A stretch of DNA of 64,000 bases from a virus, in the IMG/VR virus record IMGVR_UViG_3300033153_006492, positions 1 through 64,000 of that record; one strand, written 5' to 3'. Below are positions 1 through 64,000 of the stretch, piece by piece (position 1 is the first letter of the stretch; each line of letters opens with the position of its first letter). The position numbers were made by a program, and so were the translations under genes. The notes beneath the pieces are model-generated. The model saw nothing but the letters and a program-made list of their open reading frames with translations. It was not told the origin of the DNA and did no database searches.

Positions 1-4
1 AAAT

Positions 5-76
5 GCTCCCGAAGCTTTAATGGTGAAGCAACGGACTTTTAATCCGTAGAATCTGGATCGTTACCAGACGGGAGTA
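5..76 (+). tRNA. tRNA-Lys (UUU)
   Basis: Full cloverleaf. The acceptor GCTCCCG (5-11) pairs with CGGGAGT with one terminal wobble. The anticodon stem ACGGA/TCCGT encloses loop CTTTTAA, giving anticodon TTT. The T loop is unusual, ATCGTTA instead of TTCRANY. CCA is not encoded. Confidence 0.85.
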
Positions 77-82
77 CAAAAT

Positions 83-155
83 GCTTCCCTATCCCAATGG
101 CAGAGGAGTCCGGCTTAGACCCGGTTCAGTCTCGGTTCAAATCCGAGGGGAAGTA
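83..155 (+). tRNA. tRNA, anticodon UAG (Leu?)
   Basis: Acceptor GCTTCCC/GGGAAGT and T arm CTCGG-TTCAAAT-CCGAG are clear. The anticodon loop CTTAGAC gives anticodon TAG, which reads the Leu codon CUA, but the variable loop is short (about 5 nt), unlike normal class II tRNA-Leu. The isotype is therefore uncertain. Confidence 0.65.
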
Positions 156-166
156 CAAAAATTTAT

Positions 167-240
167 AGGTGATTAGTGTAGTTGGCCTACCACGTCGGTC
201 TCCAAAATCGAAAACACGGGTTCGAATCCTGTATCACCTG
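167..240 (+). tRNA. tRNA-Trp (CCA)
   Basis: Acceptor AGGTGAT/ATCACCT is perfect. The anticodon arm TCGGT-CTCCAAA-ATCGA gives anticodon CCA, and the T loop is TTCGAAT. Discriminator G is typical of Trp. Confidence 0.88.
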
Positions 241-242
241 CT

Positions 243-306
243 AACGAGCCGAATGAATAGGATTATCCCTGAATAGATAAAACTCCTATTTGATTATTTG
301 TTCGTT
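243..306 (+). ncRNA. Inter-tRNA structured element, copy 1
   Basis: Not a tRNA. The outer helix AACGAGC (243-249) pairs with GTTCGTT (300-306) over 7 bp, and an inner helix AATAGGA/TCCTATT follows. It shares GAGCCG at the 5' side, TTATC internally and TTTGTTC at the 3' side with the elements at 391-478 and 558-650. Function unknown; it could be a small RNA or a tRNA-precursor processing element. Confidence 0.55.
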
Positions 307-315
307 TTTATAAAT

Positions 316-389
316 ACTCTCGTAGCTCAACTGGATAGAGTTCCTGATTACGAATCAGGCGGTTGAAGGTTCGAATCCTTTCGAGAGTA
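316..389 (+). tRNA. tRNA-Arg (ACG)
   Basis: Acceptor ACTCTCG/CGAGAGT is perfect. The anticodon arm CCTGA-TTACGAA-TCAGG gives anticodon ACG, and the T arm GAAGG-TTCGAAT-CCTTT is nearly perfect. An A34 anticodon would normally need deamination by the host. Confidence 0.9.
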
Positions 390-390
390 C

Positions 391-478
391 AAATGAGCCG
401 AATGGTAATGGTTATCCCCTTACATAGAGATGGCTTACGGGTTGTGCCGGAGTTCCCATTATCAAAATTTGTTCATTT
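391..478 (+). ncRNA. Inter-tRNA structured element, copy 2
   Basis: The outer helix AAATGAGC (391-398) pairs with GTTCATTT (471-478) over 8 bp, and the inner helix GGTAATGG pairs with CCATTATC. A C:G pair of copy 1 is replaced by T:A here, a compensatory change that supports conserved RNA folding. Function unknown. Confidence 0.55.
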
Positions 479-483
479 ATTTT

Positions 484-556
484 GCGTCATTGGTGTTAGT
501 GGCTAGCATTTCAGACTTCCAATCTGACGGGGTCGGTTCGAATCCGACATGATGCT
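484..556 (+). tRNA. tRNA-Gly (UCC)
   Basis: Acceptor GCGTCAT/ATGATGC has one wobble. The anticodon arm TCAGA-CTTCCAA-TCTGA gives anticodon TCC. The T arm GTCGG-TTCGAAT-CCGAC is perfect, and discriminator T fits Gly. Confidence 0.92.
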
Positions 557-557
557 C

Positions 558-650
558 AAATACGAGCCGCTGAGTAAGATTATCGGTTAAAATTGGTTCG
601 AGTCCAATAGTCTCTACGGAGATTATGTTCTTACTCACTATTTGTTCGTT
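558..650 (+). ncRNA. Inter-tRNA structured element, copy 3
   Basis: Outer helix ACGAGC (562-567) with GTTCGT (644-649), and a perfect 9-bp inner helix TGAGTAAGA (571-579) with TCTTACTCA (629-637). Inside is a complete T-arm-like hairpin, ATTGG-TTCGAGT-CCAAT, so the family may be tRNA-derived. No acceptor stem directly follows that hairpin, so it is not an ordinary tRNA. Confidence 0.55.
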
Positions 651-677
651 TTATTTAATTAAAATAAAGGAGAGGTT

Positions 678-842
678 ATGGAAACAAATCTTGTAGATTT
701 AGAACTTGAACTCAATATGGAAACAATGGCTTCATTAATACAAGCGTCAATTGATTCTGGAAAAGATGTTAATACATTAATTGTTGAAGCATTAGAATAC
801 TTTGTAGAGAACGAAAAAATTGAAAAAGATTCATCGAAGTAA
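678..842 (+). CDS. Small hypothetical protein (54 aa)
   Basis: The ATG follows AAAGGAGAGG with good spacing. The product is acidic and looks like a short beta-strand followed by two helices, an outline like ribbon-helix-helix regulators and like the protein at 2578-2805. That similarity is inferred from composition only. It lies between tRNA genes. Confidence 0.6.
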   Translation: METNLVDLELELNMETMASLIQASIDSGKDVNTLIVEALEYFVENEKIEKDSSK

Positions 843-845
843 ATA

Positions 846-919
846 TCCGCGTATAATTCAATGGTAGAAGCCCTGTCTTATATGCAGGTCGCTGAAGGTT
901 CGAATCCTTCTACGCGGAC
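846..919 (+). tRNA. tRNA-Ile (UAU)
   Basis: Acceptor TCCGCGT/ACGCGGA is perfect. The anticodon arm CCTGT-CTTATAT-GCAGG gives anticodon TAT, reading AUA. T arm GAAGG-TTCGAAT-CCTTC is perfect. AUA is a common codon in this AT-rich genome. Confidence 0.88.
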
Positions 920-920
920 T

Positions 921-1114
921 TCTTCTGTCGTTTAATTTGTAAGACACGATGTTTTTAGATCGCCTTTGCTGTTTAATCAGCCGAATCTAAAGAAGAAATA
1001 AGTTAGGCTGTCGTGAAAACTTGAAAGTAATTCGGCCGGTTAAATGTTAATGAAATCAAGTGAATATCGCTGGCAAACCTTATGCGGAAGTTGGTTCAAA
1101 TCCAACTGGAAGGA
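921..1114 (+). tRNA. tRNA-like gene with large insertion
   Basis: The acceptor TCTTCTG (921-927) pairs with TGGAAGG (1107-1113) with wobbles. U8 is present, the D stem is GTTT/AGAC, and the T arm is GTTGG-TTCAAAT-CCAAC (1090-1106). About 139 nt separate the D arm from the T arm instead of about 22. An anticodon-like hairpin CGAT-GTTTTTAG-ATCG (947-962) follows the D arm; alternatively CGATG pairs with TATCG at 1065-1069, leaving an intron-like insertion in the loop. The isotype cannot be assigned. Confidence 0.5.
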
Positions 1115-1165
1115 CAAATTTCATCGACACGTTATTTTGATATGTAGATAACAGCGACACGTTAC

Positions 1166-1238
1166 GGGGCTATGGTAGTAATGGGAACTACGAGAGACTT
1201 GCAATCTTTAGTTCAGGGTTCGAATCCCTGTAGCTCCA
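1166..1238 (+). tRNA. tRNA-Ala (UGC), copy 1
   Basis: Acceptor GGGGCTA/TAGCTCC carries a G:U third pair, the alanine identity element. The anticodon arm AGAGA-CTTGCAA-TCTTT gives anticodon TGC, and the T arm is CAGGG-TTCGAAT-CCCTG. Confidence 0.9.
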
Positions 1239-1252
1239 CAATAAAATTAATT

Positions 1253-1329
1253 GGGGCACGGGACTGCAGTGGGGTGGTCACCTGACTTGCAATCAGGAAA
1301 GCAGCCGGGATCGTTCTTCGGGTGCTCCA
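1253..1329 (+). tRNA. tRNA-Ala (UGC), copy 2
   Basis: Acceptor GGGGCAC/GTGCTCC again has the G3:U70 pair. The anticodon arm CCTGA-CTTGCAA-TCAGG gives TGC. The T loop is ATCGTTC rather than TTCRANY and the D arm is divergent, so it may be a diverging second copy. Confidence 0.78.
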
Positions 1330-1345
1330 CAATTAAGGAGGGTAC

Positions 1346-1558
1346 ATGGAATATAAATGGCGAGGCATGACATATCCAAAAATATTCACTAATAAATTAG
1401 TTCATTTTTTATGGAAACGATATTTGTGTCCACAAGAAAAACATCTGTTTGATGAAGTTGAAAGTGGAATAGGTGGTGGTGATATTGAACATTATCTTCA
1501 TTGTGATGCATGTGGTTTAATGGTTTACATTGATAAGGTGGAGGAAGACGACGAATGA
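1346..1558 (+). CDS. Small Cys/His protein (70 aa)
   Basis: ATG after AAGGAGGG. The C-terminal half has an HxxCDAC group, and an earlier CPQEKH contributes Cys and His, so metal binding is plausible but unproven. The last 4 bases overlap the next gene (ATGA), suggesting translational coupling. Family not recognised. Confidence 0.65.
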   Translation: MEYKWRGMTYPKIFTNKLVHFLWKRYLCPQEKHLFDEVESGIGGGDIEHYLHCDACGLMVYIDKVEEDDE

Positions 1559-1788
1559 GTATAAAAGTAAAAATTAGTATTACTGATATTAGTGTTACTG
1601 ATAATGAAGGTGATATAATAATTGAAGACTTAGAAATAGTAAATACTGGTCATGTGAAAAATGGAGAATTATTATATAGAATAAAGGGTGATAAATACAA
1701 TCACTTAGAAATATATCATAATAGAAAAGAATCTTGGAGTATTTTAATAGAAAAAGTATTAAACAAAATAAATGGCGATATAGCTTAA
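1555..1788 (+). CDS. Hypothetical protein (77 aa)
   Basis: Overlaps the preceding stop by 4 nt. Beta-rich, charged small protein without a recognised motif. Its last five codons, including the stop, overlap the 5' end of the tRNA-Met gene at 1774, so either this protein or that tRNA constrains the shared bases. Confidence 0.6.
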   Translation: MSIKVKISITDISVTDNEGDIIIEDLEIVNTGHVKNGELLYRIKGDKYNHLEIYHNRKESWSILIEKVLNKINGDIA

Positions 1789-1845
1789 CGGCAGAGTGAA
1801 CGGTTCATATCCGTTTAGGTATTGGTTCGAATCCAATTATCGCTA
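1774..1845 (+). tRNA. tRNA-Met (CAU), elongator type
   Basis: Acceptor GGCGATA/TATCGCT, anticodon arm AACGG-TTCATAT-CCGTT with anticodon CAT, and T arm ATTGG-TTCGAAT-CCAAT. The initiator hallmarks seen in the tRNA at 16529 are absent. It could instead be an Ile tRNA whose C34 is lysidylated. Overlaps the 3' end of an ORF. Confidence 0.85.
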
Positions 1846-1862
1846 CAAGAAAGGAAACCAGT

Positions 1863-2054
1863 ATGTTTTATTATGAGTTAGAATACTCAAATGGTGATAT
1901 TGAAAAAGTAAGTTATGAAACTGAAGAGGAAGCCAATTGGGCTTTTCATAATGCTGGTGATCATTTACTTGTAATTACACCAATTGATAAAGATGGAAAC
2001 GAAATTGATAAATATGGGAGTGTAGCTCAGAATAACGGTAGAGCTCAGGGGTGA
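1863..2054 (+). CDS. Small hypothetical protein (63 aa)
   Basis: ATG with an upstream AAAGGAAACC. The first ~48 residues look like a compact alpha/beta protein of the kind common in phage accessory regions. The final 13 codons lie inside the tRNA-Phe gene at 2016, so the C-terminal tail is shaped by tRNA sequence. Confidence 0.5.
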   Translation: MFYYELEYSNGDIEKVSYETEEEANWAFHNAGDHLLVITPIDKDGNEIDKYGSVAQNNGRAQG

Positions 2055-2093
2055 AGTCCCTGGTAGTCGTCGGTTCGATCCCGACTACTCCCA
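2016..2093 (+). tRNA. tRNA-Phe (GAA), copy 1
   Basis: Acceptor GGGAGTG/TACTCCC. The anticodon arm CAGGG-GTGAAGT-CCCTG gives anticodon GAA, and the T arm is GTCGG-TTCGATC-CCGAC. It overlaps the end of the upstream 63-aa ORF. A second Phe tRNA is at 5981. Confidence 0.9.
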
Positions 2094-2105
2094 CAAAACA
2101 AACAA

Positions 2106-2277
2106 GCGATGTAGTGATACGGAAAGTATTCTCATTAATCTGTTGCAACGGATTATGAAAAGGATAATGTTTTGAGATAGCGTTGGGTCGACACGACAAA
2201 ATCATGTTTAATTATTCTGAATGCGATCACGCTCCCGTGCAAGGGAGAAATAGCAGGTTCGACTCCTGGCCGTCGCA
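2106..2277 (+). tRNA. tRNA-like gene with insertion (Cys-like)
   Basis: The 5' strand GCGATG pairs with CGTCGC near the 3' end. An anticodon-like hairpin AATCT-GTTGCAAC-GGATT contains GCA, and the T loop TTCGACT is the form usual in tRNA-Cys. About 97 nt separate these arms. The insert has an 8-bp helix (ATG-TTTTG with CAAAA-T-CAT) and a second hairpin CTCCC-GTGCAA-GGGAG just before the T arm. Cys is a tentative isotype. Confidence 0.45.
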
Positions 2278-2284
2278 ACTAAAT

Positions 2285-2392
2285 GGTGATATAGCTGTAA
2301 AGTCAGAGCTTTAAGCGGATGACGAAATAAGGATAACATCTTATTTTAGGAATAACAGCATGTTTATGTAGGTTCGAGTCCTTCTATCACCG
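2285..2392 (+). tRNA. tRNA-like, isotype unclear
   Basis: Acceptor GGTGATA (2285-2291) pairs perfectly with TATCACC (2385-2391); U8 and a partial D arm follow, and the T loop is TTCGAGT. At 108 nt it is too long for class I, and no standard 5-7-5 anticodon arm forms. A strong hairpin AAATAAG/CTTATTT (2325-2347) occupies the middle. Discriminator G and the length could fit a deviant Ser tRNA. Confidence 0.5.
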
Positions 2393-2397
2393 CCAAT

Positions 2398-2470
2398 GGG
2401 ATTGTCGTCTAATAGAGAAGACGCCACCGATTGCAGGTGGAAACGAAGGATCATATCCCTTCCAATCTCA
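2398..2470 (+). tRNA. tRNA, loop GATTGCA (Gln or Cys?)
   Basis: Acceptor GGGATTG/CAATCTC. The anticodon stem CCACC/GGTGG encloses GATTGCA. Position 33 would be A rather than T; literal positions 34-36 read TTG (Gln), while a shifted loop would give GCA (Cys). The T loop is eight bases. Likely a real but atypical tRNA. Confidence 0.6.
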
Positions 2471-2476
2471 CAAAAT

Positions 2477-2553
2477 GGAGCTGTGGTGTAACTGGTTAGC
2501 ACATCGCCCTGTCACGGCGAAGGCATTTGCGGGTTCGATCCCCGTCAGCTCCG
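2477..2553 (+). tRNA. tRNA-Asp (GUC), copy 1
   Basis: Acceptor GGAGCTG/CAGCTCC is perfect. The anticodon arm TCGCC-CTGTCAC-GGCGA gives anticodon GTC, the T arm is GCGGG-TTCGATC-CCCGT, and discriminator G is the Asp identity base. Confidence 0.93.
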
Positions 2554-2577
2554 CAAAATTTTTCTGGAGGAAACGTC

Positions 2578-2805
2578 ATGTCTGCGACAAAATTAATTGA
2601 AGTGAAAGTTTTAATGGAACAAGAAATGCTTGATAAATTAAATGGATTGGCGTCAATGATAGGAAAGAATCGTGATAAGGCTGTAACAGAAGCTATTAGT
2701 ATAGCACATGATTTAGTAGAAACGACGAAAAAGGAAAAGGGTAAAATTTTATTAGAATATCCTAACCATCGGATTGTAGAATTAACTTTAACTTTTTTGG
2801 AATAA
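2578..2805 (+). CDS. Small ribbon-helix-helix-like protein (75 aa)
   Basis: Start chosen at 2578, directly after TCTGGAGGAAACGTC; an upstream in-frame start would lie inside the tRNA-Asp. A short basic beta segment is followed by two helices (residues ~15-48) resembling CopG/Arc-type regulators. That is a fold guess from sequence pattern, not a recognised family match. Confidence 0.65.
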   Translation: MSATKLIEVKVLMEQEMLDKLNGLASMIGKNRDKAVTEAISIAHDLVETTKKEKGKILLEYPNHRIVELTLTFLE

Positions 2806-2808
2806 AAC

Positions 2809-2837
2809 TTGACAAGTAACATATTATTTCGTATCTT
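2809..2837 (+). promoter_or_regulatory. Early-type promoter TTGACA-N17-TATCTT
   Basis: The -35 TTGACA (2809-2814) and -10 TATCTT (2832-2837) are 17 bp apart and the -10 is followed by TCTG, the same layout as seven other sites in this window. It would drive the small genes starting at 2876. Confidence 0.7.
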
Positions 2838-2875
2838 TCTGTGTTGGTGAAATTAAATAATAGAAGGAAAATGTT

Positions 2876-3031
2876 ATGGCTAATTATCGTAGTAAAAGTG
2901 GTTTTAATGGTAATCGTAGAAATAAAGGTACTAAAAAACTACAGTGGGTTATGAAGAATAAAAAGGACAAAGAACAACAAACGTATTATATAAAAAGACA
3001 AACAATTTCTGGTAATCGTGAGGAAATTTAA
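2876..3031 (+). CDS. Basic hypothetical protein (51 aa)
   Basis: ATG preceded by AGAAGGAAAATGTT and by the promoter at 2809. The 51-aa product is rich in Lys, Arg, Asn and Gln, so it may bind nucleic acid. Its stop abuts the next start. Family not recognised. Confidence 0.6.
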   Translation: MANYRSKSGFNGNRRNKGTKKLQWVMKNKKDKEQQTYYIKRQTISGNREEI

Positions 3032-3331
3032 ATGATAAACTTAACAGAAAAAGAAAATAAGGTTTTGAAATATTTAGTTGCTGAAGGTCTTGAATGTATG
3101 GGCGGAAAGCAACCTACAGATTTAATTGAAGAAAATATGAGTTGGTTTGGAATTAAGGATATTATGTCTTTAGGTTTCAATCGACATCAAGCAGCTGGAC
3201 TAATGAGTAGCTTAAATGAAAAAGAAATGGTAATGGATACTGAAGGTGGAGTACCTGATTTAGATGGTAGAGTAACTTGGATTGTAACAGAAGATGGTAT
3301 TAATATCATTCAAAATTTGAAGGAAATGTAA
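3032..3331 (+). CDS. Winged-helix-like small protein (99 aa)
   Basis: Begins immediately after the preceding stop. The pattern (helix, 'LTEKENKVLKYL', helix near residues 45-60, then a beta-hairpin 'VTWIVTEDG') resembles MarR/winged-helix DNA-binding proteins. A transcription regulator is inferred, without a confident family match. Confidence 0.6.
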   Translation: MINLTEKENKVLKYLVAEGLECMGGKQPTDLIEENMSWFGIKDIMSLGFNRHQAAGLMSSLNEKEMVMDTEGGVPDLDGRVTWIVTEDGINIIQNLKEM

Positions 3332-3487
3332 ATGAGGTTATCTCAATATTTAGACGCAATGATAGTAAAAGAATTTCCTTCTTCGGCTGATTGGAAGACA
3401 AGGTATTCACATATTTCGAATACAGAAGAACTTAAATCCAATCGTCGTAAGTTAAAAATGTATAAAGATACGACTAAGAAAAAATAA
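3332..3487 (+). CDS. Basic hypothetical protein (51 aa)
   Basis: Its ATG follows the previous stop by zero bases, so it is probably translated by re-initiation. Lys/Arg-rich C-terminus; no recognised domain. Ends just before the tRNA-Tyr at 3490. Confidence 0.55.
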   Translation: MRLSQYLDAMIVKEFPSSADWKTRYSHISNTEELKSNRRKLKMYKDTTKKK

Positions 3488-3489
3488 TT

Positions 3490-3574
3490 GGTACGGTGGG
3501 AGAGTGGTTAAATCCAGGGGTCTGTAAAACCTCCGCCTTTTCAGGCTACGTTGGTTCAAATCCAACCTGTACCA
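3490..3574 (+). tRNA. tRNA-Tyr (GUA), copy 1
   Basis: Class II. Acceptor GGTACGG/CTGTACC, anticodon arm GGGGT-CTGTAAA-ACCTC with anticodon GTA, long variable arm, and T arm GTTGG-TTCAAAT-CCAAC. Discriminator A fits Tyr. Confidence 0.9.
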
Positions 3575-3587
3575 CAAAGGTTCAAAT

Positions 3588-3659
3588 AAGGAAGTAGTAT
3601 AAGTAGTACGGTAGAAGCCGAGTCGATGACAGGTATAGGTTCAAATCCTATCTTCCTTA
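3588..3659 (+). tRNA. tRNA-like, no recognisable anticodon arm
   Basis: Acceptor AAGGAAG/CTTCCTT and T arm ATAGG-TTCAAAT-CCTAT are perfect and U8 is present. A short D stem GTAT/GTAC can form, but no 5-7-5 anticodon arm appears in the 25 nt between D and T arms. Either a degenerate tRNA or a tRNA-derived small RNA. Confidence 0.5.
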
Positions 3660-3696
3660 CTATAACAAAATGTTCTTTGACAATATAAATTTTTAT

Positions 3697-3782
3697 GGGG
3701 TGATGACTGAATTGGCTAAGGTACGCGGCTGTAACCCGTTAGTCTCGCTGGACGAGTCAAGGTTCGAATCCTTGTCGCCCCA
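3697..3782 (+). tRNA. tRNA-Tyr (GUA), copy 2
   Basis: Class II, acceptor GGGGTGA/TCGCCCC. The anticodon loop CTGTAAC with stem CGCGG/CCGTT (one mismatch) gives GTA. A long variable arm TCTCG...CGAG and T arm CAAGG-TTCGAAT-CCTTG follow. Confidence 0.82.
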
Positions 3783-3862
3783 CTTTTTGTTTTCACTTGG
3801 GTTTGTTTAGAAAAATCAAACCTCTGCACATCGGTACTTATTAGAAATAATAAGGCCGATAT

Positions 3863-3934
3863 GGGGCTGTAGCTTAATGGTAGAGCGTCTCCCTGTCGAG
3901 GAGGAAGGTGTCGGTTCAAGTCCGATGGGTCTCG
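3863..3934 (+). tRNA. tRNA-Asp (GUC), copy 2
   Basis: The anticodon arm TCTCC-CTGTCGA-GGAGG gives GTC, and the T arm is GTCGG-TTCAAGT-CCGAT. The acceptor GGGGCT/GGTCTC relies on three G:U pairs, weaker than copy 1. Discriminator G is retained. Confidence 0.75.
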
Positions 3935-3961
3935 CAATATGTTGTAACTAAACAATTTTAT

Positions 3962-4040
3962 GGGTCTGTAGCAAATTACTGGCTTTGCAACTGGCTTTTA
4001 ACCAGTATAAATGTAGGTTCAATTCCTATCAGGCCCACCA
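3962..4040 (+). tRNA. tRNA-Lys (UUU), copy 2
   Basis: Acceptor GGGTCTG/CAGGCCC, anticodon arm ACTGG-CTTTTAA-CCAGT with anticodon TTT, T arm GTAGG-TTCAATT-CCTAT. The bases after discriminator A read CCA (4038-4040), which most tRNAs in this window lack. Confidence 0.88.
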
Positions 4041-4059
4041 TAAAAAAAAAGAAGTATAT

Positions 4060-4130
4060 TGGCCTGTGGTGTAATGGAAGCACACCGCCCTTTGAAGGCG
4101 TTAGACATGGTTCGAGTCCATGCAGGCTAG
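4060..4130 (+). tRNA. tRNA-Gln (UUG)
   Basis: The acceptor TGGCCTG/CAGGCTA has U1:A72 and discriminator G, the Gln identity pattern. Anticodon loop CTTTGAA gives TTG. T arm CATGG-TTCGAGT-CCATG is perfect. Confidence 0.88.
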
Positions 4131-4142
4131 CAAATGAAAAAT

Positions 4143-4217
4143 TAGCCGATGGTGAAGTGGTTTAACACGCCGGGCTCTGAACCCGGTATTTCGTTGGTTC
4201 GAATCCAACTCGGCTGG
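4143..4217 (+). tRNA. tRNA-Gln (CUG)
   Basis: Acceptor TAGCCGA/TCGGCTG with U8, anticodon arm CCGGG-CTCTGAA-CCCGG with anticodon CTG, T arm GTTGG-TTCGAAT-CCAAC, discriminator G. Forms a Gln pair with the tRNA at 4060. Confidence 0.9.
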
Positions 4218-4465
4218 CTTTATGGTGGTGTAATATCATATGTAAGTAATTTGATGAATTCTTGAGGGAACGCTTGATGAAAAATGATGAAAACATATGA
4301 CAACAACACATTGCCCGTGAAGGGGTAACGCTACAAGTGTAAATCTTGTCCATAATCCATATAAGCGATATGTGCAGGTAGTTACCGTATGAATAACGTT
4401 TAACATATGGATAAATTTACTATACAAATAAACTGGCATCCCTTGATCAGGGTCGTCGCTTTTTA
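4218..4465 (+). ncRNA. Structured tRNA-like noncoding region
   Basis: No credible ORF. It contains a D-arm-like hairpin CGT/ACG with GGGGTA in its loop (4316-4330), a perfect anticodon-like arm ACAAG-TGTAAAT-CTTGT (4333-4349) and a variable-arm-like hairpin CATAT/ATATG (4358-4372), but no T arm or acceptor stem. A 5' helix CATATGT/ACATATG encloses about 50 nt. Possibly a rearranged tRNA or part of a larger RNA. Confidence 0.4.
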
Positions 4466-4486
4466 CTTAAAATGAAAGGTTATGTT

Positions 4487-4654
4487 ATGATGGGTCACAA
4501 AGGTCACATAAAGACTATTGATGAAGATGATGCCTTAACTCGTGTATGTCGTTTGGATTTGTATAAACCAGGACAACGTAAGGCTTATAAACAGGCTTAT
4601 AATCGTCGTATTCGTCGACAAATGAAACAAAAAGATTATGACTCAATGTCGTAA
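4487..4654 (+). CDS. Basic hypothetical protein (55 aa)
   Basis: Start chosen at 4487 because the spacing 'AAAGGTTATGTT-ATG' matches the gene at 8150; an in-frame ATG at 4472 precedes the ribosome binding site. The C-terminal half is Arg/Lys/Gln-rich and helical, suggesting RNA or DNA binding. Family unknown. Confidence 0.6.
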   Translation: MMGHKGHIKTIDEDDALTRVCRLDLYKPGQRKAYKQAYNRRIRRQMKQKDYDSMS

Positions 4655-4660
4655 TTAAAT

Positions 4661-4733
4661 TCCAGCATAGCTCAGTTGGTAGAGCAGGTGACTGTTAATC
4701 ACTTTGTCGTAGGTTCAAGTCCTACTGCTGGAG
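4661..4733 (+). tRNA. tRNA-Asn (GUU), copy 1
   Basis: Acceptor TCCAGCA/TGCTGGA is perfect, D arm GCTCAGTTGGTAGAGC is canonical, the anticodon arm GGTGA-CTGTTAA-TCACT gives GTT, T arm GTAGG-TTCAAGT-CCTAC, discriminator G. Confidence 0.93.
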
Positions 4734-4745
4734 CAAACAACAAAT

Positions 4746-4936
4746 ACCGATATAGCTCAGTTGGTAGAGCGCCACCGCGAAAGGTGGATTCACGAAGTAT
4801 TATGATGTTCCTGCAGGGATTGATTGATGATTAGTGATAGAGGATTTAATCCTGAACACATAATAATTGTACAATAAAAATGTTAGTATGGAGATAAAAA
4901 TCTGAAGAGTCGTAGGTTCAAGTCCTGCTGTCGGTA
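4746..4936 (+). tRNA. tRNA-like gene with 124-nt insertion
   Basis: Acceptor ACCGATA (4746-4752) pairs with TGTCGGT (4929-4935). U8, a canonical D arm and the anticodon stem CCACC/GGTGG follow, with a six-base loop GCGAAA lacking U33. The T arm GTAGG-TTCAAGT-CCTGC is at 4912-4928. Between them (4788-4911) lies an insert closed by an 11-bp bulged helix (4799-4810 with 4854-4864). Isotype uncertain (GAA or CGA). Confidence 0.55.
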
Positions 4937-5044
4937 CTATACAATGAAAGCATAATTATATATGACCCGATGCCTTATCCGGGTGGAAGATTAATCATTC
5001 TGAGTAAGATGCATACGAAAGGAAATGGTAGATAAGGTAGATAT

Positions 5045-5118
5045 TCATGGGTAGTATTAATGGTTAAAACGTCGGTCTGTTAAACCGAGAGATCTCAGTT
5101 CGAATCTGAGCCCATGAG
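5045..5118 (+). tRNA. tRNA-Asn (GUU), copy 2
   Basis: Acceptor TCATGGG/CCCATGA is perfect, U8 present, the anticodon arm TCGGT-CTGTTAA-ACCGA gives GTT, T stem CTCAG/CTGAG, discriminator G. The region 4938-5044 just upstream has a hairpin ACCCG/CGGGT but no clear gene. Confidence 0.9.
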
Positions 5119-5130
5119 CAAAAAATAAAT

Positions 5131-5202
5131 GGTCGCGTAACTCAATGGTAGATTATCCGTCTGATACGCGGAAGGTTGTTGGTTCGACTCCAACCGCGAC
5201 TA
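5131..5202 (+). tRNA. tRNA-Ile (GAU)
   Basis: Acceptor GGTCGCG/CGCGACT, anticodon arm TCCGT-CTGATAC-GCGGA with anticodon GAT, T arm GTTGG-TTCGACT-CCAAC, discriminator A. Confidence 0.9.
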
Positions 5203-5225
5203 CAAAAAGAAATATGTCAATATAT

Positions 5226-5300
5226 GGCGAGAAAAACGAATGGTGAGTGAGCGGTGTTACATACCGCGTGTCCTCGGTTCGAATCCGAGTCTCGCTACCA
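5226..5300 (+). tRNA. tRNA-Val (UAC)
   Basis: Acceptor GGCGAGA/TCTCGCT, anticodon arm GCGGT-GTTACAT-ACCGC with anticodon TAC, T arm CTCGG-TTCGAAT-CCGAG. A CCA triplet (5298-5300) follows discriminator A. Confidence 0.9.
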
Positions 5301-5319
5301 ATTTTTAAGGAGCATCTAT

Positions 5320-5523
5320 ATGGGTGAATTATATAATCGCATATTTGTAGATAAAGATAATGGAATAAGTTCTATGTCACAAAGAGATAGAGATGTAACA
5401 AAAGCCTTTTCTTTAGTTTCACATGGAATTTTACGATTAAAGGGTTACATAATAACTAAAGATGAATTCCAAGATTTTGAATTTTGGTTTAATACATTAA
5501 AAAACCAAGTTAGTAAGGAGTAA
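5320..5523 (+). CDS. Hypothetical protein (67 aa)
   Basis: Start at 5320 follows TTTAAGGAGCATCTAT; longer in-frame starts would lie inside the tRNA-Val. Small alpha-helical protein with no recognised motif. Its stop overlaps an AAGGAG that can serve the leader ORF at 5530. Confidence 0.6.
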   Translation: MGELYNRIFVDKDNGISSMSQRDRDVTKAFSLVSHGILRLKGYIITKDEFQDFEFWFNTLKNQVSKE

Positions 5524-5529
5524 CTATTT

Positions 5530-5556
5530 ATGGGTATGGTAGAATATTTCCCTTAG
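5530..5556 (+). CDS. Leader peptide ORF, MGMVEYFP
   Basis: An 8-codon ORF with AAGGAG eight bases upstream. Its TAG stop (5554-5556) lies in the 5' arm of a hairpin (5551-5573) whose 3' arm contains the AAGG of the next gene's ribosome binding site. In the same frame follow a second TAG (5560) and a TAA (5569). Likely a translational leader rather than a functional peptide. Confidence 0.45.
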   Translation: MGMVEYFP

Positions 5557-5573
5557 TGTTAGTTTAACTAAGG
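5551..5573 (+). promoter_or_regulatory. RBS-sequestering hairpin
   Basis: CCTTAGT (5551-5557) pairs perfectly with ACTAAGG (5567-5573), covering part of AAGGAG for the gene at 5583. A ribosome ending the leader ORF would sit on the 5' arm and could free the site. Confidence 0.5.
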
Positions 5574-5582
5574 AGAATCAAA

Positions 5583-5807
5583 ATGAAAGAAACATTAAAA
5601 ACTACCACTAATAATAGTGTATTCAAAAAACTTCGTACTCGACAAGGCAAATATATTTGTCTTATTTGTTTTAAGAGAAGTAATCGTGGTGATATATATG
5701 CAGGTTGTGCATATATGTTTAGACCTGACAGAACACGGAAAAGTTGGAAACATTATCGCAAAAATCAATATAAAACTGTGGAGAATACATATGGCGAAGA
5801 AACTTAA
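5583..5807 (+). CDS. Basic Cys-containing protein (74 aa)
   Basis: ATG after CTAAGGAGAATCAAA. A CxxC pair (ICLIC, residues ~24-28), one more Cys and many Arg/Lys suggest a small nucleic-acid-binding protein. Translation may be controlled by the upstream leader and hairpin. The 3' end overlaps the next gene by 17 nt. Confidence 0.6.
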   Translation: MKETLKTTTNNSVFKKLRTRQGKYICLICFKRSNRGDIYAGCAYMFRPDRTRKSWKHYRKNQYKTVENTYGEET

Positions 5808-5937
5808 TGGATTTGTATGTGATGTATGTAGAAAATTTTTTAGAAGTGATGAACCAATTACTGGACAAGGAAGAAAACGCAATCTTCATTTTTGTACATT
5901 AAAATGTAAGGCGAAGTGGGTAAAGAAAACTGTTTGA
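5791..5937 (+). CDS. Zinc-finger-like protein (48 aa)
   Basis: ATG at 5791 after GTGGAGAATACAT. Two Cys pairs, CDVC (~10-13) and CTLKC near residue 38, make a likely four-Cys zinc site, similar in layout to small treble-clef fingers. Starts inside the previous gene, so the two are probably coupled. Confidence 0.65.
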   Translation: MAKKLNGFVCDVCRKFFRSDEPITGQGRKRNLHFCTLKCKAKWVKKTV

Positions 5938-5980
5938 AATATAAGGAACATATTTCAGTAATTAGCGTTATATATAATAT

Positions 5981-6053
5981 GGTGCGGTAACTCAATTGGT
6001 AGAGTGTCGGTGTGAAGTACCGATGGTAGTCAGTTCGATTCTGACCCGTACCA
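5981..6053 (+). tRNA. tRNA-Phe (GAA), copy 2
   Basis: Acceptor GGTGCGG/CCGTACC, anticodon arm TCGGT-GTGAAGT-ACCGA with anticodon GAA, T arm GTCAG-TTCGATT-CTGAC, discriminator A. Confidence 0.92.
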
Positions 6054-6055
6054 CA

Positions 6056-6178
6056 AAAATCGTTGACCGGATAGTAGAGCGAATCGTATGTCGGCTATCT
6101 ACCGTCCATAGTTCAAGAGAAAAGCGTATCTTTTCAATTCCTTCAAGAGTAAGACTACGTGAGAAGGAACGATTTTTA
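6056..6178 (+). ncRNA. Structured RNA closed by 9-bp stem
   Basis: AAAATCGTT (6056-6064) pairs perfectly with AACGATTTT (6168-6176). Inside are a stem pairing GATAGTAGA with its partner CTATCTAC, a 6-bp hairpin GAAAAG-CGTAT-CTTTTC, and a third stem CCTTC/GAAGG: a three-hairpin cloverleaf with no tRNA sequence signatures. A 64-aa ORF overlapping it has no ribosome binding site. Function unknown. Confidence 0.5.
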
Positions 6179-6199
6179 TTTTTAATATAAGGAGTTATA

Positions 6200-6463
6200 A
6201 TGAATCCTGATAGATCATATTTTGGAAAAATGTTTAAGCCTGAAGTATTTAATCTTACACCTGATAATTGTGATAACGATGAAGAATTTGTTGAACTTGT
6301 TACAGAGGAAACTTGGAATTTAGATGAGTGGACTCCTGAAGGTATAATGATGTTAAAACATTTTGTTTTTAAAACAGTAACAAAAGATGTACCGGAAAAA
6401 CATGATATAGATATTGATTATTTACTGATTTTAATTAAAGAACATTGGGATAAAATTAAATGA
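6200..6463 (+). CDS. Acidic hypothetical protein (87 aa)
   Basis: ATG after AAGGAGTTATA. Acidic (many Asp/Glu), mostly helical, no recognised domain. First of a three-gene run with 6474 and 6703 at 1-10 nt spacing. Confidence 0.65.
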   Translation: MNPDRSYFGKMFKPEVFNLTPDNCDNDEEFVELVTEETWNLDEWTPEGIMMLKHFVFKTVTKDVPEKHDIDIDYLLILIKEHWDKIK

Positions 6464-6473
6464 TGGAGGTTAC

Positions 6474-6701
6474 ATGACTGGATTAACTGATTTTTTAAAA
6501 GATTTGAAAGGAAGTAAAATAGTTGGGCTTTTATTTGGTAGTGGTATTTTAGTATTTTTGTTTTTTGCGTTAGCTATCATATTATCATTATTTAAAGGTG
6601 GATTTTTTATTACACTCGCAGTTTTTATGATTATATCTGGTTGTGTATCACTTATATTCTTTTTTATTGCAATTGGAATGATATACGACGAAATGAATTG
6701 A
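6474..6701 (+). CDS. Small membrane protein, two TM helices (75 aa)
   Basis: ATG after TGGAGGTTAC. Two hydrophobic segments (about 18-40 and 45-70) separated by a short turn; N-terminus charged. No family recognised. Together with the next gene it may act at the host envelope, which is inference only. Confidence 0.65.
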   Translation: MTGLTDFLKDLKGSKIVGLLFGSGILVFLFFALAIILSLFKGGFFITLAVFMIISGCVSLIFFFIAIGMIYDEMN

Positions 6702-6702
6702 T

Positions 6703-7032
6703 ATGAACACAATTACAGTAAATGGTCGTCGTTATTCTGGAGATACAATAGTGGTTGGTTCCGGTGAAATTCGTATTGATGGAAACACCATTAAAACTCC
6801 AGACGAAAAAGAAATTAACATTCATGTTGATGGTAATATGAAAAAATTAGATATTATGTCGTGTAACAATCTCACTATAAAGGGTGATGTTGATAATGTG
6901 GAATCTCAAAGTGGTGATATAAATGTTATAGGAAATGTAACTGGTGATGTTGAAACTATGTCTGGTGATGTTCATGTCTCCGGAGGTATAGGTGGTGGTG
7001 TTGAAACTATGACTGGTAACATTACACGTTAA
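6703..7032 (+). CDS. Beta-helix repeat (bactofilin-like) protein (109 aa)
   Basis: Starts one base after the preceding stop. From residue ~48 the sequence runs in short repeats with the pattern 'I-x-G-D/N-V' (GDVDNVES, GDINVIGN, GDVETMSG, GDVHVSGG), as expected for a right-handed beta-solenoid such as bactofilins or polymer-forming cytoskeletal proteins. An adjacent small membrane protein could anchor it. Exact family uncertain. Confidence 0.6.
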   Translation: MNTITVNGRRYSGDTIVVGSGEIRIDGNTIKTPDEKEINIHVDGNMKKLDIMSCNNLTIKGDVDNVESQSGDINVIGNVTGDVETMSGDVHVSGGIGGGVETMTGNITR

Positions 7033-7039
7033 AAAAATT

Positions 7040-7115
7040 GGGAGTATAGCAAATTATTGGTCTTGCAGTAGGCTCTTAACCTTCATAAATGTCGGTTCGA
7101 TTCCGACTGCTCCCA
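7040..7115 (+). tRNA. tRNA-Lys (CUU)
   Basis: Acceptor GGGAGTA/TGCTCCC with U8, D arm nearly identical to tRNA-Lys at 3962, anticodon loop CTCTTAA giving CTT (one T:T mismatch in the stem), T arm GTCGG-TTCGATT-CCGAC. Confidence 0.85.
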
Positions 7116-7225
7116 CAATCCTGTGGTGGATCGTTACCACCGTCCAGTTGTCAATCCTCGAGGTAGACTTTGGTGTGAAGCTGACAAAGAATATGGTATT
7201 CGCAGGTACTTTTTGTAAAATAAAT
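7116..7225 (+). ncRNA. Noncoding stretch with T-arm-like hairpin
   Basis: No ORF. GGTGG-ATCGTTA-CCACC has the same seven-base loop as the T loop of tRNA-Lys at 5-76. A second helix TTGTCA/TGACAA encloses about 30 nt, and a T-run (7211-7215) closes the region. Possibly a tRNA-derived fragment or leader; function unknown. Confidence 0.35.
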
Positions 7226-7254
7226 TTGACTTTCTATTTTAATTGGTTTATATT
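7226..7254 (+). promoter_or_regulatory. Early-type promoter TTGACT-N17-TATATT
   Basis: -35 TTGACT (7226-7231), 17-bp spacer, -10 TATATT (7249-7254) followed by CTGG. Placed about 30 nt before the radical SAM start. Confidence 0.8.
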
Positions 7255-7282
7255 CTGGTAAAGAAATAATGAAAGGTTACAA

Positions 7283-8137
7283 ATGGAAGTTCAAAGTTTA
7301 TCAATTTTAATTCCCGCAGGATGCCCAAACAGGTGTCCTTTCTGTGTTTCTCACATGAATAAAGAAAACAAAAAATTTAGAACAAATGTAAATATTGATT
7401 TGGATTCTGTCAAACGAAGAATGGAATTTGCTCGCGACAATGGAACAAATACTTTAATGATTACATCAACTGGTGAAGCATTAGAAAATATGGATTATGT
7501 GATTCATATTCTCGATATAAATAAAAGATTGCCGTCTCCTTTTAAATGGATTGAATTACAGACAAGTGGTGTTGGTTTAATGGATTGTATAAATGAATAT
7601 GGTTATAGTATGAATAAGATTAATACGATTAGCATCAGTGTTGTCGACATATTCAGTTCTGAATATAATTCTAAATGGATGAAAATGCCTGCTGGTCGTG
7701 AAGTTGATTTGGATGAATTGGTTAAGTTTTTGAAAGAACGAAATTTTAATGTTCGTATATCAATTAATTTAACTAACATATATAATAATATTGCTGTTGA
7801 AGATCTGTATCAACGACTGGGAGAATTGGATGTTGACCAAGTAACATTTCGGAAATTATATTTGAATGGTAATGGAAGCAAACAAGATAACTGGATTGAA
7901 AAAAATAAACTTGATTATGAAACTTTCAATGATATAATTGAATATGTAGAAGATAATGGAAACGCTCTTGAATTATTACCATTTGGCGCAATGAAATATT
8001 CGTTGAATGGAATATCAACAGTAATTGATGACGACTGTATGAGTAAAGAAGTTAGAAATGTGTTGAAGTATTTAATTATCCGTGAGAATGGAAAATTATA
8101 TTCTCGTTGGGATGATAAAGGTTCTTTAATTTTTTAG
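7283..8137 (+). CDS. Radical SAM enzyme (284 aa)
   Basis: The N-terminus has the CxxxCxxC cluster-binding motif (C14, C18, C21) after a hydrophobic beta strand, and the later pattern fits the radical SAM partial TIM barrel ('TSTGEAL' near 56-62 as a GGE-like segment). At 284 aa it has little room for an accessory domain, and the substrate cannot be told. A promoter lies directly upstream. It ends in TAG, and the next gene (8150) starts in the same frame four codons later, so amber suppression would fuse the two. Confidence 0.8.
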   Translation: MEVQSLSILIPAGCPNRCPFCVSHMNKENKKFRTNVNIDLDSVKRRMEFARDNGTNTLMITSTGEALENMDYVIHILDINKRLPSPFKWIELQTSGVGLMDCINEYGYSMNKINTISISVVDIFSSEYNSKWMKMPAGREVDLDELVKFLKERNFNVRISINLTNIYNNIAVEDLYQRLGELDVDQVTFRKLYLNGNGSKQDNWIEKNKLDYETFNDIIEYVEDNGNALELLPFGAMKYSLNGISTVIDDDCMSKEVRNVLKYLIIRENGKLYSRWDDKGSLIF

Positions 8138-8149
8138 AAAGGTTATGTT

Positions 8150-8353
8150 ATGAACGAATATAAAATAATTACTGCAAGTTCTGCAGGTGAATTAACAAAA
8201 AAAGTAAATAAAATCATGATGGAAGAACATTTTACGCCGAATGGTTCACATCATGTAATTGAAATACATCGTCAAAATCGTTATAGGGGAACTGAACTTA
8301 TTGATACGGTTATTACACGAGAGTATTCACAAACAATGAAATTGAAAATTTAA
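8150..8353 (+). CDS. Hypothetical protein (67 aa)
   Basis: ATG after GAAAGGTTATGTT. Small alpha/beta protein ('YKIITASSAGELTKKVNK...') of the size of many phage Ig- or ferredoxin-like accessory proteins. It is in frame with the upstream radical SAM gene across a single TAG. Family not recognised. Confidence 0.6.
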   Translation: MNEYKIITASSAGELTKKVNKIMMEEHFTPNGSHHVIEIHRQNRYRGTELIDTVITREYSQTMKLKI

Positions 8354-8357
8354 AAGG

Positions 8358-8600
8358 AATGTGATGTGAAAACGGATAGTTTCTTGGTGGACGGGACACG
8401 GCCAGAACCCAATAACAAATGCTTCACCTGATAACTATTTGAGAAACTGGCGCATCGATCTGTCTTAGAATAATTTCATGTGAGGTTCACATAATATTAT
8501 TTGTAGAGTAGCTCTCAATAAAAGACAATTTAGTGGACAACCTTAATAACCACATTAAGATCGCTCTGGAAAGAAATTACTCTCACATCACATTTTTTAT
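8358..8600 (+). ncRNA. Large structured RNA, 12-bp closing stem
   Basis: AATGTGATGTGA (8358-8369) pairs perfectly with TCACATCACATT (8583-8594), followed by a T-run. Internal helices: AGTTTCTT/GAGAAACT (8378-8385, 8441-8448), ATGTGA-GGT-TCACAT (8478-8492) and CTTAAT/ATTAAG (8542-8559). There is no ORF with a ribosome binding site. It does not read as tmRNA, RNase P RNA or 6S RNA. Likely a phage noncoding RNA of unknown class; the 3' T-run may also terminate the radical SAM operon. Confidence 0.6.
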
Positions 8601-8624
8601 TGATAACTAATTTAAAGGAATGAT

Positions 8625-9011
8625 ATGGATAATATTTTAACTGATTTGTACAAAGCACTTTTGTATAAAGATTATACATTAAAGGATGTTTTTATTGGTT
8701 TCAAAAATAGAACGACAAATACACATTATAGGTTTCCAAAACGAACTGATTATAAATATTTTAAACGTATAACATATGTGTATGATTGGTTTTTTGTGTG
8801 GGCTGCTGTATCCAAAGTATCATATGGAATTGTAATATCATTGAGTTTAATGGATATAGTTATGATATGTTTTGGGAACTGGTATTTTATGATATTTTTA
8901 GGAATGAAAGCTTTTTATTTATATGATCTTTATCGCTATGTTTGGTTAAATAAATTAGATGAAAATATTGCTCCTAATTTGTTACAAGATTGGGATGGAC
9001 AATTAATATAA
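8625..9011 (+). CDS. Membrane protein, two TM helices (128 aa)
   Basis: ATG after TTTAAAGGAATGAT. A basic N-terminal ~55 residues precede two hydrophobic segments (about 58-82 and 85-108), with a polar tail. Family not recognised. It sits directly upstream of pncB. Confidence 0.65.
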   Translation: MDNILTDLYKALLYKDYTLKDVFIGFKNRTTNTHYRFPKRTDYKYFKRITYVYDWFFVWAAVSKVSYGIVISLSLMDIVMICFGNWYFMIFLGMKAFYLYDLYRYVWLNKLDENIAPNLLQDWDGQLI

Positions 9012-9028
9012 ATTGAAGGGAAAAGGTT

Positions 9029-10189
9029 ATGATACATTCGATGTTAGATAATGATTTGTATAAGTTTTCAATGCAACAGGCAGTAATGAAATTATATCCC
9101 AGTGCAAAAGTGAAATATAAATTCATTGATCGAGGTGCTACGTATTTTCCTGAAAAAATGGTCGCTGAATTGAAACAGGCTGTTAAGGATATGGAAGGTT
9201 TGTATCTTACTTTTAATGAACGTAAGTTTTTAGAAGAAAAGGTATATTTCTTTAATCCTGTTTATGTTGATTTCTTAAATGGTTATCGTTATAAATCTGA
9301 TGAAGTTGATATTAACTGGGATTCTGGCGAACTACAAATTACCATTGAAGGATATTGGTTTCGTACAATCTTATGGGAAGTACCTTTAATGGCTTTGGTT
9401 TCTGAATTATATTTTAAACATACCGGTGCTTCAGTTATCTGGAGCGATTTAGATATTCGCAACGAACATAAGGCTGAAGATTTTAAGGAATTGGATGTTA
9501 AGATTGCTGATTTTGGAACTCGTCGTCGGTATTCATATAAAAGCCAACAAAGATTAGTTGAAGAATTTAATAAATGGAATTTCTTTGTTGGAACAAGTAA
9601 TATGCATTTCGCAGAAAAATACAACTTAACTCCAATTGGAACACAGGCTCACGAATGGTTTATGTTTCATGCTGCTAAGTATGGATTTCATCAAGCTAAT
9701 TCTATTTCGTTGGGTCGTTGGGTTGATGTATATAATGGTGATTTGGGGATTGCATTGTCTGATACTTTTACAACTGAATCATTTTTCAAATCGTTTGATA
9801 CATTGTATGCTAAATTATTTGATGGTGTTCGTCACGATTCAGGTGACGCTATCAAATTTGGAAATGAAGTTGAAAAACATTATGAAAAGTTAGGGATTCC
9901 ACCTACCAGCAAAACAATTGTATTTTCTGATGGATTGGACTTTGATGAAGTACAACGTATAGAATCATATGGCTGGAAAATAAAACGGTCATATGGTATT
10001 GGAACTTGGTTATCAAATGATATTCCTGACGTTCATCCGCTAAATATGGTAATTAAAATGGTAGCTGCTAAACCAAGTGGTGAAGACGAATGGATTAACA
10101 CAATAAAGTTAAGCGACGATGAAGGAAAACATACTGGAAATCGGAAAACAATTGAATTAGCAAAAAATGTACTTAATATAAAGGAGTAA
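9029..10189 (+). CDS. pncB: Nicotinate phosphoribosyltransferase
   Basis: Makes nicotinate mononucleotide from nicotinate and PRPP (Preiss-Handler NAD salvage). Length 386 aa fits bacterial PncB. Family landmarks are clear: 'LDNDLYKFSMQQAV' at the N-terminus, 'DFGTRRR' and 'GTQAHEWF' mid-protein, 'RHDSGD' around residue 272, 'FSDGLD' and 'SYGIGTWL' towards the end. The intact active-site signatures suggest a working enzyme. Its expected partner, nicotinamidase, is at 40108-40867 but frame-disrupted. Confidence 0.93.
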   Translation: MIHSMLDNDLYKFSMQQAVMKLYPSAKVKYKFIDRGATYFPEKMVAELKQAVKDMEGLYLTFNERKFLEEKVYFFNPVYVDFLNGYRYKSDEVDINWDSGELQITIEGYWFRTILWEVPLMALVSELYFKHTGASVIWSDLDIRNEHKAEDFKELDVKIADFGTRRRYSYKSQQRLVEEFNKWNFFVGTSNMHFAEKYNLTPIGTQAHEWFMFHAAKYGFHQANSISLGRWVDVYNGDLGIALSDTFTTESFFKSFDTLYAKLFDGVRHDSGDAIKFGNEVEKHYEKLGIPPTSKTIVFSDGLDFDEVQRIESYGWKIKRSYGIGTWLSNDIPDVHPLNMVIKMVAAKPSGEDEWINTIKLSDDEGKHTGNRKTIELAKNVLNIKE

Positions 10190-10193
10190 TTTA

Positions 10194-10397
10194 ATGAAAC
10201 TTGAAATGAGATCAATACTGGTTATTATTGTAATTGTATTAGTTTTTGTAATGTCGTGGGCGTCATTCAATCACATTGACAATTCATATATAATGAAAGA
10301 CGACATTGAACTTGAACGATTACAGTCAGAAAATGATAGTTTGAAAACTGTCATTAAAGATTTACAGCCTAAAGACAAAGGAGATACTGATGAGTAA
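10194..10397 (+). CDS. Single-pass membrane protein (67 aa)
   Basis: Starts 4 nt after pncB with AAGGAG overlapping the pncB end. One TM helix (residues 7-25), then a short coiled-coil-like segment ('LERLQSENDSLKTVI'). The size and layout recall spanin-like or small envelope proteins, but no lysis gene is nearby. Overlaps the next gene by 8 nt. Confidence 0.6.
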   Translation: MKLEMRSILVIIVIVLVFVMSWASFNHIDNSYIMKDDIELERLQSENDSLKTVIKDLQPKDKGDTDE

Positions 10398-11799
10398 TTT
10401 ACAGCAAATTGGTGAAAACATTGCCGACAAACTCGGTCATGAAGAAACCATTGTAATGAGAACTAACGATGCTCGCTATCGTTATTATCAGTGGTTACGA
10501 GATTGGTATGGTATGGGTCAACAAGAAGCAACGAATAAATGTCCATTCTATCAATTTATGTTTTGGGGTAGTTTAATAATGTTGGTTTCTATTATTCCAA
10601 TTATTTTATTGAAAATCACTGAATGGGTTGTTCTTAAACCGTTAACATGGGTTGTTCCTGATGTAATTGATGATATATACAAAAAAATAATTAATCCCAG
10701 TAAAATGATAGCGGCCTGGCTTTTAACGTTTGTTTTGTTTGTTGTTGCTGTGGTTATAACTCTATTTGTTTATGGCGAACTTCTTTACTGGATAGGATTT
10801 GGAATTCTTTTTGTTTATGCTATTCCGTATGCTATTATATGGGCGATTGGAACTGGGCTTGTGGTGGTTGTAACACTTGGATTACCTATGATGTTTACTG
10901 GTATTGGGATAGGATTCAGTTATTTGTTCAATGGTATCGGATTAGTTCCCTGGGGTCAAATGTTTATATATTTAGGGCTTGGGATAGCATTTTTATTTGT
11001 GTTTCTGGTTTTATTGGTATCAATATATCAACTTACTATTCTTTTATTTGAATCTAAATTTTCTAATTGGGTTATTAAAAAGTCATGTATTATTCGTGAA
11101 AATAGTATTGGAAAAAATAAAGAACGTAGAGAACGAATTATAGCTAATCAAGAATTAAAAGAACAAGCTCAATTAAAATGGAATTTGGAACATAAAGATG
11201 AACTTGAACTTGAAAGAATAGAAAGCGAAGCACGATGTAAGGAACGAGATGAATCTATTGAACAATGGGTAGAATCTATTATTGGATTGTTTGGGTTTGT
11301 TTGGTCTGGTTTGAAAATTTTTCCAGGTTACCCTTTTATTTGGGCTTGGTTACTCATTAAACAAATTGGACTTGGCATTTGGTGGGTTATGAAAAAAATT
11401 GGTGATTTTTGTGTTATCGTATGGTCACTTGCTACTGAGACTGTTAGCAATCATTGTCCTCCAATTGATTTTATATTTAATGTAAATGATGAAGGTTTAT
11501 TAATCGCACAACGTAAATACGATGGTTATGTATTTCTTTGTGAAAACGAAGAACGTACTATTGTTATTGAAGAATTACCAGACACATTTGATATTAAACC
11601 AGGATTGAAAGATGGTTTAAAGTGTCGTATCCAATGCACTATTTGTACTAAAGATGTTGAGACAGCGCAATATGATAAAGCTAATAACTGGAGTAGCGTA
11701 TATGAAAGTCTTATACATCCATCACCTGTGTATGAAATTCAATCGTTGGAATATGTTAAAGTACCAAAAAAACGAAAAAGTAAGAAGGTAACAAAATGA
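10390..11799 (+). CDS. Multi-pass membrane protein (469 aa)
   Basis: About five hydrophobic segments between residues 55 and 230, a charged coiled-coil-like stretch (~235-300), then two more hydrophobic segments (~300-350) and a soluble C-terminal domain ending in a Lys/Arg tail. No catalytic motif seen. The run 10194-12053 forms a membrane-protein operon with overlaps. Function unknown. Confidence 0.65.
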   Translation: MSNLQQIGENIADKLGHEETIVMRTNDARYRYYQWLRDWYGMGQQEATNKCPFYQFMFWGSLIMLVSIIPIILLKITEWVVLKPLTWVVPDVIDDIYKKIINPSKMIAAWLLTFVLFVVAVVITLFVYGELLYWIGFGILFVYAIPYAIIWAIGTGLVVVVTLGLPMMFTGIGIGFSYLFNGIGLVPWGQMFIYLGLGIAFLFVFLVLLVSIYQLTILLFESKFSNWVIKKSCIIRENSIGKNKERRERIIANQELKEQAQLKWNLEHKDELELERIESEARCKERDESIEQWVESIIGLFGFVWSGLKIFPGYPFIWAWLLIKQIGLGIWWVMKKIGDFCVIVWSLATETVSNHCPPIDFIFNVNDEGLLIAQRKYDGYVFLCENEERTIVIEELPDTFDIKPGLKDGLKCRIQCTICTKDVETAQYDKANNWSSVYESLIHPSPVYEIQSLEYVKVPKKRKSKKVTK

Positions 11800-12053
11800 T
11801 AAGATTTTTCAAAACATATATGGGTATCTTTAAGGTGCCCATATTTTGGGGTGTTGTTATATTCTTTTTCCTTACAGCGATATTGGGAAACGCTTCCGGC
11901 CCATTAATTTTACTTTTCATAAAATCTGTGGCGTTGGCAATGATAATGGCTTTTTTGGCTGTTGTGATGAAATTTCTTGAACAAAAATATGGAAAAGGTA
12001 ATAATTTTCTGGAACAAAAATATGGAAGAACAGGGAACAAAAATAAAAAATAA
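11796..12053 (+). CDS. Membrane protein with C-terminal repeat (85 aa)
   Basis: Overlaps the previous stop by 4 nt. Two hydrophobic helices (~10-30 and 38-60) precede a tail containing FLEQKYG twice, encoded by a near-identical tandem repeat, suggesting a recent duplication. Function unknown. Confidence 0.6.
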   Translation: MIRFFKTYMGIFKVPIFWGVVIFFFLTAILGNASGPLILLFIKSVALAMIMAFLAVVMKFLEQKYGKGNNFLEQKYGRTGNKNKK

Positions 12054-12057
12054 TCGT

Positions 12058-12070
12058 TTATATATTTATA
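12058..12070 (+). promoter_or_regulatory. Candidate late promoter TTATATATTTATA
   Basis: One of four exact copies of this 13-mer in intergenic positions (also 24486, 27206, 46044), with close variants at 15900 and 50951. It lies 31 nt upstream of the leader ORF at 12101. A gp55-like sigma is encoded at 50175. Confidence 0.6.
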
Positions 12071-12100
12071 AGTGTAATCTAAAAAAGAAAGGAAACCATT

Positions 12101-12133
12101 ATGTTTGAATATTGGTTAGGAAATTACGGTTAG
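12101..12133 (+). CDS. Leader peptide ORF, MFEYWLGNYG
   Basis: A 10-residue ORF with AAAGGAAACC eight bases upstream, between the late-type promoter and a long hairpin that covers the next ribosome binding site. Probably a regulatory leader. It is similar in arrangement to the leader at 5530. Confidence 0.45.
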   Translation: MFEYWLGNYG

Positions 12134-12166
12134 GGTTTTCCGTAGATAAATAAACCTCCATAATTT

Positions 12167-12213
12167 TTCTTTATTCTTAAATGTTATTAACTAATCGAAA
12201 TAAGAATAAAGGA
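12167..12213 (+). promoter_or_regulatory. 13-bp hairpin masking an RBS
   Basis: The 5' arm (12167-12179, TTCTTTATTCTTA) pairs along its whole length with 12201-12213, whose end AAAGGA is the ribosome binding site of the gene at 12222. The loop is 21 nt. It should strongly limit initiation unless melted. Confidence 0.6.
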
Positions 12214-12221
12214 GAATTAAA

Positions 12222-12608
12222 ATGATGAATCATAAAGAATTTTATCAATCGAAAAAGTATTATCTTAAAGGTTTAGCACAACAACTTCATGATCTTAGAC
12301 TTGAATTCAAAGAATCACAGCGTAATAATCGAGGTGAAGGTGATTATAGATTATGGATGAACATTCAAAAAATAAGGTATGAATATCGGCATCAACATAT
12401 AGCGAATACATTAGCACGTAAACTTAACGCTAACACTCATACTGAAAATGGAGTTTTAACTGCTGAAGCTATTGAATGGTATAACAGAATTGAAGCAAAG
12501 GTAAAGGATGGAAATGAAGCGAATTTTGACTACATTGGACGACTTTCTGAAGAGTATCCCTCTTTACAGGAGGTATATGATGAAACGTCTGTATGTGTTG
12601 ACGCGTAA
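12222..12608 (+). CDS. Hypothetical helical protein (128 aa)
   Basis: ATG seven bases after GGAG, which lies in the masking hairpin. Basic, helical protein with many Gln, Asn and Arg; no recognised domain. Its 3' end overlaps the start of the Pth2-like gene, whose AGGAGG is inside this ORF, implying coupled translation. Confidence 0.6.
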   Translation: MMNHKEFYQSKKYYLKGLAQQLHDLRLEFKESQRNNRGEGDYRLWMNIQKIRYEYRHQHIANTLARKLNANTHTENGVLTAEAIEWYNRIEAKVKDGNEANFDYIGRLSEEYPSLQEVYDETSVCVDA

Positions 12609-12939
12609 TGACTTAGGTGCGGTTTATCAATCAGTTCAAGGAGCACATGCAGTTGCACAATTTATGTTAGATTATCCTGATAATGAATGGAAGAATGGTT
12701 ATCTTATTTTTCTTGCCGTGGAAAATGAAAAAGAATTGTATGATTGGAAAGAACAAGTTGTATTTAAGAATTCAACAAAATCAATTCTGAAACAAACTCC
12801 CGTGTCAGGCTTTTTTGAACCTGATTTAGATAATCAATTAACTGCAGTTGCCGTGTATTCTACTGGTTCTAAATTCAGTAAGTTACCTATTGTTACTGCA
12901 CCAATTATGGATGATGCTGACAATGATGGTGCGGTGTGA
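12580..12939 (+). CDS. Pth2-like peptidyl-tRNA hydrolase (119 aa)
   Basis: Start at 12580 is six bases after AGGAGG; ATG 12577 is three bases from it. The sequence follows the Pth2 fold pattern: 'KRLYVLTRNDLG', then 'QSVQGAHAVAQF' (the conserved Q..HA helix), then 'FFEPDLDNQLTAVAV'. Pth2-type enzymes release peptidyl-tRNA; phage members are poorly studied, so activity is inferred. It fits the tmRNA and tRNA genes elsewhere in this window. A terminator follows. Confidence 0.65.
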   Translation: MKRLYVLTRNDLGAVYQSVQGAHAVAQFMLDYPDNEWKNGYLIFLAVENEKELYDWKEQVVFKNSTKSILKQTPVSGFFEPDLDNQLTAVAVYSTGSKFSKLPIVTAPIMDDADNDGAV

Positions 12940-12946
12940 TATTAAT

Positions 12947-12972
12947 ATGGCGGCGGTAATGTCGCCATTTTT
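12947..12972 (+). terminator. Rho-independent terminator
   Basis: ATGGCG (12947-12952) pairs with CGCCAT (12963-12968), followed by TTTTT. Separates the Pth2-like gene from the suppressor tRNA. Confidence 0.75.
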
Positions 12973-12974
12973 AT

Positions 12975-13049
12975 CTGCTTGTAGCTCAGCCCGGTAGAGC
13001 GGAGAACTCTAAATTCTCGCCAGCGTCGGTTCGAATCCGACCAAGCGGA
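12975..13049 (+). tRNA. Amber suppressor tRNA (CUA)
   Basis: Acceptor CTGCTTG/CAAGCGG, U8, D arm GCTC/GAGC, anticodon stem GAGAA/TTCTC with loop CTCTAAA: U33 is followed by anticodon CTA (13009-13011), which reads UAG. The T arm GTCGG-TTCGAAT-CCGAC is perfect; discriminator A. The charged amino acid cannot be told. TAG is used as an apparent true stop by about ten genes here, so suppression is probably partial or stage-specific. Confidence 0.85.
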
Positions 13050-13074
13050 CGACAAGGATAGGAGAATAAATACA

Positions 13075-13344
13075 ATGATTAGTGAAGAAAAAAGAGCATT
13101 GGATGAAGCAAAACAACTGATTAAGACATATGGACAAAAGTATTTAATCAAGCATTTAATGGACATTGAAACTATTATAATGAAAATTGATACACCAGCC
13201 TCATTAGAATGTAATGGAATTGTTGTTTTACCAAAGCCGAAAATTAAAAAAGAATCTACTGATAAATTCAATAAAAATAATTTCCTATTTGGTATATTGA
13301 TTGGAATTTTATTTGGTATTGTATTTACAGTAGTGCTTATATAA
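13075..13344 (+). CDS. Tail-anchored membrane protein (89 aa)
   Basis: ATG after ATAGGAGAATAAATACA. A soluble helical N-terminus is followed by a single hydrophobic C-terminal helix (residues 69-89), a tail-anchor layout. No family recognised. Confidence 0.6.
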   Translation: MISEEKRALDEAKQLIKTYGQKYLIKHLMDIETIIMKIDTPASLECNGIVVLPKPKIKKESTDKFNKNNFLFGILIGILFGIVFTVVLI

Positions 13345-13359
13345 CTAAGGAGAAATTAT

Positions 13360-13836
13360 GTGGACAACATAACATATTTTATATTATTTATTTTTATACT
13401 TGGAATTTTGAATAGATTGCGGGAATTTTCTGACAACACAGGTTTTGATTCGTGGTGGGAAAACAGTTGGTTCGCAAAAATTAAAAATCAATTTTGGTTC
13501 AAATGGTTTAGGTCTAATCCATCGGATAAACACAAGCGAATATATTTATTACGATGGATTGGATTTATTGAAAGATGGAATCTGAAATTTACTAAATCTG
13601 AAACGTGGAAACGAATAAAGAATTTTAGTATTCCAAATCATCCAGCATTTTATGATGGTTATCATAATTTTAAATCAATCACATTGTTAGTGATATCTGT
13701 TTATGCAGGTATTCAATTTGGTTGGTATTGGATATTTGTATCGTGGCTTGCTTGGTATGTTGGACAAAAATTAACATACGCTGCTTTATTACGAAGCACG
13801 TGGGATTGGATTAAAAAAGTTATGTGGTTCAAATAA
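13360..13836 (+). CDS. Membrane-associated protein (158 aa)
   Basis: GTG start at 13360 lies seven bases after AAGGAG; an overlapping ATG at 13358 in another frame gives only four codons. An N-terminal hydrophobic helix and two more near residues 110-145, with many Trp residues between. Function unknown. Confidence 0.6.
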   Translation: MDNITYFILFIFILGILNRLREFSDNTGFDSWWENSWFAKIKNQFWFKWFRSNPSDKHKRIYLLRWIGFIERWNLKFTKSETWKRIKNFSIPNHPAFYDGYHNFKSITLLVISVYAGIQFGWYWIFVSWLAWYVGQKLTYAALLRSTWDWIKKVMWFK

Positions 13837-13854
13837 AATAGTAAAGGAAATAAG

Positions 13855-14052
13855 ATGATTAATAAAATGACGCTTCATACTGGAGAAAGTGATAATATTA
13901 TTTACATTGATTGGGATGGAAAACAGAAAAAACAAAAAGATATGATGCGTGTTGAAATAAAAGTACATAAAAATCATACTGTTAGAGTACTTGAAATTAA
14001 CATAAATGATGAAAATATAGTAACATTATTAGATGAGGAAGAAGATGCCTAA
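13855..14052 (+). CDS. Hypothetical protein (65 aa)
   Basis: ATG after TAAAGGAAATAAG. Small beta-rich protein, no recognised motif; its end overlaps the exonuclease gene by 8 nt. Confidence 0.55.
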   Translation: MINKMTLHTGESDNIIYIDWDGKQKKQKDMMRVEIKVHKNHTVRVLEININDENIVTLLDEEEDA

Positions 14053-14680
14053 AAAAATACAAAGATTAAATATAATTGATTTGGAGTCGACATGCTGGCC
14101 TGATCAAATTGCTCCAAATGGAGCACCTCAAAGATTCGCGTCTGAAATAATTGAAATAGGAATAGCTCAAGTAGATGTAAAGTCGCTTGAAATTTTAGAA
14201 AAGAAAAGTTATTTGGTTAAGCCAGTAACATATCCTAAATTGAGTAAGTATTGTACTGATTTAACAAGTATAACCAATGAAATGTTAGATGAAGAAGGAA
14301 CGACGTTAGCCTATGCTATTGCTCGAATGTTATCTGAATTTAAGACGATGAAGTATGAATGGGCTTCGTGGGGAGATTATGACAGAAGCCAATTCCAACG
14401 AGAATGTGAGCATAAGAATATACAATATCCTTTTCACAAGACACATCTTAACTTGAAATATATATTATCTACGTTAATAGGAAGCAAAGTACAACGGAAC
14501 ATGGATGGTATAATGGAATTCTTAGATATGAAATTTGAAGGAAGCGCTCACAGAGGTGTTGATGATGCTTATAATACAGCGAAGATATATATTAAGATTA
14601 TGGCTGCTATTGGTGAAACAGTTAATTCGAGAGTACTCTGTCAACTTTGGGGAGACGACTTCCACAAGGAAAATAGTTAG
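14045..14680 (+). CDS. DEDDh 3'-5' exonuclease (211 aa)
   Basis: Start at 14045 follows GAGGAAGAAG; an in-frame ATG at 14033 is possible. The Exo I motif is IDLEST (D12, E14). 'EIIEIGIAQVD' follows, then 'WASWGDYDRSQF' (Exo II region) and 'HRGVDDAYNTA' (Exo III with the His and Asp of the DEDDh class). The layout matches KapD/ERI-1-type exonucleases that trim RNA or DNA 3' ends. Given the neighbouring RNA genes, RNA processing is plausible. Confidence 0.8.
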   Translation: MPKKIQRLNIIDLESTCWPDQIAPNGAPQRFASEIIEIGIAQVDVKSLEILEKKSYLVKPVTYPKLSKYCTDLTSITNEMLDEEGTTLAYAIARMLSEFKTMKYEWASWGDYDRSQFQRECEHKNIQYPFHKTHLNLKYILSTLIGSKVQRNMDGIMEFLDMKFEGSAHRGVDDAYNTAKIYIKIMAAIGETVNSRVLCQLWGDDFHKENS

Positions 14681-14811
14681 ATGATATAATGACATCTTTT
14701 TATGATAATGATGTGACATAATGACACAACAATTTTCTATTCGCTATCTGTGAATTATGAAGTTCTTAAAAAACAATAGGTTACGACTTTGGTACGATAT
14801 TTGTAGTGTAT

Positions 14812-14845
14812 TATAGTAATTAAATAATATTACTTACTATAAAGG
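14812..14845 (+). promoter_or_regulatory. Hairpin next to hsp20 RBS
   Basis: TATAGTA (14812-14818) pairs with TACTATA (14835-14841), directly abutting AAGGAG (14842-14847). It could be a regulator binding site or a weak RNA thermometer of the kind known upstream of small heat-shock genes. The other bases of 14681-14811 show no gene. Confidence 0.35.
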
Positions 14846-14853
14846 AGAACACT

Positions 14854-15270
14854 ATGAATCATTTACGCAAATATCGTAACAATCCATTTTTATCAACTAC
14901 ATTATTCGATGAAATGTTGGGTGAATTATTTCAACCGCGCGTTTCATACGACGCAGCTAAAATTGATGTTAAGGAATATGATGATAAAGTTGAAGTTATT
15001 GCAGAAATTCCTGGGTTTACAAAAGAAGACGTTACACTCGAATATGAAAAAGGACATCTGACAATTACTGGCGAATTAAAAAAGGATGCTGCTGAAGAAA
15101 CTGGTAAATTTTTACACAAAGAAATTGGTAGCCGGTCATTCGCTCGCAAATTTAATCTTGGAGATTTATTTGATGTATCTAAAATTGATGCTACGTTCAA
15201 TGATGGTATACTAAGTATTACATTACCAAAGAGTGAAGACGAAAAGTCTCGCAAAATTACCATCAAATAA
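14854..15270 (+). CDS. Small heat-shock protein, Hsp20 family (138 aa)
   Basis: ATG after AAAGGAGAACACT. The alpha-crystallin domain spans about residues 38-130 ('IDVKEYDDKVEVIAEIPGF', 'LTITGELKKD', 'FNDGILSITLPK'). The N-terminal 'FLSTTLFDEMLGELF' is typical of bacterial Hsp20s. ATP-independent holdase, common in T4-like cyanophages, where it may help capsid assembly or survival of infected cells. An RBS-adjacent hairpin may control it. Confidence 0.9.
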   Translation: MNHLRKYRNNPFLSTTLFDEMLGELFQPRVSYDAAKIDVKEYDDKVEVIAEIPGFTKEDVTLEYEKGHLTITGELKKDAAEETGKFLHKEIGSRSFARKFNLGDLFDVSKIDATFNDGILSITLPKSEDEKSRKITIK

Positions 15271-15290
15271 CAACTGTAGGAGAAGTACCA

Positions 15291-15506
15291 ATGGACATTA
15301 TTGATTTTCAAGATAAACGATGGCAAGTAAAACATAGAGTCCGAGACGAAGGAATAACGTCTGAGGGATTAGAATGGTTTAAGTGGTACAAAGGAGCCAC
15401 AATGGTTTTGAAAAAAGATGGTGTCCTTCTTTTCGTTGACGAAATAGTTGACGCTGAATTTGAAGATTTTCCATATAAAAAAGATGAAAAAACACTTGAC
15501 AATTAA
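15291..15506 (+). CDS. Hypothetical protein (71 aa)
   Basis: ATG after GTAGGAGAAGTACCA. Small beta-rich protein, no recognised motif. Its 3' end contains the -35 box of the next promoter. Confidence 0.55.
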   Translation: MDIIDFQDKRWQVKHRVRDEGITSEGLEWFKWYKGATMVLKKDGVLLFVDEIVDAEFEDFPYKKDEKTLDN

Positions 15507-15524
15507 GTTTTTTATACTTATATT
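15496..15524 (+). promoter_or_regulatory. Early-type promoter TTGACA-N17-TATATT
   Basis: TTGACA (15496-15501) and TATATT (15519-15524), 17-bp spacer, followed by CTGG. The -35 box overlaps the end of the preceding gene. Drives the gene at 15549. Confidence 0.8.
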
Positions 15525-15548
15525 CTGGGTACTAATAAGGAGAAACTT

Positions 15549-15842
15549 ATGAATGGTGTTATTGAAATTGTATTAGTTAATGTTAGAGCAATGATGGAAG
15601 TTACTAATCGTATTCGAAAGGCAGAAGAATTTTTTGAAAAGGAAATGGCATTTATTGATGATATTGATGTGGATACATTTCATTCATATTCAGAAGAACT
15701 ATTTCATATAAAAGAAGCTTTCAATGAGTGTGAAATAAAATATGAAAAAGGCGAAAATGTTTTTCTTGAAGTATTGTCGATATATCGTGCTTCTTTTGGG
15801 GTCGAACATTACATTCAGAGTATGAGTAAAGAAGATTATTAA
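15549..15842 (+). CDS. Hypothetical helical protein (97 aa)
   Basis: ATG after TAAGGAGAAACTT. Acidic, all-helical pattern, no recognised domain. Transcribed from its own promoter at 15496. Confidence 0.6.
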   Translation: MNGVIEIVLVNVRAMMEVTNRIRKAEEFFEKEMAFIDDIDVDTFHSYSEELFHIKEAFNECEIKYEKGENVFLEVLSIYRASFGVEHYIQSMSKEDY

Positions 15843-15899
15843 AATAAATGGAACTTTATTGAAATTAAATCGTGTAATTAGGTATGTTTGAAAAAAATA

Positions 15900-15911
15900 T
15901 ATATACTTATA
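15900..15911 (+). promoter_or_regulatory. Candidate late promoter variant
   Basis: TATATACTTATA differs by one base from the TATATATTTATA core of the late-type motif. It precedes a 3-codon ORF (15968) and the basic protein at 16001. Confidence 0.35.
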
Positions 15912-16000
15912 CTTGTATATATAAAATTTAAGAAGAATAATAAAAATTTAAAAGAAGGGAGATTGTCATGAATATGTGAAACTAAGAAGGAGAACATATC

Positions 16001-16162
16001 ATGGCAAAATCTCGAAGTGGATACAAACACCGTAAGCATGGTCGCGATAAAGTGAACTGTGAACGGTATCGTCGTGAAGGTCGTCGCGAAAAGAACAAAG
16101 CGCGTCGCCAAGCGAAACGTGAACGTCGTTTAGAAAAACGTCGTATACGCAGAGGTCTTTAA
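16001..16162 (+). CDS. Very basic protein (53 aa)
   Basis: ATG after AAGGAGAACATATC. About half the residues are Arg or Lys, so it surely binds nucleic acid; it could be a DNA-condensing or RNA-binding protein. Codon use is visibly richer in GC (CGT, CGC) than its neighbours, suggesting high expression or foreign origin. The noncoding RNA cluster starts right after it. Confidence 0.65.
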   Translation: MAKSRSGYKHRKHGRDKVNCERYRREGRREKNKARRQAKRERRLEKRRIRRGL

Positions 16163-16170
16163 CAACTTTT

Positions 16171-16330
16171 AGGGTCGGAGATGCAACGTTACCTCAGACG
16201 AAGCTGAAGAGAAGGTGAGTTTTCATACTTTACTCACTAACCATTCTATAAAACGAAGCCGAAAGGTTAGAATGGTCAGTATAAGTGTCTTGATAATAAC
16301 AAACAAGTAAAAAGTCATTGATATAACAAT
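16171..16330 (+). ncRNA. Structured RNA upstream of TROVE gene (RNA-1)
   Basis: No ORF. Starts with GGGTCGG and contains GTTACCTCA. Helices: TTACCT/AGGTGA (16189-16194, 16213-16218), TGAGT/ACTCA (16216-16236) and a perfect 9-bp ACCATTCTA/TAGAATGGT (16240-16276). It shares GGGTCG..GTTACCTCA..CGAA with RNA-2 at 16405. Candidate Y-type RNA partner of the TROVE protein; inferred from position and paired elements. Confidence 0.45.
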
Positions 16331-16404
16331 GTAAATAAAAACGTGGAATAAACTACGGAATAAACAATTCTTCGTTGGTCATAATTTATCCTAAAGCATT
16401 TTAA

Positions 16405-16500
16405 ATGGGTCGCTGGTACAGGGTTACCTCAATCGAAAACTGCGGCGTTCGCGCCGTAGGTGAAGCAGGACGTGATGCTCGTCAATCTCCTTGTCCACTT
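16405..16500 (+). ncRNA. Structured RNA upstream of TROVE gene (RNA-2)
   Basis: GGGTCGC... with an outer helix ACAGGG/CCTTGT (16418-16423, 16489-16494), an 8-bp hairpin CTGCGGCG-TTCG-CGCCGTAG with a stable UUCG tetraloop (16440-16459), and GACG/CGTC (16469-16483). It shares 5' sequence features with RNA-1. Y-RNA-like function is a hypothesis from its location. Confidence 0.5.
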
Positions 16501-16528
16501 TTATCCGTTTATATTTTTAACATTACAT

Positions 16529-16602
16529 TGCGGGGTAGAGCAGTCTGGTAGCTTGCTTGGCTCATAACCAAGTGGTCGCTGGTTCAAATCCAGCCCCCGC
16601 AA
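16529..16602 (+). tRNA. Initiator tRNA-fMet (CAU)
   Basis: TGCGGGG...CCCCGCA with anticodon arm CTTGG-CTCATAA-CCAAG and T arm GCTGG-TTCAAAT-CCAGC. Sequence and layout closely follow bacterial initiator tRNAs (AGCAGTCTGGTAGCT in the D arm). Position 1:72 is T:A rather than the bacterial mismatch C:A. Only two G:C-type pairs close the anticodon stem, not the usual three. Phage initiator tRNAs are uncommon. Confidence 0.85.
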
Positions 16603-16634
16603 CTTTATAGGTCTTTCACAATATAATAATACAA

Positions 16635-16965
16635 GTCCTCGTGGCCGAATAACACGTATAGGCGTGTAAGGCATTGTAGCCCCAGCTGAAAAGCTTGGGG
16701 AGCGAGTTACGAACTTGGTGCGGATAAGGTGGCGACGTTCTGGAAGTGAGATCAACTTTTGGGGTTGAAATAAACAGAAACGAGCGCACGATTGCAGAAA
16801 TCCCCTAATACTTGGCATATAGCTACTATCTGTGATTATGAAGGTACAATCAATCCTTCCACTATTTAAAGATAAATTTCGACGGAGATTTATTGGTGTG
16901 ACTGAAAAATCCAAGTCCAGGCGTACGTTTGTGGGTAGATGCGAATCCCACCGAGGCATTTTTTT
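16635..16965 (+). ncRNA. tRNA-like RNA, candidate YrlA-type Y RNA
   Basis: CCTCG (16637-16641) pairs with CGAGG (16952-16956). U8, a D stem GCC/GGC and a T arm GTGGG/CCCAC (16931-16951) run directly into the acceptor strand as in a tRNA. The D loop carries an inserted hairpin ACACG/CGTGT and the T loop is 11 nt. About 240 nt of structured RNA replaces the anticodon arm, including CCCCAGCT-GAAA-AGCTTGGGG. It ends in TTTTTTT. Bacterial YrlA RNAs have tRNA-like domains and sit next to TROVE genes, as here. Confidence 0.5.
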
Positions 16966-16979
16966 ATTAAAGTAACAAA

Positions 16980-17045
16980 ACATTATTATTGGGTCGTGAA
17001 TGATGGTCATCGAGCATTCGTAAAAAACATCATTCAACATTTATC
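16980..17045 (+). ncRNA. Short GGGTCG hairpin RNA
   Basis: TGAATGATG pairs perfectly with CATCATTCA (9 bp) and GGGTCG precedes it, as in RNA-1 and RNA-2. It may be the 5' leader of the TROVE transcript or a further Y-type RNA. Confidence 0.35.
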
Positions 17046-17064
17046 TGGTTAATATTTTTAAGTG

Positions 17065-17097
17065 AACCCGCCAGATATTTCTGTGCGGGTTTTTTTG
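17065..17097 (+). terminator. Rho-independent terminator
   Basis: ACCCGC...GCGGGT with inner CAGA-TATT-TCTG, then TTTTTTT. It closes the RNA cluster just before the TROVE gene. Confidence 0.85.
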
Positions 17098-17141
17098 TTT
17101 ATAAATTAGAGTCATTAATTCTAAATCAGGAGGTACATATC

Positions 17142-18830
17142 ATGCAAAAGTATAACAAACATGTAAACACACAAAAGACTTCACAACAAGAAGCAATTTT
17201 AGGTCGTGAAAAAGAAATGGCAAAGAACTATGCTGGTGGTGTAGTTTTTAAATTAGACGATTGGAAGGTACTTGATAGGTTCTTAATTCTTGGAAGCGAC
17301 AAACCTACTTACTATGCGTCTGCTCAAAAATTGACTAAAGAACATGCTAAGAATGTAATGGGATTAATTCAGGAAGATGCTAAGCGTGTCGTAGACCGTG
17401 TAGTTGAAATTTCATTAGCTGGTCGCGCACCAAACAACGATCCAGCATTATTCATTCTTGCGATGGTTGCAGGATTGGCTGACGACGAAGGAAAGAAATA
17501 TGCACTTAGTGTTCTTTCTAAAGTAGCCCGTATTGGAACACACTTATTTCACTTTGCAGAATATGTACAAGGGTTTCGAGGTTGGGGTCGTGGATTAAGA
17601 AATGGAATTGCCAAATGGTATCTTGAAAAGGATATTGATAAATTGGCTCTTCAAGTTGTAAAATATCAATCTCGCGATGGATGGTCTCACCGAGACATTC
17701 TTCGTAAGACTCACGTACAAGCCTTCAACGATGATATGAACAAAATTTTCGCTTGGGTTACACATGGAATTGGCGGCGAAATGAAAGTTAAGGGTGGAGA
17801 AACTGTAGAGACATTTCCACATACTGTTAATGATGTAAAGGACATTAAATTGATCTATGCATTTGAAATGGCTAAGAAAGCAACGTCGGAAGATGAAATC
17901 GTTGCTTTGATTAAGGAATACAGATTGCCAAGAGAAGCTATTCCTACGAATTTCATGGGTAAGAAAGTTTACCGAGCTCTTTTACCAGGGATGCCTATGA
18001 CTGCGTTAATTCGGAATTTAGGTAACCTGTCGAAGAATGGAATTCTTGTTGCTGGAAATTTTGACGACATTAATATGGTTGTTGAAAAAATTACTAACGA
18101 AGAAAACCTTAAAAAAGCAAGAGTTCATCCTATGCAATTGTTGATGGCAATGAAAACTTACGGAGCTGGACACGGAATGCGTGGGAAAGGTGAATGGAAA
18201 GTTGTACCACAGATCGTTGATGCTTTGGATGAAGCATTCTACAAAGCATTCTCATTTATTGTACCATCTGGAAAACGAATTCTTATTGCGCTTGATATTT
18301 CCGGTTCAATGGGTATGGATTACGGTGTGGCTGGTATTACTGGATTTACACCAAGAGAAGCATCTGCTGCTATGGCAATGGTAACGATGAAGGCAGAAAA
18401 GAATTGGGCAATTGTAGGATTTTCTGGTGGATATGGTAATGGGAGTTGGAATAATAACCGTGATGAATTAATCACATTGGATTTATCACCGAACATGAGA
18501 TTGAATGATGTTGTTAGAAAGGTAAGCAATTTACCATTTGGGTCTACTGATTGTGCATTACCTGCTGTTTGGGCGAAAAAAAATAAACTGGACTTTGATG
18601 CGATCTACATTTATACAGACAGCGAAACTTGGGTTGGAAACATTCAACCGGTTCAAGCGATGAGAGATTATCGTAAAGCTGTTGGACATGATGTTAAACT
18701 TGTTGTGGTAGCAATGACCTCGACTGGATTCACAATTGCTGATCCAAAAGACGCCTCTATGCTTGACGTTGTAGGATTTGATAGTAATGCACCTGCAATA
18801 ATGTCAAGCTTTGTAGACGATAAATTATAA
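17142..18830 (+). CDS. TROVE-domain Ro60 homologue (562 aa)
   Basis: Ro60/Rsr proteins are ring-shaped RNA-binding proteins that hold Y RNAs and misfolded RNAs and can feed exonucleases. The TROVE HEAT-repeat region covers about residues 30-370 (including 'RDILRKTHVQ'). A vWA-like domain follows, with an intact MIDAS motif DISGS at 385-389 ('ALDISGSM'), and ends near 562. Length is usual for bacterial Rsr. ATG after CAGGAGGTACATATC. The upstream kilobase encodes tRNA-like and hairpin RNAs, as expected for a Ro/Y RNA locus. RtcB is not in this window. Confidence 0.92.
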   Translation: MQKYNKHVNTQKTSQQEAILGREKEMAKNYAGGVVFKLDDWKVLDRFLILGSDKPTYYASAQKLTKEHAKNVMGLIQEDAKRVVDRVVEISLAGRAPNNDPALFILAMVAGLADDEGKKYALSVLSKVARIGTHLFHFAEYVQGFRGWGRGLRNGIAKWYLEKDIDKLALQVVKYQSRDGWSHRDILRKTHVQAFNDDMNKIFAWVTHGIGGEMKVKGGETVETFPHTVNDVKDIKLIYAFEMAKKATSEDEIVALIKEYRLPREAIPTNFMGKKVYRALLPGMPMTALIRNLGNLSKNGILVAGNFDDINMVVEKITNEENLKKARVHPMQLLMAMKTYGAGHGMRGKGEWKVVPQIVDALDEAFYKAFSFIVPSGKRILIALDISGSMGMDYGVAGITGFTPREASAAMAMVTMKAEKNWAIVGFSGGYGNGSWNNNRDELITLDLSPNMRLNDVVRKVSNLPFGSTDCALPAVWAKKNKLDFDAIYIYTDSETWVGNIQPVQAMRDYRKAVGHDVKLVVVAMTSTGFTIADPKDASMLDVVGFDSNAPAIMSSFVDDKL

Positions 18831-18886
18831 TACAGAACGCCGGGTGACTAAGGAGAGCCAGGAGAGTTGTGTACACAACCACATAC

Positions 18887-18915
18887 GCCGCCCCATTTTA
18901 GTGGGCGGCTTTTTA
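18887..18915 (+). terminator. Rho-independent terminator
   Basis: GCCGCCC/GGGCGGC stem with loop near 18895-18901, then TTTTT. Ends the TROVE transcript. A palindrome GTTGTGTACACAAC (18866-18879) lies just upstream. Confidence 0.88.
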
Positions 18916-18939
18916 TTCTAAAAAAATCTAAAAATAAAC

Positions 18940-18968
18940 TTGACTGTCGCTGCTAAATTTCGTATCTT
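18940..18968 (+). promoter_or_regulatory. Early-type promoter TTGACT-N17-TATCTT
   Basis: TTGACT (18940-18945), 17-bp spacer, TATCTT (18963-18968) followed by CTG. Drives 19002. Confidence 0.8.
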
Positions 18969-19001
18969 CTGTGATAGCCAAAAATTAATGGAGGATAAAT
19001 T

Positions 19002-19289
19002 GTGTTGAAAGATGTACATAGTCATTCGATTGATAATGCTAAAGAAATATTAGAAAGTGAATATTATGGCTGTTTTTCTTGTGTTGAAGTTCATACTGTT
19101 GATGAAGGTATGAAAGCACAAGCCGAATATAGTTTATTGCATCCTGTGACGAATCCGAGTGGGTTAATAGAATCAACGGTATTTTGCCCGAAATGTATGA
19201 TTGATTCAATCATAGGAGACGCTACGGGGTATAAGATTACTCATGAACTTATGAGTGAGTTAGAAAAACATTGGTTTGGTGAAAAATAA
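19002..19289 (+). CDS. Four-Cys (zinc-binding) protein (95 aa)
   Basis: GTG start seven bases after GGAGG. Two pairs, CFSC (~26-29) and CPKC (~65-68), should bind zinc. No family recognised. Lies between two promoters, ahead of the restriction-like module. Confidence 0.65.
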   Translation: MLKDVHSHSIDNAKEILESEYYGCFSCVEVHTVDEGMKAQAEYSLLHPVTNPSGLIESTVFCPKCMIDSIIGDATGYKITHELMSELEKHWFGEK

Positions 19290-19291
19290 AG

Positions 19292-19320
19292 TTGATTAGT
19301 AAGGTCAAATTTCGTATATT
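19292..19320 (+). promoter_or_regulatory. Early-type promoter TTGATT-N17-TATATT
   Basis: TTGATT (19292-19297), 17-bp spacer, TATATT (19315-19320), then CTG. The spacer end 'AAATTTCG' matches the promoter at 18940. Drives the helicase/methyltransferase/nuclease genes. Confidence 0.78.
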
Positions 19321-19350
19321 CTGTTATAATTAAAAAATAAAGGTTATGGA

Positions 19351-22044
19351 ATGGCTAAAAGTAAGAAACGTATTGAAGAAACTCGACGAGCTAAAGTTAT
19401 GAAATGGAAGTCGAAATTTAAAGCAAAACGAGTAGATAAATCTATCCATGAAAATCAAATATTATATGATATGGCTGGAACTGATCATTGGGAAGATCAT
19501 TTACAAGCCGGTCATACTCCCTGGTCTAAAGCTGGAGAATCTGTATTGAATGATAATAGATTGGTTGATAATCGAGCAAAAGAACATGATAGATCGGCTG
19601 CATCTATGCGACCTATGTTACAAGATGGAGCACCAAGATGGTCATATTCATTAACGGACAAAACAGGATATGCAATGTATCAAATGGATAATCAGCACTG
19701 GATACCTTATATGGAAAAACAAGGTTGGGTTGAGGTTACACGTAATGATAAAAATGTTGTTGAAACGGTTCAATTTAATGCAGCAATGTATAACGATGAA
19801 ATAGTATTTTTTGAAAAAGATCCGGATTATATTCCACCTGCTGATGATTCACCACACAAAAGAAGTTTGAAGTTGGCTGTATTTCCCGATGGTCATATGG
19901 AAGATCTTTCGGACAGAGAAAATTATGAAAAGATTTTATTTACTCCATTATTGACCTTTGCGATTGAAAGTCTTTTAAATGACAGTGAAGTACGACAAGA
20001 ATATTTACAAGATAGAGGTTCAAATAGAGCCGCGAAAAGAAAATATTTTAGAGTAATGTTAAAATATTTTGGTCGTAATGGAATAAAATTAAATAAACAA
20101 AGAGTAAATGAGTTGTGTTTTCTTTTGGGTATGACGACAGGTACCGGAAAAACTGAACAATTTATTAATTATGCTATATGGGCTACCCGTCATTTTGGAA
20201 TGCCGAATATCCATCTTATAGTGTCTCCATGGCCGGATACTTTGAAGGAATTTCAAGGTCGGGTAAATAAATGGCAAGATTTTATAGATGAATCTGTTGA
20301 ATACATTGATTCTAAAAAGTTTTCCAATAAAAGTAAAATTGAAATACTGAATTATGATAAGAACAAAATATATTTGATTGGTGTTTCGATGCAAGATATT
20401 AAAATGAAGATGGTTGATAAAAAGGGTGGAAAACAAATAGTTGAGATTAACGATGTAAATGAATTTGTAACTGAGGTTTTTGAGAAAAGATTTTCAAACT
20501 TAGCAGATTATAAATTTGGGTTGTTGGGGATTGATGAAGCCCACTTTGGGACTCGGACAACTCGCTGGCAAGAGGTTCAAACAAGAATTAATTATCAAGC
20601 GTCAGTTTTCATAACTGCTACACCACATGATTATCTCGCTGATTCATATTTTCCAGATGAATTTCGGTTTTTATATTCTTATGAAGATATAATGGCAGCT
20701 AAAATAAATGGCGAAAAATGGGCAGAAGTATTTCCTACAAGAGATCTTTATATGTTGAACATTGCTTCAGCAGTTTTAATGTATAGAGAACGTGGCTACT
20801 CATTACCAGAAGATTTTAACTTTGAAAAGTTGTTCGATTATGATAAAAATAATGTTGACAATGGACATTATGGGTTTAAATACGGATCTGTGTTGGTTGA
20901 ATTGTTTAAAGAAATGTTTAAAACTGGTGATGGTCAACTTACTATAACTGGATTAAATGGTTTGTGTGATTTTTCTAAAAATCATGGTATAATGTCTGTT
21001 CCAACAGGTGATAGTGACGCTGTGGTTCGCGCATTAAAGAATCTTTTAATAAGAGATATACATACAATATTTGGGAAAAATGCCGACGAATCGAAAAGAA
21101 CTAAAATCTTCACGAAGGCTGATAATAAAATCAGTGAAATACAAGATTTTACTGATAAAAATGCCATTGGTGGAACATGGAAGAGTTTGACATTAACTTG
21201 TAATCGTTGGTTAACTGGTGTAGATGTTCCGGCGTGGGGATATTTGGTACTTCTTAGGTCTATTAAGGACATCAAATTACAAGAACAATCATTTGGTCGC
21301 GTGAATCGTCCAGTTTGTGAAAAGGGTATAATTATGAAGCCCAATTGTGCGATTTTTATTGCTGATCCTGAATATACCATTTCATTATCAACAAAAGCGT
21401 GGAGTGATTCAATGAAACACGGGATTAGTATAGAAGCAATGGCGAGGGAAATGTATAGAACATATCCGGTATTTTATGGAGATGGTAATGGTTGGATAAA
21501 AGCCGATGAAGAATATGTATTGAAACTTATCGTTGATAGTGATCCATGTGGAATACGAACATTGAGAAATTTACATAAGTTTGATTTGACAAATAGAGAA
21601 ATACCTTCTGAAGAAGAAGAATTGATAAAATCTTTAACTTTAAAAGATAGCCAAAAATCAGTTTTCACAAAAAAGAAAAATAAAAATGGAACTGATAAAG
21701 CTAAGACTTTTGTTAATTTGGAAAGATTCCAAAAAGCTAATAAAAAGGAAAAAGATCCGAATAAAATGTACAAATTGTTGTTGAGGGAATTTATTATACG
21801 GATACCCGAATTACTTGAGCTAACTAATTGGAAAGTAAAATCAATTGGAGAGTTATTCAATTTAACTACGATTGAACAACATGGTATTGAAATGTCAATG
21901 GATGAAGCACTGGATTTTGATAGAATGATAATGGTAAGAGCTATTGAGCACCGAATTGTGGATGTTTTTGAGTATGATAGATGGATTGAAATATATATCC
22001 AAACAATGAAAAAAGATGAATTTTTTCGGAAATTACTTGAGTAA
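19351..22044 (+). CDS. SF2 helicase, restriction-translocase type (897 aa)
   Basis: Walker A TTGTGKT at 262-268, DEAH at 395-398, 'TATP' motif III soon after, and a motif VI-like 'SFGRVNRP' around 650, so both RecA-like domains are present. The N-terminal ~250 residues are not recognised; no nuclease motif was found in them. The helicase layout resembles translocases of type I, III and ISP restriction enzymes. Its neighbours are methyltransferase halves and a PD-(D/E)XK nuclease, which supports a restriction or DNA-modification role. Confidence 0.8.
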   Translation: MAKSKKRIEETRRAKVMKWKSKFKAKRVDKSIHENQILYDMAGTDHWEDHLQAGHTPWSKAGESVLNDNRLVDNRAKEHDRSAASMRPMLQDGAPRWSYSLTDKTGYAMYQMDNQHWIPYMEKQGWVEVTRNDKNVVETVQFNAAMYNDEIVFFEKDPDYIPPADDSPHKRSLKLAVFPDGHMEDLSDRENYEKILFTPLLTFAIESLLNDSEVRQEYLQDRGSNRAAKRKYFRVMLKYFGRNGIKLNKQRVNELCFLLGMTTGTGKTEQFINYAIWATRHFGMPNIHLIVSPWPDTLKEFQGRVNKWQDFIDESVEYIDSKKFSNKSKIEILNYDKNKIYLIGVSMQDIKMKMVDKKGGKQIVEINDVNEFVTEVFEKRFSNLADYKFGLLGIDEAHFGTRTTRWQEVQTRINYQASVFITATPHDYLADSYFPDEFRFLYSYEDIMAAKINGEKWAEVFPTRDLYMLNIASAVLMYRERGYSLPEDFNFEKLFDYDKNNVDNGHYGFKYGSVLVELFKEMFKTGDGQLTITGLNGLCDFSKNHGIMSVPTGDSDAVVRALKNLLIRDIHTIFGKNADESKRTKIFTKADNKISEIQDFTDKNAIGGTWKSLTLTCNRWLTGVDVPAWGYLVLLRSIKDIKLQEQSFGRVNRPVCEKGIIMKPNCAIFIADPEYTISLSTKAWSDSMKHGISIEAMAREMYRTYPVFYGDGNGWIKADEEYVLKLIVDSDPCGIRTLRNLHKFDLTNREIPSEEEELIKSLTLKDSQKSVFTKKKNKNGTDKAKTFVNLERFQKANKKEKDPNKMYKLLLREFIIRIPELLELTNWKVKSIGELFNLTTIEQHGIEMSMDEALDFDRMIMVRAIEHRIVDVFEYDRWIEIYIQTMKKDEFFRKLLE

Positions 22045-22085
22045 TACGAAAATTTTGTATATTATAGTATAAAAAAGGAATATTT

Positions 22086-23312
22086 ATGCAAGCATTATTA
22101 GATTTACGAGAAAGCCGGTATGCTGAAACATACACCAACAAAAAAGATGGATTGATTATGGATTCAGAAATTTTAATAGATGAATTTCGTGACGCAAAAG
22201 CTGCTGATGTATTATTTGATAAACTCGTATTAATGAACAATTTGCGTATAATTATTACTGAAAAAATGGGGAACTTTTCTCATTTTGTAATGTTAAACCT
22301 ATTGAAGAGAGGCTTGACAGAAAAACAAATTATTGAAGATATTCTTTATATTGAATGTCTTGAGAAAAGAGGAATTATATTAACTAAAAATCTTATAAAT
22401 CCACAAAATAAGTTTAGTGATAATATTGTATTATATGAAGGAAAATCAATGGAAAAAAAGGGGAGTATAGTGTTACAAAATCCACCCTATAACAAATCAA
22501 AGGGTGAACATTCAGGTATGGGTAATGCTCTTGCATGGACGAGTCATGTAGAGCAACGTAAAGCTGAAGTTATATCAGGTGGTTATTGTTTAAATGTACA
22601 TCCTGCTGGATTAAGAAAACCTGACAATAAGTTAGGTAGAGAAATGTTTGAAAATCAAATAGATTATATGGAAGTACATAATCTTGCTGATGGTCATAGA
22701 ACATTTCGTGCTGGGACTCGATATGATTGGTATATATGGCAAAATAGTATATGGAAAACTAAAACAGAATATCGTGATGAAGATGGTATAACTCATTTTA
22801 TTGATTTGAGAGAATGGCCATTTGTTCCAAATTGTTCGTTTGATTTAGTAAAACGAATTATTGATTTTGATGCTGTTGTAGATTTTAACGGTAGTTATAA
22901 CGGTAGAGTAATATTTAGTGAACATTATAAGCCAGGGAAAAATAATGTGTATTTGTCGGATGTGGAAACTGATGTGCATAAACATAAAGTGATTCATACT
23001 ATTTATGTCGGTGAAAAGAAAGAGCCTAAAGTTTATTTTAGTTCTACAAATGAATTGGGTGATTTTTGTACTAAAAAGGTTATTGTTGGGGAAAATGGTA
23101 ATGTGATGGCGGATTTTACCGGAAATTTGTTGTTGTCACAAAATGCGTTTGCCATTCCTACAAAAACTAATAAAGATACTGAAGATTTGGTCAAATTTTT
23201 TCATTCAAATGAGTGGAATGAAATAAGAAGAGCAACTTCTTGGAGTAATTTTAGAGTTGTATGGAGAATGTTTAAATATTGTAAACCTAATTTTTGGAGA
23301 GAGTTTATATAA
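22086..23312 (+). CDS. Adenine methyltransferase half with NPPY motif (408 aa)
   Basis: NPPY motif IV (residues 132-135) marks an N6-adenine DNA methyltransferase. The following ~270 residues look like the rest of the catalytic domain plus a target-recognition region. No SAM-binding motif I (F-x-G-x-G type) is visible; that motif is in the next gene. In type ISP and Eco57I-like enzymes both lie in one chain with motif I first. Here they are separate and in reverse order. The stop overlaps the next start. Confidence 0.75.
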   Translation: MQALLDLRESRYAETYTNKKDGLIMDSEILIDEFRDAKAADVLFDKLVLMNNLRIIITEKMGNFSHFVMLNLLKRGLTEKQIIEDILYIECLEKRGIILTKNLINPQNKFSDNIVLYEGKSMEKKGSIVLQNPPYNKSKGEHSGMGNALAWTSHVEQRKAEVISGGYCLNVHPAGLRKPDNKLGREMFENQIDYMEVHNLADGHRTFRAGTRYDWYIWQNSIWKTKTEYRDEDGITHFIDLREWPFVPNCSFDLVKRIIDFDAVVDFNGSYNGRVIFSEHYKPGKNNVYLSDVETDVHKHKVIHTIYVGEKKEPKVYFSSTNELGDFCTKKVIVGENGNVMADFTGNLLLSQNAFAIPTKTNKDTEDLVKFFHSNEWNEIRRATSWSNFRVVWRMFKYCKPNFWREFI

Positions 23313-23863
23313 TGGGTATTACAATAGAAGAAAAAATACAAAAACACTTGGACGATAAATATAATACGATAGAAAAAGTAAAAACTTATGGTGAAGTTTT
23401 TACCCCGTTTTGGTTGATACGTGAAATGTTAGACAAAGTACCAAAAGATGTGTGGAAAAACCCACATGAAACATGGCTTGATCCATGTGCTGGACTTGGT
23501 AATTTCCATTGCATAGTATTGGAAAGATTATTAATTAGTTTGTCTGATTGGGAATCTGATATAGAAAAACGTTATAAACATATCATTGAGAAACAATTGT
23601 ATTTCATTGAATTAAATCCTAAATCTGTAAAATTTATAGAAGAAATATTTAATCCTGAAAAGAAGTATAAAATGAACCTTGTATGTGCTGATTCATTAGA
23701 TCCTGATCATCCTGGTTGGGATGAAGTTGGTTATATGTGGGATGAAGACGATAAAGAAATAATAAAAAGTCGTAGAGAATATAAAAAGGTATTTGAACGT
23801 AAACAGGTTAAAAAAATTGAAATAGAAGTAGACGAAGATACGGAATTATATAGGAAAGAATGA
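23312..23863 (+). CDS. Methyltransferase half with SAM motif I (183 aa)
   Basis: Start at 23312 (ATG overlapping the previous TAA); an upstream TTG is less likely. 'YGEVFTPFWLIREMLD' and 'DPCAGLGNF' from D57 are the classical start and motif I of N6-adenine methyltransferases of the type I/ISP class. Motif IV is absent here and present in the gene before, so the two proteins probably assemble into one enzyme. Confidence 0.8.
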   Translation: MGITIEEKIQKHLDDKYNTIEKVKTYGEVFTPFWLIREMLDKVPKDVWKNPHETWLDPCAGLGNFHCIVLERLLISLSDWESDIEKRYKHIIEKQLYFIELNPKSVKFIEEIFNPEKKYKMNLVCADSLDPDHPGWDEVGYMWDEDDKEIIKSRREYKKVFERKQVKKIEIEVDEDTELYRKE

Positions 23864-23906
23864 ATTTTGATATTGAAAACCGTAAACTTATTAGAGAGGA
23901 CTACTC

Positions 23907-24470
23907 GTGAATTTATTTGAATATAGATTGGATTTTGTAGCGTTATTTTTAGTTCACTTCAACGAAAAACTGCGACAACTTATGGATGTGTTTGAAATAG
24001 ATAATTGGGAGGATTTTCTGGTTGAAGAGGACGAGAAACAACGGACATCGAAGAGGGCTTCATTTTTATCACCGATGGTAGATTTGTGTATACAGAAGGC
24101 TGCTAAGGAATTAAAATTAGATTGGAAATTTATTGCTGGTGATGGATTTGATAGTATTTTAGAAGGTGAACAAATAGAACATAAATTCTCATTATCGACT
24201 GGGAATTCTTGGACTGGTCATCCATATTCAAATAAAGTTCCAAAACACTTATTAATAAAAACAGAAATATCTAATAATATATTAGACAAATTATTTATCG
24301 GAGTGGTTGAATTGGGTGATATGAATTACAGATCATCGGCTAATGGTACAAGTAGTTTTTCAAGCATAAAGATACACAACGATGATTTGGAACGCTGTAA
24401 TTTGCTATATGGTGGTCTACAACCTAAGATAAAATGGTGTAATGTTATTCCTCATTGTGTTGGAACTTAA
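23907..24470 (+). CDS. PD-(D/E)XK nuclease (187 aa)
   Basis: D82 followed by E91-H-K93 fits the D-x(n)-ExK catalytic signature on a beta-hairpin. 'FLSPMVDLCIQKAAKEL' and 'GDGFDSIL' surround it, as in restriction endonucleases with this fold. Directly after the split methyltransferase, consistent with a restriction-modification module. ATG after GAGGACTACTC. The following intergenic region has the next late-type promoter. Confidence 0.7.
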   Translation: MNLFEYRLDFVALFLVHFNEKLRQLMDVFEIDNWEDFLVEEDEKQRTSKRASFLSPMVDLCIQKAAKELKLDWKFIAGDGFDSILEGEQIEHKFSLSTGNSWTGHPYSNKVPKHLLIKTEISNNILDKLFIGVVELGDMNYRSSANGTSSFSSIKIHNDDLERCNLLYGGLQPKIKWCNVIPHCVGT

Positions 24471-24485
24471 TCGAGTTTCCAGCGT

Positions 24486-24498
24486 TTATATATTTATA
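24486..24498 (+). promoter_or_regulatory. Candidate late promoter TTATATATTTATA
   Basis: Exact match to the shared 13-mer, 46 nt before the ATG at 24545. Confidence 0.6.
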
Positions 24499-24544
24499 CT
24501 AAAGGGTTATTACCCAATCTATATTATCATAAGGAGATATATAA

Positions 24545-24727
24545 ATGCGATTAAAGAAGAATGTGTTAGAAATTACAGATAAAATGGAAACATTATTAGA
24601 GGCATCATCGGGTGCTATGAAAAAACATACCATTACACCTGATCAATTATATAAAAATCTTGTTCAATTACAGAAAGATTTAGAACGTGCGGTTGTTTTA
24701 ATTAAGCGTGAACCTTCTGAGCAATAA
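24545..24727 (+). CDS. Small coiled-coil protein (60 aa)
   Basis: ATG after AAGGAGATATATAA. All-helical and charged, with heptad-like spacing near residues 35-55. Probably works with the membrane coiled-coil protein encoded 2 nt downstream. Confidence 0.6.
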   Translation: MRLKKNVLEITDKMETLLEASSGAMKKHTITPDQLYKNLVQLQKDLERAVVLIKREPSEQ

Positions 24728-24729
24728 TT

Positions 24730-26172
24730 ATGCCATTAATTAAAACAGAGAGTAGATTTTTTATATTTCTTGTCGCTATAGCCGCCACATCAGTTGCAAC
24801 GTGGGCTGCTATATTTTCGGTTACAGGATTATCAATGTTATATTCTGGAGCATTGGTATATGTAGCAATAGCGATGGGAGTATTAGAATTTGCCAAGATA
24901 ATAGTAGCATCATATTTATATCGTCATTGGGAAGATACAGCGAAGTGGTTAAGAGCATATTTAACGACTGCTTTAATTTTATTAATGTTGATTACGTCTG
25001 GTGGTATTTATGGGTATCTTACTAACAGCTATCAGGGTGCAACACTTGGTTTAGATAAGATAAATTCCCAAACACAAGTATTTGAACGAATGAAGGTAAA
25101 TTTAGTTGCTGAACGTGAACGATTAACTGGTGATATAGCAACATTAAGAAGCGAACGACAATCGACAATAGAAAATCGAAACGCTGAAATTGCTGCTAAC
25201 AATATGGCTACAGATTCTTCATCAGTAAAATATAGGGCTTGGAGAAATGGACAAGTTCACAAAAGGTATAATGTTGAATTAACGAATATAGATAGTAACG
25301 TTTCTAAGTATGTAACGAATTTGGATTCAACGAATGTGCGAATATCAAGAGCGGAACAGACGATATCTGATAAAAAATTAGAATTGATTGATACAGGAAT
25401 TGATGTTGGGCCTCTTGTGTATTTATCGAGAATGTTCAATACCAGTATGGATTCAGTTATGAAATGGTTTACTCTTGTGATTGTATTTGTATTCGATCCA
25501 TTGGCTATTGCTCTTGTGTTGGCTTTAAATGCTATCATTGTTCGTAAACAAGAAACACAATATACAATAGGAGTTGATCCAGCAATACCGGGAAGTGATA
25601 CTACTGCTATTGTAGTTGGTACTGTTGAAGAAGACGAAATCAAAGTAGCACTTGATTCAATCACATTGGAAGATGAAACTGATGATATATTTGAAGATGC
25701 AAAACCTGTCGAACAAGCATTTGAAGATATAAAGGAACGAATTGATGAACGACCAAGATTCAGTGAGCCGAATAAAAAAGTAGTATCAATACCAGACAAT
25801 GAATTGATTGGTATTTCGATGGTCAAAGAAGGTGGAGAACCTATAACAGAAGTTGAAACAATTGAACCATATGAATATTCTCAACGACCAGACATAGAAT
25901 CTCAAAGTATATTACAAGAATTTGTTGATGTACAACCTATGAAGGCTCCAACTGATGTTGAATTTAATACTGATTTTGGTGATCCTGAAGAACAATATAA
26001 CAAGGACATAGAACCAGAAGAAACAATAACAGAACAAGAAATAACAGATACATTTGAAGATTCTGCACGTGAAATGAGAAAGAAACAATTTGGACAAGTA
26101 TCAAATGTAGTTTATGAATCAGGTGGAACAGTAACAGTAGATCATTCTATTCAAGAAGATGGAGAGGTGTAA
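24730..26172 (+). CDS. Membrane protein with coiled coil (480 aa)
   Basis: Four hydrophobic helices: ~10-32, 36-60, 75-98 and, after a long coiled-coil section (~110-225), one at ~245-270. The C-terminal ~200 residues are acidic and low-complexity. Similar large membrane proteins occur in T4-like marine phages, without known function. Late-type promoter upstream. The last 120 residues read as disordered. Confidence 0.65.
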   Translation: MPLIKTESRFFIFLVAIAATSVATWAAIFSVTGLSMLYSGALVYVAIAMGVLEFAKIIVASYLYRHWEDTAKWLRAYLTTALILLMLITSGGIYGYLTNSYQGATLGLDKINSQTQVFERMKVNLVAERERLTGDIATLRSERQSTIENRNAEIAANNMATDSSSVKYRAWRNGQVHKRYNVELTNIDSNVSKYVTNLDSTNVRISRAEQTISDKKLELIDTGIDVGPLVYLSRMFNTSMDSVMKWFTLVIVFVFDPLAIALVLALNAIIVRKQETQYTIGVDPAIPGSDTTAIVVGTVEEDEIKVALDSITLEDETDDIFEDAKPVEQAFEDIKERIDERPRFSEPNKKVVSIPDNELIGISMVKEGGEPITEVETIEPYEYSQRPDIESQSILQEFVDVQPMKAPTDVEFNTDFGDPEEQYNKDIEPEETITEQEITDTFEDSAREMRKKQFGQVSNVVYESGGTVTVDHSIQEDGEV

Positions 26173-26173
26173 A

Positions 26174-26968
26174 ATGGCTATACCTAAAGATTTAACAGAA
26201 GGTATTGTATTAAAAAAAGATGGATTATATCGTTATAATTGGGATGATGGTCAGCATATACATACAGCTGATTCATTAGTTCGATGGTTGCGAGAACCAC
26301 TTTATATTGATGATGGTGTTACATTTGAAACATTTTTCGATCTGGTTATGCTTGAATCGGAAAAGATTTCTGATATTTTTCAATCACATTTGGGAGGGTA
26401 TGATTTGTCTGATTGGGCTGATGAATGGAATCAACCAGATAAAACTCTTGATGATGCTGAAGAAGAACAAATTGATCATGTTGAATTGCGGTGGTCTGTT
26501 GAATATCATTCTGATAATCCTGAATACGGTTTAGATGATTGGGTTGATTTTGGTGGTCGTGGGCGTATGAAGAGTAAGGAAGCATTTGGAGATGATGAAT
26601 GGCATGATACTAATTTTGGATTTTCTTTTACTCCAATCAATGAAATAAAACATTATCCATTTAAGATACGGGATGAATGGAGAATTTTTGATTGGAATTT
26701 TGATGCTAATTTAGAGTTACCATCTGAAGAACGGTATGAAGCTGGTTTTATTTTTAATAGCACAAAAGTAATGACAGTGTATGATGTAATTGGCGCTATT
26801 TTATTTGATATTTCATTTTATGGTCCTCCAACAGAACGACAAGATAAGAGTGATGAATTAACAGAACAAGTGGAACATATCAAAGAACATCCTGAAGAAT
26901 GTATAACAATGGATGTTGATGAATTCATAAAGAAAGTGGAGGAGGAGGATTTAGATGAGGAAGTATAA
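26174..26968 (+). CDS. Acidic hypothetical protein (264 aa)
   Basis: Start at 26174 is the ATG after GGAGAGGTGTAAA; the upstream in-frame ATG (26159) lies before that site. Rich in Asp, Glu and Trp, with an acidic tail (EEEDLDEE). Function unknown; may be structural. Confidence 0.6.
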   Translation: MAIPKDLTEGIVLKKDGLYRYNWDDGQHIHTADSLVRWLREPLYIDDGVTFETFFDLVMLESEKISDIFQSHLGGYDLSDWADEWNQPDKTLDDAEEEQIDHVELRWSVEYHSDNPEYGLDDWVDFGGRGRMKSKEAFGDDEWHDTNFGFSFTPINEIKHYPFKIRDEWRIFDWNFDANLELPSEERYEAGFIFNSTKVMTVYDVIGAILFDISFYGPPTERQDKSDELTEQVEHIKEHPEECITMDVDEFIKKVEEEDLDEEV

Positions 26969-27134
26969 CAGATATAGTGCTGATGAATTGAGAAACTGGA
27001 CTTGTGATGCTGAGATAGGTGGTAAATGGGTAGCAGCAAGACCGGTTGTTTTATGGGGATTTTTTCGTAGATTATCTATGGCATGGGAAGTATTCACAGG
27101 AAAATCTGATGTATTAACTTGGTACAAACAATAA
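26955..27134 (+). CDS. Hypothetical protein (59 aa)
   Basis: ATG nine bases after GGAGGAGG, overlapping the end of the previous gene by 14 nt. Basic, with one moderately hydrophobic stretch; no recognised motif. Confidence 0.6.
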   Translation: MRKYNRYSADELRNWTCDAEIGGKWVAARPVVLWGFFRRLSMAWEVFTGKSDVLTWYKQ

Positions 27135-27205
27135 AGCTTGTTCGCGAATTTCGCTTGTTCGTGTTTTCCATACAAGAGTGAAAAGCGAACACTAAAAAAT
27201 AATTT

Positions 27206-27218
27206 TTATATATTTATA
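27206..27218 (+). promoter_or_regulatory. Candidate late promoter TTATATATTTATA
   Basis: Exact match to the shared 13-mer, followed by a structured leader and the gene at 27391. Confidence 0.6.
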
Positions 27219-27239
27219 TACAAATAGATAGATAATTCA

Positions 27240-27340
27240 CATTCATTGGTCAAGAGCCTGTTGAAGGCTTTAGAATGTTTTGGACGAAACTTAATATCTG
27301 ACATCCTATACTCTGACTGTATAGGAGTTTCGTTTAAGAC
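27240..27340 (+). promoter_or_regulatory. Structured 5' leader
   Basis: Hairpin AGCCT-GTTGA-AGGCT (27255-27269), then a nested stem ACGAAACT/AGTTTCGT (27284-27333) enclosing CCTATAC/GTATAGG (27305-27325). Lies between the promoter and the ribosome binding site of 27391. Just upstream (27135-27200) is a GCTTGTTCG direct repeat with an imperfect stem. Confidence 0.45.
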
Positions 27341-27390
27341 ATAAATTGATTGGTGGATATTTTATTAACATAAAATAGAGGAGAATTGCT

Positions 27391-28194
27391 ATGAGAAAAA
27401 GAGCAAGAACCCGCCGTCTCAATACTGAGACATCACATCCTGACGTATTTTTAACAATTAACAAAAACCGTCTAAAAATTTACAATGGAAATTCCATTTT
27501 TCTTAAACATGGAGACGAGTTTGAATTAGAATTTGATAATAGAACTCGTACTAAGTGGTTAGCGAAGATTAAACTTAATGGAGAATGGGTATCTAATTCA
27601 GGGCTTGTACTTCGTCCTGGGGAACATATTTTTTTAGATACACCTAATTTAGATTCTCACGACAAACATCGGTTTAGTTTCGAAACATATGAAATAGAAA
27701 GTGGTCGAAGTCATCTTGTTCAAGAGAATGGTCGAGTTGAAGTATTTTTCCATAAACAACAACAGTTAATAGATTGGTGTGGGAGTTATACTTATACATC
27801 TCATATAGACAATACAACACTTCCTCCATTTAATTGGAGAAGTTCTGGTACTCATCATTATGATTCGAATAATGGAGATGGAGTTTCTATTAGTAATACA
27901 AGTGGACTTACATCTAATTCTGACTCTATATTGTATTGTTCTACTCCTGTTGCTGCTGCTGGTCCTCCAATGGAAGAAACAGGTAGAATTGAACAAGGTT
28001 CAGAATCTAACCAAGATTTTGTTAATTCACAAGACTCATTTGAGAGTTTTCATTCTCATTCAGTGGAATATATAATTCTTCCTGTGTCGAAGAAGTCTAC
28101 AACGATTCAGGACATCAAGCAGTATTGTTCTGGATGTGGAAAACGTCGCAAAAAGAATGATAATTTCTGCCCGAGTTGTGGAACTAAGTTTTAA
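27391..28194 (+). CDS. Protein with C-terminal zinc ribbon (267 aa)
   Basis: ATG after GAGGAGAATTGCT. The N-terminal ~110 residues look beta-rich; a Ser/Thr/Pro-rich linker (150-235) leads to a CxxC...CxxC zinc ribbon ('CSGCGKRR', 'CPSCG') at the C-terminus. Function unknown; may be a structural or nucleic-acid-binding late protein. Confidence 0.65.
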   Translation: MRKRARTRRLNTETSHPDVFLTINKNRLKIYNGNSIFLKHGDEFELEFDNRTRTKWLAKIKLNGEWVSNSGLVLRPGEHIFLDTPNLDSHDKHRFSFETYEIESGRSHLVQENGRVEVFFHKQQQLIDWCGSYTYTSHIDNTTLPPFNWRSSGTHHYDSNNGDGVSISNTSGLTSNSDSILYCSTPVAAAGPPMEETGRIEQGSESNQDFVNSQDSFESFHSHSVEYIILPVSKKSTTIQDIKQYCSGCGKRRKKNDNFCPSCGTKF

Positions 28195-28264
28195 TAGTGT
28201 TGTATAATTATATATAGAAACTATTAAAAGGTTATGTTCATAATGCCTCCGAGGTTACATTTAG

Positions 28265-28297
28265 GGCGATTTGTGATGAACAAGTCGCCTTTTTTAT
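28265..28297 (+). terminator. Rho-independent terminator
   Basis: GGCGATTTG pairs with CAAGTCGCC (one G:U), followed by TTTTTT. Confidence 0.85.
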
Positions 28298-28326
28298 TTG
28301 ACATTGAGTTGTGGATTTAGTATATT
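28298..28326 (+). promoter_or_regulatory. Early-type promoter TTGACA-N17-TATATT
   Basis: TTGACA (28298-28303), 17-bp spacer, TATATT (28321-28326), then CTG. Drives the Thg1-like gene. Confidence 0.85.
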
Positions 28327-28354
28327 CTGTAAAACTAACATAAGGGAAAATGTA

Positions 28355-29116
28355 ATGACTGATAGTTTAGGTGATCGGATGAAGAAATATGAAAAACAAG
28401 CATCTAATCAAATTGATGCTAATCTTCCTGTATTTGTACGATTGGATGGTAAAGCCTTCCATACATGGGTAAAAATTATGGGATGTGAGAAACCATTTGA
28501 TGAATCACTTTCATATCTTTTTCAAACAGCAACAGTTAATACTTGTCAAGATATTGGACAAGTGATTATGGCTTATAGTCAATCGGACGAAGTGACATTT
28601 TTATTAAGTGGTTGGCAGCATCTTGATTCCCAGATTTATTTTGGTGGGAAGAGTCAAAAGATTACGTCTGTTATTGCATCTATATTTACTGGTCATTTTA
28701 TCAGGACTTTGTTAGGTATGAATGAATATGCTGTATTGGCTGATGGTGAAATCAAATTACCTTCATTTGATGCTCGTGTATTTAATGTGCCTGTACATGA
28801 AATTGAAAATGTTTTTATTTGGCGACAGATGGATGCTAAGAGAAATTCTATTCAATCAATAGCCCGTTCATTGTATAGTCATAAAGAATTAAATGGAAAA
28901 TCATCTAAGATTATGTTAGATATGATTAAAGCTAAAGATTTAGATTGGAACGATTTACCTATTATTCAAAAGCTTGGATTTGTTGTTAAAAAGGATGAAT
29001 ACATTGTTCCGTCTGATACTGGTAATGTTGTTCGTACTCGTTGGATAATTGATAATGATATTCCATTTTTTGTAGATGAATCTGAATATATTACTGATTT
29101 AATTTCAGCAGAATAA
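28355..29116 (+). CDS. Thg1-like 3'-5' RNA polymerase (253 aa)
   Basis: Start at 28355 follows AGGGAAAATGTA. 'VFVRLDGKAFHTW' (D31) and 'AYSQSDEVTFLL' (D78, E79) are the metal-binding catalytic motifs of the tRNA-His guanylyltransferase family. Bacterial and phage Thg1-like proteins add nucleotides 3' to 5' and can repair tRNA 5' ends. Length is usual. It has its own early-type promoter. In a genome with a large tRNA array and odd tRNAs, 5'-end repair or maturation is a natural role; no tRNA-His was found in the window. Confidence 0.9.
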   Translation: MTDSLGDRMKKYEKQASNQIDANLPVFVRLDGKAFHTWVKIMGCEKPFDESLSYLFQTATVNTCQDIGQVIMAYSQSDEVTFLLSGWQHLDSQIYFGGKSQKITSVIASIFTGHFIRTLLGMNEYAVLADGEIKLPSFDARVFNVPVHEIENVFIWRQMDAKRNSIQSIARSLYSHKELNGKSSKIMLDMIKAKDLDWNDLPIIQKLGFVVKKDEYIVPSDTGNVVRTRWIIDNDIPFFVDESEYITDLISAE

Positions 29117-29126
29117 AGGAAAGGAA

Positions 29127-29716
29127 ATGAAAATAATAAATAAAACTATTGGAATTTTATTGTTATTAGTTTGTTTAGGATTTGCTCAAACTGATAGATG
29201 GCGTTTAGCTATTTATCAAGATTCAGAACCTGGTATAGAGTTGTATCGAGTTTATAATACAGAAGCGCCAATATCAACACCTGAAATAATGGATAGTATT
29301 TATCATTTTATTGAAGATGATTCCTTATTGGAGTATATACATTTACTCGATAGTTGCGATGTATTGAATTATTATAGAATTACTGAGGTTAATAGAACAT
29401 CAGCTGTAGTGAATATGGGAAGTGATTTAATAAAAATGAAGGTATAACGATATTAGCTTATGGTGATATATTCGAAGATAATTCATTGGATACTTTAATT
29501 GGTTATATTGTAGAAACTGTTGATGTGCAAGTTGAAATAAATAGTTTGGGGTATGTATTTGTTTCTGGTACTAACCCAGGATTTTTAGAAAATGGAACCT
29601 TTAAATTAGTTGTAACTGATACTGGTGGTTTTTATGATAGTATTTTTATGACGGTTGCGCTTAATGACCCATTATTATTTTTTCCACTTTCACCAGCAAG
29701 ATTACGAATAAAATAA
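29127..29716 (+). pseudogene. Secreted protein, frame-disrupted at 29430
   Basis: The first part (29127-29447, 106 aa) has a signal peptide (MKIINKTIGILLLLVCLG, cleavage near FAQ). A second frame is open from 29426 to 29716 and continues without a start or ribosome binding site, with an Ig-like beta pattern. The frames overlap at ATAAAAATG (29430-29438), so a -1 shift on the A run would give one ~195-aa protein. Either a programmed frameshift, a mutation or a sequencing error. Confidence 0.6.
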
Positions 29717-29737
29717 GTAGAATAAAGGGAGTATTAT

Positions 29738-30094
29738 ATGGGAAACACAAAAGTAACATTTCACACTCCGAAAACAACTGGGAAATCAATGTGGCAAATT
29801 TTTGTTCCAGTGACTGGTATTGATGGTTACGACATACAATTAAGTCATCATCAGAAGTGGGATCGACAGGTGAGAAAACTTGCAGGTGGTTTAACTATTA
29901 ACAAAAAGGCTCGTGGGATATGGCAAAATCCAATGACAGGGAAATTATTTGAAGAAAAGATGATACCTGTTTTAATCGGGTGTTCGTTTGAAGAAATGGA
30001 AACTATATTAGAATTTACATTAGAGCATTACATTCAAGAGGCTGTAATGTGTTACAAAGTGAGTGACACAATAGTAATAATGGAAAGGACATGA
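29738..30094 (+). CDS. Hypothetical protein (118 aa)
   Basis: ATG after AAAGGGAGTATTAT. Alpha/beta pattern without recognised motifs. The next small membrane gene begins 2 nt later. Confidence 0.6.
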   Translation: MGNTKVTFHTPKTTGKSMWQIFVPVTGIDGYDIQLSHHQKWDRQVRKLAGGLTINKKARGIWQNPMTGKLFEEKMIPVLIGCSFEEMETILEFTLEHYIQEAVMCYKVSDTIVIMERT

Positions 30095-30095
30095 T

Positions 30096-30254
30096 ATGAG
30101 TTTTTTATGGCGAAGAACATATGATGATAATGGTATAATTGGTCCTGGTTATAGTCGTTGGTGTACATCAAAAGAATTAAATACAGGTAACATTGCATTG
30201 GTTATATCAATTATAGTATTAATTTTGGTAGTGGTTTTTATTGTGTGGAGGTGA
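30096..30254 (+). CDS. Single-pass membrane protein (52 aa)
   Basis: ATG after GGAAAGGACATGAT. A polar N-terminus (with 'GPGYSRWCTS') is followed by a strongly hydrophobic C-terminal helix (~32-50). Its end carries the GGAGG for the Nudix gene. Function unknown. Confidence 0.6.
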   Translation: MSFLWRRTYDDNGIIGPGYSRWCTSKELNTGNIALVISIIVLILVVVFIVWR

Positions 30255-30255
30255 G

Positions 30256-30669
30256 ATGGGAATTGGTAAATCGGCTGGATTGGCAATAGTATGTGGTGAT
30301 GAAATTTTATTAGTTCATCCTACGAATGCGCCTTGGACTGGAACATATTCAATACCAAAAGGGTTGATAGAAGATTTTGAAACAGCGTTTGAAGCTGCTA
30401 TTCGTGAGACGAAAGAAGAAATAGGATTAGATATTACTGTAGATATGATTGAATCACCCGGTGATATTATATATTATAGAAAGGCTAATAATAAAATATA
30501 TAAAAAGGTTTTTTATTTTATAGTTCGATTGGATAAAAAACCTGAAATTAAAAAAGAGAATCTCCAATTGGATGAAGTTGACTGGGCAGGTTTTGTTCAT
30601 AAAGATGAAGTTGAAGAAAAAATTTTCTGGAGATTTTTACCAATTTTGGAAAAGGTGTTTGAACGATAA
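30256..30669 (+). CDS. Nudix hydrolase (137 aa)
   Basis: Start at 30256 follows TGGAGGTGAG. A complete Nudix box (G36-x5-E42-x7-R50-E-x2-E-E-x-G-L58) is present on a typical alpha/beta fold, so it should hydrolyse a nucleoside diphosphate-linked substrate. The sequence does not tell the substrate; NAD- or ADP-ribose-related compounds fit the other NAD genes. The stop shares one base with the next start (TAATG). Confidence 0.88.
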   Translation: MGIGKSAGLAIVCGDEILLVHPTNAPWTGTYSIPKGLIEDFETAFEAAIRETKEEIGLDITVDMIESPGDIIYYRKANNKIYKKVFYFIVRLDKKPEIKKENLQLDEVDWAGFVHKDEVEEKIFWRFLPILEKVFER

Positions 30670-32654
30670 TGGCTAATTTTGATAAACATTATGTAGTTAA
30701 TTTTGCTCGCTTAGTATTAGAGTATGAAACTAAAGGTAAGATACTGGGTATAGCGTCGTCTGATAAAATGCTTCTTAGTCATGTGATGCGGGGTAAAATA
30801 AAAGAGTACGACGTTGTAAAGTTGATTGATAAAGCTTTATGTAAGTATGTAACTTTATTTTCATCTTATGGGATAAACTATAAGTCCTTAGCAATATCGA
30901 ATGATGATATAACTGCTGGAAAACGGGTATTTGATAAGTTAAGTATTTATGTTGATTTACAAAGCAACATGTTAGAAATACGATTACCGTGGTTGACGCG
31001 AAATAAATTTGATCCTTTGATACAATTCTTCAGAGAAGATTTGAACATGGAATTTGAAAAGCGTCAAGATAAGGATCCTGTTTGGTTTACTCTTGTACGA
31101 GATGAAGGAGTATTTGATGAAATAAAAAACAATCCATTAGTACAAGAAATTGGTTATGAAATGGATGACAGACAGATATTAGATTCGATTGCAAAGGCTA
31201 GAGTTGACAAGGAAAAACAAAAGAAGTTATTTGGGCTTTCAATGACAGCCAATCTTGGAATAGAATCCGGCGAATTCAAAGGATTATTTGCTAAGTTATA
31301 TCCATTCCAACAAGTTGCTATTGAGTATTCTAAATTTAGAAATGGTATATTAATTGCTGACGAAATGGGATTAGGGAAGACGCTTCAAGCTCTTGCTATC
31401 ACAGAATATCATCAGTTATATCCTGCTGTGATTGTAGTTCCTGCGATGTTACGACAGAATTGGAAACGCGAAATTGAATTATGGTTACCTCATAAGAAGG
31501 TGTCTGTGATTACTTCAAAAAAGGTTATACCTCCTGGAGAAATATATGTAGTTAGTTATGGAATGGTATCAGATTTGGGTAGTCGATTTTATATTAAGAA
31601 ACCAAAAGTTATTATATGTGATGAATCTCATTATTTGAAAAATCCTGACGCTGCTCGTACAGAATTTGTATTGAAGTATTTTAAGGATGTACCATTTAAG
31701 ATATTAACTACTGGAACACCGATATTAAATAAAACTCTTGAATTAGTACCTCAATTGGATTTGATTGGAGTTTTGGATTCACACTTTGGTGGTCGTAGAA
31801 AATTTATTAAACGATATGCTCCACCTCAATTTAATGGATATGGAACAACATACGGAAGCGCTAACGAAGAAGAATTACAAGTAGAATTACGAAAATCGTG
31901 TATGCTTCGTCGATTGAAAAAAGATGTATTAACTGAATTACCAGATAAGATTCGTCAAATTGTTTTATTGCCATTATCTGATAGAGCGGCTTATGAAAAG
32001 GTAGAACAGGATTCAATTAATTGGTATGAAACAAAACTTAAACGACAAGATTTATCTAAAGAAGAAGTTGATAAACAAGTTCAACAAAAATTGGCAACTC
32101 GTAGTTCTTTTGCTGAAAGAATGATTCGTGTAGAATATTTACGACAAGCCGCTGTTGATTACAAAATGAAGGCTGTATTTGAATGGATTGATGATACATT
32201 AGAACAAGTTGATAAATTAGTAGTATTTGCTTATCATAGAAACACTGTTGAACAATTATATAAACGATATGAAAAAATGTCTGTTATGTTATATGGTGGT
32301 ATGAGTGGTCAAGTTGATAGTATTGTAAATAAGTTTGTGACTGATAAACAAACTCGGTTATTTATAGGTTCAATGAAATCGGCTGGAATTGGTATTGATG
32401 GACTTCAGGAAGTGTGTGATAGAGCCGTATTTGTTGAATTAGATTGGACACCAGCAATAATGGCTCAGGCTGAAGATAGATTACATAGGATAAAGCAAAA
32501 GAATACTGTACACATATATTATTTGATTGGTGAAGGAACGATTGAAGAATATGTACATAGCATAGTTGTTGAGAAGGAAGAAATTTTCGAAAAGGCGACG
32601 AACATAAGCAAGTTATTTACTTGGATGAAGAAACGCAAGGCAGCGAAAGAATGA
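30669..32654 (+). CDS. SNF2-family DNA helicase (661 aa)
   Basis: The N-terminal ~195 residues are not recognised; the Snf2 core starts near 205 ('LYPFQQVAIEY'). Motif I DEMGLGKT (~230-237), motif II DESH (~318), motif III 'TGTP', motif V 'SAGIGIDGL' and motif VI 'QAEDRLHRIKQ' follow. This resembles SMARCAL1/HepA-like annealing helicases, which phages use in DNA replication and repair. It overlaps the HAD gene by 4 nt. Confidence 0.9.
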   Translation: MANFDKHYVVNFARLVLEYETKGKILGIASSDKMLLSHVMRGKIKEYDVVKLIDKALCKYVTLFSSYGINYKSLAISNDDITAGKRVFDKLSIYVDLQSNMLEIRLPWLTRNKFDPLIQFFREDLNMEFEKRQDKDPVWFTLVRDEGVFDEIKNNPLVQEIGYEMDDRQILDSIAKARVDKEKQKKLFGLSMTANLGIESGEFKGLFAKLYPFQQVAIEYSKFRNGILIADEMGLGKTLQALAITEYHQLYPAVIVVPAMLRQNWKREIELWLPHKKVSVITSKKVIPPGEIYVVSYGMVSDLGSRFYIKKPKVIICDESHYLKNPDAARTEFVLKYFKDVPFKILTTGTPILNKTLELVPQLDLIGVLDSHFGGRRKFIKRYAPPQFNGYGTTYGSANEEELQVELRKSCMLRRLKKDVLTELPDKIRQIVLLPLSDRAAYEKVEQDSINWYETKLKRQDLSKEEVDKQVQQKLATRSSFAERMIRVEYLRQAAVDYKMKAVFEWIDDTLEQVDKLVVFAYHRNTVEQLYKRYEKMSVMLYGGMSGQVDSIVNKFVTDKQTRLFIGSMKSAGIGIDGLQEVCDRAVFVELDWTPAIMAQAEDRLHRIKQKNTVHIYYLIGEGTIEEYVHSIVVEKEEIFEKATNISKLFTWMKKRKAAKE

Positions 32655-33187
32655 AAATCATATTTTTAGATTTTGATGGAGTGGTTTGTATATGGAATTC
32701 AATACATAGCGCTCGTAAATTATTTAAGGATAGTATAAATATCTCAGACAGGGATGCTTGTCATATACAAATGATTGATCCTACTTTAGTTGAAAATCTT
32801 AATAAAGTTATAGAACAAACTGATGCTAAGGTGGTAATATCTTCGTCGTGGAGATATGGAAATACGACTGATGAATTATTATTATATTTACAAAAACAAG
32901 GATTTACAGGAGAAGTTATAGACAGAACTCCTGTGTGGAAGGAATATAAAGATGAATTGGGTTCACTTACAGCGAATGAATTCATCCGATTTTGGGAATA
33001 TACTCGTGGAAATGAAATACATATGTGGTTAGAAAAACATGATGTTGAGTCTTTTGTTATACTTGATGATGAGGTTTCTGACATATTTCCTGTATTTCCC
33101 GATAATTATATACGGACGGATATGGAACGCGGATTTCACAGCGAACTTATTCAAGAGGCTATAGATAAATTAAACAAGGAGGCATAA
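32651..33187 (+). CDS. HAD-superfamily phosphatase (178 aa)
   Basis: Start at 32651 (ATGA overlap with the helicase stop). Motif I 'DFDGV' with hydrophobic lead, motif II 'ISSSWR' and a motif IV-like 'ILDDE' match HAD domains of the type found in phage and RNA-repair proteins. Motif I has DxDG as needed for catalysis. Substrate unknown; polynucleotide 3'-phosphate is one possibility. Confidence 0.78.
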   Translation: MKIIFLDFDGVVCIWNSIHSARKLFKDSINISDRDACHIQMIDPTLVENLNKVIEQTDAKVVISSSWRYGNTTDELLLYLQKQGFTGEVIDRTPVWKEYKDELGSLTANEFIRFWEYTRGNEIHMWLEKHDVESFVILDDEVSDIFPVFPDNYIRTDMERGFHSELIQEAIDKLNKEA

Positions 33188-33189
33188 CA

Positions 33190-33630
33190 ATGGGTACTGG
33201 AGTTAAAAAAATAAAAAAATCAAAAAGCGAACAAAAGGAAGCTATACTTCCTGTTGAACCAACTATAATTGCTGACGAACCAAAGCGTAAATCACAAAAG
33301 GTAAATGTATTGGTTTCTATATTTCGTTATGGTGATAAAATTGTTTCACATTTAGGTATTCCTCATCCTACACATGAAATAGAACATAGAATACCAAAGA
33401 AGAATCTGAAACCAGAAGAAATTTTTAATATCATTAGTGCTTTGACTAATGAACCATATTATAAGAATTCAAATGATGGTCGTTGGGAAACGACTGTTAA
33501 ATGTGCTCTTGATCAAAATTTTCCTGAAATTCCGATTCCTAAACAAAAAGCATCTATTCTCAGTTCACGACCAATAGGTAAATTGGTTCATGAAATTTTG
33601 AATGTGGAAATTGAATTATTCTTAAAATAA
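33190..33630 (+). CDS. Hypothetical protein (146 aa)
   Basis: ATG after AAGGAGGCATAACA. A Lys/Ser-rich N-terminus, then an alpha/beta region; no recognised domain. Part of a tight run of small genes from 32651 to 36277. Confidence 0.6.
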   Translation: MGTGVKKIKKSKSEQKEAILPVEPTIIADEPKRKSQKVNVLVSIFRYGDKIVSHLGIPHPTHEIEHRIPKKNLKPEEIFNIISALTNEPYYKNSNDGRWETTVKCALDQNFPEIPIPKQKASILSSRPIGKLVHEILNVEIELFLK

Positions 33631-33644
33631 CGAAAGAGTGAATA

Positions 33645-33827
33645 ATGGCTAAAAAATCAAAATTTGATACAGACCCTGATGTAATTAAAAAGGGATTCAA
33701 TTATTATTGTTTTGCGTGTAAAGAATCGTACAGGTGGGGTAAATTGGTTGCGAAAGAAATGGGCGTGTTTGAAATGATGACATGTCCGGAATGTGGTGAA
33801 ATGGTGACTGATCTTAAAAGAAAGTAG
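33645..33827 (+). CDS. Zinc-ribbon protein (60 aa)
   Basis: CFAC (~23-26) and CPECGE (~47-52) form a two-knuckle zinc ribbon. Short, basic N-terminus; probably nucleic-acid or protein binding. Ends in TAG. Confidence 0.65.
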   Translation: MAKKSKFDTDPDVIKKGFNYYCFACKESYRWGKLVAKEMGVFEMMTCPECGEMVTDLKRK

Positions 33828-33835
33828 GCTTATTA

Positions 33836-34021
33836 ATGGATGGAGTACTAATTCCAGAAGTTTTTTTCAAAGGTGTTGAAGGTAAAACAATAATAAAATA
33901 TCGTTTAGCATTTGAGTGGAAAGGCACTGGTATATTAGTATGTATTCCAGCAAATGGCGATAAACCATATGCAAAGACAATTAAGATGGATGAATTATCA
34001 AGTGTGCGGTATTATCGGTAG
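33836..34021 (+). CDS. Hypothetical protein (61 aa)
   Basis: Beta-rich small protein. The start is only weakly supported by an AGGCTTATTA context. No recognised motif. Ends in TAG. Confidence 0.5.
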   Translation: MDGVLIPEVFFKGVEGKTIIKYRLAFEWKGTGILVCIPANGDKPYAKTIKMDELSSVRYYR

Positions 34022-34036
34022 GAGAAATAACACAGG

Positions 34037-34267
34037 ATGTATAAAGCAGGAGAGTTTGATTTTGAATTCAAGTTACCATTTAAATCTAATAATTTCAATG
34101 TTGTAATTTATAAATGGAAAATAATAGACACAAAAAGATATGGTCGTAAAGTAGTTGTACAAGGCTATGGAAATGATGGCGAATTGTATGATGGACAAGC
34201 GAGCATAACTGCTAAGGGTGTCATAAAGAATGTTCATGTAGATATTAACAGTGGGAGGTGGGAATAG
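34037..34267 (+). CDS. Hypothetical protein (76 aa)
   Basis: ATG after TAGGAGAAATAACACAGG. Beta-rich. Its stop is TAG, and the next gene's ATG is the very next codon in the same frame, so amber readthrough would give a 186-residue fusion. Confidence 0.55.
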   Translation: MYKAGEFDFEFKLPFKSNNFNVVIYKWKIIDTKRYGRKVVVQGYGNDGELYDGQASITAKGVIKNVHVDINSGRWE

Positions 34268-34597
34268 ATGCTTGTTCAAGAATGTTACAGAATAGTTGAA
34301 GTAAAGAATGGTGATTATTATAGTTTATTTCATGGAACGAAAAGGTCACGAAAATTAGAACGTGGTAAATGGTTATCAGCCGACAAGAAAATTGTAAATG
34401 ATGGTTCGTGTGCTACGAAGTATGAATCTGGTTGGCATGTCTTAAAATCTAAAGAAGAAACAGAACAATTTTTAGAAAAAATGTTTCGTGTAAAAAAGGA
34501 TCGAAGAGTTATACCTGTTTTAGTCATGGGGCTTCGCCCAAAATCACACAGTCGACATGAAGTATATTTAGCAGACGAAATGTTTATATTTGAATGA
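34268..34597 (+). CDS. Hypothetical protein (109 aa)
   Basis: Begins directly after the upstream TAG with GGGAGGTGGG as ribosome binding site. Basic alpha/beta protein, no recognised motif. Its stop overlaps an in-frame lead-in for the next ORF. Confidence 0.55.
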   Translation: MLVQECYRIVEVKNGDYYSLFHGTKRSRKLERGKWLSADKKIVNDGSCATKYESGWHVLKSKEETEQFLEKMFRVKKDRRVIPVLVMGLRPKSHSRHEVYLADEMFIFE

Positions 34598-34611
34598 AAG
34601 TAGGAGGTTGC

Positions 34612-34860
34612 ATGAAAACAATTCATATTACTGTAAGTTCCGCTGCTGGTAGCGGAAAATCAAGAGTGCTTTATTTAATTAAAGAAACGTTGCGTAATCG
34701 AGGATTTGATGTTAAATTTAATGGAGGTATGGATTTTTCAACTGAAAAATCTTTTGATGAACAGATGCATGAAAACATTTATGAAGTGATTGATTCAATT
34801 GCTGATATGTCAGAAATTGTTATAGAAGAAAAACAACTTAATAGAAATGTGAAGGAATAA
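34612..34860 (+). CDS. Small P-loop protein (82 aa)
   Basis: Start at 34612 after TAGGAGGTTGC. The first strand leads into AAGSGKS, a Walker A motif, but the protein ends after one further strand, so it lacks a usual Walker B and lid. It may be a truncated kinase or a nucleotide-binding adaptor. Confidence 0.6.
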   Translation: MKTIHITVSSAAGSGKSRVLYLIKETLRNRGFDVKFNGGMDFSTEKSFDEQMHENIYEVIDSIADMSEIVIEEKQLNRNVKE

Positions 34861-34877
34861 AATAGAAGGGAAAATTA

Positions 34878-35084
34878 ATGGACGTTAGGAAGAATCAATT
34901 AGTTAAATTCACACCGCCAGTTGGATATGAGGATGAATATCCATTTGAAAAAGATGAAGTGGTTTTGTTTCTGGGTGAAATTGAATTAATGAGTGGACAT
35001 TGTATTGTAGTTAAAAAAACTGGGCAAGTATTGTGGGGATACCACACTGATAATTTTATACCGATCACAGAGGAGGAAATATGA
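34878..35084 (+). CDS. Hypothetical SH3-like protein (68 aa)
   Basis: ATG after GAAGGGAAAATTA. Pattern of short beta strands ('NQLVKFTPPVG', 'DEVVLFLGEIE') suggests a small barrel. No family recognised. Overlaps the NADAR gene by 4 nt. Confidence 0.55.
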   Translation: MDVRKNQLVKFTPPVGYEDEYPFEKDEVVLFLGEIELMSGHCIVVKKTGQVLWGYHTDNFIPITEEEI

Positions 35085-35560
35085 TAAATTGGGAACGAGA
35101 AACAGATACACACATATATTTTTGGAATGGTATTTTTTCCAACTTTCATTCAGTGGAATTTGAATATAAGGATCACATATTTCAAAATACTGAACAGGCT
35201 TTTATGTGGGAAAAGGCTATGTATTTTAATGATATGGTAATGGCAAACAAAATACTTAATACTCCAATACCTGGGAAAGCAAAGGCATTAGGGCGGAAGG
35301 TGAAGAATTTTGATGATAAAAAATGGACTCTTATTTCATATCAAATTATGTGTAATGTCAATCGGGCGAAATATGGTCAACATTCTGATTTACAAAAAGT
35401 GTTATTATCTACAGGCTCCAAAATTATTGTTGAAGCATCTCCTTATGATAAAATTTGGGGAGTTGGATTACATTGGTCTGACGACAAACTTCTTAATGAA
35501 TCAAATTGGGATGGATTAAATTTATTAGGAAAATGTTTAATGGAAGTAAGAAATGGATAA
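35081..35560 (+). CDS. NADAR (YbiA-like) protein (159 aa)
   Basis: 'YFWNGIFSNFHSVEFEY', 'NTEQAFMWEKAMYF', 'KALGRKVKNFD' and 'WGVGLHW' are signatures of the NADAR fold, and length is usual. Members hydrolyse N-glycosidic bonds, and some reverse ADP-ribosylation of guanine in DNA, which counters DarT-type toxins. In a phage it is therefore a candidate anti-defence protein. Overlaps the upstream gene by 4 nt and the downstream HNH-like gene by 8 nt. Confidence 0.85.
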   Translation: MINWERETDTHIYFWNGIFSNFHSVEFEYKDHIFQNTEQAFMWEKAMYFNDMVMANKILNTPIPGKAKALGRKVKNFDDKKWTLISYQIMCNVNRAKYGQHSDLQKVLLSTGSKIIVEASPYDKIWGVGLHWSDDKLLNESNWDGLNLLGKCLMEVRNG

Positions 35561-35831
35561 ATGTGAATTATGTGGACGAGAAGTAGAAGTTATTACGAGA
35601 CATCATTTAAAGCCTAAGAGTCGCGGTGGAAGTAAAGGCGACGTTGCTATGTTTTGTTTATCGTGTAAGGATATGGTTCATCGTTTGATACCAAACAAGG
35701 ACTTGGATAGAAAGTATGATACTGTAAAAAAACTACTTGACAATCATGGTATTATTCATTATATTGCCTGGGTAAAGAAACAAAAGAAAGAACATATAAC
35801 AATCGCAACCAAAAAGAAGAGAAACAGATGA
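35553..35831 (+). CDS. HNH-like zinc protein (92 aa)
   Basis: CELC (~4-7), 'RHHLKPKSRGG', then CLSCKDMVH: an HNH/treble-clef layout with two Cys pairs and the His-His of the active-site strand. It could be a small HNH endonuclease or a degraded homing enzyme. Basic tail. Overlaps SufU by 4 nt. Confidence 0.65.
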   Translation: MDKCELCGREVEVITRHHLKPKSRGGSKGDVAMFCLSCKDMVHRLIPNKDLDRKYDTVKKLLDNHGIIHYIAWVKKQKKEHITIATKKKRNR

Positions 35832-36277
35832 ACCAAGAATTTAAAGAACTATATCAGGAAATTATTTTAGAACACAATCGTTCTCCCAGAAATTTTGGTA
35901 AACTTGAAAATGCTACTCACACGATGGAAGGTATAAATCCACTCTGTGGAGATCAGTATACGATTTATCTTAACATCGAAGATAACATTATTAAAGAAGT
36001 GGGATTTGAGGGATCGGGTTGTGCTATCTCAAAGGCGTCTGCTTCAGTGATGACGACTACAATAAAAGGGAAAACCCTGGAACAAGCAGAAGAGTATTTT
36101 GCTGTATTCCGTAAAATTGTTACAGGTGAAGCGGGTACAGAGGAAACTTTCGATAACGTGGGTAAAATTGCTGCCTTTACCGGAGTCGCAGAATTTCCGG
36201 TGCGTGTGAAATGTGCTTCTTTGGCTTGGCACACAATGCTTAACGCTTTCAACGACAAAAATAAAACAACTATCTAA
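35828..36277 (+). CDS. sufU: SufU/IscU-type Fe-S scaffold (149 aa)
   Basis: The three cluster/zinc-binding Cys and the Asp are conserved: NPLCGD (C40, D42), 'GSGCAIS' (C65) and 'KCASLAW' (C129). The spacing fits SufU of Gram-positive and related bacteria, which transfers sulphur from SufS. Overlaps the HNH-like gene by 4 nt. Its GC content and codon use look higher than its neighbours, suggesting recent acquisition from a host. Confidence 0.9.
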   Translation: MNQEFKELYQEIILEHNRSPRNFGKLENATHTMEGINPLCGDQYTIYLNIEDNIIKEVGFEGSGCAISKASASVMTTTIKGKTLEQAEEYFAVFRKIVTGEAGTEETFDNVGKIAAFTGVAEFPVRVKCASLAWHTMLNAFNDKNKTTI

Positions 36278-36286
36278 AAAATAAAG

Positions 36287-36315
36287 TTGACTTCATATAA
36301 AAAATGTTGTATATT
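36287..36315 (+). promoter_or_regulatory. Early-type promoter TTGACT-N17-TATATT
   Basis: TTGACT (36287-36292), 17-bp spacer, TATATT (36310-36315). Drives the gene at 36358. Confidence 0.8.
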
Positions 36316-36357
36316 GCCTGTGAGTTAAGGATAAAACTAAACTTTTTGGAGCATATA

Positions 36358-37005
36358 ATGACAAAGGTTATGGAACTTAGAAATAAAATCAATGAAAACG
36401 GTGTATCAGAAGACGGGATATGGCAATCTATTCTCGACATAGGTTACGATGAATGGGTAAATCATCAAAAGTGGTCATATGATGATATGCTTAAATGGAT
36501 GAATAAAAATTATGGTGATTTCGCTACTATGGCTATTTTGATTGGTAAATACAATCAACAAGTTTGTAACGGTGGACATCTTCAATATTTTGATAATGGG
36601 TATGCTACAAGTGGTGGTGGAATGTTTAACCTCCATTCAGAAGATATTCATTTACATAATGAGATGATGGAATTGATGGAAAAATTTGAATTGAATACAA
36701 TGGACGAATTAACCGTTGCTGTTTTTAATATTATGATTGATTTTAATGTCCAATTGGATGAAGAACAATATTGTTACGACCATTGTTCAGAATGTGGTGG
36801 TAGAGGAACTATAAATAGTATTGATGAAGAGGAAGAAGAATGTCCTGATTGTGATGGTGGTGAAATAGAATATGAAAATCCTGACTTTAATCATCCTACG
36901 AATCAAGATGATTGGAATAAGCTTGACACTCGTTATTATGAAGTGTCTGACAAATGGGAAGATTGGTTTGAATTGTTTGTAGAAAAAACGGTGTTTGGAA
37001 AATGA
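36358..37005 (+). CDS. DMP19-like protein with zinc ribbon (215 aa)
   Basis: Start at 36358 follows TTTTGGAGCATATA. 'YNQQVCNGGHLQYFDNGYA' matches the 'NGG-x2-QYF-x-N' signature of DMP19/DUF4375 proteins. 'CSECGGRGTI...CPDCDGG' (~145-168) adds a DnaJ-like zinc ribbon. Acidic overall. Some DMP19 members mimic DNA; this one is unstudied. Confidence 0.7.
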   Translation: MTKVMELRNKINENGVSEDGIWQSILDIGYDEWVNHQKWSYDDMLKWMNKNYGDFATMAILIGKYNQQVCNGGHLQYFDNGYATSGGGMFNLHSEDIHLHNEMMELMEKFELNTMDELTVAVFNIMIDFNVQLDEEQYCYDHCSECGGRGTINSIDEEEEECPDCDGGEIEYENPDFNHPTNQDDWNKLDTRYYEVSDKWEDWFELFVEKTVFGK

Positions 37006-37028
37006 TATTAAAAATATGAGGGTCATTT

Positions 37029-37577
37029 ATGGAAACAAAACACGGACTTAGCGAACAAGAAATTAAAGATGCATTTGATAAGATGTCTGAGCAGATTAAA
37101 ACTGCTGCAGCACGTCCTACAGGTGCATCTACTCCAGAATATACTCCTCCTATCATATCAAGATTTATGGATGATCAACCAATAGATGAACCAGATCCAC
37201 TCAGTTCAATCAATTCACAACCAACAGCGTCATTGAACGATAATCCTGTTCACCAAATTAATATAGAATATGGTTCACAGGCATTTGGTTCAACTATGCA
37301 TACTGGAACTAATTATTCAGGTCGTCCAGACATAGAAGATTATCGTTTGCGTACAATACGGAACGAAATTCAAGCACGACAATCTAAACAATCCAATATG
37401 GAACAAAATGAACTTAGAAACGTTAAAACTGTTAATCGTAGTGTACAAATTCTAAAGGTGGTAACAAACTTAAATAAGTTATTCTTATTCTGTATTACTA
37501 AAATCAAACATTTTTCTATCATTACATATAAAGGTTTTTATGGTTGGATAACATATGAAGAAATAACGAACAAATAA
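37029..37577 (+). CDS. Hypothetical protein, disordered middle (182 aa)
   Basis: Starts with a short helix, then ~100 residues rich in Ser, Pro, Gln and Asn, and a hydrophobic/basic C-terminal region (~140-180). No recognised motif. Upstream of the SPFH gene. Confidence 0.55.
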   Translation: METKHGLSEQEIKDAFDKMSEQIKTAAARPTGASTPEYTPPIISRFMDDQPIDEPDPLSSINSQPTASLNDNPVHQINIEYGSQAFGSTMHTGTNYSGRPDIEDYRLRTIRNEIQARQSKQSNMEQNELRNVKTVNRSVQILKVVTNLNKLFLFCITKIKHFSIITYKGFYGWITYEEITNK

Positions 37578-37593
37578 ATAGGAGGACAAGGCT

Positions 37594-37806
37594 ATGTATT
37601 CATTTTCAGGCTTTATGGTATTGTTGGTTTGTCTGGGTTTAGCGTATTATTATATCATGAAATGGTATGATATTAGGCAGGCAGAAATCGAAGAAAAGAT
37701 AAACGATGCTAAAGAAATTGGTGAATTAGATGACAAAGTTAAAAAGGTTAATGTTGATAAACTTAAAAAACAGAAAGGGAATATAAAGAAATTTGAAAAT
37801 AGTTAA
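37594..37806 (+). CDS. Single-pass membrane protein (70 aa)
   Basis: ATG after AGGAGGACAAGGCT. One N-terminal TM helix (~4-22), then a Lys/Glu-rich helical tail; a probable partner of the adjacent SPFH protein. Confidence 0.6.
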   Translation: MYSFSGFMVLLVCLGLAYYYIMKWYDIRQAEIEEKINDAKEIGELDDKVKKVNVDKLKKQKGNIKKFENS

Positions 37807-37841
37807 TTAATTATTCATTAAACAAAAAGGGAGGTCTTTTT

Positions 37842-39047
37842 ATGAAGATCAGTAAATCCAAAATTGGATTAGTTTTTATTGGAATAGCAATTGTTATAGT
37901 TGCTGTTTTATTCGGCCGGTTGGCTGAAACAAATGATGCAGGGTTTTTCCGGATTAAACAAGCGGCTTTTACAGGTGACATGACTGTAAGAATTTTACCT
38001 GGAATGTATGGACAATGGTTCGGGGATATTTTTATTTACAAAGAAGTGGCTACTATTGGTATTGGAGATCAAGAAGGTGAAGGTTCAGCAGATTTACCTG
38101 CTGTGAGGGTTATTTTTAATGATGGTTCTATGGCTGATATTAGTGCTTTAGTTCGTGTTCAATTACCTCGAACAGTGGAACAAATTAAAAACTTAAAGAA
38201 AGAATTTTCTGGCGGTTATGACCATTTCATCAGGTCAGGAGTTGTTCCTATTGTAGAAAATGCTATTAAATTATCTGCTAACTTACGTTCTGCACAAGAT
38301 GCTTATACTACATTAGCTTTATTCCAGCAAGCTATTGAAGATCAATTGCGTAATGGAATTTATGTTACGAAAAGTGATAAAGTTATAGTTACTCGTAGCA
38401 CAGGTGATACTGAGGAACAAAAAATTACTGCTGTGGTATATCATCCAATGGACAGCGATAAACTTGATGTTAATGGTCTTCCTTTAGCTGGAAAACCAAT
38501 GCGGATGCAAAATCGTTTTGCTGAACTTGGTTGTGAAGTTAAGGAATGTGTAATCAGCAAACCTCAATTTGATCCTAAAGTTGATGAAATGATTGCAGCT
38601 CGTAAAGACGAAGCGATGAAGACTGAATTAGCTAAACAAGAAGCTATTCGTGCGAAACAGGATGCTATTACAGCCGAAGAAAAAGGTAAGGCGAATGTAG
38701 CTACTGCTAAATACGAAAAGGAAGTTGAACTTGTTAAGGCTACGACTAAAGCTCGCGAAAAATTTGAAGTTGCGCAGTTTGGTGCAAAGGAAGCTCTTGA
38801 AGCAAAGAAAAAGAAGATTTCCATTGCTCAAGGTGTGAAACAAGAATTGCTTATTGCTGATGGATTGTCTGCTCGTGCAAAGTTTCAAATTGAAAAAGAT
38901 GTAGAACGCGACATTGGTGTGGCTCAACATATGTCTAAGTGGGTTGGACCTCAAATTGTTATGACTGGTGGTTCTGATGGTAAAGGTGGGTCTGGAATTG
39001 AAAATGCGTTAATGATTCAAATGATGAAAGAAATCATTAAAAAGTAG
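37842..39047 (+). CDS. SPFH/band-7 membrane protein (401 aa)
   Basis: An N-terminal TM helix (~8-26), an SPFH domain (~35-245), then an Ala/Lys/Glu-rich coiled coil (~255-345). This stomatin/prohibitin-like layout suggests ring assembly at the inner membrane. In phages such proteins may change membrane organisation or protect against proteases. Neighbouring small membrane genes may be partners. Ends in TAG, then a terminator. Confidence 0.75.
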   Translation: MKISKSKIGLVFIGIAIVIVAVLFGRLAETNDAGFFRIKQAAFTGDMTVRILPGMYGQWFGDIFIYKEVATIGIGDQEGEGSADLPAVRVIFNDGSMADISALVRVQLPRTVEQIKNLKKEFSGGYDHFIRSGVVPIVENAIKLSANLRSAQDAYTTLALFQQAIEDQLRNGIYVTKSDKVIVTRSTGDTEEQKITAVVYHPMDSDKLDVNGLPLAGKPMRMQNRFAELGCEVKECVISKPQFDPKVDEMIAARKDEAMKTELAKQEAIRAKQDAITAEEKGKANVATAKYEKEVELVKATTKAREKFEVAQFGAKEALEAKKKKISIAQGVKQELLIADGLSARAKFQIEKDVERDIGVAQHMSKWVGPQIVMTGGSDGKGGSGIENALMIQMMKEIIKK

Positions 39048-39062
39048 AAGATATTAATTCGT

Positions 39063-39090
39063 GGGGAGGGTGAAATTCCCTTCCCTTTAT
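39063..39090 (+). terminator. Probable terminator
   Basis: GGGGAGGG pairs with CCCTTCCC (one G:U), followed by TTTATTATT. The T-run is broken, so termination may be partial. Confidence 0.6.
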
Positions 39091-39106
39091 TATTATGAGG
39101 AAAGTT

Positions 39107-39274
39107 ATGAAAGAAGTTACAATATCTCTATATGTTAAATCTTTATTTTTTAAAATAGTAATGGCTATATTGATATTTGCTGTTGCTATGTTATTATATA
39201 GAATTTATTATCCTGTCGAAAAAGAAGAAACAATAATACAACGAACATATTTTGTGGATAGAGGAGAACATTAA
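39107..39274 (+). CDS. Single-pass membrane protein (55 aa)
   Basis: ATG after GAGGAAAGTT. One TM helix (~13-34) with a short polar tail. No family recognised. Stop abuts the next ATG. Confidence 0.6.
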   Translation: MKEVTISLYVKSLFFKIVMAILIFAVAMLLYRIYYPVEKEETIIQRTYFVDRGEH

Positions 39275-39622
39275 ATGCCAACTTTTGAAATTTTACGAGA
39301 CGATGATGTAGTTGTATTTCAAGAAGCATTAACTCGACAAGAATTAGAATCTGATTACTTATTAGAACTTCGTTCAGAAAATAAAGAAAATTCTTATACT
39401 GTATTTAAGCTGGACGATGATTTGGTTCGAATAGGAACATCGAAAAACTATATTCCATATTCAGAAGATAAGGATATTCCTATAAAATCTGTTTTTCATA
39501 ATAATCTTTTTTCAGATTTATTAAACACATTTAATATGAGGGGATTACATGGATTATCTGGATTATCTGATGGTGAATTACCTGAATTGATTGATGAATT
39601 TGGAGGAGATGAAGATGAGTAA
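39275..39622 (+). CDS. Hypothetical acidic protein (115 aa)
   Basis: Starts right after the previous stop with GAGGAG inside that gene. Acidic with an alpha/beta pattern; C-terminal 'LSGLSDGELPELIDEFGG'. No recognised domain. Confidence 0.55.
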   Translation: MPTFEILRDDDVVVFQEALTRQELESDYLLELRSENKENSYTVFKLDDDLVRIGTSKNYIPYSEDKDIPIKSVFHNNLFSDLLNTFNMRGLHGLSGLSDGELPELIDEFGGDEDE

Positions 39623-40097
39623 TGGTATTATAGAAGTTAAGAAAAAGAAATCATTCCGTCAATCTACAGATAAATATGTTTTTTGTAGGAAATGCGGAAT
39701 TAAAGAAGTTAAAATATCAGAAGAAGCCATTAGTGGAATTTGTTGGTTGTGTGTATTAAAAGGAGTTGACCCTCCAATTCAACTTATGTTAGAGCGAAAG
39801 AGACTTGAACGAGAAAAACATCCACCTAAACAACGTGGTTGGCAGTTTATGAAGGAATATGTTGATGAAGAAGGGAATGTGTATCATAAGGGAGTAGAAC
39901 AGCCTGATTTGAAGGACACATTACCGTCGACACCAAAAAAAGAATCAAAGAAGAAGTCCTTTGAAGAAAAACAAATTCACGAAGAAAAGAAACATTCCAA
40001 GTTAATCAAACGTTTTGAGAAGGCGAAAAAAGAAAAAAAGAAAAAGCAAAAAAATAAATTTACGAATAAACCGTTACGAACAAGAAACAAAAAATAG
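39615..40097 (+). CDS. Zinc-finger protein with Lys-rich tail (160 aa)
   Basis: Start at 39615 after GGAGGAGATGAAG. CRKC (~18-21) and CWLC (~36-39) make a four-Cys zinc site; the last ~50 residues are extremely Lys-rich, suggesting nucleic-acid binding. Ends in TAG immediately before the nicotinamidase. Confidence 0.65.
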   Translation: MSNGIIEVKKKKSFRQSTDKYVFCRKCGIKEVKISEEAISGICWLCVLKGVDPPIQLMLERKRLEREKHPPKQRGWQFMKEYVDEEGNVYHKGVEQPDLKDTLPSTPKKESKKKSFEEKQIHEEKKHSKLIKRFEKAKKEKKKKQKNKFTNKPLRTRNKK

Positions 40098-40107
40098 GAG
40101 GTGTATT

Positions 40108-40867
40108 ATGAATGTACATTTATTAATTATCGATCCACAGAATGATTTTAGTAATCCACAAGGTTCATTATTTGTTCCTGGTGCTGATGATGATATGAAA
40201 CGTTTAGCGACAATGCGTTACGCTTGATTCACATCGTACCGTTGATATTGCTCACCCTGTTTTCTGGAAAGATTCAGCTGGGAAACATCCAAATCCTTTC
40301 ACAATCATAACGTTACAAGATGTAGAAAATGGAACATGGCAAGCTACGAATCCTGGATTCTCTGCTCGTGCATTAGATTATGTGAAACAATTGGAAACCA
40401 ATGGTCGTTATCCATTGTGTATTTGGCCTGAACATTGTATAATTGGTACCTGGGGTCATTCAATTTATCCTGAACTTTCTGATTCTTTACTTGATTGGGA
40501 ACGTGACAGATTTGCGATTGTTGATTATGTAACAAAGGGTAGCAACGTATTTACTGAACATTATTCTGCTGTTCAAGCTGATGTACCTGATCAGGCTGAT
40601 CCTTCAACGATGTTAAACAGTCGTTTGATTGATATTTTACAGGATGCTGATTTGGTTGCTATTACAGGTGAAGCATTGAGTCATTGTGTGGCTAACACAG
40701 TTGGCGACATCATTGATAATTTTGGTGCTGAAAATGTTAAGAAACTTGTTTTGTTGGAAGATACGACAAGCAACGTCACTGGATTTGAAAATCTTGGTGA
40801 AAATTTTGTAAAGGATGCTGTTGCTAAGGGAATGCAGGTTTCTACATCTACGGATTTTTTGAAATAA
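40108..40867 (+). pseudogene. pncA: Nicotinamidase, frame-disrupted
   Basis: Frame 1 (40108-40227) gives the start of PncA, with the catalytic Asp in 'LLIIDPQNDF'. It ends at TGA within about 39 codons. The rest continues in another frame from 'TLDSHRTVDIAHPVFW' (metal-binding region) through 'LCIWPEHCIIGTWGH' to 'SHCVANTV' (catalytic Cys) and stops at 40867. About a dozen residues expected between 'LATM' and 'TLDSH' are missing. So a deletion of ~37 bp (not a multiple of three) rather than a single-base slip seems likely, unless the assembly is wrong. Confidence 0.8.
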
Positions 40868-40881
40868 ATGGAGAATAAACA

Positions 40882-41112
40882 ATGTCAGATTATCTTAACT
40901 ATGTACCGGGACTTCCGATAAAATGTAATAGTCCATCACGCGATCCGCAACAATCACAGATACCGCATATTGTAGGTGTTATTAATATTATTACGGGTGA
41001 TGATGGAAAACAACGGTATGTTGGTGATACATATGAAGTAAATGAAGAATATTATTCAGAATATTCATATTTGATAAAATTATTTATGAAAGAACATGGA
41101 TTAATTAAATGA
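40882..41112 (+). CDS. Hypothetical protein (76 aa)
   Basis: ATG after AATGGAGAATAAACA. Small protein with beta segments, no recognised motif; leads into the vWA/PP2C/kinase group. Confidence 0.6.
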   Translation: MSDYLNYVPGLPIKCNSPSRDPQQSQIPHIVGVINIITGDDGKQRYVGDTYEVNEEYYSEYSYLIKLFMKEHGLIK

Positions 41113-41124
41113 GGAGGATAAGTT

Positions 41125-41862
41125 ATGCCTTTATTAATGGATGAAACTCAGGAACAAATAAAATCCGGCTCGAATTATAAGTTCAGTGCGGTGAAATTAG
41201 ATTCACTTGGAGCCAGTGAATATACATTGGTTACAATTGTCGTAGACCGTTCGTCTTCTCTATATGGTTATGACAGGGATCTTGAAAAGATGATTAAAGA
41301 ATCAGTAGATTCATGTAAAAAAAGTGGTCGTGTGGAAAATCTTCTTATTAGATTAGTATCATTTAATCAGCAGGAATCTGAAGAACATGGATTTAAGTTA
41401 TTGAATACGATTGATTTAGTTGATTATGATAACTTAATTAAAACATCTGGTTCAACTCGTTTGTTTGATTCGGCATATCATGCTATTGAAGCGACAGCCG
41501 AATATGCAAAGATTATGGCTAAACAGGATTATTTCTCTAATGCCATTATATTTGTTATAACTGATGGTGATGATAATTCGTCAACATATGGGCCTGGACA
41601 AATAAAGACGCTTCTTGAAAAGGTTCGTCAATCAGAGGATTTGGAATCTATTGCTGTTGTACTTGTTGGTATGAATGGAGAAGCATATGTTCAACAATAT
41701 CTTGACGACTTCAAAAAGGATGCTGAACTTGATGAATATATTGATATGGGTGATGTATCGGCTTCTAAACTTGCCAAACTTGCCGGTTATATTAGTAGAA
41801 GTATAAGTTCAACTTCTCAGGCACTTGGTGGTGGTGGAAAATCAACATCATTGTCATTTTAA
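41125..41862 (+). CDS. vWA-domain protein, TerY-like (245 aa)
   Basis: A single von Willebrand A domain with intact MIDAS DRSSS (41-45) and 'TDGDDNSS' as the second metal loop. It ends in a Gly/Ser-rich tail. Together with PP2C and kinase genes it forms a vWA-PP2C-kinase group like the TerY-phosphorylation triad of chemical-stress and defence loci. ATG after GAGGAGGATAAGTT. Confidence 0.85.
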   Translation: MPLLMDETQEQIKSGSNYKFSAVKLDSLGASEYTLVTIVVDRSSSLYGYDRDLEKMIKESVDSCKKSGRVENLLIRLVSFNQQESEEHGFKLLNTIDLVDYDNLIKTSGSTRLFDSAYHAIEATAEYAKIMAKQDYFSNAIIFVITDGDDNSSTYGPGQIKTLLEKVRQSEDLESIAVVLVGMNGEAYVQQYLDDFKKDAELDEYIDMGDVSASKLAKLAGYISRSISSTSQALGGGGKSTSLSF

Positions 41863-41874
41863 GGAGGTTAAAAA

Positions 41875-42231
41875 ATGGGATGTTTTAGTTATGTGTGCCA
41901 AATATGTGGAGACCCAGTAAATTCTGATAGTTTTTCTGGTGAACATGTTAAGTTATTTCTGTTAAAAGAGGGAAAGGTCATTGAAAAACTAAGTGGACAA
42001 TATGATAGTTACGGTAGAGTATTTGATGAAAATATGAAATCTATTGAATGGAAAATGGATTGGACTGATGTATGTGATTTAGAATTTAGCAAAGATAAAT
42101 CAAATGGTATCGCTGCTATTCATACAGATTGTTTTGATGGTACTATTCCAATAGAAAGATCAGAATCCGATCCTGATCAGGGATGGGGCGAATATAAACA
42201 TTCTACGGATGGTACAAATAACGAAGGGTGA
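41875..42231 (+). CDS. Cys-containing protein in vWA/PP2C group (118 aa)
   Basis: ATG after AAGGAGGTTAAAAA. Starts with CxxC ('CQICGD') and one more Cys and His pair near the end, so metal binding is possible. Its place between vWA and PP2C genes suggests a partner in the same system. Confidence 0.6.
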   Translation: MGCFSYVCQICGDPVNSDSFSGEHVKLFLLKEGKVIEKLSGQYDSYGRVFDENMKSIEWKMDWTDVCDLEFSKDKSNGIAAIHTDCFDGTIPIERSESDPDQGWGEYKHSTDGTNNEG

Positions 42232-42235
42232 ATAT

Positions 42236-43039
42236 ATGAATTCAGATAGTCATTTCTTAATAGGGCATAGTCATAATGTATGTGAAGATTATGCCCTTTC
42301 AGGTAAACATGATGATTTACATTATGCTATTGTATCAGATGGTTGTTCGGCGTCAAAGGATGTAGATATTGGTGCTCGAATTTTAGCGAAGACGGCTGAA
42401 TCTGTTATTAAAGCTGTGTATACACATCCGTATCAACCTCATTACTATTGGAATATCATAGGTAGCATGATTATATCAAATGCTCAGAGGACTATTCGTA
42501 GTCTCGGGATAGCAGATACAGCACTTGATGCTACGTTATTATTTGCAGTTGGATATGAAGATAGAGAATCTTTTTCTCTCTTTGCTTATGGTGATGGTTC
42601 ATTTTCGTATTATGACATTGATAATAAATTACATATCATTGATATTGAATATGAAAGTGGTGCTCCATATTATCTGTCTTATCGGCTCGACAAACAAAGA
42701 CAAGAGGGTTACCGTGAGAATTTTCCTGGGAAAGTTAATATAAATCATTATTATGAAAATGATGATGGAAAATTAGATATTAAGGTTGGAAGTGTTGAAC
42801 ATTATGATTTTGAATTTTGTTTAGATGTTCCAGTTGGGTCATATATATCTGTTTTTTCAGATGGAACACACACATTTTCTGGATTAAAATTTACTGAAAC
42901 AGCGAAAGAATTTATGAACTTCAAAAATCACACAGGTGATTTTGTAAAACGGCGAATGAATGTTATTAAACGACGATGTGATAAAGAAGGGATTAAATAT
43001 TCTGACGATGTTTCAATGGCAAGTATTTATGTAGGATAG
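42236..43039 (+). CDS. PP2C-like protein phosphatase (267 aa)
   Basis: Start at 42236 after GAAGGGTGAATAT. 'EDYAL' (E17-D18), 'VSDGCSAS' (D35-G36) and a C-terminal 'YSDDVSMAS' are the PP2C metal-binding motifs. The size is typical. It presumably opposes the kinase encoded two genes later. Confidence 0.85.
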   Translation: MNSDSHFLIGHSHNVCEDYALSGKHDDLHYAIVSDGCSASKDVDIGARILAKTAESVIKAVYTHPYQPHYYWNIIGSMIISNAQRTIRSLGIADTALDATLLFAVGYEDRESFSLFAYGDGSFSYYDIDNKLHIIDIEYESGAPYYLSYRLDKQRQEGYRENFPGKVNINHYYENDDGKLDIKVGSVEHYDFEFCLDVPVGSYISVFSDGTHTFSGLKFTETAKEFMNFKNHTGDFVKRRMNVIKRRCDKEGIKYSDDVSMASIYVG

Positions 43040-43043
43040 TATT

Positions 43044-43253
43044 ATGAATAAAAATAAAAAAATAGTTTTATATCCAATCGAAGTACCAAAAGGAATGTAT
43101 TGTATGGAACATAAAGCACCATTTGCTATATGTGAACATTTGGATAATGAAGGTGGTGTTTCAATATGTAATCTCAATTTTCCATTTCTTAATGATACTG
43201 AATATGGAATTACAAAATCTCCCATTTGTGTGAATTTAAAGGATAAAAAATGA
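43044..43253 (+). CDS. Small Cys/His protein (69 aa)
   Basis: No strong ribosome binding site; the start lies 2 nt after the PP2C stop, so translation is probably coupled. Has several Cys and His residues ('YCMEHKAPFAICEHL') that could bind metal. Overlaps the kinase start by 4 nt. Confidence 0.6.
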   Translation: MNKNKKIVLYPIEVPKGMYCMEHKAPFAICEHLDNEGGVSICNLNFPFLNDTEYGITKSPICVNLKDKK

Positions 43254-44947
43254 AAAAACAAGTTCATATCGAAAATGTTGGGAATGTAGCTCTTACTGAT
43301 AAAAATTATATTGGTGCTGGTGGTGAAGCGTCTGTTTATCAGTCCGGTAAATTGGCTGTAAAGATTTATCATGATTCAGTCAAAGCAATACCTAAAGATA
43401 AAATGTTAGAACTTGGGAAGATACAGGCTGTTAATGTTCTAAAACCATTGCATGTAGTTTACGACTTAAAGAATAAAGATGTAATTGGATATGCTATGCA
43501 GTATATAAAAAACACTGAAGCATTATGTAAATTATTTACAAAGTCATTTAAGCAACAACATAATTTAACTCCACAAATTATTATGGGGTTGATTCAAAAG
43601 ATGCAAGAAACTGTTGCTCAAGTTCATTATGATGATTGTCTTATTGTAGATTTGAATGAAATGAATTTATTGACTTCAAATGATTTTAAGATACCATATT
43701 TTATAGATACAGACAGTTATCAAACTCCAAACTATAAAGCTACGGCTATAATGGATTCGATTAGAGATAGAACGACTTCACATGGTTCATTTAGTAATTT
43801 AACTGATTGGTATGCTTTTGCTATCATTGCTTTTCAGTTATATATTGGTATTCATCCTTACAAGGGTAAACATCCAAACTATAAGCCGAATCAATGGCAA
43901 CAGCGAATGGACGATGGAATATCTGTTTTTGATAAAGCAGTATCTCTTCCACCAGTGTGTAATGATTTCAGTGTTATTCCGCATCGCCATCGTACATGGA
44001 TGGAAGATTTATTTTTACATAACAATAGAAGTGAACCACCTCAAATTAGTGTCAGTGCTCCAATAGCATTTGTTCCTAAGATAGTTATCATTAATTCATC
44101 TGATACAGTAAATGTTGATTTAGTTGTAGATTTGGATTCAAAGAAATATGGTATTCAAAGTGTGTATAGTTTTATGGGTACAAAGTATTATCTTACTAAC
44201 GACTCTATTTACAAAAATAATAAATTGGTGGTTACAAGAGGATTTCGTTCATACGATAAAATTTTATTATGCGAAACGAATGCTATGACTCCTGTCATAT
44301 GTAAATTAATACATAAGACATTAACATTTGAAAGTGGTAGAGATGAAATAGGGAAACTTCAAACCGATGGTATGATGTATAAGCATGGAAAAATTTATAC
44401 AATGTCTGGTGGTAATTTATATAGAAATTCATTTCGTGAGATTAATAATAAGACATTGCATCAAATAGATTTTATTTCTCAAGTAAGCGAACATTCATCA
44501 AGAATGTTTGAAGGATTTGTATATCAAGATTTATTAGGTAAGCCATATTTTACCATTCCACTTGACGACAAATGTAAAAATTATTACATAAAGGAATTAG
44601 AAGGACATAGAATACTGGATGCTAAGGTGGAACGTAATGTATGTGTGGTAATGGCAGAACGTAAAGGGAAGTATCACAGATTTGTAATTATATTTGATTA
44701 CGACAAAGATACATATAATGTAAGAAAAACAGAAGATGTGTCGTATGATACGGTTAATTTTACTGTCATACAAAAAGGAGTTTGTATTTTGGCTATTGAA
44801 AACAAACAGGCTGAACTATTTATAGATAATGTAAAAATTAAAGTCATTGATAATACTCCATTTGACACATCAACGAAATTGATAAGTTTTGATAATGGTG
44901 TTTATTTTATTCATGACGATAAATTATTTGCAATTACAATGAAATAA
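43250..44947 (+). CDS. Protein kinase-like with beta-propeller tail (565 aa)
   Basis: A Gly-rich loop (22-30, 'GAGGEASVY') and VAIK-type Lys ('AVKIY', K38) start the kinase domain. A catalytic-loop-like 'IVDLNEMNLL' and a DFG-like 'FIDTDSYQ' follow, then 'DWYAFAIIAFQLYIG' as in Hanks-type kinases. The C-terminal ~270 residues show repeated beta segments, propeller-like. It completes the vWA/PP2C/kinase group. The substrate is unknown. Confidence 0.85.
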   Translation: MKKQVHIENVGNVALTDKNYIGAGGEASVYQSGKLAVKIYHDSVKAIPKDKMLELGKIQAVNVLKPLHVVYDLKNKDVIGYAMQYIKNTEALCKLFTKSFKQQHNLTPQIIMGLIQKMQETVAQVHYDDCLIVDLNEMNLLTSNDFKIPYFIDTDSYQTPNYKATAIMDSIRDRTTSHGSFSNLTDWYAFAIIAFQLYIGIHPYKGKHPNYKPNQWQQRMDDGISVFDKAVSLPPVCNDFSVIPHRHRTWMEDLFLHNNRSEPPQISVSAPIAFVPKIVIINSSDTVNVDLVVDLDSKKYGIQSVYSFMGTKYYLTNDSIYKNNKLVVTRGFRSYDKILLCETNAMTPVICKLIHKTLTFESGRDEIGKLQTDGMMYKHGKIYTMSGGNLYRNSFREINNKTLHQIDFISQVSEHSSRMFEGFVYQDLLGKPYFTIPLDDKCKNYYIKELEGHRILDAKVERNVCVVMAERKGKYHRFVIIFDYDKDTYNVRKTEDVSYDTVNFTVIQKGVCILAIENKQAELFIDNVKIKVIDNTPFDTSTKLISFDNGVYFIHDDKLFAITMK

Positions 44948-44990
44948 ATACTCACCTGCCATTCGTAAGATGTAAGAGCCGAAGCGAGAT

Positions 44991-45018
44991 GGCTCCGCCT
45001 TTGAGCGGAGCTTTTTTA
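44991..45018 (+). terminator. Rho-independent terminator
   Basis: GCTCCGC/GCGGAGC stem followed by TTTTTT. A second stem GAGCC/GGCTC overlaps its 5' side (44976-44995), so an alternative fold is possible. Confidence 0.88.
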
Positions 45019-45019
45019 T

Positions 45020-45048
45020 TTGACAAGCATATTTAATTTGTGTATATT
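45020..45048 (+). promoter_or_regulatory. Early-type promoter TTGACA-N17-TATATT
   Basis: TTGACA (45020-45025), 17-bp spacer, TATATT (45043-45048), then CTGG. Drives the deformylase gene. Confidence 0.85.
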
Positions 45049-45074
45049 CTGGTATTAAAAAATAAAAGGAAATA

Positions 45075-45704
45075 ATGATAATACAAGATGAAAAATTTTT
45101 ACGACAAATAAGCGTACCCGCGACATTAGATGAAGCGAAAGAAATAGCTGAAAAATTATTTGTAGAATTATTACAATGTAAGGATACTGACGTTGGTTTA
45201 GCTGCTCCTCAGATTGGGATATTGAAACAAGTTTGTGTTATTAGAGCGATGAAACCGATAGTATTAGTTAATCCTCGTATTGTTAGTGCCGAAGGTGAAA
45301 CATGGTATCAGGAAGGGTGTTTATCCTTCCCAGGAGCGTCCGTGAGGACACGTAGGCACACCGATATAGTTGTGAAGGTAGATTATTTAGGCGTTGGTAC
45401 AGAGGTCATACAGGAATGGAAAGAAGATGTAGAATTAGCATTTTCTGGTGATGGATTTCATCAAATTGAAGAAGATATGGCTTTACTTGAATGTGTAGCC
45501 GTGCAGCATGAAGTGGATCATTTATCAGGAGTTTTATTTTTTGATAGAGAATGGAAGAATGAACCTGTGAAGGCGAAAAAGAAATATAGTCCAAATGAAA
45601 GAATTGATATTATTCATCTTGGAACAAAAGATAGACTTGAGCGTATAAAATATAAAAAGTACGTTAAAGATTACGAACCAGGAGGGTGGAAAATAGATGG
45701 ATAG
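45075..45704 (+). CDS. def: Peptide deformylase (209 aa)
   Basis: All three active-site motifs are present: GLAAPQIG (41-48), EGCLS (80-84, metal ligand C82) and HEVDH (145-149, two His ligands and Glu). It removes the N-formyl group from nascent proteins. A ~30-residue insertion lies between motifs 2 and 3 and a ~40-residue basic tail follows motif 3. It fits the phage's initiator tRNA and its other translation genes. Ends in TAG. Confidence 0.95.
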   Translation: MIIQDEKFLRQISVPATLDEAKEIAEKLFVELLQCKDTDVGLAAPQIGILKQVCVIRAMKPIVLVNPRIVSAEGETWYQEGCLSFPGASVRTRRHTDIVVKVDYLGVGTEVIQEWKEDVELAFSGDGFHQIEEDMALLECVAVQHEVDHLSGVLFFDREWKNEPVKAKKKYSPNERIDIIHLGTKDRLERIKYKKYVKDYEPGGWKIDG

Positions 45705-46026
45705 GATAATTTACGAATATGATTTCGATGATGAATTTGGTCACTTGGATGAATTGGATGAAGAAAGAGAACCAACCAGAATTATATATGAATATGAAAA
45801 TGATTTTAACATATTTGAATTTAAGTTATTATGTATTAAATTGGCTGGGAGTATTGGATACAGTCCAGATTCAATCAATGAAGCGTTTGGGAAGGATTCA
45901 CTTCCGTTAGAAAAGGAAGCATTACGACAAGCTCAAATAAAAGATTTAATATGGAACACAACTTGGCCGGAGGAGAAGTCTGGTATACCATTACATAGAT
46001 CAGCGAGCGAAGATGAGCGAAGATGA
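45697..46026 (+). CDS. Acidic hypothetical protein (109 aa)
   Basis: Overlaps the deformylase stop by 8 nt with GGAGGG inside that gene. Very acidic N-terminus and a helical middle; no recognised domain. Confidence 0.6.
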   Translation: MDRIIYEYDFDDEFGHLDELDEEREPTRIIYEYENDFNIFEFKLLCIKLAGSIGYSPDSINEAFGKDSLPLEKEALRQAQIKDLIWNTTWPEEKSGIPLHRSASEDERR

Positions 46027-46043
46027 AGGTGTTTAATTTAATT

Positions 46044-46056
46044 TTATATATTTATA
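46044..46056 (+). promoter_or_regulatory. Candidate late promoter TTATATATTTATA
   Basis: Exact match to the shared 13-mer, 113 nt upstream of the tmRNA 5' end; the leader would be removed during maturation. Confidence 0.55.
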
Positions 46057-46168
46057 TGTGTTCTTTGAAATAATTTGTGTTGAATATAAAGCCTTAAAAC
46101 ATAACAGAAAGGTTTTGAGTTATGCTAATGCCGATGTGCAGGTATCCTTATTTAACACACAACTTTAT

Positions 46169-46504
46169 GGGAGCGTTCATGGATTCGATCAGAGGATAAA
46201 AGTAAATGACAGCAATACGTTGGGAAACGTAAAATCTAATAAAGAATAATTAACAACTCATATCAACTTGCTGCGTAATTAATTGCGTAGTCGTCAATCC
46301 ATCTTTTGTCGAGAGGTGGAAATTGACGCCGTATTCGACAAGAACTTTTGGTGGTAGGTCAAAACAAAAATATCTACTCGTGGGTAATAAATTTTCTTGT
46401 TTATTTTTAGTTTATTTTACACGTTAAAATTTAAGAATAAACTATTATTGTAGAAGTCATTTAAGTTTGCTTTTGAGACGCGGGCTCGATTCCCGCCGCT
46501 TCCA
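46169..46504 (+). ncRNA. ssrA: Transfer-messenger RNA (tmRNA)
   Basis: The acceptor GGGAGCG (46169-46175) pairs with CGCTTCC (46497-46503), with discriminator A; CCA is not encoded. The 5' 'GGATTCGA' and 3' 'GACGCGGG-CTCGATT-CCCGC' match conserved tmRNA ends. Helix 2 forms between AAATGAC (46204-46210) and GTCATTT (46456-46462). The tag ORF ends NNSYQLAA-stop (46252-46278) and helix 5 CTGCG/CGTAG follows. A pseudoknot (CGTCAAT/ATTGACG stem, loop TTGTCGA with TCGACAA) comes next. It rescues stalled ribosomes and tags products. Confidence 0.93.
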
Positions 46505-46532
46505 CTTTTAATTTAATACAAAGGAGAATTGA

Positions 46533-46745
46533 ATGGGATTTTTTTCAAACATTTTTAGTTCAAATGATACTTCAAACGCAGCACGTAATGAGCGTACAAG
46601 TAATGATCATAAGACTGCTTGGATGACGAATAAACAAACTTATGGAAAATGGTTATCTGCCGCTGATTATGAAGCCAAGACTGGTCGGAGAGGTATACTC
46701 GATTCAAACAGTTTAGCCGAAAAACTAGCCAGCTTGGATGATTAA
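46533..46745 (+). CDS. Hypothetical protein (70 aa)
   Basis: ATG after CAAAGGAGAATTGA. Ser/Asn-rich N-terminus, otherwise charged; no recognised motif. Confidence 0.6.
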   Translation: MGFFSNIFSSNDTSNAARNERTSNDHKTAWMTNKQTYGKWLSAADYEAKTGRRGILDSNSLAEKLASLDD

Positions 46746-47053
46746 TGAGATTAAAACCAAAGGAAAAAGCTAAGTTAGATACACGACGAAAAATGTGGAA
46801 GTTGTTTGATTGGCATTGGGCTCATCAGAGAACTGATGGTGGATATTACAAAACAGATTATACGTCCAATGAAGATGAATGTAAAGGTTATGGATATTTT
46901 AAACATAATCATTCTTTATCTTGTACTGATCATGCGACTTGTAGAATGCAATTATCAGAAAAACGGCGGGAAAGAAAAAGAGACCGCCGATTAAATAAAA
47001 AAGAAGATCGTAATTTAATGAAGGTTATTAACTGTCACGGTGAAATCGAATAA
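46745..47053 (+). CDS. Basic Cys/His protein (102 aa)
   Basis: Starts on the last base of the preceding stop (TAATG). Several Cys and His residues and a Lys/Arg-rich C-terminus; may bind nucleic acid with a metal site. Family unknown. Confidence 0.55.
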   Translation: MRLKPKEKAKLDTRRKMWKLFDWHWAHQRTDGGYYKTDYTSNEDECKGYGYFKHNHSLSCTDHATCRMQLSEKRRERKRDRRLNKKEDRNLMKVINCHGEIE

Positions 47054-47071
47054 TTAAATAAAATTTATAGA

Positions 47072-47145
47072 AGTGCCATAGGTGTTACTGGAAGCACGCC
47101 ACGTTGCCAACGTGGAGGAACGAGTTCAAGCCTCGTATGGCGCTC
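47072..47145 (+). tRNA. tRNA-Gly (GCC)
   Basis: The acceptor can pair over 8 bp (AGTGCCAT/ATGGCGCT). The anticodon arm CCACG-TTGCCAA-CGTGG gives GCC, and the T arm is ACGAG-TTCAAGC-CTCGT. A T-run (47146-47152) right after the gene may act as a terminator. Confidence 0.85.
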
Positions 47146-47181
47146 TTTTTTTATTATACTCAAAAACGAAGGAGAATTAAG

Positions 47182-47922
47182 ATGAACTTATTTACTAAAA
47201 CGAAGTATGCTATTTTAAGCAGACTGGTTTTTGTTAGAGTGTGGTATGAAAATTTAACAAAGGTAAACATAATGGCATTTGCAATTAGTGTTCTTATGCT
47301 GTTACTTGTTAATGTAGCATTTCATACACAAACTATAAAGTGGGAAGTTTATAAACAAGAAAAACACATCAGTAGATTAACTGATGATATTTATAGATTA
47401 AATAATGATGTTCAACATAAAGATTCGGTAATAGTTGCTGTAAATACTGAACATCAACAAATGAAAGATTTTATTAAGGATGTATTTACCACTGATTATT
47501 ATACAACCAGTTTAACAGGTTACCATCCAGTAGTTGAACAATGTGATTCAACTCCTGATATTACTGCTGATGGAACAAAGATTGACATAAATAGAGCTGG
47601 AGAATATAAATATGTTGCTCTTAGTCGTGATTTGTTAACTCACTTTAATAGTCGTGGTGCGAAAATACGATTTGGTGATTATATCATGGTTAAAGGAACT
47701 ACAAACAATGATGGTATTTATCAAGTTAGAGATACGATGAATGCTCGACATACTGAATGGATTGATATTTTATTGACACCTGGAGAAAAATCGTTTTATT
47801 ATAGAAATATCTTAATGACGAAAATAACGAATCCAATATATATTAGTATGTTACAAGATGTGTATAATTTTCCAACACATGCTCCATTAGCTATGGGTGA
47901 ACCTGAAGTAAAAATAAATTAA
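47182..47922 (+). CDS. Membrane-anchored 3D-domain protein (246 aa)
   Basis: Start at 47182 follows GAAGGAGAATTAAG. A TM helix (~32-52) leads to a short coiled coil. The C-terminal half 'YKYVALSRDLLTHF', 'GDYIMVKGTT', 'DGIYQVRDTMN', 'WIDILL' resembles the 3D (double-psi beta-barrel) domain of MltA-like and Rpf-like cell-wall proteins. A peptidoglycan role in lysis or entry is possible. Confidence 0.65.
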   Translation: MNLFTKTKYAILSRLVFVRVWYENLTKVNIMAFAISVLMLLLVNVAFHTQTIKWEVYKQEKHISRLTDDIYRLNNDVQHKDSVIVAVNTEHQQMKDFIKDVFTTDYYTTSLTGYHPVVEQCDSTPDITADGTKIDINRAGEYKYVALSRDLLTHFNSRGAKIRFGDYIMVKGTTNNDGIYQVRDTMNARHTEWIDILLTPGEKSFYYRNILMTKITNPIYISMLQDVYNFPTHAPLAMGEPEVKIN

Positions 47923-47924
47923 AT

Positions 47925-47953
47925 TTGACTTTTAACGCTCCATTCATTATATT
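47925..47953 (+). promoter_or_regulatory. Early-type promoter TTGACT-N17-TATATT
   Basis: TTGACT (47925-47930), 17-bp spacer, TATATT (47948-47953), then ATCTG. Drives the gene at 47983. Confidence 0.78.
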
Positions 47954-47982
47954 ATCTGTATACAAAATGAATGGAGCTTTAA

Positions 47983-48774
47983 ATGAAAAAGAATTATCTG
48001 CACGAACATCAATCAAAGGGGAAGTCAATTGTTTCTCGTCGTTGGAAACTTGATGTACGAGATGTAGTTAATAATTATGATTTTGGTTTTATTGATGCAC
48101 ATGCTAAAGGTGGAAAATGTGAATTGTGTGGTAATAGTTTAACTTATGTTGCTGTTATTGGTGGTAATCATTTACATGAATCTAATAATTACAAAAAATA
48201 TTCTGTAGGATTTGATTGTTTACAATTAGTATTTGGTCGTGATTGGAATGATTATCGTAAAGCCAAATATGCCATTGACCAATTGAAAAAAGAAGCGGCT
48301 CGTCAACGGCGAATTGTTGATTATGCTGTGCGTTATGATGATATAATTGATTGGTTAAATGAATGGTCTGAGTATGTCGAAAGCAATTGGTTTCTTAGAA
48401 GTATGAAAGATGTTTTGCTTTCTGGTTCGAAAGTTTTTACTGTGAACATGGAAGGTTCTGTTCGTACTCAAATGGAAAAAAGTGTTTATTCAGCTGATGA
48501 ATATACAAAAAAATTAAAACATCACAAAGAACATGTTTTACCTCGTTTGAAGTTACTGTATGATTTGGTTTGCCGTGTTGATAAAATTACTCCTGGAACA
48601 TTGACTGAATTTAACGACAAAAGTAATTATGCTTTTGTTAATAGTGTTTATTACAAAGCAAAGAAATATAATAAAATATCACCTTCTCAGTTAGAATGGA
48701 TGAATAAACTATATGACCGATATACAGAACGTGAACAAAATGTAGTTGTCGATACATCAGACATTCCATTCTAA
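47983..48774 (+). CDS. Hypothetical protein with CxxC (263 aa)
   Basis: ATG after ATGGAGCTTTAA. CELC near residue 44 and further Cys/His ('VGFDCLQLVFG') suggest a zinc-binding N-terminus. The rest is helical and charged. Own promoter and terminator make it a single-gene unit. Family not recognised. Confidence 0.65.
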   Translation: MKKNYLHEHQSKGKSIVSRRWKLDVRDVVNNYDFGFIDAHAKGGKCELCGNSLTYVAVIGGNHLHESNNYKKYSVGFDCLQLVFGRDWNDYRKAKYAIDQLKKEAARQRRIVDYAVRYDDIIDWLNEWSEYVESNWFLRSMKDVLLSGSKVFTVNMEGSVRTQMEKSVYSADEYTKKLKHHKEHVLPRLKLLYDLVCRVDKITPGTLTEFNDKSNYAFVNSVYYKAKKYNKISPSQLEWMNKLYDRYTEREQNVVVDTSDIPF

Positions 48775-48796
48775 AATAACAAATCTGTTTACAAAT

Positions 48797-48838
48797 TAAC
48801 CCGACCAGTAAGGTTCACCTGAAAGTTGGGTTTTTTTA
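48797..48838 (+). terminator. Rho-independent terminator
   Basis: ACCCGAC...GTTGGGT with an inner CAG/CTG helix, followed by TTTTTTT. Confidence 0.8.
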
Positions 48839-48918
48839 TTTAAAATGGAACTTAAATACAATAGAATAAGTATAATAAAGGTAATGAATAAAAACTTTAC
48901 TATATTTAAGGAGAAAGT

Positions 48919-49737
48919 ATGATTGATGAAAAACAAATAGAAACTAATTGGAACAATTTAATTACCTTTATTGAGAATTCGTTTGAAGGAGAACGTGAAG
49001 AACGGTTACTTAAATTATATACGGAATACGCTGATAGAATTGCTACATCACCAGCTTCTGGTAAAATCAATTATCATTCTTGTTATACTGGTGGGTATGT
49101 ACAACATGTATTAAATGTAATTGAATATGTAAACAAGGTATCAAAACTTTGGCAGGGTATTGGTGGGAAAGCGACATATACAGAAGAAGAATTAAATTTT
49201 GCTGCCCTTAATCATGATTTAGGAAAAATTGGTGACCTCAATTATGAGTATTATGTTCAAACAGATGAACAATGGAAAATTAAACGCGGACAATTATATG
49301 ACTTTCATCCACTGTTACCTTATATGGGTGTTCCTGACAGGTCGATTTTTTGGTTACAACATTATGGGATAACAATTACTCACACAGAATATCTTGGTAT
49401 TAAACTTCATGATGGGCTTTACGAAGAAGGCAATAAAAGTTATTATATGACATATGATCCTCGATTTGGATTGAGAACTATGTTACCATTTGTTATGCAT
49501 TGGGGTGATATGATGGCGTCCAAACTTGAGTATGAACAATGGTTAGCTACATCAGATGGTATTCGTTTTATGGAAAGTGGAGGAAGCAATGCAGGAGGTA
49601 TTGTTGCTCCGAAAAGGAAGGCTAAGAAAACACCGTTTACACTTGAACCTGGAGTGGCTACAGAGGGAGTTGATATAAAGTCATTTGAAGAGTTATTTGA
49701 AGCCATTGATATGAAAAGCGAGAAGAAAAATGATTGA
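48919..49737 (+). CDS. HD-domain phosphohydrolase-like protein (272 aa)
   Basis: ATG after TTAAGGAGAAAGT. 'GGYVQHVLNV' (His) and 'LNHDLGKIGD' (HD pair) followed by a later His and Asp match the metal-binding HD fold. T4-like cyanophages and other large phages carry related genes of unclear role; nucleotide or cyclic-nucleotide hydrolysis is likely. Confidence 0.75.
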   Translation: MIDEKQIETNWNNLITFIENSFEGEREERLLKLYTEYADRIATSPASGKINYHSCYTGGYVQHVLNVIEYVNKVSKLWQGIGGKATYTEEELNFAALNHDLGKIGDLNYEYYVQTDEQWKIKRGQLYDFHPLLPYMGVPDRSIFWLQHYGITITHTEYLGIKLHDGLYEEGNKSYYMTYDPRFGLRTMLPFVMHWGDMMASKLEYEQWLATSDGIRFMESGGSNAGGIVAPKRKAKKTPFTLEPGVATEGVDIKSFEELFEAIDMKSEKKND

Positions 49738-50143
49738 AATAATAATTATAGCTGTTTTAGTGAGTATGGTCATTGCCGAAGGAATTATTATTCGGCGTAA
49801 AATGGCACAAAACAATAGATACCAAAATGTTCTTACTTCATATGAAACTTGGATAGAAAATTTTACATTAACTATAGCATCAATTGATTCTGAATTAGAT
49901 CGATTGGATGATGCTGGAACATTTCGTTCTGATGATGAAATAGGTTTCTTTTTTCAAGCGATATATTCAGTGTTAAAAAAATTATCAGAGTATGGTTTAA
50001 TTGACGATCCAGACGAAAAGCCACAAGAACCAGTAGAATATCCAAATGAAATTACTGAAAAGGATAAAACATATAATAGAGTAAAAGAAAGAAATAGATT
50101 AGGCATAGATATGTCTGATGTACAGAATTTGTTGAAAAAATAA
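49730..50143 (+). CDS. Membrane-anchored protein (137 aa)
   Basis: Overlaps the HD gene by 8 nt. An N-terminal TM helix (~2-19) is followed by a helical, acidic soluble part. No family recognised. Confidence 0.55.
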   Translation: MIEIIIIAVLVSMVIAEGIIIRRKMAQNNRYQNVLTSYETWIENFTLTIASIDSELDRLDDAGTFRSDDEIGFFFQAIYSVLKKLSEYGLIDDPDEKPQEPVEYPNEITEKDKTYNRVKERNRLGIDMSDVQNLLKK

Positions 50144-50174
50144 TGTTAATATTGGATAGCAATGGAGAAGATTA

Positions 50175-50885
50175 ATGGCGAGGAATAAAATTTATTTTAC
50201 GAAGGATGCTGAGAATGCAATTGTTCAATTTAATGGAATGGATGATCAAGTAGCGAAGTCAAAGTTATATCGGGAAAAAATAGAAAAGCCTATAAATAAA
50301 TTGGTTGAAAATATAATAAATCGTTTTAAGTTTCCATACTTTCAAGGTGTATCAGAAAATTTACAAGCTGAAGTTGTTTCATTTTTAGTTTTGAATATGC
50401 ATAAGTATCAACAAGATAAGGGTAAAGCGTTTTCTTATTTTTCTATTTTGGCAAAGAATCATTTAATCTTAAATAACACTGACGAATATAAATACAAGAA
50501 GACAAAACAACGAATTGATGTAGGTGAAAGCGAATATGTATTTGACATTGTTGATGAGGATCAAGAAAGAAAATTTAATGATGATGTTCCTGAATTTATA
50601 GTATTAATGATTGAGTATTGGGAAAAAAATCTATCATGTATATTTACGAAACGGCAAGAAATTATGATAGCTGATGCCATTATTACTTTATTTAGACGAT
50701 CACAATCAATAGAAAATCATAATAAAAAATCTCTTTATTTGATGATTCGTGAAATGACTGGATTACGAACTCAGTACATTACTGCTGTTGTTAATAAAAT
50801 GAGGGAACACATAGTTGCCTTACAAAAATCGTATGCTAATACAGGTTATTTCAATACGAATGAATATTTTGATGAATTTATTTGA
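50175..50885 (+). CDS. Late-transcription sigma factor, gp55-like (236 aa)
   Basis: ATG after AATGGAGAAGATTA. The region 'ENLQAEVVSFLVLNMHKYQQDKGKAFSYFSILAKNHLI' follows the sigma region 2 pattern of T4 gp55 and its phage relatives, and a C-terminal helical part follows. T4 gp55 directs RNA polymerase to TATAAATA-type late promoters. It sits just upstream of baseplate genes and is the likely reader of the AT-rich motif found here. A terminator follows. Confidence 0.75.
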   Translation: MARNKIYFTKDAENAIVQFNGMDDQVAKSKLYREKIEKPINKLVENIINRFKFPYFQGVSENLQAEVVSFLVLNMHKYQQDKGKAFSYFSILAKNHLILNNTDEYKYKKTKQRIDVGESEYVFDIVDEDQERKFNDDVPEFIVLMIEYWEKNLSCIFTKRQEIMIADAIITLFRRSQSIENHNKKSLYLMIREMTGLRTQYITAVVNKMREHIVALQKSYANTGYFNTNEYFDEFI

Positions 50886-50909
50886 GTTAATTAATTAAAA
50901 ATAAACAAC

Positions 50910-50944
50910 GAGGTCTCGCCTATTTAGGTTGAGACCTTTTTTTG
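50910..50944 (+). terminator. Rho-independent terminator
   Basis: AGGTCTC(G)CCT-ATTT-AGG(TT)GAGACCT followed by TTTTTT; separates sigma factor and structural genes. Confidence 0.88.
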
Positions 50945-50950
50945 TTTACT

Positions 50951-50962
50951 TTTATATTTATA
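50951..50962 (+). promoter_or_regulatory. Candidate late promoter variant
   Basis: TTTATATTTATA, a close variant of the shared motif, 32 nt before the ATG at 50995 and upstream of the baseplate operon. Confidence 0.55.
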
Positions 50963-50994
50963 TATGATGAAATATGATTACAATGGAGATTATT

Positions 50995-51429
50995 ATGGAC
51001 GACAAAAAAGGATACGAAATATTTGAAGGAAAAACGCTTTCTAATTTATTTGAAGATATTTATAATAATTCTAGCACTACACGGAGCCGAGTTGATACTC
51101 TTATAGAACAATTAAAGAAATTTGTTACTAATATTGATAGTGCAATAGTTGTTGTTCCTCTTATTAAGGAATATCTTGATATAAAAGTAAAGAGCGACGA
51201 ACATTTGGTTAAATTATCTGATACTATACAACGAATGTTGCGCAATGAAAAATCATCTGATGAAGATGGAACTCTTATATCAGAAGATGAAAAAAGACAA
51301 ATACTTGAAAAGGTGCCAACATATGAAGAGGTTAGAATAAAAGAACAAAAACGATTATCTGAATTAGGTAATCAATTTGATGAGATTAAAACTAAATTAG
51401 ATGTTGATGTTACTGTGGAGAAAAATTAA
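50995..51429 (+). CDS. Coiled-coil structural protein (144 aa)
   Basis: Start at 50995 after AATGGAGATTATT; the in-frame ATG at 50974 lies before that site. Helical, charged, heptad-like in the second half. Overlaps the next structural gene by one base. Probably a tail or baseplate accessory protein. Confidence 0.6.
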   Translation: MDDKKGYEIFEGKTLSNLFEDIYNNSSTTRSRVDTLIEQLKKFVTNIDSAIVVVPLIKEYLDIKVKSDEHLVKLSDTIQRMLRNEKSSDEDGTLISEDEKRQILEKVPTYEEVRIKEQKRLSELGNQFDEIKTKLDVDVTVEKN

Positions 51430-52637
51430 TGGCATTTAGTATAGATAAAAGTTCGGGAGGTAGTCGTTATGGTAATAAACAGGGGATAGCCACACAAGGA
51501 ACAGATCCTTCTCGAGGAATTGGAGCTCCTAATTATGAATTTTATGAACTTGAATCAGCTGAAGTTATTGATGTTATTTTAAATGAAGAACATCCTGATT
51601 TTGAAACATATGAAGATATTGGAAAAGCCAAAATTCGTTTTATTACAAGTGAAGTTGGGAAGGAAGAATCATTATTATCTTGGGCTAAACCGATTGATCC
51701 TAATATAAAAGTTTATCCACTTTTACATGAAATTGTAATTGGGGCTGTATTATTTTCAGATTTATATTATACTCAACGACTTAATATATTTAACAATCCC
51801 AATGAAAATTCTTATCCCGGTGCGAGTTTGCCTGATTTGTCCAGAGAATATAAATCTAAAAGAAAAGCAAATGACTATGAAGATGTGTCTAATTCTGGTT
51901 CTCCAAACAAGAAACCCAAAGCTGGAGATGTTAAGTTAGGAAAAACATTTAAAGTTGGTGATGTTAAGCCAATGCTTCCAATGGAAGGCGATTTAATAAT
52001 TGAAGGTAGATTTGGACAGTCAATTCGGTTTGGTTCTAATCCTGAAACACAATTGCCAAATTTTAAATTAAAGGTTGGGCAACCAGACGAAATTTCTGAT
52101 GAACCACTTCAACTTATAGAGGAAAATATAAATGATGATCCGAATTCCATATGGATTAGTTCAACAGATGAAGTAATTGAGCTTTTACCAGCGACGGCTG
52201 AATCAAAGGTACACTTACAATTTTACGACGACAAACCAAATGAATTTATTGGAAATCAGATATTTATCAATAGTGATAGACTTGTTTTTAATTCAAAGGC
52301 ATTTGAAACCATGATGTTTGCGAAGAAGGCAATAAATTTAGTCACTGAAGGAGTATTTACTGTTGATGCTGATCGTGATATGACTTTGAATACACCAGCA
52401 CAAATGATATTGAATAGTCCTAAGATTTATTTGGGTAGTGAAGATGCTACTGAACCTGTAGTATTGGGTGAAGCATTGAAGACATTATTAGAGGAAGTAA
52501 TTGATATGTTATTAAAACATATACATTTAACTGGAACAGGACCATCCAGCATGATGATACCGCCGGAACAAGCTCAAATAAATCAATGGAAAAGCAAACT
52601 TAGTTCTGCTCTTTCAAAACAAAATTTTAGCTTGTAA
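51429..52637 (+). CDS. Baseplate hub/spike protein, gp5-like (402 aa)
   Basis: The N-terminal ~130 residues fit the gp5 OB-fold ('YPLLHEIVIGAVL'). No lysozyme domain follows, only a low-complexity linker (~140-190). After ~200, 'IEGRFGQSIRFGS', 'DRDMTLNTPAQMILNSPKIYLGS' read as the stacked-strand needle of the cell-puncturing spike. Similar lysozyme-less gp5s are known in marine T4-like phages. Confidence 0.75.
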   Translation: MAFSIDKSSGGSRYGNKQGIATQGTDPSRGIGAPNYEFYELESAEVIDVILNEEHPDFETYEDIGKAKIRFITSEVGKEESLLSWAKPIDPNIKVYPLLHEIVIGAVLFSDLYYTQRLNIFNNPNENSYPGASLPDLSREYKSKRKANDYEDVSNSGSPNKKPKAGDVKLGKTFKVGDVKPMLPMEGDLIIEGRFGQSIRFGSNPETQLPNFKLKVGQPDEISDEPLQLIEENINDDPNSIWISSTDEVIELLPATAESKVHLQFYDDKPNEFIGNQIFINSDRLVFNSKAFETMMFAKKAINLVTEGVFTVDADRDMTLNTPAQMILNSPKIYLGSEDATEPVVLGEALKTLLEEVIDMLLKHIHLTGTGPSSMMIPPEQAQINQWKSKLSSALSKQNFSL

Positions 52638-52646
52638 GGAAACAAT

Positions 52647-53201
52647 ATGCCAATAAATTGGACGATTTTTAAACAAAATATAACAAGATACTTTGATGAT
52701 AATATGCGAGGTGAGGATAAGGAAAATCCAACAGCGAAGGATGTTTCAACGAAAATCGCCAATGAATATGAAACTGCTGTGAAGTTAGGTGGAGATTTAA
52801 TGTATAAGAATCCAGTGACTACATATAATAAACCTGGATTACAGATAAGTATACAAAATGCATTTGACATTGGACAAACTACTCCGTCGACCAGCGTCAT
52901 CCCGACATTATTTGGTGGTTGGTTTTCGACTGGGTTGATTCAATTTTGGACTGGAGCGCAGTTGGGGATGTTAATTCCGCCTCCTGGTTCGGTTAGTATA
53001 ATTTCAAATGTAGTATTGAGCCCTGGTGTTCCAGTACCTGTTATGAATATAAAAAATACAGAAAATAAGAATGAATTTGTAGATAGTATGATAGATTTAT
53101 TCAAATTACATTTACAATCAGTGAGTGGATTAACAACAGCATTTTTACCAACTGTTCCGGCACCAACACCCACTCCTTTCCCGTGGACGGGATATGGTTA
53201 A
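52647..53201 (+). CDS. Structural (tail) protein (184 aa)
   Basis: ATG after GTAAGGAAACAAT. 'GLQISIQNAFDIGQ' and a Gly/Pro-rich C-terminus; related proteins accompany baseplate genes of large T4-like phages. Exact identity unknown. Confidence 0.55.
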   Translation: MPINWTIFKQNITRYFDDNMRGEDKENPTAKDVSTKIANEYETAVKLGGDLMYKNPVTTYNKPGLQISIQNAFDIGQTTPSTSVIPTLFGGWFSTGLIQFWTGAQLGMLIPPPGSVSIISNVVLSPGVPVPVMNIKNTENKNEFVDSMIDLFKLHLQSVSGLTTAFLPTVPAPTPTPFPWTGYG

Positions 53202-53218
53202 TATAGGAGATATTTGAT

Positions 53219-53875
53219 ATGGCTTTAACAAAAAAAGATTTACGACTTATGATAAGCGAGGCTGTTAGGGATACAATTATTAAGGAAATAAAGCCTTTAA
53301 TAAAAAAGACAATCAAGCAAGAATTTTATAAGATATTAGAAGAAGCGGAAACTGTGCGTCCAACTAAACCAACAGCTAAACCAGTGATTGCTGAATCAGA
53401 TGATTTGAGTTTAACTCAATTATTAGATTCTCCACTTGAAGAAGATGAAACTCGACAAGCTGTTCAAGAAAAAATCTTTAGTGGTGGTCGTGGTGGTAAA
53501 TTTGCTGACATACTTAATCAAACAGCGACGGAAGTATCAACAGGTCAAACATTAACTTCTCCAGGTACAGGTGGACAACGAGAAATTGTATTAAATGAAT
53601 CTCAACCAGAGAAGGCATTTGACTCGGCTAAACTTACTGAACAGTTAGGATATGGAGATGGATTTACTAAAGTTGGGGCTGGTTCAAGGATACCCGGAAC
53701 TGAAGCAAGGTCGAAGGGTTCACTTGACAAGGTATCATTACCGACGACAAATCCAAATGGTTCTCCAATAGATTTTAGTAAAGTACCTGTAGACATAGTA
53801 AAAAATATGATGAGAGATTATAGTGGATTATTGAAAAAAACAGATCAAAAAGTAAGTAGAACGAGAGGTAATTAA
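53219..53875 (+). CDS. Virion-associated helical protein (218 aa)
   Basis: ATG after ATAGGAGATATTTGAT. The N-terminal ~40 residues are a highly charged amphipathic helix, followed by an extended Gly/Thr-rich region. No recognised domain. Abuts the gp25-like gene. Confidence 0.55.
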   Translation: MALTKKDLRLMISEAVRDTIIKEIKPLIKKTIKQEFYKILEEAETVRPTKPTAKPVIAESDDLSLTQLLDSPLEEDETRQAVQEKIFSGGRGGKFADILNQTATEVSTGQTLTSPGTGGQREIVLNESQPEKAFDSAKLTEQLGYGDGFTKVGAGSRIPGTEARSKGSLDKVSLPTTNPNGSPIDFSKVPVDIVKNMMRDYSGLLKKTDQKVSRTRGN

Positions 53876-54262
53876 ATGGCTGAACCAATTGGAGTTGTAG
53901 TGCCTATACAACTTGGCAATACAGGATATTTTAATCAGACTTTCACTTCTATTGATGAAGCAAAGGCGAACATGTATAATTTATTATTGACTCAGAAGGG
54001 TGAACGACCAATGCAGCCTAATTTTGGAACAAGCATATATGGTCGTCTTTTTGAACCGATAACAAGGGATTTAAAGGCTACAATAGAAAGCGAAATCCAA
54101 GAAGCAATAGAAATGTGGTTGCCGTATGTTGAGGTAGTTGATTTAGAGGTTGATATATCAGACGTAAACATTGATAATAACCGTATAGATATTAAATTAG
54201 GTTTTGGATTAAAGCGTAATATAAAAGAATATGCTGAAATAATAGTAACATTTGCACCATAA
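53876..54262 (+). CDS. Baseplate wedge protein, gp25-like (128 aa)
   Basis: Follows directly on the preceding stop. 'NLLLTQKGERPMQPNFGT' and 'LFEP' then a conserved helix and 'DNNRIDIKLGF' match gp25 of T4 and the phage/secretion-system lysozyme-like wedge family. Length matches. It is a conserved contact between sheath and baseplate. Confidence 0.9.
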   Translation: MAEPIGVVVPIQLGNTGYFNQTFTSIDEAKANMYNLLLTQKGERPMQPNFGTSIYGRLFEPITRDLKATIESEIQEAIEMWLPYVEVVDLEVDISDVNIDNNRIDIKLGFGLKRNIKEYAEIIVTFAP

Positions 54263-54275
54263 ACGGAGATAAATA

Positions 54276-56165
54276 ATGCCAAAAAAAGAGGTGAGATATT
54301 TAGGTCGTGATTTCTCAGGATTAAGAGATGATTTAATGAACTTTTCTAAAGTTTATTTTCCTCATACATATAAAAATTTCAATGAAAGTTCGGTTGGAAT
54401 GATGTTTATAGAAATGGCGTCCTATGTTGGGGATGTACTTTCTTATTATACTGACAATGCATTGAAAGAAAGTTTGTTATTATACGCTGAAGAAGAACAA
54501 AATATATATGCTTTAGCTCATACATTAGGATATAAACCATCTTTATCAGTTCCAGCATATACTGATATTGATGTATATCAAATTGTTCCTGCTGTTGGAA
54601 CTGGGGCTGATGCTGTACCTAATTATCAATATGCTTTAATTCTTAATTCTGGAATGCAAGTACAAAGTGAAGCTGAATCGAATGTAATTTTTAGAACATT
54701 AGAAGATGTGAATTTTTCTGTATCAAGTTCTGATAATCCTACAGCAACATCAATATTTGAAACTGATGATAATGGGAATGTTACATTTTTTGTATTAAAG
54801 AAACCTGTGAGGGTGTCGGCTGGTGAAATTAAGAGTGTATCCTTTGCTTTCGGTGAACCAACAAGATTTGAAAAGAAGATATTAACTGAACCAAATATAA
54901 TTGAAATACTCGATGCGACTGATTCTGATGGTAATACATGGCATCATGTTCCATTTCTTGCACAAGATACTGTATTTGTTCAACTACGAAACATCGCTGC
55001 TAATGATAAAGATTTAGCGCAATATAATGATACGGCTCCGTATTTATTGAAATTACAAAAAACGGCTCGACGATTTACTTCAAGAATTCGTGGTGATAAG
55101 TCAATGGAATTACAATTTGGTGCTGGTGTATCTGATGATGCTGATGAATTATTAATTCCAAATCCAGCCAATGTAGGTTCAAATGTATTTGGAAGTGTTA
55201 CCTTTACAGATAATCCAATTGATCCAGCGAACTTTTTACATACGAGAACATATGGACAAGCGCCTCATAACACATCACTTACTGTAAATTATGTTGTTGG
55301 TGGTGGGTTTCCTTCAAATGTAAATCAAAATGATTTAACTAAAATTACTTTGGTTGATCATACGATTGATGATGATGCATTAGATACTGATATTTTACAA
55401 CAAGTTAAAGATTCCGTTGCTTGTAATAATCCAACAGCTGCCAATGGTGGTCGTGATGGTGAAACAGTTGAAGAAGTTAGACAAAATGCCTTAGCACATT
55501 TTCCTACTCAACTTCGTGCTGTTACGAAAGAAGATTATATTGTTCGTGCTTATTCGATGTCTCCTCGATATGGAGCAATTGCTAAAGCATATATTTTACC
55601 GGATGATCAATTGTCTGAGTCACCTGATACAGCGCCATTAGAAGGAATTGACAGAACACGAGTTCCAAATCCATTAGCATTGAATATGTATTTATTGGGG
55701 TATGATAACAACAAACGACTTACAGTATTGAATAAAGCGATAAAGGAAAATCTTAAAGTTTATCTTGGGCAGTATAGAATGTTGACAGATGCAATTAATA
55801 TTAAGAATGGATTTATAGTTAATATAGGACTTCAATTTTCGGTTGTCGCATTCAAGAATTACAATAAACGAGAAGTGATATTGAATTGTGTTGATAAATT
55901 GAAAGATATGTTTTCTATTGACAAATGGCAATTTAATCAGCCAATTATTCTCGCTGATATTCAAACAGAATTATTTAGTGTTGAAGGAGTTCAATCTGTT
56001 GTTAATGTTGAAGTGACTAATAAATGGCAAACGAGTGATGGGTATTCAGGATATATTTATGATATTAAGGCTGCGACGAAAGAAGGAGTAATTTATCCAT
56101 CATTAGATCCTTGTATTTTTGAAATTAAATATCCAAATCAAGACATTGAAGGGAGAGCGATATAA
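54276..56165 (+). CDS. Baseplate wedge protein, gp6-like (629 aa)
   Basis: 'LGRDFSGLRDDLMNFSKVYFP' at the N-terminus, 'IEMASYVGDVLSYYTDN' and the later 'RDGETVEEVRQNALAHFPTQLRAVTKEDYIVRA' region are signatures of gp6/J-type wedge proteins. The length fits T4 gp6. Follows the gp25-like gene in the usual phage order. Overlaps the next gene by one base. Confidence 0.9.
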   Translation: MPKKEVRYLGRDFSGLRDDLMNFSKVYFPHTYKNFNESSVGMMFIEMASYVGDVLSYYTDNALKESLLLYAEEEQNIYALAHTLGYKPSLSVPAYTDIDVYQIVPAVGTGADAVPNYQYALILNSGMQVQSEAESNVIFRTLEDVNFSVSSSDNPTATSIFETDDNGNVTFFVLKKPVRVSAGEIKSVSFAFGEPTRFEKKILTEPNIIEILDATDSDGNTWHHVPFLAQDTVFVQLRNIAANDKDLAQYNDTAPYLLKLQKTARRFTSRIRGDKSMELQFGAGVSDDADELLIPNPANVGSNVFGSVTFTDNPIDPANFLHTRTYGQAPHNTSLTVNYVVGGGFPSNVNQNDLTKITLVDHTIDDDALDTDILQQVKDSVACNNPTAANGGRDGETVEEVRQNALAHFPTQLRAVTKEDYIVRAYSMSPRYGAIAKAYILPDDQLSESPDTAPLEGIDRTRVPNPLALNMYLLGYDNNKRLTVLNKAIKENLKVYLGQYRMLTDAINIKNGFIVNIGLQFSVVAFKNYNKREVILNCVDKLKDMFSIDKWQFNQPIILADIQTELFSVEGVQSVVNVEVTNKWQTSDGYSGYIYDIKAATKEGVIYPSLDPCIFEIKYPNQDIEGRAI

Positions 56166-56716
56166 TGATTAGATTAAAAGAATTATTAACAGAGAAAACA
56201 GTTAAAGTAAAAGGATATTTCAAAAACGAAAAGGCTATACAAGATTTTATGGCTAAACTTGGTGCTAATGATAAAGTAGGTGATGATGTTATTGATGGTG
56301 AAACTGGCGAAGTAATAATGAATAAAGGCGAAACCAAAACGAAATTAGCTAAACGTGACAGAAAAAGTTTAGAAAAGTATGGTAACTGGGATAAATGGGA
56401 TTCATTTACATTTATCAATGATAGAAATTCACATAAAGAGGACTTTGAAGAATATTTCAATGTAATTTATCGAGACAATGCTAAAGGTATGAGCGATGAC
56501 GAAAAAGAAATGTTTCGTCAAGGTGATTATGAGTATGATTTTCAACTTCCAAGTAAAATAAAAAGAAAAGATGGAAAACCTTTTACTGATAATGACAAAC
56601 AAAATATAGAAAATTTTGGTGAATGGTATGGTCAGTATGTTTTATCTGGTGGTAACATTCATATTAGTGTGGGTATTGGCAAAAAGGTCGCTGATGGCGA
56701 ACCGCAATATATATAA
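56165..56716 (+). CDS. Hypothetical virion-region protein (183 aa)
   Basis: Starts on the last base of the gp6-like stop. Lys/Asp-rich alpha/beta protein, no recognised domain. Confidence 0.55.
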   Translation: MIRLKELLTEKTVKVKGYFKNEKAIQDFMAKLGANDKVGDDVIDGETGEVIMNKGETKTKLAKRDRKSLEKYGNWDKWDSFTFINDRNSHKEDFEEYFNVIYRDNAKGMSDDEKEMFRQGDYEYDFQLPSKIKRKDGKPFTDNDKQNIENFGEWYGQYVLSGGNIHISVGIGKKVADGEPQYI

Positions 56717-56729
56717 TGGAGAATAAATA

Positions 56730-58340
56730 ATGCATTACTTTCTTTTCCCAGAAAAAGATAGCACAATATATGAAGATTCAGTAACACAGAATGCTGGGCT
56801 TGATCAGATATTAGAATTAGAAAAACGATTGGTTCATGAATTGGGTGATGTTCCGTGGAATTCGAGGATGTTAATTAAATTTGATTTAGATACCTTTTCT
56901 GCATCCCTTGATTCCGGTGAATTGGGTGGAACTGACATGAGATATTATCTTAATCTTTATACTTCTGAAGCTGTAGAAATCCCATTGTCGTATACTGTTT
57001 ATGCTTATCCTGTATCTCAATCGTGGGAAATGGGTACTGGTAAACGGGGAGACAGTCCCATATCAACAATAGGTGTTAGTTGGGAGTTGCGTGATGGTAT
57101 AACTCTTGCTGGTACGAGTGGTAGTACATGGGAAGCAACGGGAAGTGATTTCATAAGTGGTAGTGGATATGAAGCGAGCCAATCATTTGATTTTCAGACA
57201 ACTGATCTTCATTTGGATGTTACGACTATGGTTGAATCGTGGTTAGATGGTACACTTGATAATCACGGATTTTTAATTAAACGAAGTGATGCTGATGAAC
57301 GCAGTGTTCTTAATCATGGGAATCTTCAATTTTTCTCTAATGAAACTCACACGATTTATCGCCCAAGATTAGAAGCTATTTGGAAAGATTTTACATATTC
57401 TCCATATACAATAACGACAACGAGTCAAACCGGGACAAGCTCAATTGATGTTGATAGTAAAACGACAACTCCAATAATATCTTATACAACACTAACATCA
57501 TATACTGGAAGTGGAATAAGTGTAAACACTGGATATTTTACTCAGAGTGCTAATATCAACACTTGGTATAGCGAAAGTTATTCGTGGATAACTTCTTCAC
57601 TTTATTCGTATACATCGAGTTTGGGATTATATCACAGTTCCAGTGCGATTTATACATATACGACTGCTTCATCTAATATATATGTGAGTGCAAGTAATAC
57701 ATGGATCAGTAGTAGTTTTAATCGACCAGCTACTGTAAGTGATTTTTATACAGCGAGTCTTGGTCCTGAATATGAAAGCGGTAGTGTATATTTTAGTAGT
57801 GGTTCAATAACATCGAGTGATGCTGTATGGACATATAACTCTACAACTGGAGTATATAGCAGTCAAAGTTTAGTTGCTGTGAATGCAAATTATATATGGA
57901 CGAGTTCGAGTTTATCGAGTTCGATTATAGAATCAAGCACGACGACACAGATGATGTATCCGATAACATCAGAAGGTTTTGTATCATGGATACCAAATAT
58001 ATATGATGAATATCGTCAAAATACAAAAGCACGCTTTAGAGTGAATGGTAGAGAATTGTATCCAAGAAAAACATATGTGACTGAAAGTTGGGATTATTCA
58101 AGGAATACACAATTTTTGCCTACTCAATCGTATTATTCTATACGGGATGCTTGGACTGAAACTGAATGGATACCATTTTCATCTTATACACAACTTTCGG
58201 TTGATACGTCTGGTAGTTATTTTGATTTACGATTGCAAGGATTAGAACCTGAAAATGTTTATAGAATTATGTTTAAGATTATACAAGATGGAATAGAAAA
58301 AATAATTGACAATGACAATATGTTTAGGATAATTAGATAA
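56730..58340 (+). CDS. Large tail structural protein (536 aa)
   Basis: ATG after ATGGAGAATAAATA. The first ~230 residues are beta-rich ('LIKFDLDTFSASLDSGEL...') with a DNRLRE-like pattern, as in some tail proteins. Residues ~235-430 are a Ser/Thr/Tyr-rich low-complexity repeat region, then a beta-rich C-terminus. Abuts the next gene. Likely a baseplate or tail-fibre-network part. Confidence 0.65.
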   Translation: MHYFLFPEKDSTIYEDSVTQNAGLDQILELEKRLVHELGDVPWNSRMLIKFDLDTFSASLDSGELGGTDMRYYLNLYTSEAVEIPLSYTVYAYPVSQSWEMGTGKRGDSPISTIGVSWELRDGITLAGTSGSTWEATGSDFISGSGYEASQSFDFQTTDLHLDVTTMVESWLDGTLDNHGFLIKRSDADERSVLNHGNLQFFSNETHTIYRPRLEAIWKDFTYSPYTITTTSQTGTSSIDVDSKTTTPIISYTTLTSYTGSGISVNTGYFTQSANINTWYSESYSWITSSLYSYTSSLGLYHSSSAIYTYTTASSNIYVSASNTWISSSFNRPATVSDFYTASLGPEYESGSVYFSSGSITSSDAVWTYNSTTGVYSSQSLVAVNANYIWTSSSLSSSIIESSTTTQMMYPITSEGFVSWIPNIYDEYRQNTKARFRVNGRELYPRKTYVTESWDYSRNTQFLPTQSYYSIRDAWTETEWIPFSSYTQLSVDTSGSYFDLRLQGLEPENVYRIMFKIIQDGIEKIIDNDNMFRIIR

Positions 58341-59830
58341 TGGCTACTACATTAAAAAAAGCATTGGATGTTCAAGATCAACAAGTTTGGATAACTGACA
58401 AGAAACGTTCTCTTGATGGAGCACAGATACGTTCTCTTGATGAACGGTTGAAAGCTCAATTAGATACTCAAGCATCTGGAGGTATTGTTCCGACGAAACG
58501 GGATGAAATAGGAAACATTCTTTTGTATGAAGATCCAGTATTTGAAAATTCACAATTACAACGGACAGACCAATATATTTCTATTGGTTTAGTGAAACCT
58601 GATTATGATGACGAACAAGTAAAAGAAGTTTTGGACTTAGACATAAAAGAATTATTTACGACGGCTGATTTAAGTGAAATTGAACGTTTGAGAAAAGAAT
58701 TGGAAGACGCTCGGAAAGATTTGAGGGATGCTAATGCACGAATTATTATTAATGAAACAATTATCCCAACTGCACCAACAGAAGAACGGCCTGGAGAACC
58801 TACTGGTTCATTTTCTGGAGAGTTTCCAAAAATCGTTCATATATTACCTGATTTAGAATCTGGGTTGCCATCTGCAAGCGATTTGAAATTTGGTGTTAAT
58901 ACATCAATTTTTAATGACGAAACATATACATTAGAAAATATGGGTTCTCCAAATCCAGTTAGTATTAAATGGTGGGTCATTGATCATATGTCAGAAATCG
59001 TATTTGCTAAAGGAGTTTCAGATACGTTATATGATGTAGAACAAGATATTAATGGATTTTCGTTTTTGGAATATTCAATAGATTTAGATGTTGTTCTTAT
59101 GTTAGAAAACATTCCATCAAATTTTAATGGTTGGTATGTAAATGATCAATCTCAAGGAGTTCTTGAAGAATATACTAAATTTTCTGATGTACCTGAGGTA
59201 AGATTTAGATTTATGAGAAGGAAGGGTACTGGTATTCCTTTCATTGATGAACATAGAAATTTTTATTATATTTTAGCAACATTTCTACGTGAACCTCCAG
59301 TTATTCCATCGGGTGATATTACTAAAGTCAATGTTACGACAGCAAAAATGTTGGATGGTTTTGTGGGAGTGAAAAGTAGCTTTAATGTGGAAATGAGTGT
59401 AACAGAATTTGATGCTGTAGGAAATAGAGTTGGTGGAGAATCCATAACAGTTCCGTATATAATTGTTGGACAAACCGGTAATACAGTTATGATCACGACT
59501 GACCCTGTTGTTAGCGACGCGTATATTACTGGAAGAATTGGCGAAGAAAATAGATACCGATTTGATGGTTGGTATGGTTCTCCAAATCATGTAACTGGTG
59601 TTAGTGCTAAATTAGGAAATGATCTTTCTATAACTGTTGAATTGAAAGGTGTCTACACAAACATTGTTGCTGGATATGTGATTGATGATACAGTACCAAC
59701 ATATCCACCATTAGATGATCCACCTTCATATGAACCACCAATGCCTGATCCTCCTGACGAACCATTACCTCCTGACGAACCAGTTGATGACCCTCGACGA
59801 GGAGATTGGAATTTTGATCCATCACCATAA
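58340..59830 (+). CDS. Tail protein with coiled coil and Pro-rich end (496 aa)
   Basis: Starts on the last base of the previous stop. A coiled coil (~115-140, 'LSEIERLRKELEDARKDLRD'), several beta-sandwich-like segments, and a Pro/Asp-rich C-terminal ~35 residues. Probably a tail or fibre component; exact role unknown. Confidence 0.6.
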   Translation: MATTLKKALDVQDQQVWITDKKRSLDGAQIRSLDERLKAQLDTQASGGIVPTKRDEIGNILLYEDPVFENSQLQRTDQYISIGLVKPDYDDEQVKEVLDLDIKELFTTADLSEIERLRKELEDARKDLRDANARIIINETIIPTAPTEERPGEPTGSFSGEFPKIVHILPDLESGLPSASDLKFGVNTSIFNDETYTLENMGSPNPVSIKWWVIDHMSEIVFAKGVSDTLYDVEQDINGFSFLEYSIDLDVVLMLENIPSNFNGWYVNDQSQGVLEEYTKFSDVPEVRFRFMRRKGTGIPFIDEHRNFYYILATFLREPPVIPSGDITKVNVTTAKMLDGFVGVKSSFNVEMSVTEFDAVGNRVGGESITVPYIIVGQTGNTVMITTDPVVSDAYITGRIGEENRYRFDGWYGSPNHVTGVSAKLGNDLSITVELKGVYTNIVAGYVIDDTVPTYPPLDDPPSYEPPMPDPPDEPLPPDEPVDDPRRGDWNFDPSP

Positions 59831-59844
59831 AGGAAGGTGAATTA

Positions 59845-60345
59845 ATGTGGAAATATAATGAAGTAATTGAAACGGAAAAAAAACCAAATACTCCCACACT
59901 AAAAAAATATCATATGTGGAAGGACATATTTTTATCATTTAATAATATTGATAAATATAAAGTTTGGTTATGTGGAAAATTTTTAGATGGCAATGATACA
60001 AAAGACATTGATATTGTATTAACAGACAGCGATGATATAAATTATACTGAAATTGAAAAGATATTAATTGATGGTATACGATTAGGATTAGATAAATTTA
60101 ATATGTTTGTAGATGTTCAATATCAGCATGTTCCTCCATTTTATGATGGCGAAAAAACATTTGTAACAAAAAAATTAATAGCGACGAATAAAGTAATACA
60201 AGATAACAAAGTTTTAGTTGATTGGGAAGATGGAAAACAAGTTAGTGATAATTTGTGGGAATATGAACGGACGTTACCGTCTGAAAAACAATTAAAAAGA
60301 ATACGTGGCGGATATGTATATAAGACACCGATTTTATTAAATTAG
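59845..60345 (+). CDS. Nucleotidyltransferase-fold protein (166 aa)
   Basis: ATG after AAAGGAAGGTGAATTA. 'VWLCGKFLDGNDTKDIDIVLTD' resembles the G-[GS]...DxD motif of the polymerase-beta nucleotidyltransferase fold (D..D metal ligands). Such a protein inside a structural operon is unexpected. Activity is inferred only. Confidence 0.55.
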   Translation: MWKYNEVIETEKKPNTPTLKKYHMWKDIFLSFNNIDKYKVWLCGKFLDGNDTKDIDIVLTDSDDINYTEIEKILIDGIRLGLDKFNMFVDVQYQHVPPFYDGEKTFVTKKLIATNKVIQDNKVLVDWEDGKQVSDNLWEYERTLPSEKQLKRIRGGYVYKTPILLN

Positions 60346-60353
60346 AGAGACTG

Positions 60354-63300
60354 ATGGATATAAAAACATATAAAAATTTTGATGAAATAAAAGCTGCTAC
60401 TGATCAAATTAGAGGTGAAGTATTTAAGCAAGAAGATTTAGATTTAATTTGGTTAGGCGGAGCAGAATCATATATTTTGGAAACATATGGAACGATAAAC
60501 ACTGATACGGTAGAATTATCTGTATATGATATGGATGATAATTTACTTTCATGGAATGTATTGCGTGAACCTCCACAGATATATAATAAAAACATTGTAT
60601 TGTCTCCAGGTAAATCTCTTAGAGACTTAGAATTCAGAAGAGGACAGTATAGAATATCATATAATCTTTTTAGAAATATGCTTGGTTCATCTGAAGGAAG
60701 TAAATTATATATTGAAGAAATATCACCTTCGAGAAAAGAAGTTCGAGTTCGTCCAGTCAAAACAGCAAGTCCTGAAAGAAATATAATATTTAATGGGCAA
60801 GTAGAAAATTTTTCTGACAAGGGTATTGAAGCAGATCAATTTAAAATATTTTTTAATAGACAACTTAATTCTTTACAAGCCCATGAAGTAATTCAAGACA
60901 GATCATCGTATGAATACAAATTATTAGAAAATGATATATTAGTATTGAAGAAATCAACAATAAAATATTTATCTAATACTCTTTCTAAATATCATATGAA
61001 GATATTAAATATTGGACATCAACGACGATTGATCTCTAAAGCCGTAACACTCGCTATGACTGAAACATTTGGTGTTGGTTGGAATAAAACGGCAATTGCA
61101 CATGTATTAATTCCATTTAAAGCAGTATTAAGTACATTTGTAACTGTTACTGATTATAGTGGAAATATCAATTATTATTTAAATTTTGGTAATAATAATC
61201 AGGCTGTTGTAACGAATTGGGTTAGAGATGACATAAAATATCCAGATTCACCATATTCAATTGTATTCAAATTATATGAATCATTACCAAAGGACATAAA
61301 AGAAAAACAGCAATTATGGATTTCTTATTTAATTAATCGTCCAGTAATTGAAAAAGTTTTTATGCTTGGATTAGAAAATGAAATTGAAAATGGATTCATA
61401 ATAAGACCAGCAAATTTTGATGTTAATGTAGGTGGAATGACTGGTCGTGACACAGGTTATCAAACATGGACGGATTTAGTATCTACTCAGCCGACGACTA
61501 CAGAAGCTGTTCTTGATTATTACATGAGCGCTTCCGATTCTGGTGATATTGAACTTAACATTGATTATTCTGATTACGCTAATTTCATTCATTTTGGTTC
61601 AGCTGAAGAACGATTGAAAAATTTTAAATATAAGCTTGAATTAATTGAATCTTATAATGCTAACATTGCAACAATAGAATCATATACAGTCAGTTTATAT
61701 ACGTCTCAAAGTGTTGCTGGGTTTCAAACAAAAATACGACAAGTAAAGAATGGATTTGATTCGTATGATAGGCATTTATATTATACATCTGGCTCACAAT
61801 ATTCTGGTTCATTAGTATCAAATGAAACATATTTATTTAATGCTATAAATGAGTGGCCTAAGAATAATACAAAATATCCATATACTTTATATGGAACAAC
61901 AGCATCTGAAGCTACTGACTGGTATGCTAATCAATTGGCTATCACTCAACGATTTGATACTGACAATATCCATAATTTTAGAAATAATTTACCAGCGTAC
62001 ATAACGACCGACGAAAACAATGAAGATTACTTGAATTTCACATATATGATTGGTCAACATTTTGATACGACGTACACATATATAAAACAATTAACATTAA
62101 CATCAAATCGTGATGAATCCTTGTATGAAGGATTGGCTAAAGATTTAACGTATCATGTAGCATCGTCTCAAGGTTTTGATATGTTTAATGGCAATGATAA
62201 TGCTGATCTTTGGAGATGGGCATTTGGATATAATGAATATGGAACATATCATACAGGAAGTGTGAGTGGCTCAAATGAAGATTGGTTGCCATATAGTGAT
62301 GTATCAAAAGAGATATGGTTAAGGATTCTTAATAATTTACCATATATTTTAAAGACGAAGGGTACTGAACGTTCAATTAAGGCTCTGTTGGCTTGTTATG
62401 GAATACCAACATCAATGATGACTATTCGCGAATATGGAGGACCTGATCCAAGAGATTATCCAGATATTCAAGATAAGTCGGCTTATATATTTGAAGATTT
62501 TGTTTATGGAGCTGATTTTGAAGGAAGCCAAAGTGTTGATTTTACTTGGGGGAATATATCAGGTAGTCATATACCTTATTCAACAGAAATTAGATTTGCT
62601 GCTGCTCCGACGACAAAACCAACTCAATCAATTTTTGGAACGACGACATGGGGAGTAACGCTTCATAATAATCAAGATGGAACGGGATATTTACAAATAC
62701 AAGATGGTTCCTCTGCAGCAAGAACGGAAGATTATAGATATTTTGATAATGAATTTAATAGTATATTAGTTAGAATGAGTGGAAGCGACTTTGATGATGT
62801 TCAACTTCTTACGAAAAAAGCTGAATATGATAGAATCATTTGGCATTCATCGGCAAGTATTACTGGTGATATAACAACTGGTGGAACATTTTATATTGGT
62901 GGGAATGCGGCTTATACATTTGGTCAACAATTTACTGGTTCAATTCAAGAATTTCGTTGTTATTATAGTGCGCTATCAGAATCTACATGGAATAATCATG
63001 TGAGGTGGCCTAAGGCTTATAATGCTAATGACCCTAAAAGAACTTATTATGATTTGATATTACGATATTCATTTGATGATCCAAAAAATCATTCGTCTGA
63101 TACTTCTGTAAGTGACATAAAAGCGAATCAAGGATTTACTACTCCTGGAACAGCAGTTAATTTTGATGATTGGGTGAATTACACACCGAGAACTGAAGAA
63201 TTCGCTGCATTAACTCCTAACATCGGCGGTGGACGCTTTATAAAGAATAAAATACGACTTGAAAATAATGAATTGATTGGTGATTTAAGTCCTCGCCAAC

Positions 63301-64000
63301 GTTCGGAATTAAGTTCATATGATAGAGCCCCAAATGATTCTGCTAAGTTAGGAATTTATTTTAGCCCATTAGATGCTATAAATAAAGATATAATAGCGAC
63401 ATTTGCTGGAATTGATTTGGCTGGCGAAATGGGTGATCCAAGAGATAGATACGAAGAAACATATAGAGATCTCGTAGAATTACAAACAGAATATTGGAAG
63501 AAATATACTGATAGACCTCAGGTTAATGATTTTATTAGAGTAATACGACAATTTGACCAATCATTTTTCAATCAATTGAGATCATTGATTCCTGCTCGTG
63601 CTAAACCTGTTATTGGTGTATTAATTGAACCAACTATACTTGAACGTGATAAAATAAAATGGCAAGCTCCAAGCTATGAACGAAATGATTATGAAGGAGA
63701 TCCAATAAATGTTGAACATCAATTAACTCAGAGTTGGGATTACATTAAGTATGAAGGTAATTTATCATTTTCATATGCAAGTTCGTCTGAATATATATTA
63801 TATGAAGGATTGCGTGATCTTGGATTATGGGCAACATCAAGTTATTATGTGGGTGAACAACAATATATTCCAATGGTTAAACCTATTCAAGATACTCAAA
63901 CAGGTTCATTTACCATACGACAAGTTTATGCTTATATAACATCGTCAATTGATGCTGGTGGGGCTGTTACATATAGTCGTTTATCATCAAGGACTCTTTC
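60354..64000 (+). CDS. Very large structural protein, 3' end outside window
   Basis: ATG at 60354, and the frame stays open to the window edge (at least 1215 codons). A DUF-like 'LPYILKTKGTERSIKALLACYG' near residue 660-680 recalls large baseplate/tail proteins of T4-like marine phages. A laminin-G/concanavalin-like beta region follows ('TEIRFAAAPT', 'GYLQIQDG', ~740-870). It may be a fibre or baseplate-surrounding protein that touches the host. Confidence 0.7.
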   Translation, partial: MDIKTYKNFDEIKAATDQIRGEVFKQEDLDLIWLGGAESYILETYGTINTDTVELSVYDMDDNLLSWNVLREPPQIYNKNIVLSPGKSLRDLEFRRGQYRISYNLFRNMLGSSEGSKLYIEEISPSRKEVRVRPVKTASPERNIIFNGQVENFSDKGIEADQFKIFFNRQLNSLQAHEVIQDRSSYEYKLLENDILVLKKSTIKYLSNTLSKYHMKILNIGHQRRLISKAVTLAMTETFGVGWNKTAIAHVLIPFKAVLSTFVTVTDYSGNINYYLNFGNNNQAVVTNWVRDDIKYPDSPYSIVFKLYESLPKDIKEKQQLWISYLINRPVIEKVFMLGLENEIENGFIIRPANFDVNVGGMTGRDTGYQTWTDLVSTQPTTTEAVLDYYMSASDSGDIELNIDYSDYANFIHFGSAEERLKNFKYKLELIESYNANIATIESYTVSLYTSQSVAGFQTKIRQVKNGFDSYDRHLYYTSGSQYSGSLVSNETYLFNAINEWPKNNTKYPYTLYGTTASEATDWYANQLAITQRFDTDNIHNFRNNLPAYITTDENNEDYLNFTYMIGQHFDTTYTYIKQLTLTSNRDESLYEGLAKDLTYHVASSQGFDMFNGNDNADLWRWAFGYNEYGTYHTGSVSGSNEDWLPYSDVSKEIWLRILNNLPYILKTKGTERSIKALLACYGIPTSMMTIREYGGPDPRDYPDIQDKSAYIFEDFVYGADFEGSQSVDFTWGNISGSHIPYSTEIRFAAAPTTKPTQSIFGTTTWGVTLHNNQDGTGYLQIQDGSSAARTEDYRYFDNEFNSILVRMSGSDFDDVQLLTKKAEYDRIIWHSSASITGDITTGGTFYIGGNAAYTFGQQFTGSIQEFRCYYSALSESTWNNHVRWPKAYNANDPKRTYYDLILRYSFDDPKNHSSDTSVSDIKANQGFTTPGTAVNFDDWVNYTPRTEEFAALTPNIGGGRFIKNKIRLENNELIGDLSPRQRSELSSYDRAPNDSAKLGIYFSPLDAINKDIIATFAGIDLAGEMGDPRDRYEETYRDLVELQTEYWKKYTDRPQVNDFIRVIRQFDQSFFNQLRSLIPARAKPVIGVLIEPTILERDKIKWQAPSYERNDYEGDPINVEHQLTQSWDYIKYEGNLSFSYASSSEYILYEGLRDLGLWATSSYYVGEQQYIPMVKPIQDTQTGSFTIRQVYAYITSSIDAGGAVTYSRLSSRTL

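What the first reader, a model, noticed from the sequence alone, without database searches (positions are those of the whole stretch)
19351..24470. Dismantled type ISP-like restriction module
Helicase, NPPY-bearing methyltransferase part, SAM-binding methyltransferase part and PD-(D/E)XK nuclease are four adjacent genes under one early-type promoter. In type ISP enzymes (LlaGI, LlaBIII) all these modules are in one chain. A four-subunit version in a phage could attack host or rival DNA, or protect phage DNA.
Basis: partly seen in the sequence, partly recalled or inferred. Interest (0 to 1): 0.75.

Follow-up and report, generated by a model that had tools for sequence, protein, structure and literature searches.

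The report
Split methyltransferase with helicase and nuclease
This phage carries four neighbouring genes for a DNA-marking enzyme cut into two proteins, a DNA motor and a DNA-cutting enzyme, probably a taken-apart restriction system that marks the phage's own DNA and cuts other DNA; relatives of the same kit turn up in dozens of very different phages, where parts of it are still labelled 'unknown function'.

Summary
The four genes are real: SF2 helicase (19351-22044), NPPY methyltransferase subunit MTb (22086-23312), stand-alone SAM-binding half MTa (23312-23863) and PD-(D/E)XK nuclease (23907-24470). All signature residues are present, and those of MTa and the nuclease are conserved in homologues. 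Of 55 non-truncated, dereplicated viral loci found with MTa alone, 52 have an NPPY gene alongside, 36 also a helicase fused to or next to it, 22 a recognisable nuclease (Mrr-like, GIY-YIG or this NaeI/PvuII-like type). Fully four-gene versions occur in marine cyanophage-type contigs and isolate ACG-2014f. Natural fusions show MTa+MTb are one enzyme: in normal order (L018) and in the window's swapped order (L127). Most likely a phage-borne, multi-subunit restriction-modification system. Activity is undemonstrated; some relatives keep only the split methylase, so self-protection may be the core role. New variant of a known kind.

The parts
19351..22044 (+). SF2 helicase/translocase subunit, 897 aa; Walker A codons from 20134, DEAH region from 20527, motif VI from 21286
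   Evidence: ResIII 1.3e-7; phrog_16 DNA helicase 5e-12; HsdR-like PRK11448 8.5e-6, far below its cut-off
22086..23312 (+). MTb: NPPY-bearing gamma-class adenine methyltransferase subunit with target-recognition domain, 408 aa; NPPY codons 22479-22490
   Evidence: model pLDDT 72; M.TaqI Z 20.7 over 327 residues, LlaGI Z 15.6, LlaBIII Z 14.8; blastp to LR756508 NPPY protein 1.3e-28 and to L018 1e-33
22158..22478 (+). decayed SAM-binding half inside MTb (about residues 25-131); motif I position reads ITEKMGNF, motif X lost
   Evidence: profile comparison with MTa E 3e-4, probability 39%; low-to-middling pLDDT in this part
23312..23863 (+). MTa: stand-alone SAM-binding half (motifs X, I, II, III; no motif IV), 183 aa; motif I codons 23477-23506
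   Evidence: profile hits CamA methyltransferase structures over the MTa core; phrog_4376 'unknown function' 3.7e-13
23907..24470 (+). PD-(D/E)XK nuclease, 187 aa, GTG start; D82, E91, K93 (E91 codon at 24177)
   Evidence: residues invariant 22/22; model pLDDT 78; NaeI Foldseek prob 1.00, NaeI Z 9.2 over 144 residues; phrog_11812 'unknown function'
19292..19320 (+). weak sigma-70-like promoter candidate upstream of the operon; not above chance

Best explanation
A phage-borne, multi-subunit ATP-dependent restriction-modification system in which the N6-adenine methyltransferase has been cut between motifs III and IV and its two pieces are encoded in swapped order. MTa binds S-adenosylmethionine; MTb carries the NPPY catalytic loop and the target-recognition domain; together they methylate a specific site on phage DNA, marking it as self. 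The SF2 motor and the PD-(D/E)XK nuclease probably associate with this complex and cleave DNA (host chromosome or a competing phage) that lacks the mark. Shown here: gene content, intact catalytic signatures, conserved gene neighbourhood, natural fusions in both orders, and fold resemblance of MTb and the nuclease. Inferred: complex formation, SAM binding in trans, methylation, translocation, cleavage and target.
For: Co-occurrence: of 55 non-truncated, dereplicated loci retrieved with MTa (or, for a few annotated phages, with MTa by tblastn), 52 have an NPPY gene alongside, 36 a helicase fused to or next to MTb, and 22 a recognisable nuclease. Complementary decay: MTa keeps motif I (D/E57 60/60, G61 60/60, G63 59/60), motif X (E28 and T31 60/60) and acidic motif II (60/60) but never NPPY, whereas 47 of 57 neighbouring MTb genes lack an intact motif I, 10 of them starting at or just before NPPY. 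Fusions: L018's single chain aligns with MTa (58-190) and then MTb (208-478); L127's 448-aa chain has NPPY at residue 8 and motif X/I at 332/360, its halves matching the MTb (E 9e-33) and MTa (47% identity) of L062. Four-gene clusters: helicase-MTb-nuclease-MTa in seven marine-type contigs, nuclease-helicase-MTb-MTa in L016, MTa-nuclease-MTb-helicase in isolate ACG-2014f. In L128, a contig binned to a Bacteroidales genome, a GIY-YIG-like/helicase/MTb fusion plus MTa sits beside Dcm-like and Vsr-like genes. Cyanophage homologues of the nuclease sit directly beside another, beta-class methyltransferase.
Against: No activity is shown. Many relatives have no recognised nuclease, and P-SSM2-type loci have no module helicase either, so restriction may be optional. 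In about six MTb genes the N-half is intact, so MTa is not simply a missing piece there. The window MTb model has its own (low-confidence) N-half sheet, which leaves unclear where MTa docks. The window's type of nuclease was not seen beside a split methylase in any other locus examined.
Confidence: 0.58

Rival explanations
1. Self-marking only: MTa+MTb modify phage DNA to evade host restriction; the helicase helps the methylase reach DNA during replication, and the nuclease is an unrelated passenger or serves recombination.
For: The split methylase is the constant part; P-SSM2-type loci have only MTb+MTa. Jumbo phages commonly carry methylases thought to be protective (PMC7824862). 33 of 55 loci have no recognised nuclease.
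Against: Three different nuclease types recur in or beside the helicase-MTb-MTa unit, and the order matches nuclease-motor-methylase restriction enzymes in L016 and L035. A nuclease with invariant catalytic residues is not expected if it does nothing.
Confidence: 0.25
2. MTa is an accessory SAM-binding regulator, not the missing half: MTb forms a complete but weak methyltransferase and MTa gates or boosts it.
For: MTb models as a complete M.TaqI-like fold (Z 20.7), and some MTb genes keep an intact motif I next to a separate MTa (L025, L020, L064, L039).
Against: MTb starts at NPPY with no N-half in about ten loci, always beside MTa. In L127 the two are one chain. Engineered methyltransferase fragments complement each other even with long overlaps (PMC5944983), so a vestigial N-half does not forbid complementation.
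Confidence: 0.15
3. Gene 4 is an independent type II-like enzyme that happens to follow the split methylase.
For: Its homologues in P-TIM40, S-H35 and S-MS29 sit directly beside a different (beta-class, TSPPY) methyltransferase as a compact type II-like pair.
Against: Here no second methyltransferase is adjacent, and the gene lies 43 nt after MTa on the same strand. Unrelated nucleases occupy the equivalent slot in the other modules.
Confidence: 0.2
4. Decayed remains of an acquired restriction gene.
For: MTb's own motif I is lost.
Against: All four frames are intact with catalytic residues in place; the same pattern of loss beside an intact MTa recurs in very divergent phages.
Confidence: 0.05

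Closest known systems
Type ISP restriction-modification enzymes (LlaGI, LlaBIII)
   Same: Nuclease, SF2 motor, gamma N6-adenine methyltransferase with NPPY, and target-recognition domain; the MTb model aligns with LlaGI (Z 15.6) and LlaBIII (Z 14.8).
   Different: Those are one chain with an Mrr-like, typically PD-QXK, nuclease first and the methyltransferase in one piece (PMC3874165, PMC4666363). Here: four genes, methyltransferase split and order-swapped, NaeI/PvuII-like PD-EXK nuclease encoded last.
M.TaqI, CamA and M.BseCI (gamma-class N6-adenine methyltransferases)
   Same: Same fold for MTb; M.TaqI matched over almost its full length. The MTa profile matches CamA's SAM-binding half.
   Different: Those are single chains with their own SAM site; window MTb has lost motifs X and I.
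Naturally bipartite C5-methyltransferase M.AquI and circularly permuted C5-methyltransferases
   Same: A DNA methyltransferase made of two polypeptides, or with permuted order (PMC5944983).
   Different: Cytosine-C5 class, cut between motif VIII and the target domain; here an adenine-N6 class enzyme cut between III and IV, with the SAM half alone.
Type I systems (HsdR, HsdM, HsdS)
   Same: Multi-subunit, motor plus nuclease plus methylase.
   Different: No separate specificity subunit; the methyltransferase itself is divided; the nuclease is not fused to the motor.
T5orf172 (GIY-YIG)-helicase proteins with MTb and MTa (L012, L128, L132)
   Same: Same helicase, MTb and MTa set, including contigs binned to Bacteroidales/Prevotella genomes.
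   Different: GIY-YIG-like domain fused to the helicase N-terminus instead of a separate PD-(D/E)XK gene.

Membership tests
Type ISP restriction-modification enzyme | All modules in a single polypeptide | tested here: not met
   Four ORFs with stop codons between them
Type ISP restriction-modification enzyme | Methyltransferase motif I upstream of motif IV in the chain/operon | tested here: not met
   The NPPY gene precedes the motif-I gene
Type ISP restriction-modification enzyme | Mrr-family nuclease, typically PD-QXK | tested here: inconclusive
   D-E-x-K, best folds NaeI/PvuII; no Pfam hit; absence of Mrr from the list is not proof. Relatives L088/L016/L005 carry D-x-GIDG...QxK-type nucleases, Mrr_cat only E 0.09
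Type ISP restriction-modification enzyme | SF2 translocase motor | tested here: met
   ResIII E 1.3e-7; Walker A, DEAH, TATP, QxxGRxxR present
Type ISP restriction-modification enzyme | ATP-dependent translocation and cleavage after collision of head-to-head sites; one-strand adenine methylation | not testable with these tools
   needs biochemistry
gamma-class N6-adenine DNA methyltransferase (MTa+MTb taken together) | Motifs X, I, II, III and IV (NPPY) | tested here: met
   X-III in MTa, IV in MTb; single-chain relatives L018 and L127
gamma-class N6-adenine DNA methyltransferase (MTa+MTb taken together) | Target-recognition domain and M.TaqI-like fold | tested here: met
   M.TaqI Z 20.7, rmsd 4.1, 327 residues; model confidence moderate
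gamma-class N6-adenine DNA methyltransferase (MTa+MTb taken together) | Methylates adenine | not testable with these tools
   needs long-read methylation calling or an in vitro assay
PD-(D/E)XK nuclease (gene 4) | D...(D/E)xK catalytic residues on the common core fold | tested here: met
   invariant in 22/22; NaeI Z 9.2 over 144 residues, PvuII/EcoRV below it
Type I restriction system | HsdR with fused nuclease and motor, HsdM, HsdS with two TRDs | tested here: not met
   separate nuclease, no S-subunit gene among the four
Known defence systems in PADLOC-DB | System-level model matches for the window genes | tested here: not met
   no match for genes 1, 2, 4; gene 3 only generic methyltransferase models

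The most novel reading that the evidence does not exclude
A 'kit' restriction-modification system: one small SAM-loading subunit (MTa) serves several interchangeable catalytic/target-recognition subunits (three MTb genes around one MTa in L025; two in L027, L043 and L001) and several exchangeable nucleases (Mrr-like, GIY-YIG, NaeI-like). Phages would then be able to swap target specificity and weapon without rebuilding the enzyme, marking their own DNA and destroying host or rival DNA.
Probability: 0.3. Interest if true: 0.82.

Novelty: new variant of a known kind. Interest (0 to 1): 0.63.

Why it matters
It identifies two protein families filed as 'unknown function' (phrog_4376, MTa; phrog_11812, nuclease) as parts of a restriction-modification-like module found from Lak megaphages to marine cyanophages, including cultured isolates that can be tested. 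It adds a natural example of an adenine methyltransferase cut between its SAM-binding and catalytic halves, in permuted order, with fused counterparts of both orders, so the assembly and evolution of such enzymes become directly testable. If active, it would mean that lytic phages carry their own self/non-self DNA discrimination.

Tried and rejected
Single-sequence scans of viral contigs with helicase, MTb and MTa found no relatives; only alignments reached them. tblastn of the helicase against phage records: no match. phmmer of the helicase and the nuclease profile against PDB sequences: nothing credible. UvsW-like helicases near cyanophage MTa genes (such as P-SSM2 gp039) were not counted as module members, because UvsW is a core gene of these phages (PMC7824862); only helicases fused to or next to MTb were counted, and in the ACG-2014f-type clusters this distinction remains uncertain. 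A simple 'MTb is a half protein' reading was rejected. A single origin for MTa could not be resolved: the tree has 117 columns, well-supported branches force at least two changes of the split label, and the window's MTa groups with full-length enzymes (a first attempt failed). Amber recoding as a complication for gene ends was set aside, since TAG ends 7 of 48 long + strand ORFs. Literature: no paper describing this split module was found in the held library; the library is open-access only.

Full report
Observation. The window is the first 64 kb of a 78.7-kb virus record. The helicase has a ResIII domain and all the main SF2 motifs. MTb carries LQNPPY, with NPPY at residue 132. MTa carries motif X (GEVFTP), I (LDPCAGLGNF), II (FIELN) and III (VCADSL) and nothing like motif IV. 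The fourth gene has D82, E91 and K93. MTb's stop and MTa's start overlap as TAATG, so MTa is best taken as 23312-23863. The claimed single promoter could not be confirmed.

Gene 4 is a restriction-type nuclease by fold. D82, E91 and K93 are invariant in all 22 aligned sequences. The AlphaFold model (pLDDT 78) matches NaeI, PvuII and EcoRV in Foldseek (best E 3e-3, prob 1.00) and NaeI at Z 9.2 over 144 residues in the re-alignment, with most of the top rows being restriction enzymes. Z near 9 is only modestly above background for this aligner, but the catalytic residues agree. In cyanophages P-TIM40, S-H35 and S-MS29 its homologues sit directly beside a beta-class methyltransferase, which looks like a compact type II-like pair.

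MTb. The model (pLDDT 72 overall, about 40-74 in the N-terminal 130 residues) aligns with M.TaqI over residues 25-408 (Z 20.7), with CamA, M.BseCI, LlaGI and LlaBIII lower. So MTb contains the catalytic half and a target-recognition domain, plus an N-terminal region in the place of the SAM-binding half. That region has lost motifs X and I (ITEKMGNF in place of DPCAGxGNF). A profile comparison with MTa aligns them in the expected register but weakly (E 3e-4, probability 39%). Caution: the alignment given to AlphaFold contained full-length methyltransferases, so the N-terminal model may lean on them.

Related loci. A scan of viral contigs with the MTa alignment gave 426 relatives, of which 80 were kept. 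After adding annotated phages and removing near-duplicates, 60 stand-alone MTa genes remained. MTa keeps D/E57 in 60/60, G61 in 60/60, G63 in 59/60, acidic motif II in 60/60 and motif X T31 in 60/60. Of 55 loci not cut by a contig end, 52 have an NPPY gene within three genes, 36 have a helicase fused to or next to MTb, and 22 have a recognised nuclease. The three exceptions are explicable: an HNH-like ORF sits between MTb and MTa (L058; its twin L062 has MTb beyond it), a NAPY variant (L037), and L029, whose twins L032/L033 have an MTb in that position. Because loci were found with MTa, these neighbours are not an artefact of the query; the set is, however, the best 80 by similarity.

State of MTb across loci. 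Ten MTb genes begin at or just before NPPY with no SAM half (P-SSM2-type, LR756508, L013, L031). 37 keep a region without an intact motif I by pattern. Ten are flagged as having one (the pattern is loose; three genes in L025 plus L020, L064 and L039 are clear by eye, L078 less canonical). This graded loss in MTb, beside an always intact MTa, is what trans-complementation would produce, but the intact cases show that MTa can also coexist with a complete methylase.

Fusions. L018's 478-aa chain aligns with window MTa (58-190) and then MTb (208-478): the normal order. L127, a 5.4-kb contig binned to a rumen Paludibacteraceae genome, encodes a 448-aa chain with NPPY at residue 8 and motif X/I at 332/360; residues 1-298 match L062 MTb (E 9e-33) and 320-444 match L062 MTa (47%, E 2e-28). 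This is a single-chain, permuted version of the window's gene order. Together they make it very likely that MTa and MTb act as one enzyme.

Four-part clusters. Helicase-MTb-nuclease-MTa: L042, L075, L082, L083, L088, L089, L090. Nuclease-helicase-MTb-MTa: L016. Nuclease fused to helicase: L035. MTa-MTb-helicase-nuclease: L065. Nuclease-MTb-helicase-MTa: L081. Isolate Synechococcus phage ACG-2014f: MTa gp051, nuclease gp052, MTb gp053, helicase gp054. Prevotella phage Lak-B4 has helicase, a 286-aa gene without a Pfam match, MTb and MTa. In most of these clusters the nuclease reads D-x-GIDG...QxK, as in Mrr-like enzymes, though Pfam does not score it significantly. Other loci carry a GIY-YIG-like T5orf172/MUG113 domain at the helicase N-terminus: significant in L012 and L132, below cut-off in L128, and ten phage helicases by an iterated local profile. 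In L128 the module lies beside Dcm-like and Vsr-like genes (identified by reading the translations). Single-chain helicase-methyltransferase proteins also exist (L019, L023). One MTa is surrounded by three MTb genes in L025 and two in L027, L043 and L001.

How it probably works. MTa supplies SAM and MTb supplies the catalytic loop and target recognition; the pair marks phage DNA. Fragments of C5 methyltransferases complement even when they overlap by long stretches, and a naturally two-chain enzyme (M.AquI) exists (PMC5944983), so a vestigial N-half in MTb is no bar. The motor and nuclease would act on unmarked DNA in the manner of type ISP or type I enzymes (PMC4666363, PMC3874165). The methylation step rests on strong comparative evidence; the restriction step on gene association and catalytic residues only. 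Since some relatives retain just the split methylase, self-protection may be the oldest or commonest role.

Novelty. The jumbo-phage survey notes circularly permuted M.EcoKI-like methylases and split polymerases but, in the passages searched, not this split module. PHROGs files MTa and the nuclease as unknown function, and PADLOC does not recognise the operon. I rate it a new variant of a known kind.

Noticed in passing
window 17142-18830, with 16160-17140: A Ro60 (TROVE + vWA) homologue sits next to a GC-richer stretch without long + strand ORFs that holds a tRNA-Met; a Y-like RNA would be expected near Ro60, but Rfam finds only the tRNA.
   Followed up: partly
window 41125-44947: vWA-domain, PP2C phosphatase and protein-kinase-like genes in a row (vWA and kinase below Pfam cut-offs), resembling a TerY-type phosphorylation triad.
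   Followed up: partly
window 9029-10189 and 35081-35560: Nicotinate phosphoribosyltransferase (NAPRTase) and a NADAR-domain gene: NAD/ADP-ribose metabolism in a phage, possibly counter-defence.
   Followed up: partly
window 35828-36277; 45075-45704; 28298-29116; 14854-15270: NifU/IscU-like iron-sulfur scaffold, peptide deformylase, Thg1-like tRNA guanylyltransferase and a protein that reads like a small heat-shock protein (translation only).
   Followed up: partly
window 1-16603 and 47073-47145: 23 tRNA genes including one with CTA anticodon (12975-13050, called Pyl by ARAGORN); TAG still ends 7 of 48 long + strand ORFs, so no sign of amber recoding.
   Followed up: partly
L008 6839-8285, L009 6875-8321, L010 797-2183: Cyanophages P-TIM40, S-H35 and S-MS29 carry a compact pair of gene-4-like nuclease and TSPPY methyltransferase, apparently a phage-borne type II-like system annotated as hypothetical protein plus methyltransferase.
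   Followed up: partly
L062 1675-2340: An HNH-endonuclease-like ORF lies between MTb and MTa, suggesting that free-standing homing endonucleases invade this pair.
   Followed up: no
L001 14235-16088: A TDPPY methyltransferase ORF of LR756508 appears to carry an intein or insert between its two halves (617 aa with a long non-methyltransferase middle).
   Followed up: no
window 30669-32654: A second SF2 ATPase, SNF2-type, separate from the finding.
   Followed up: no
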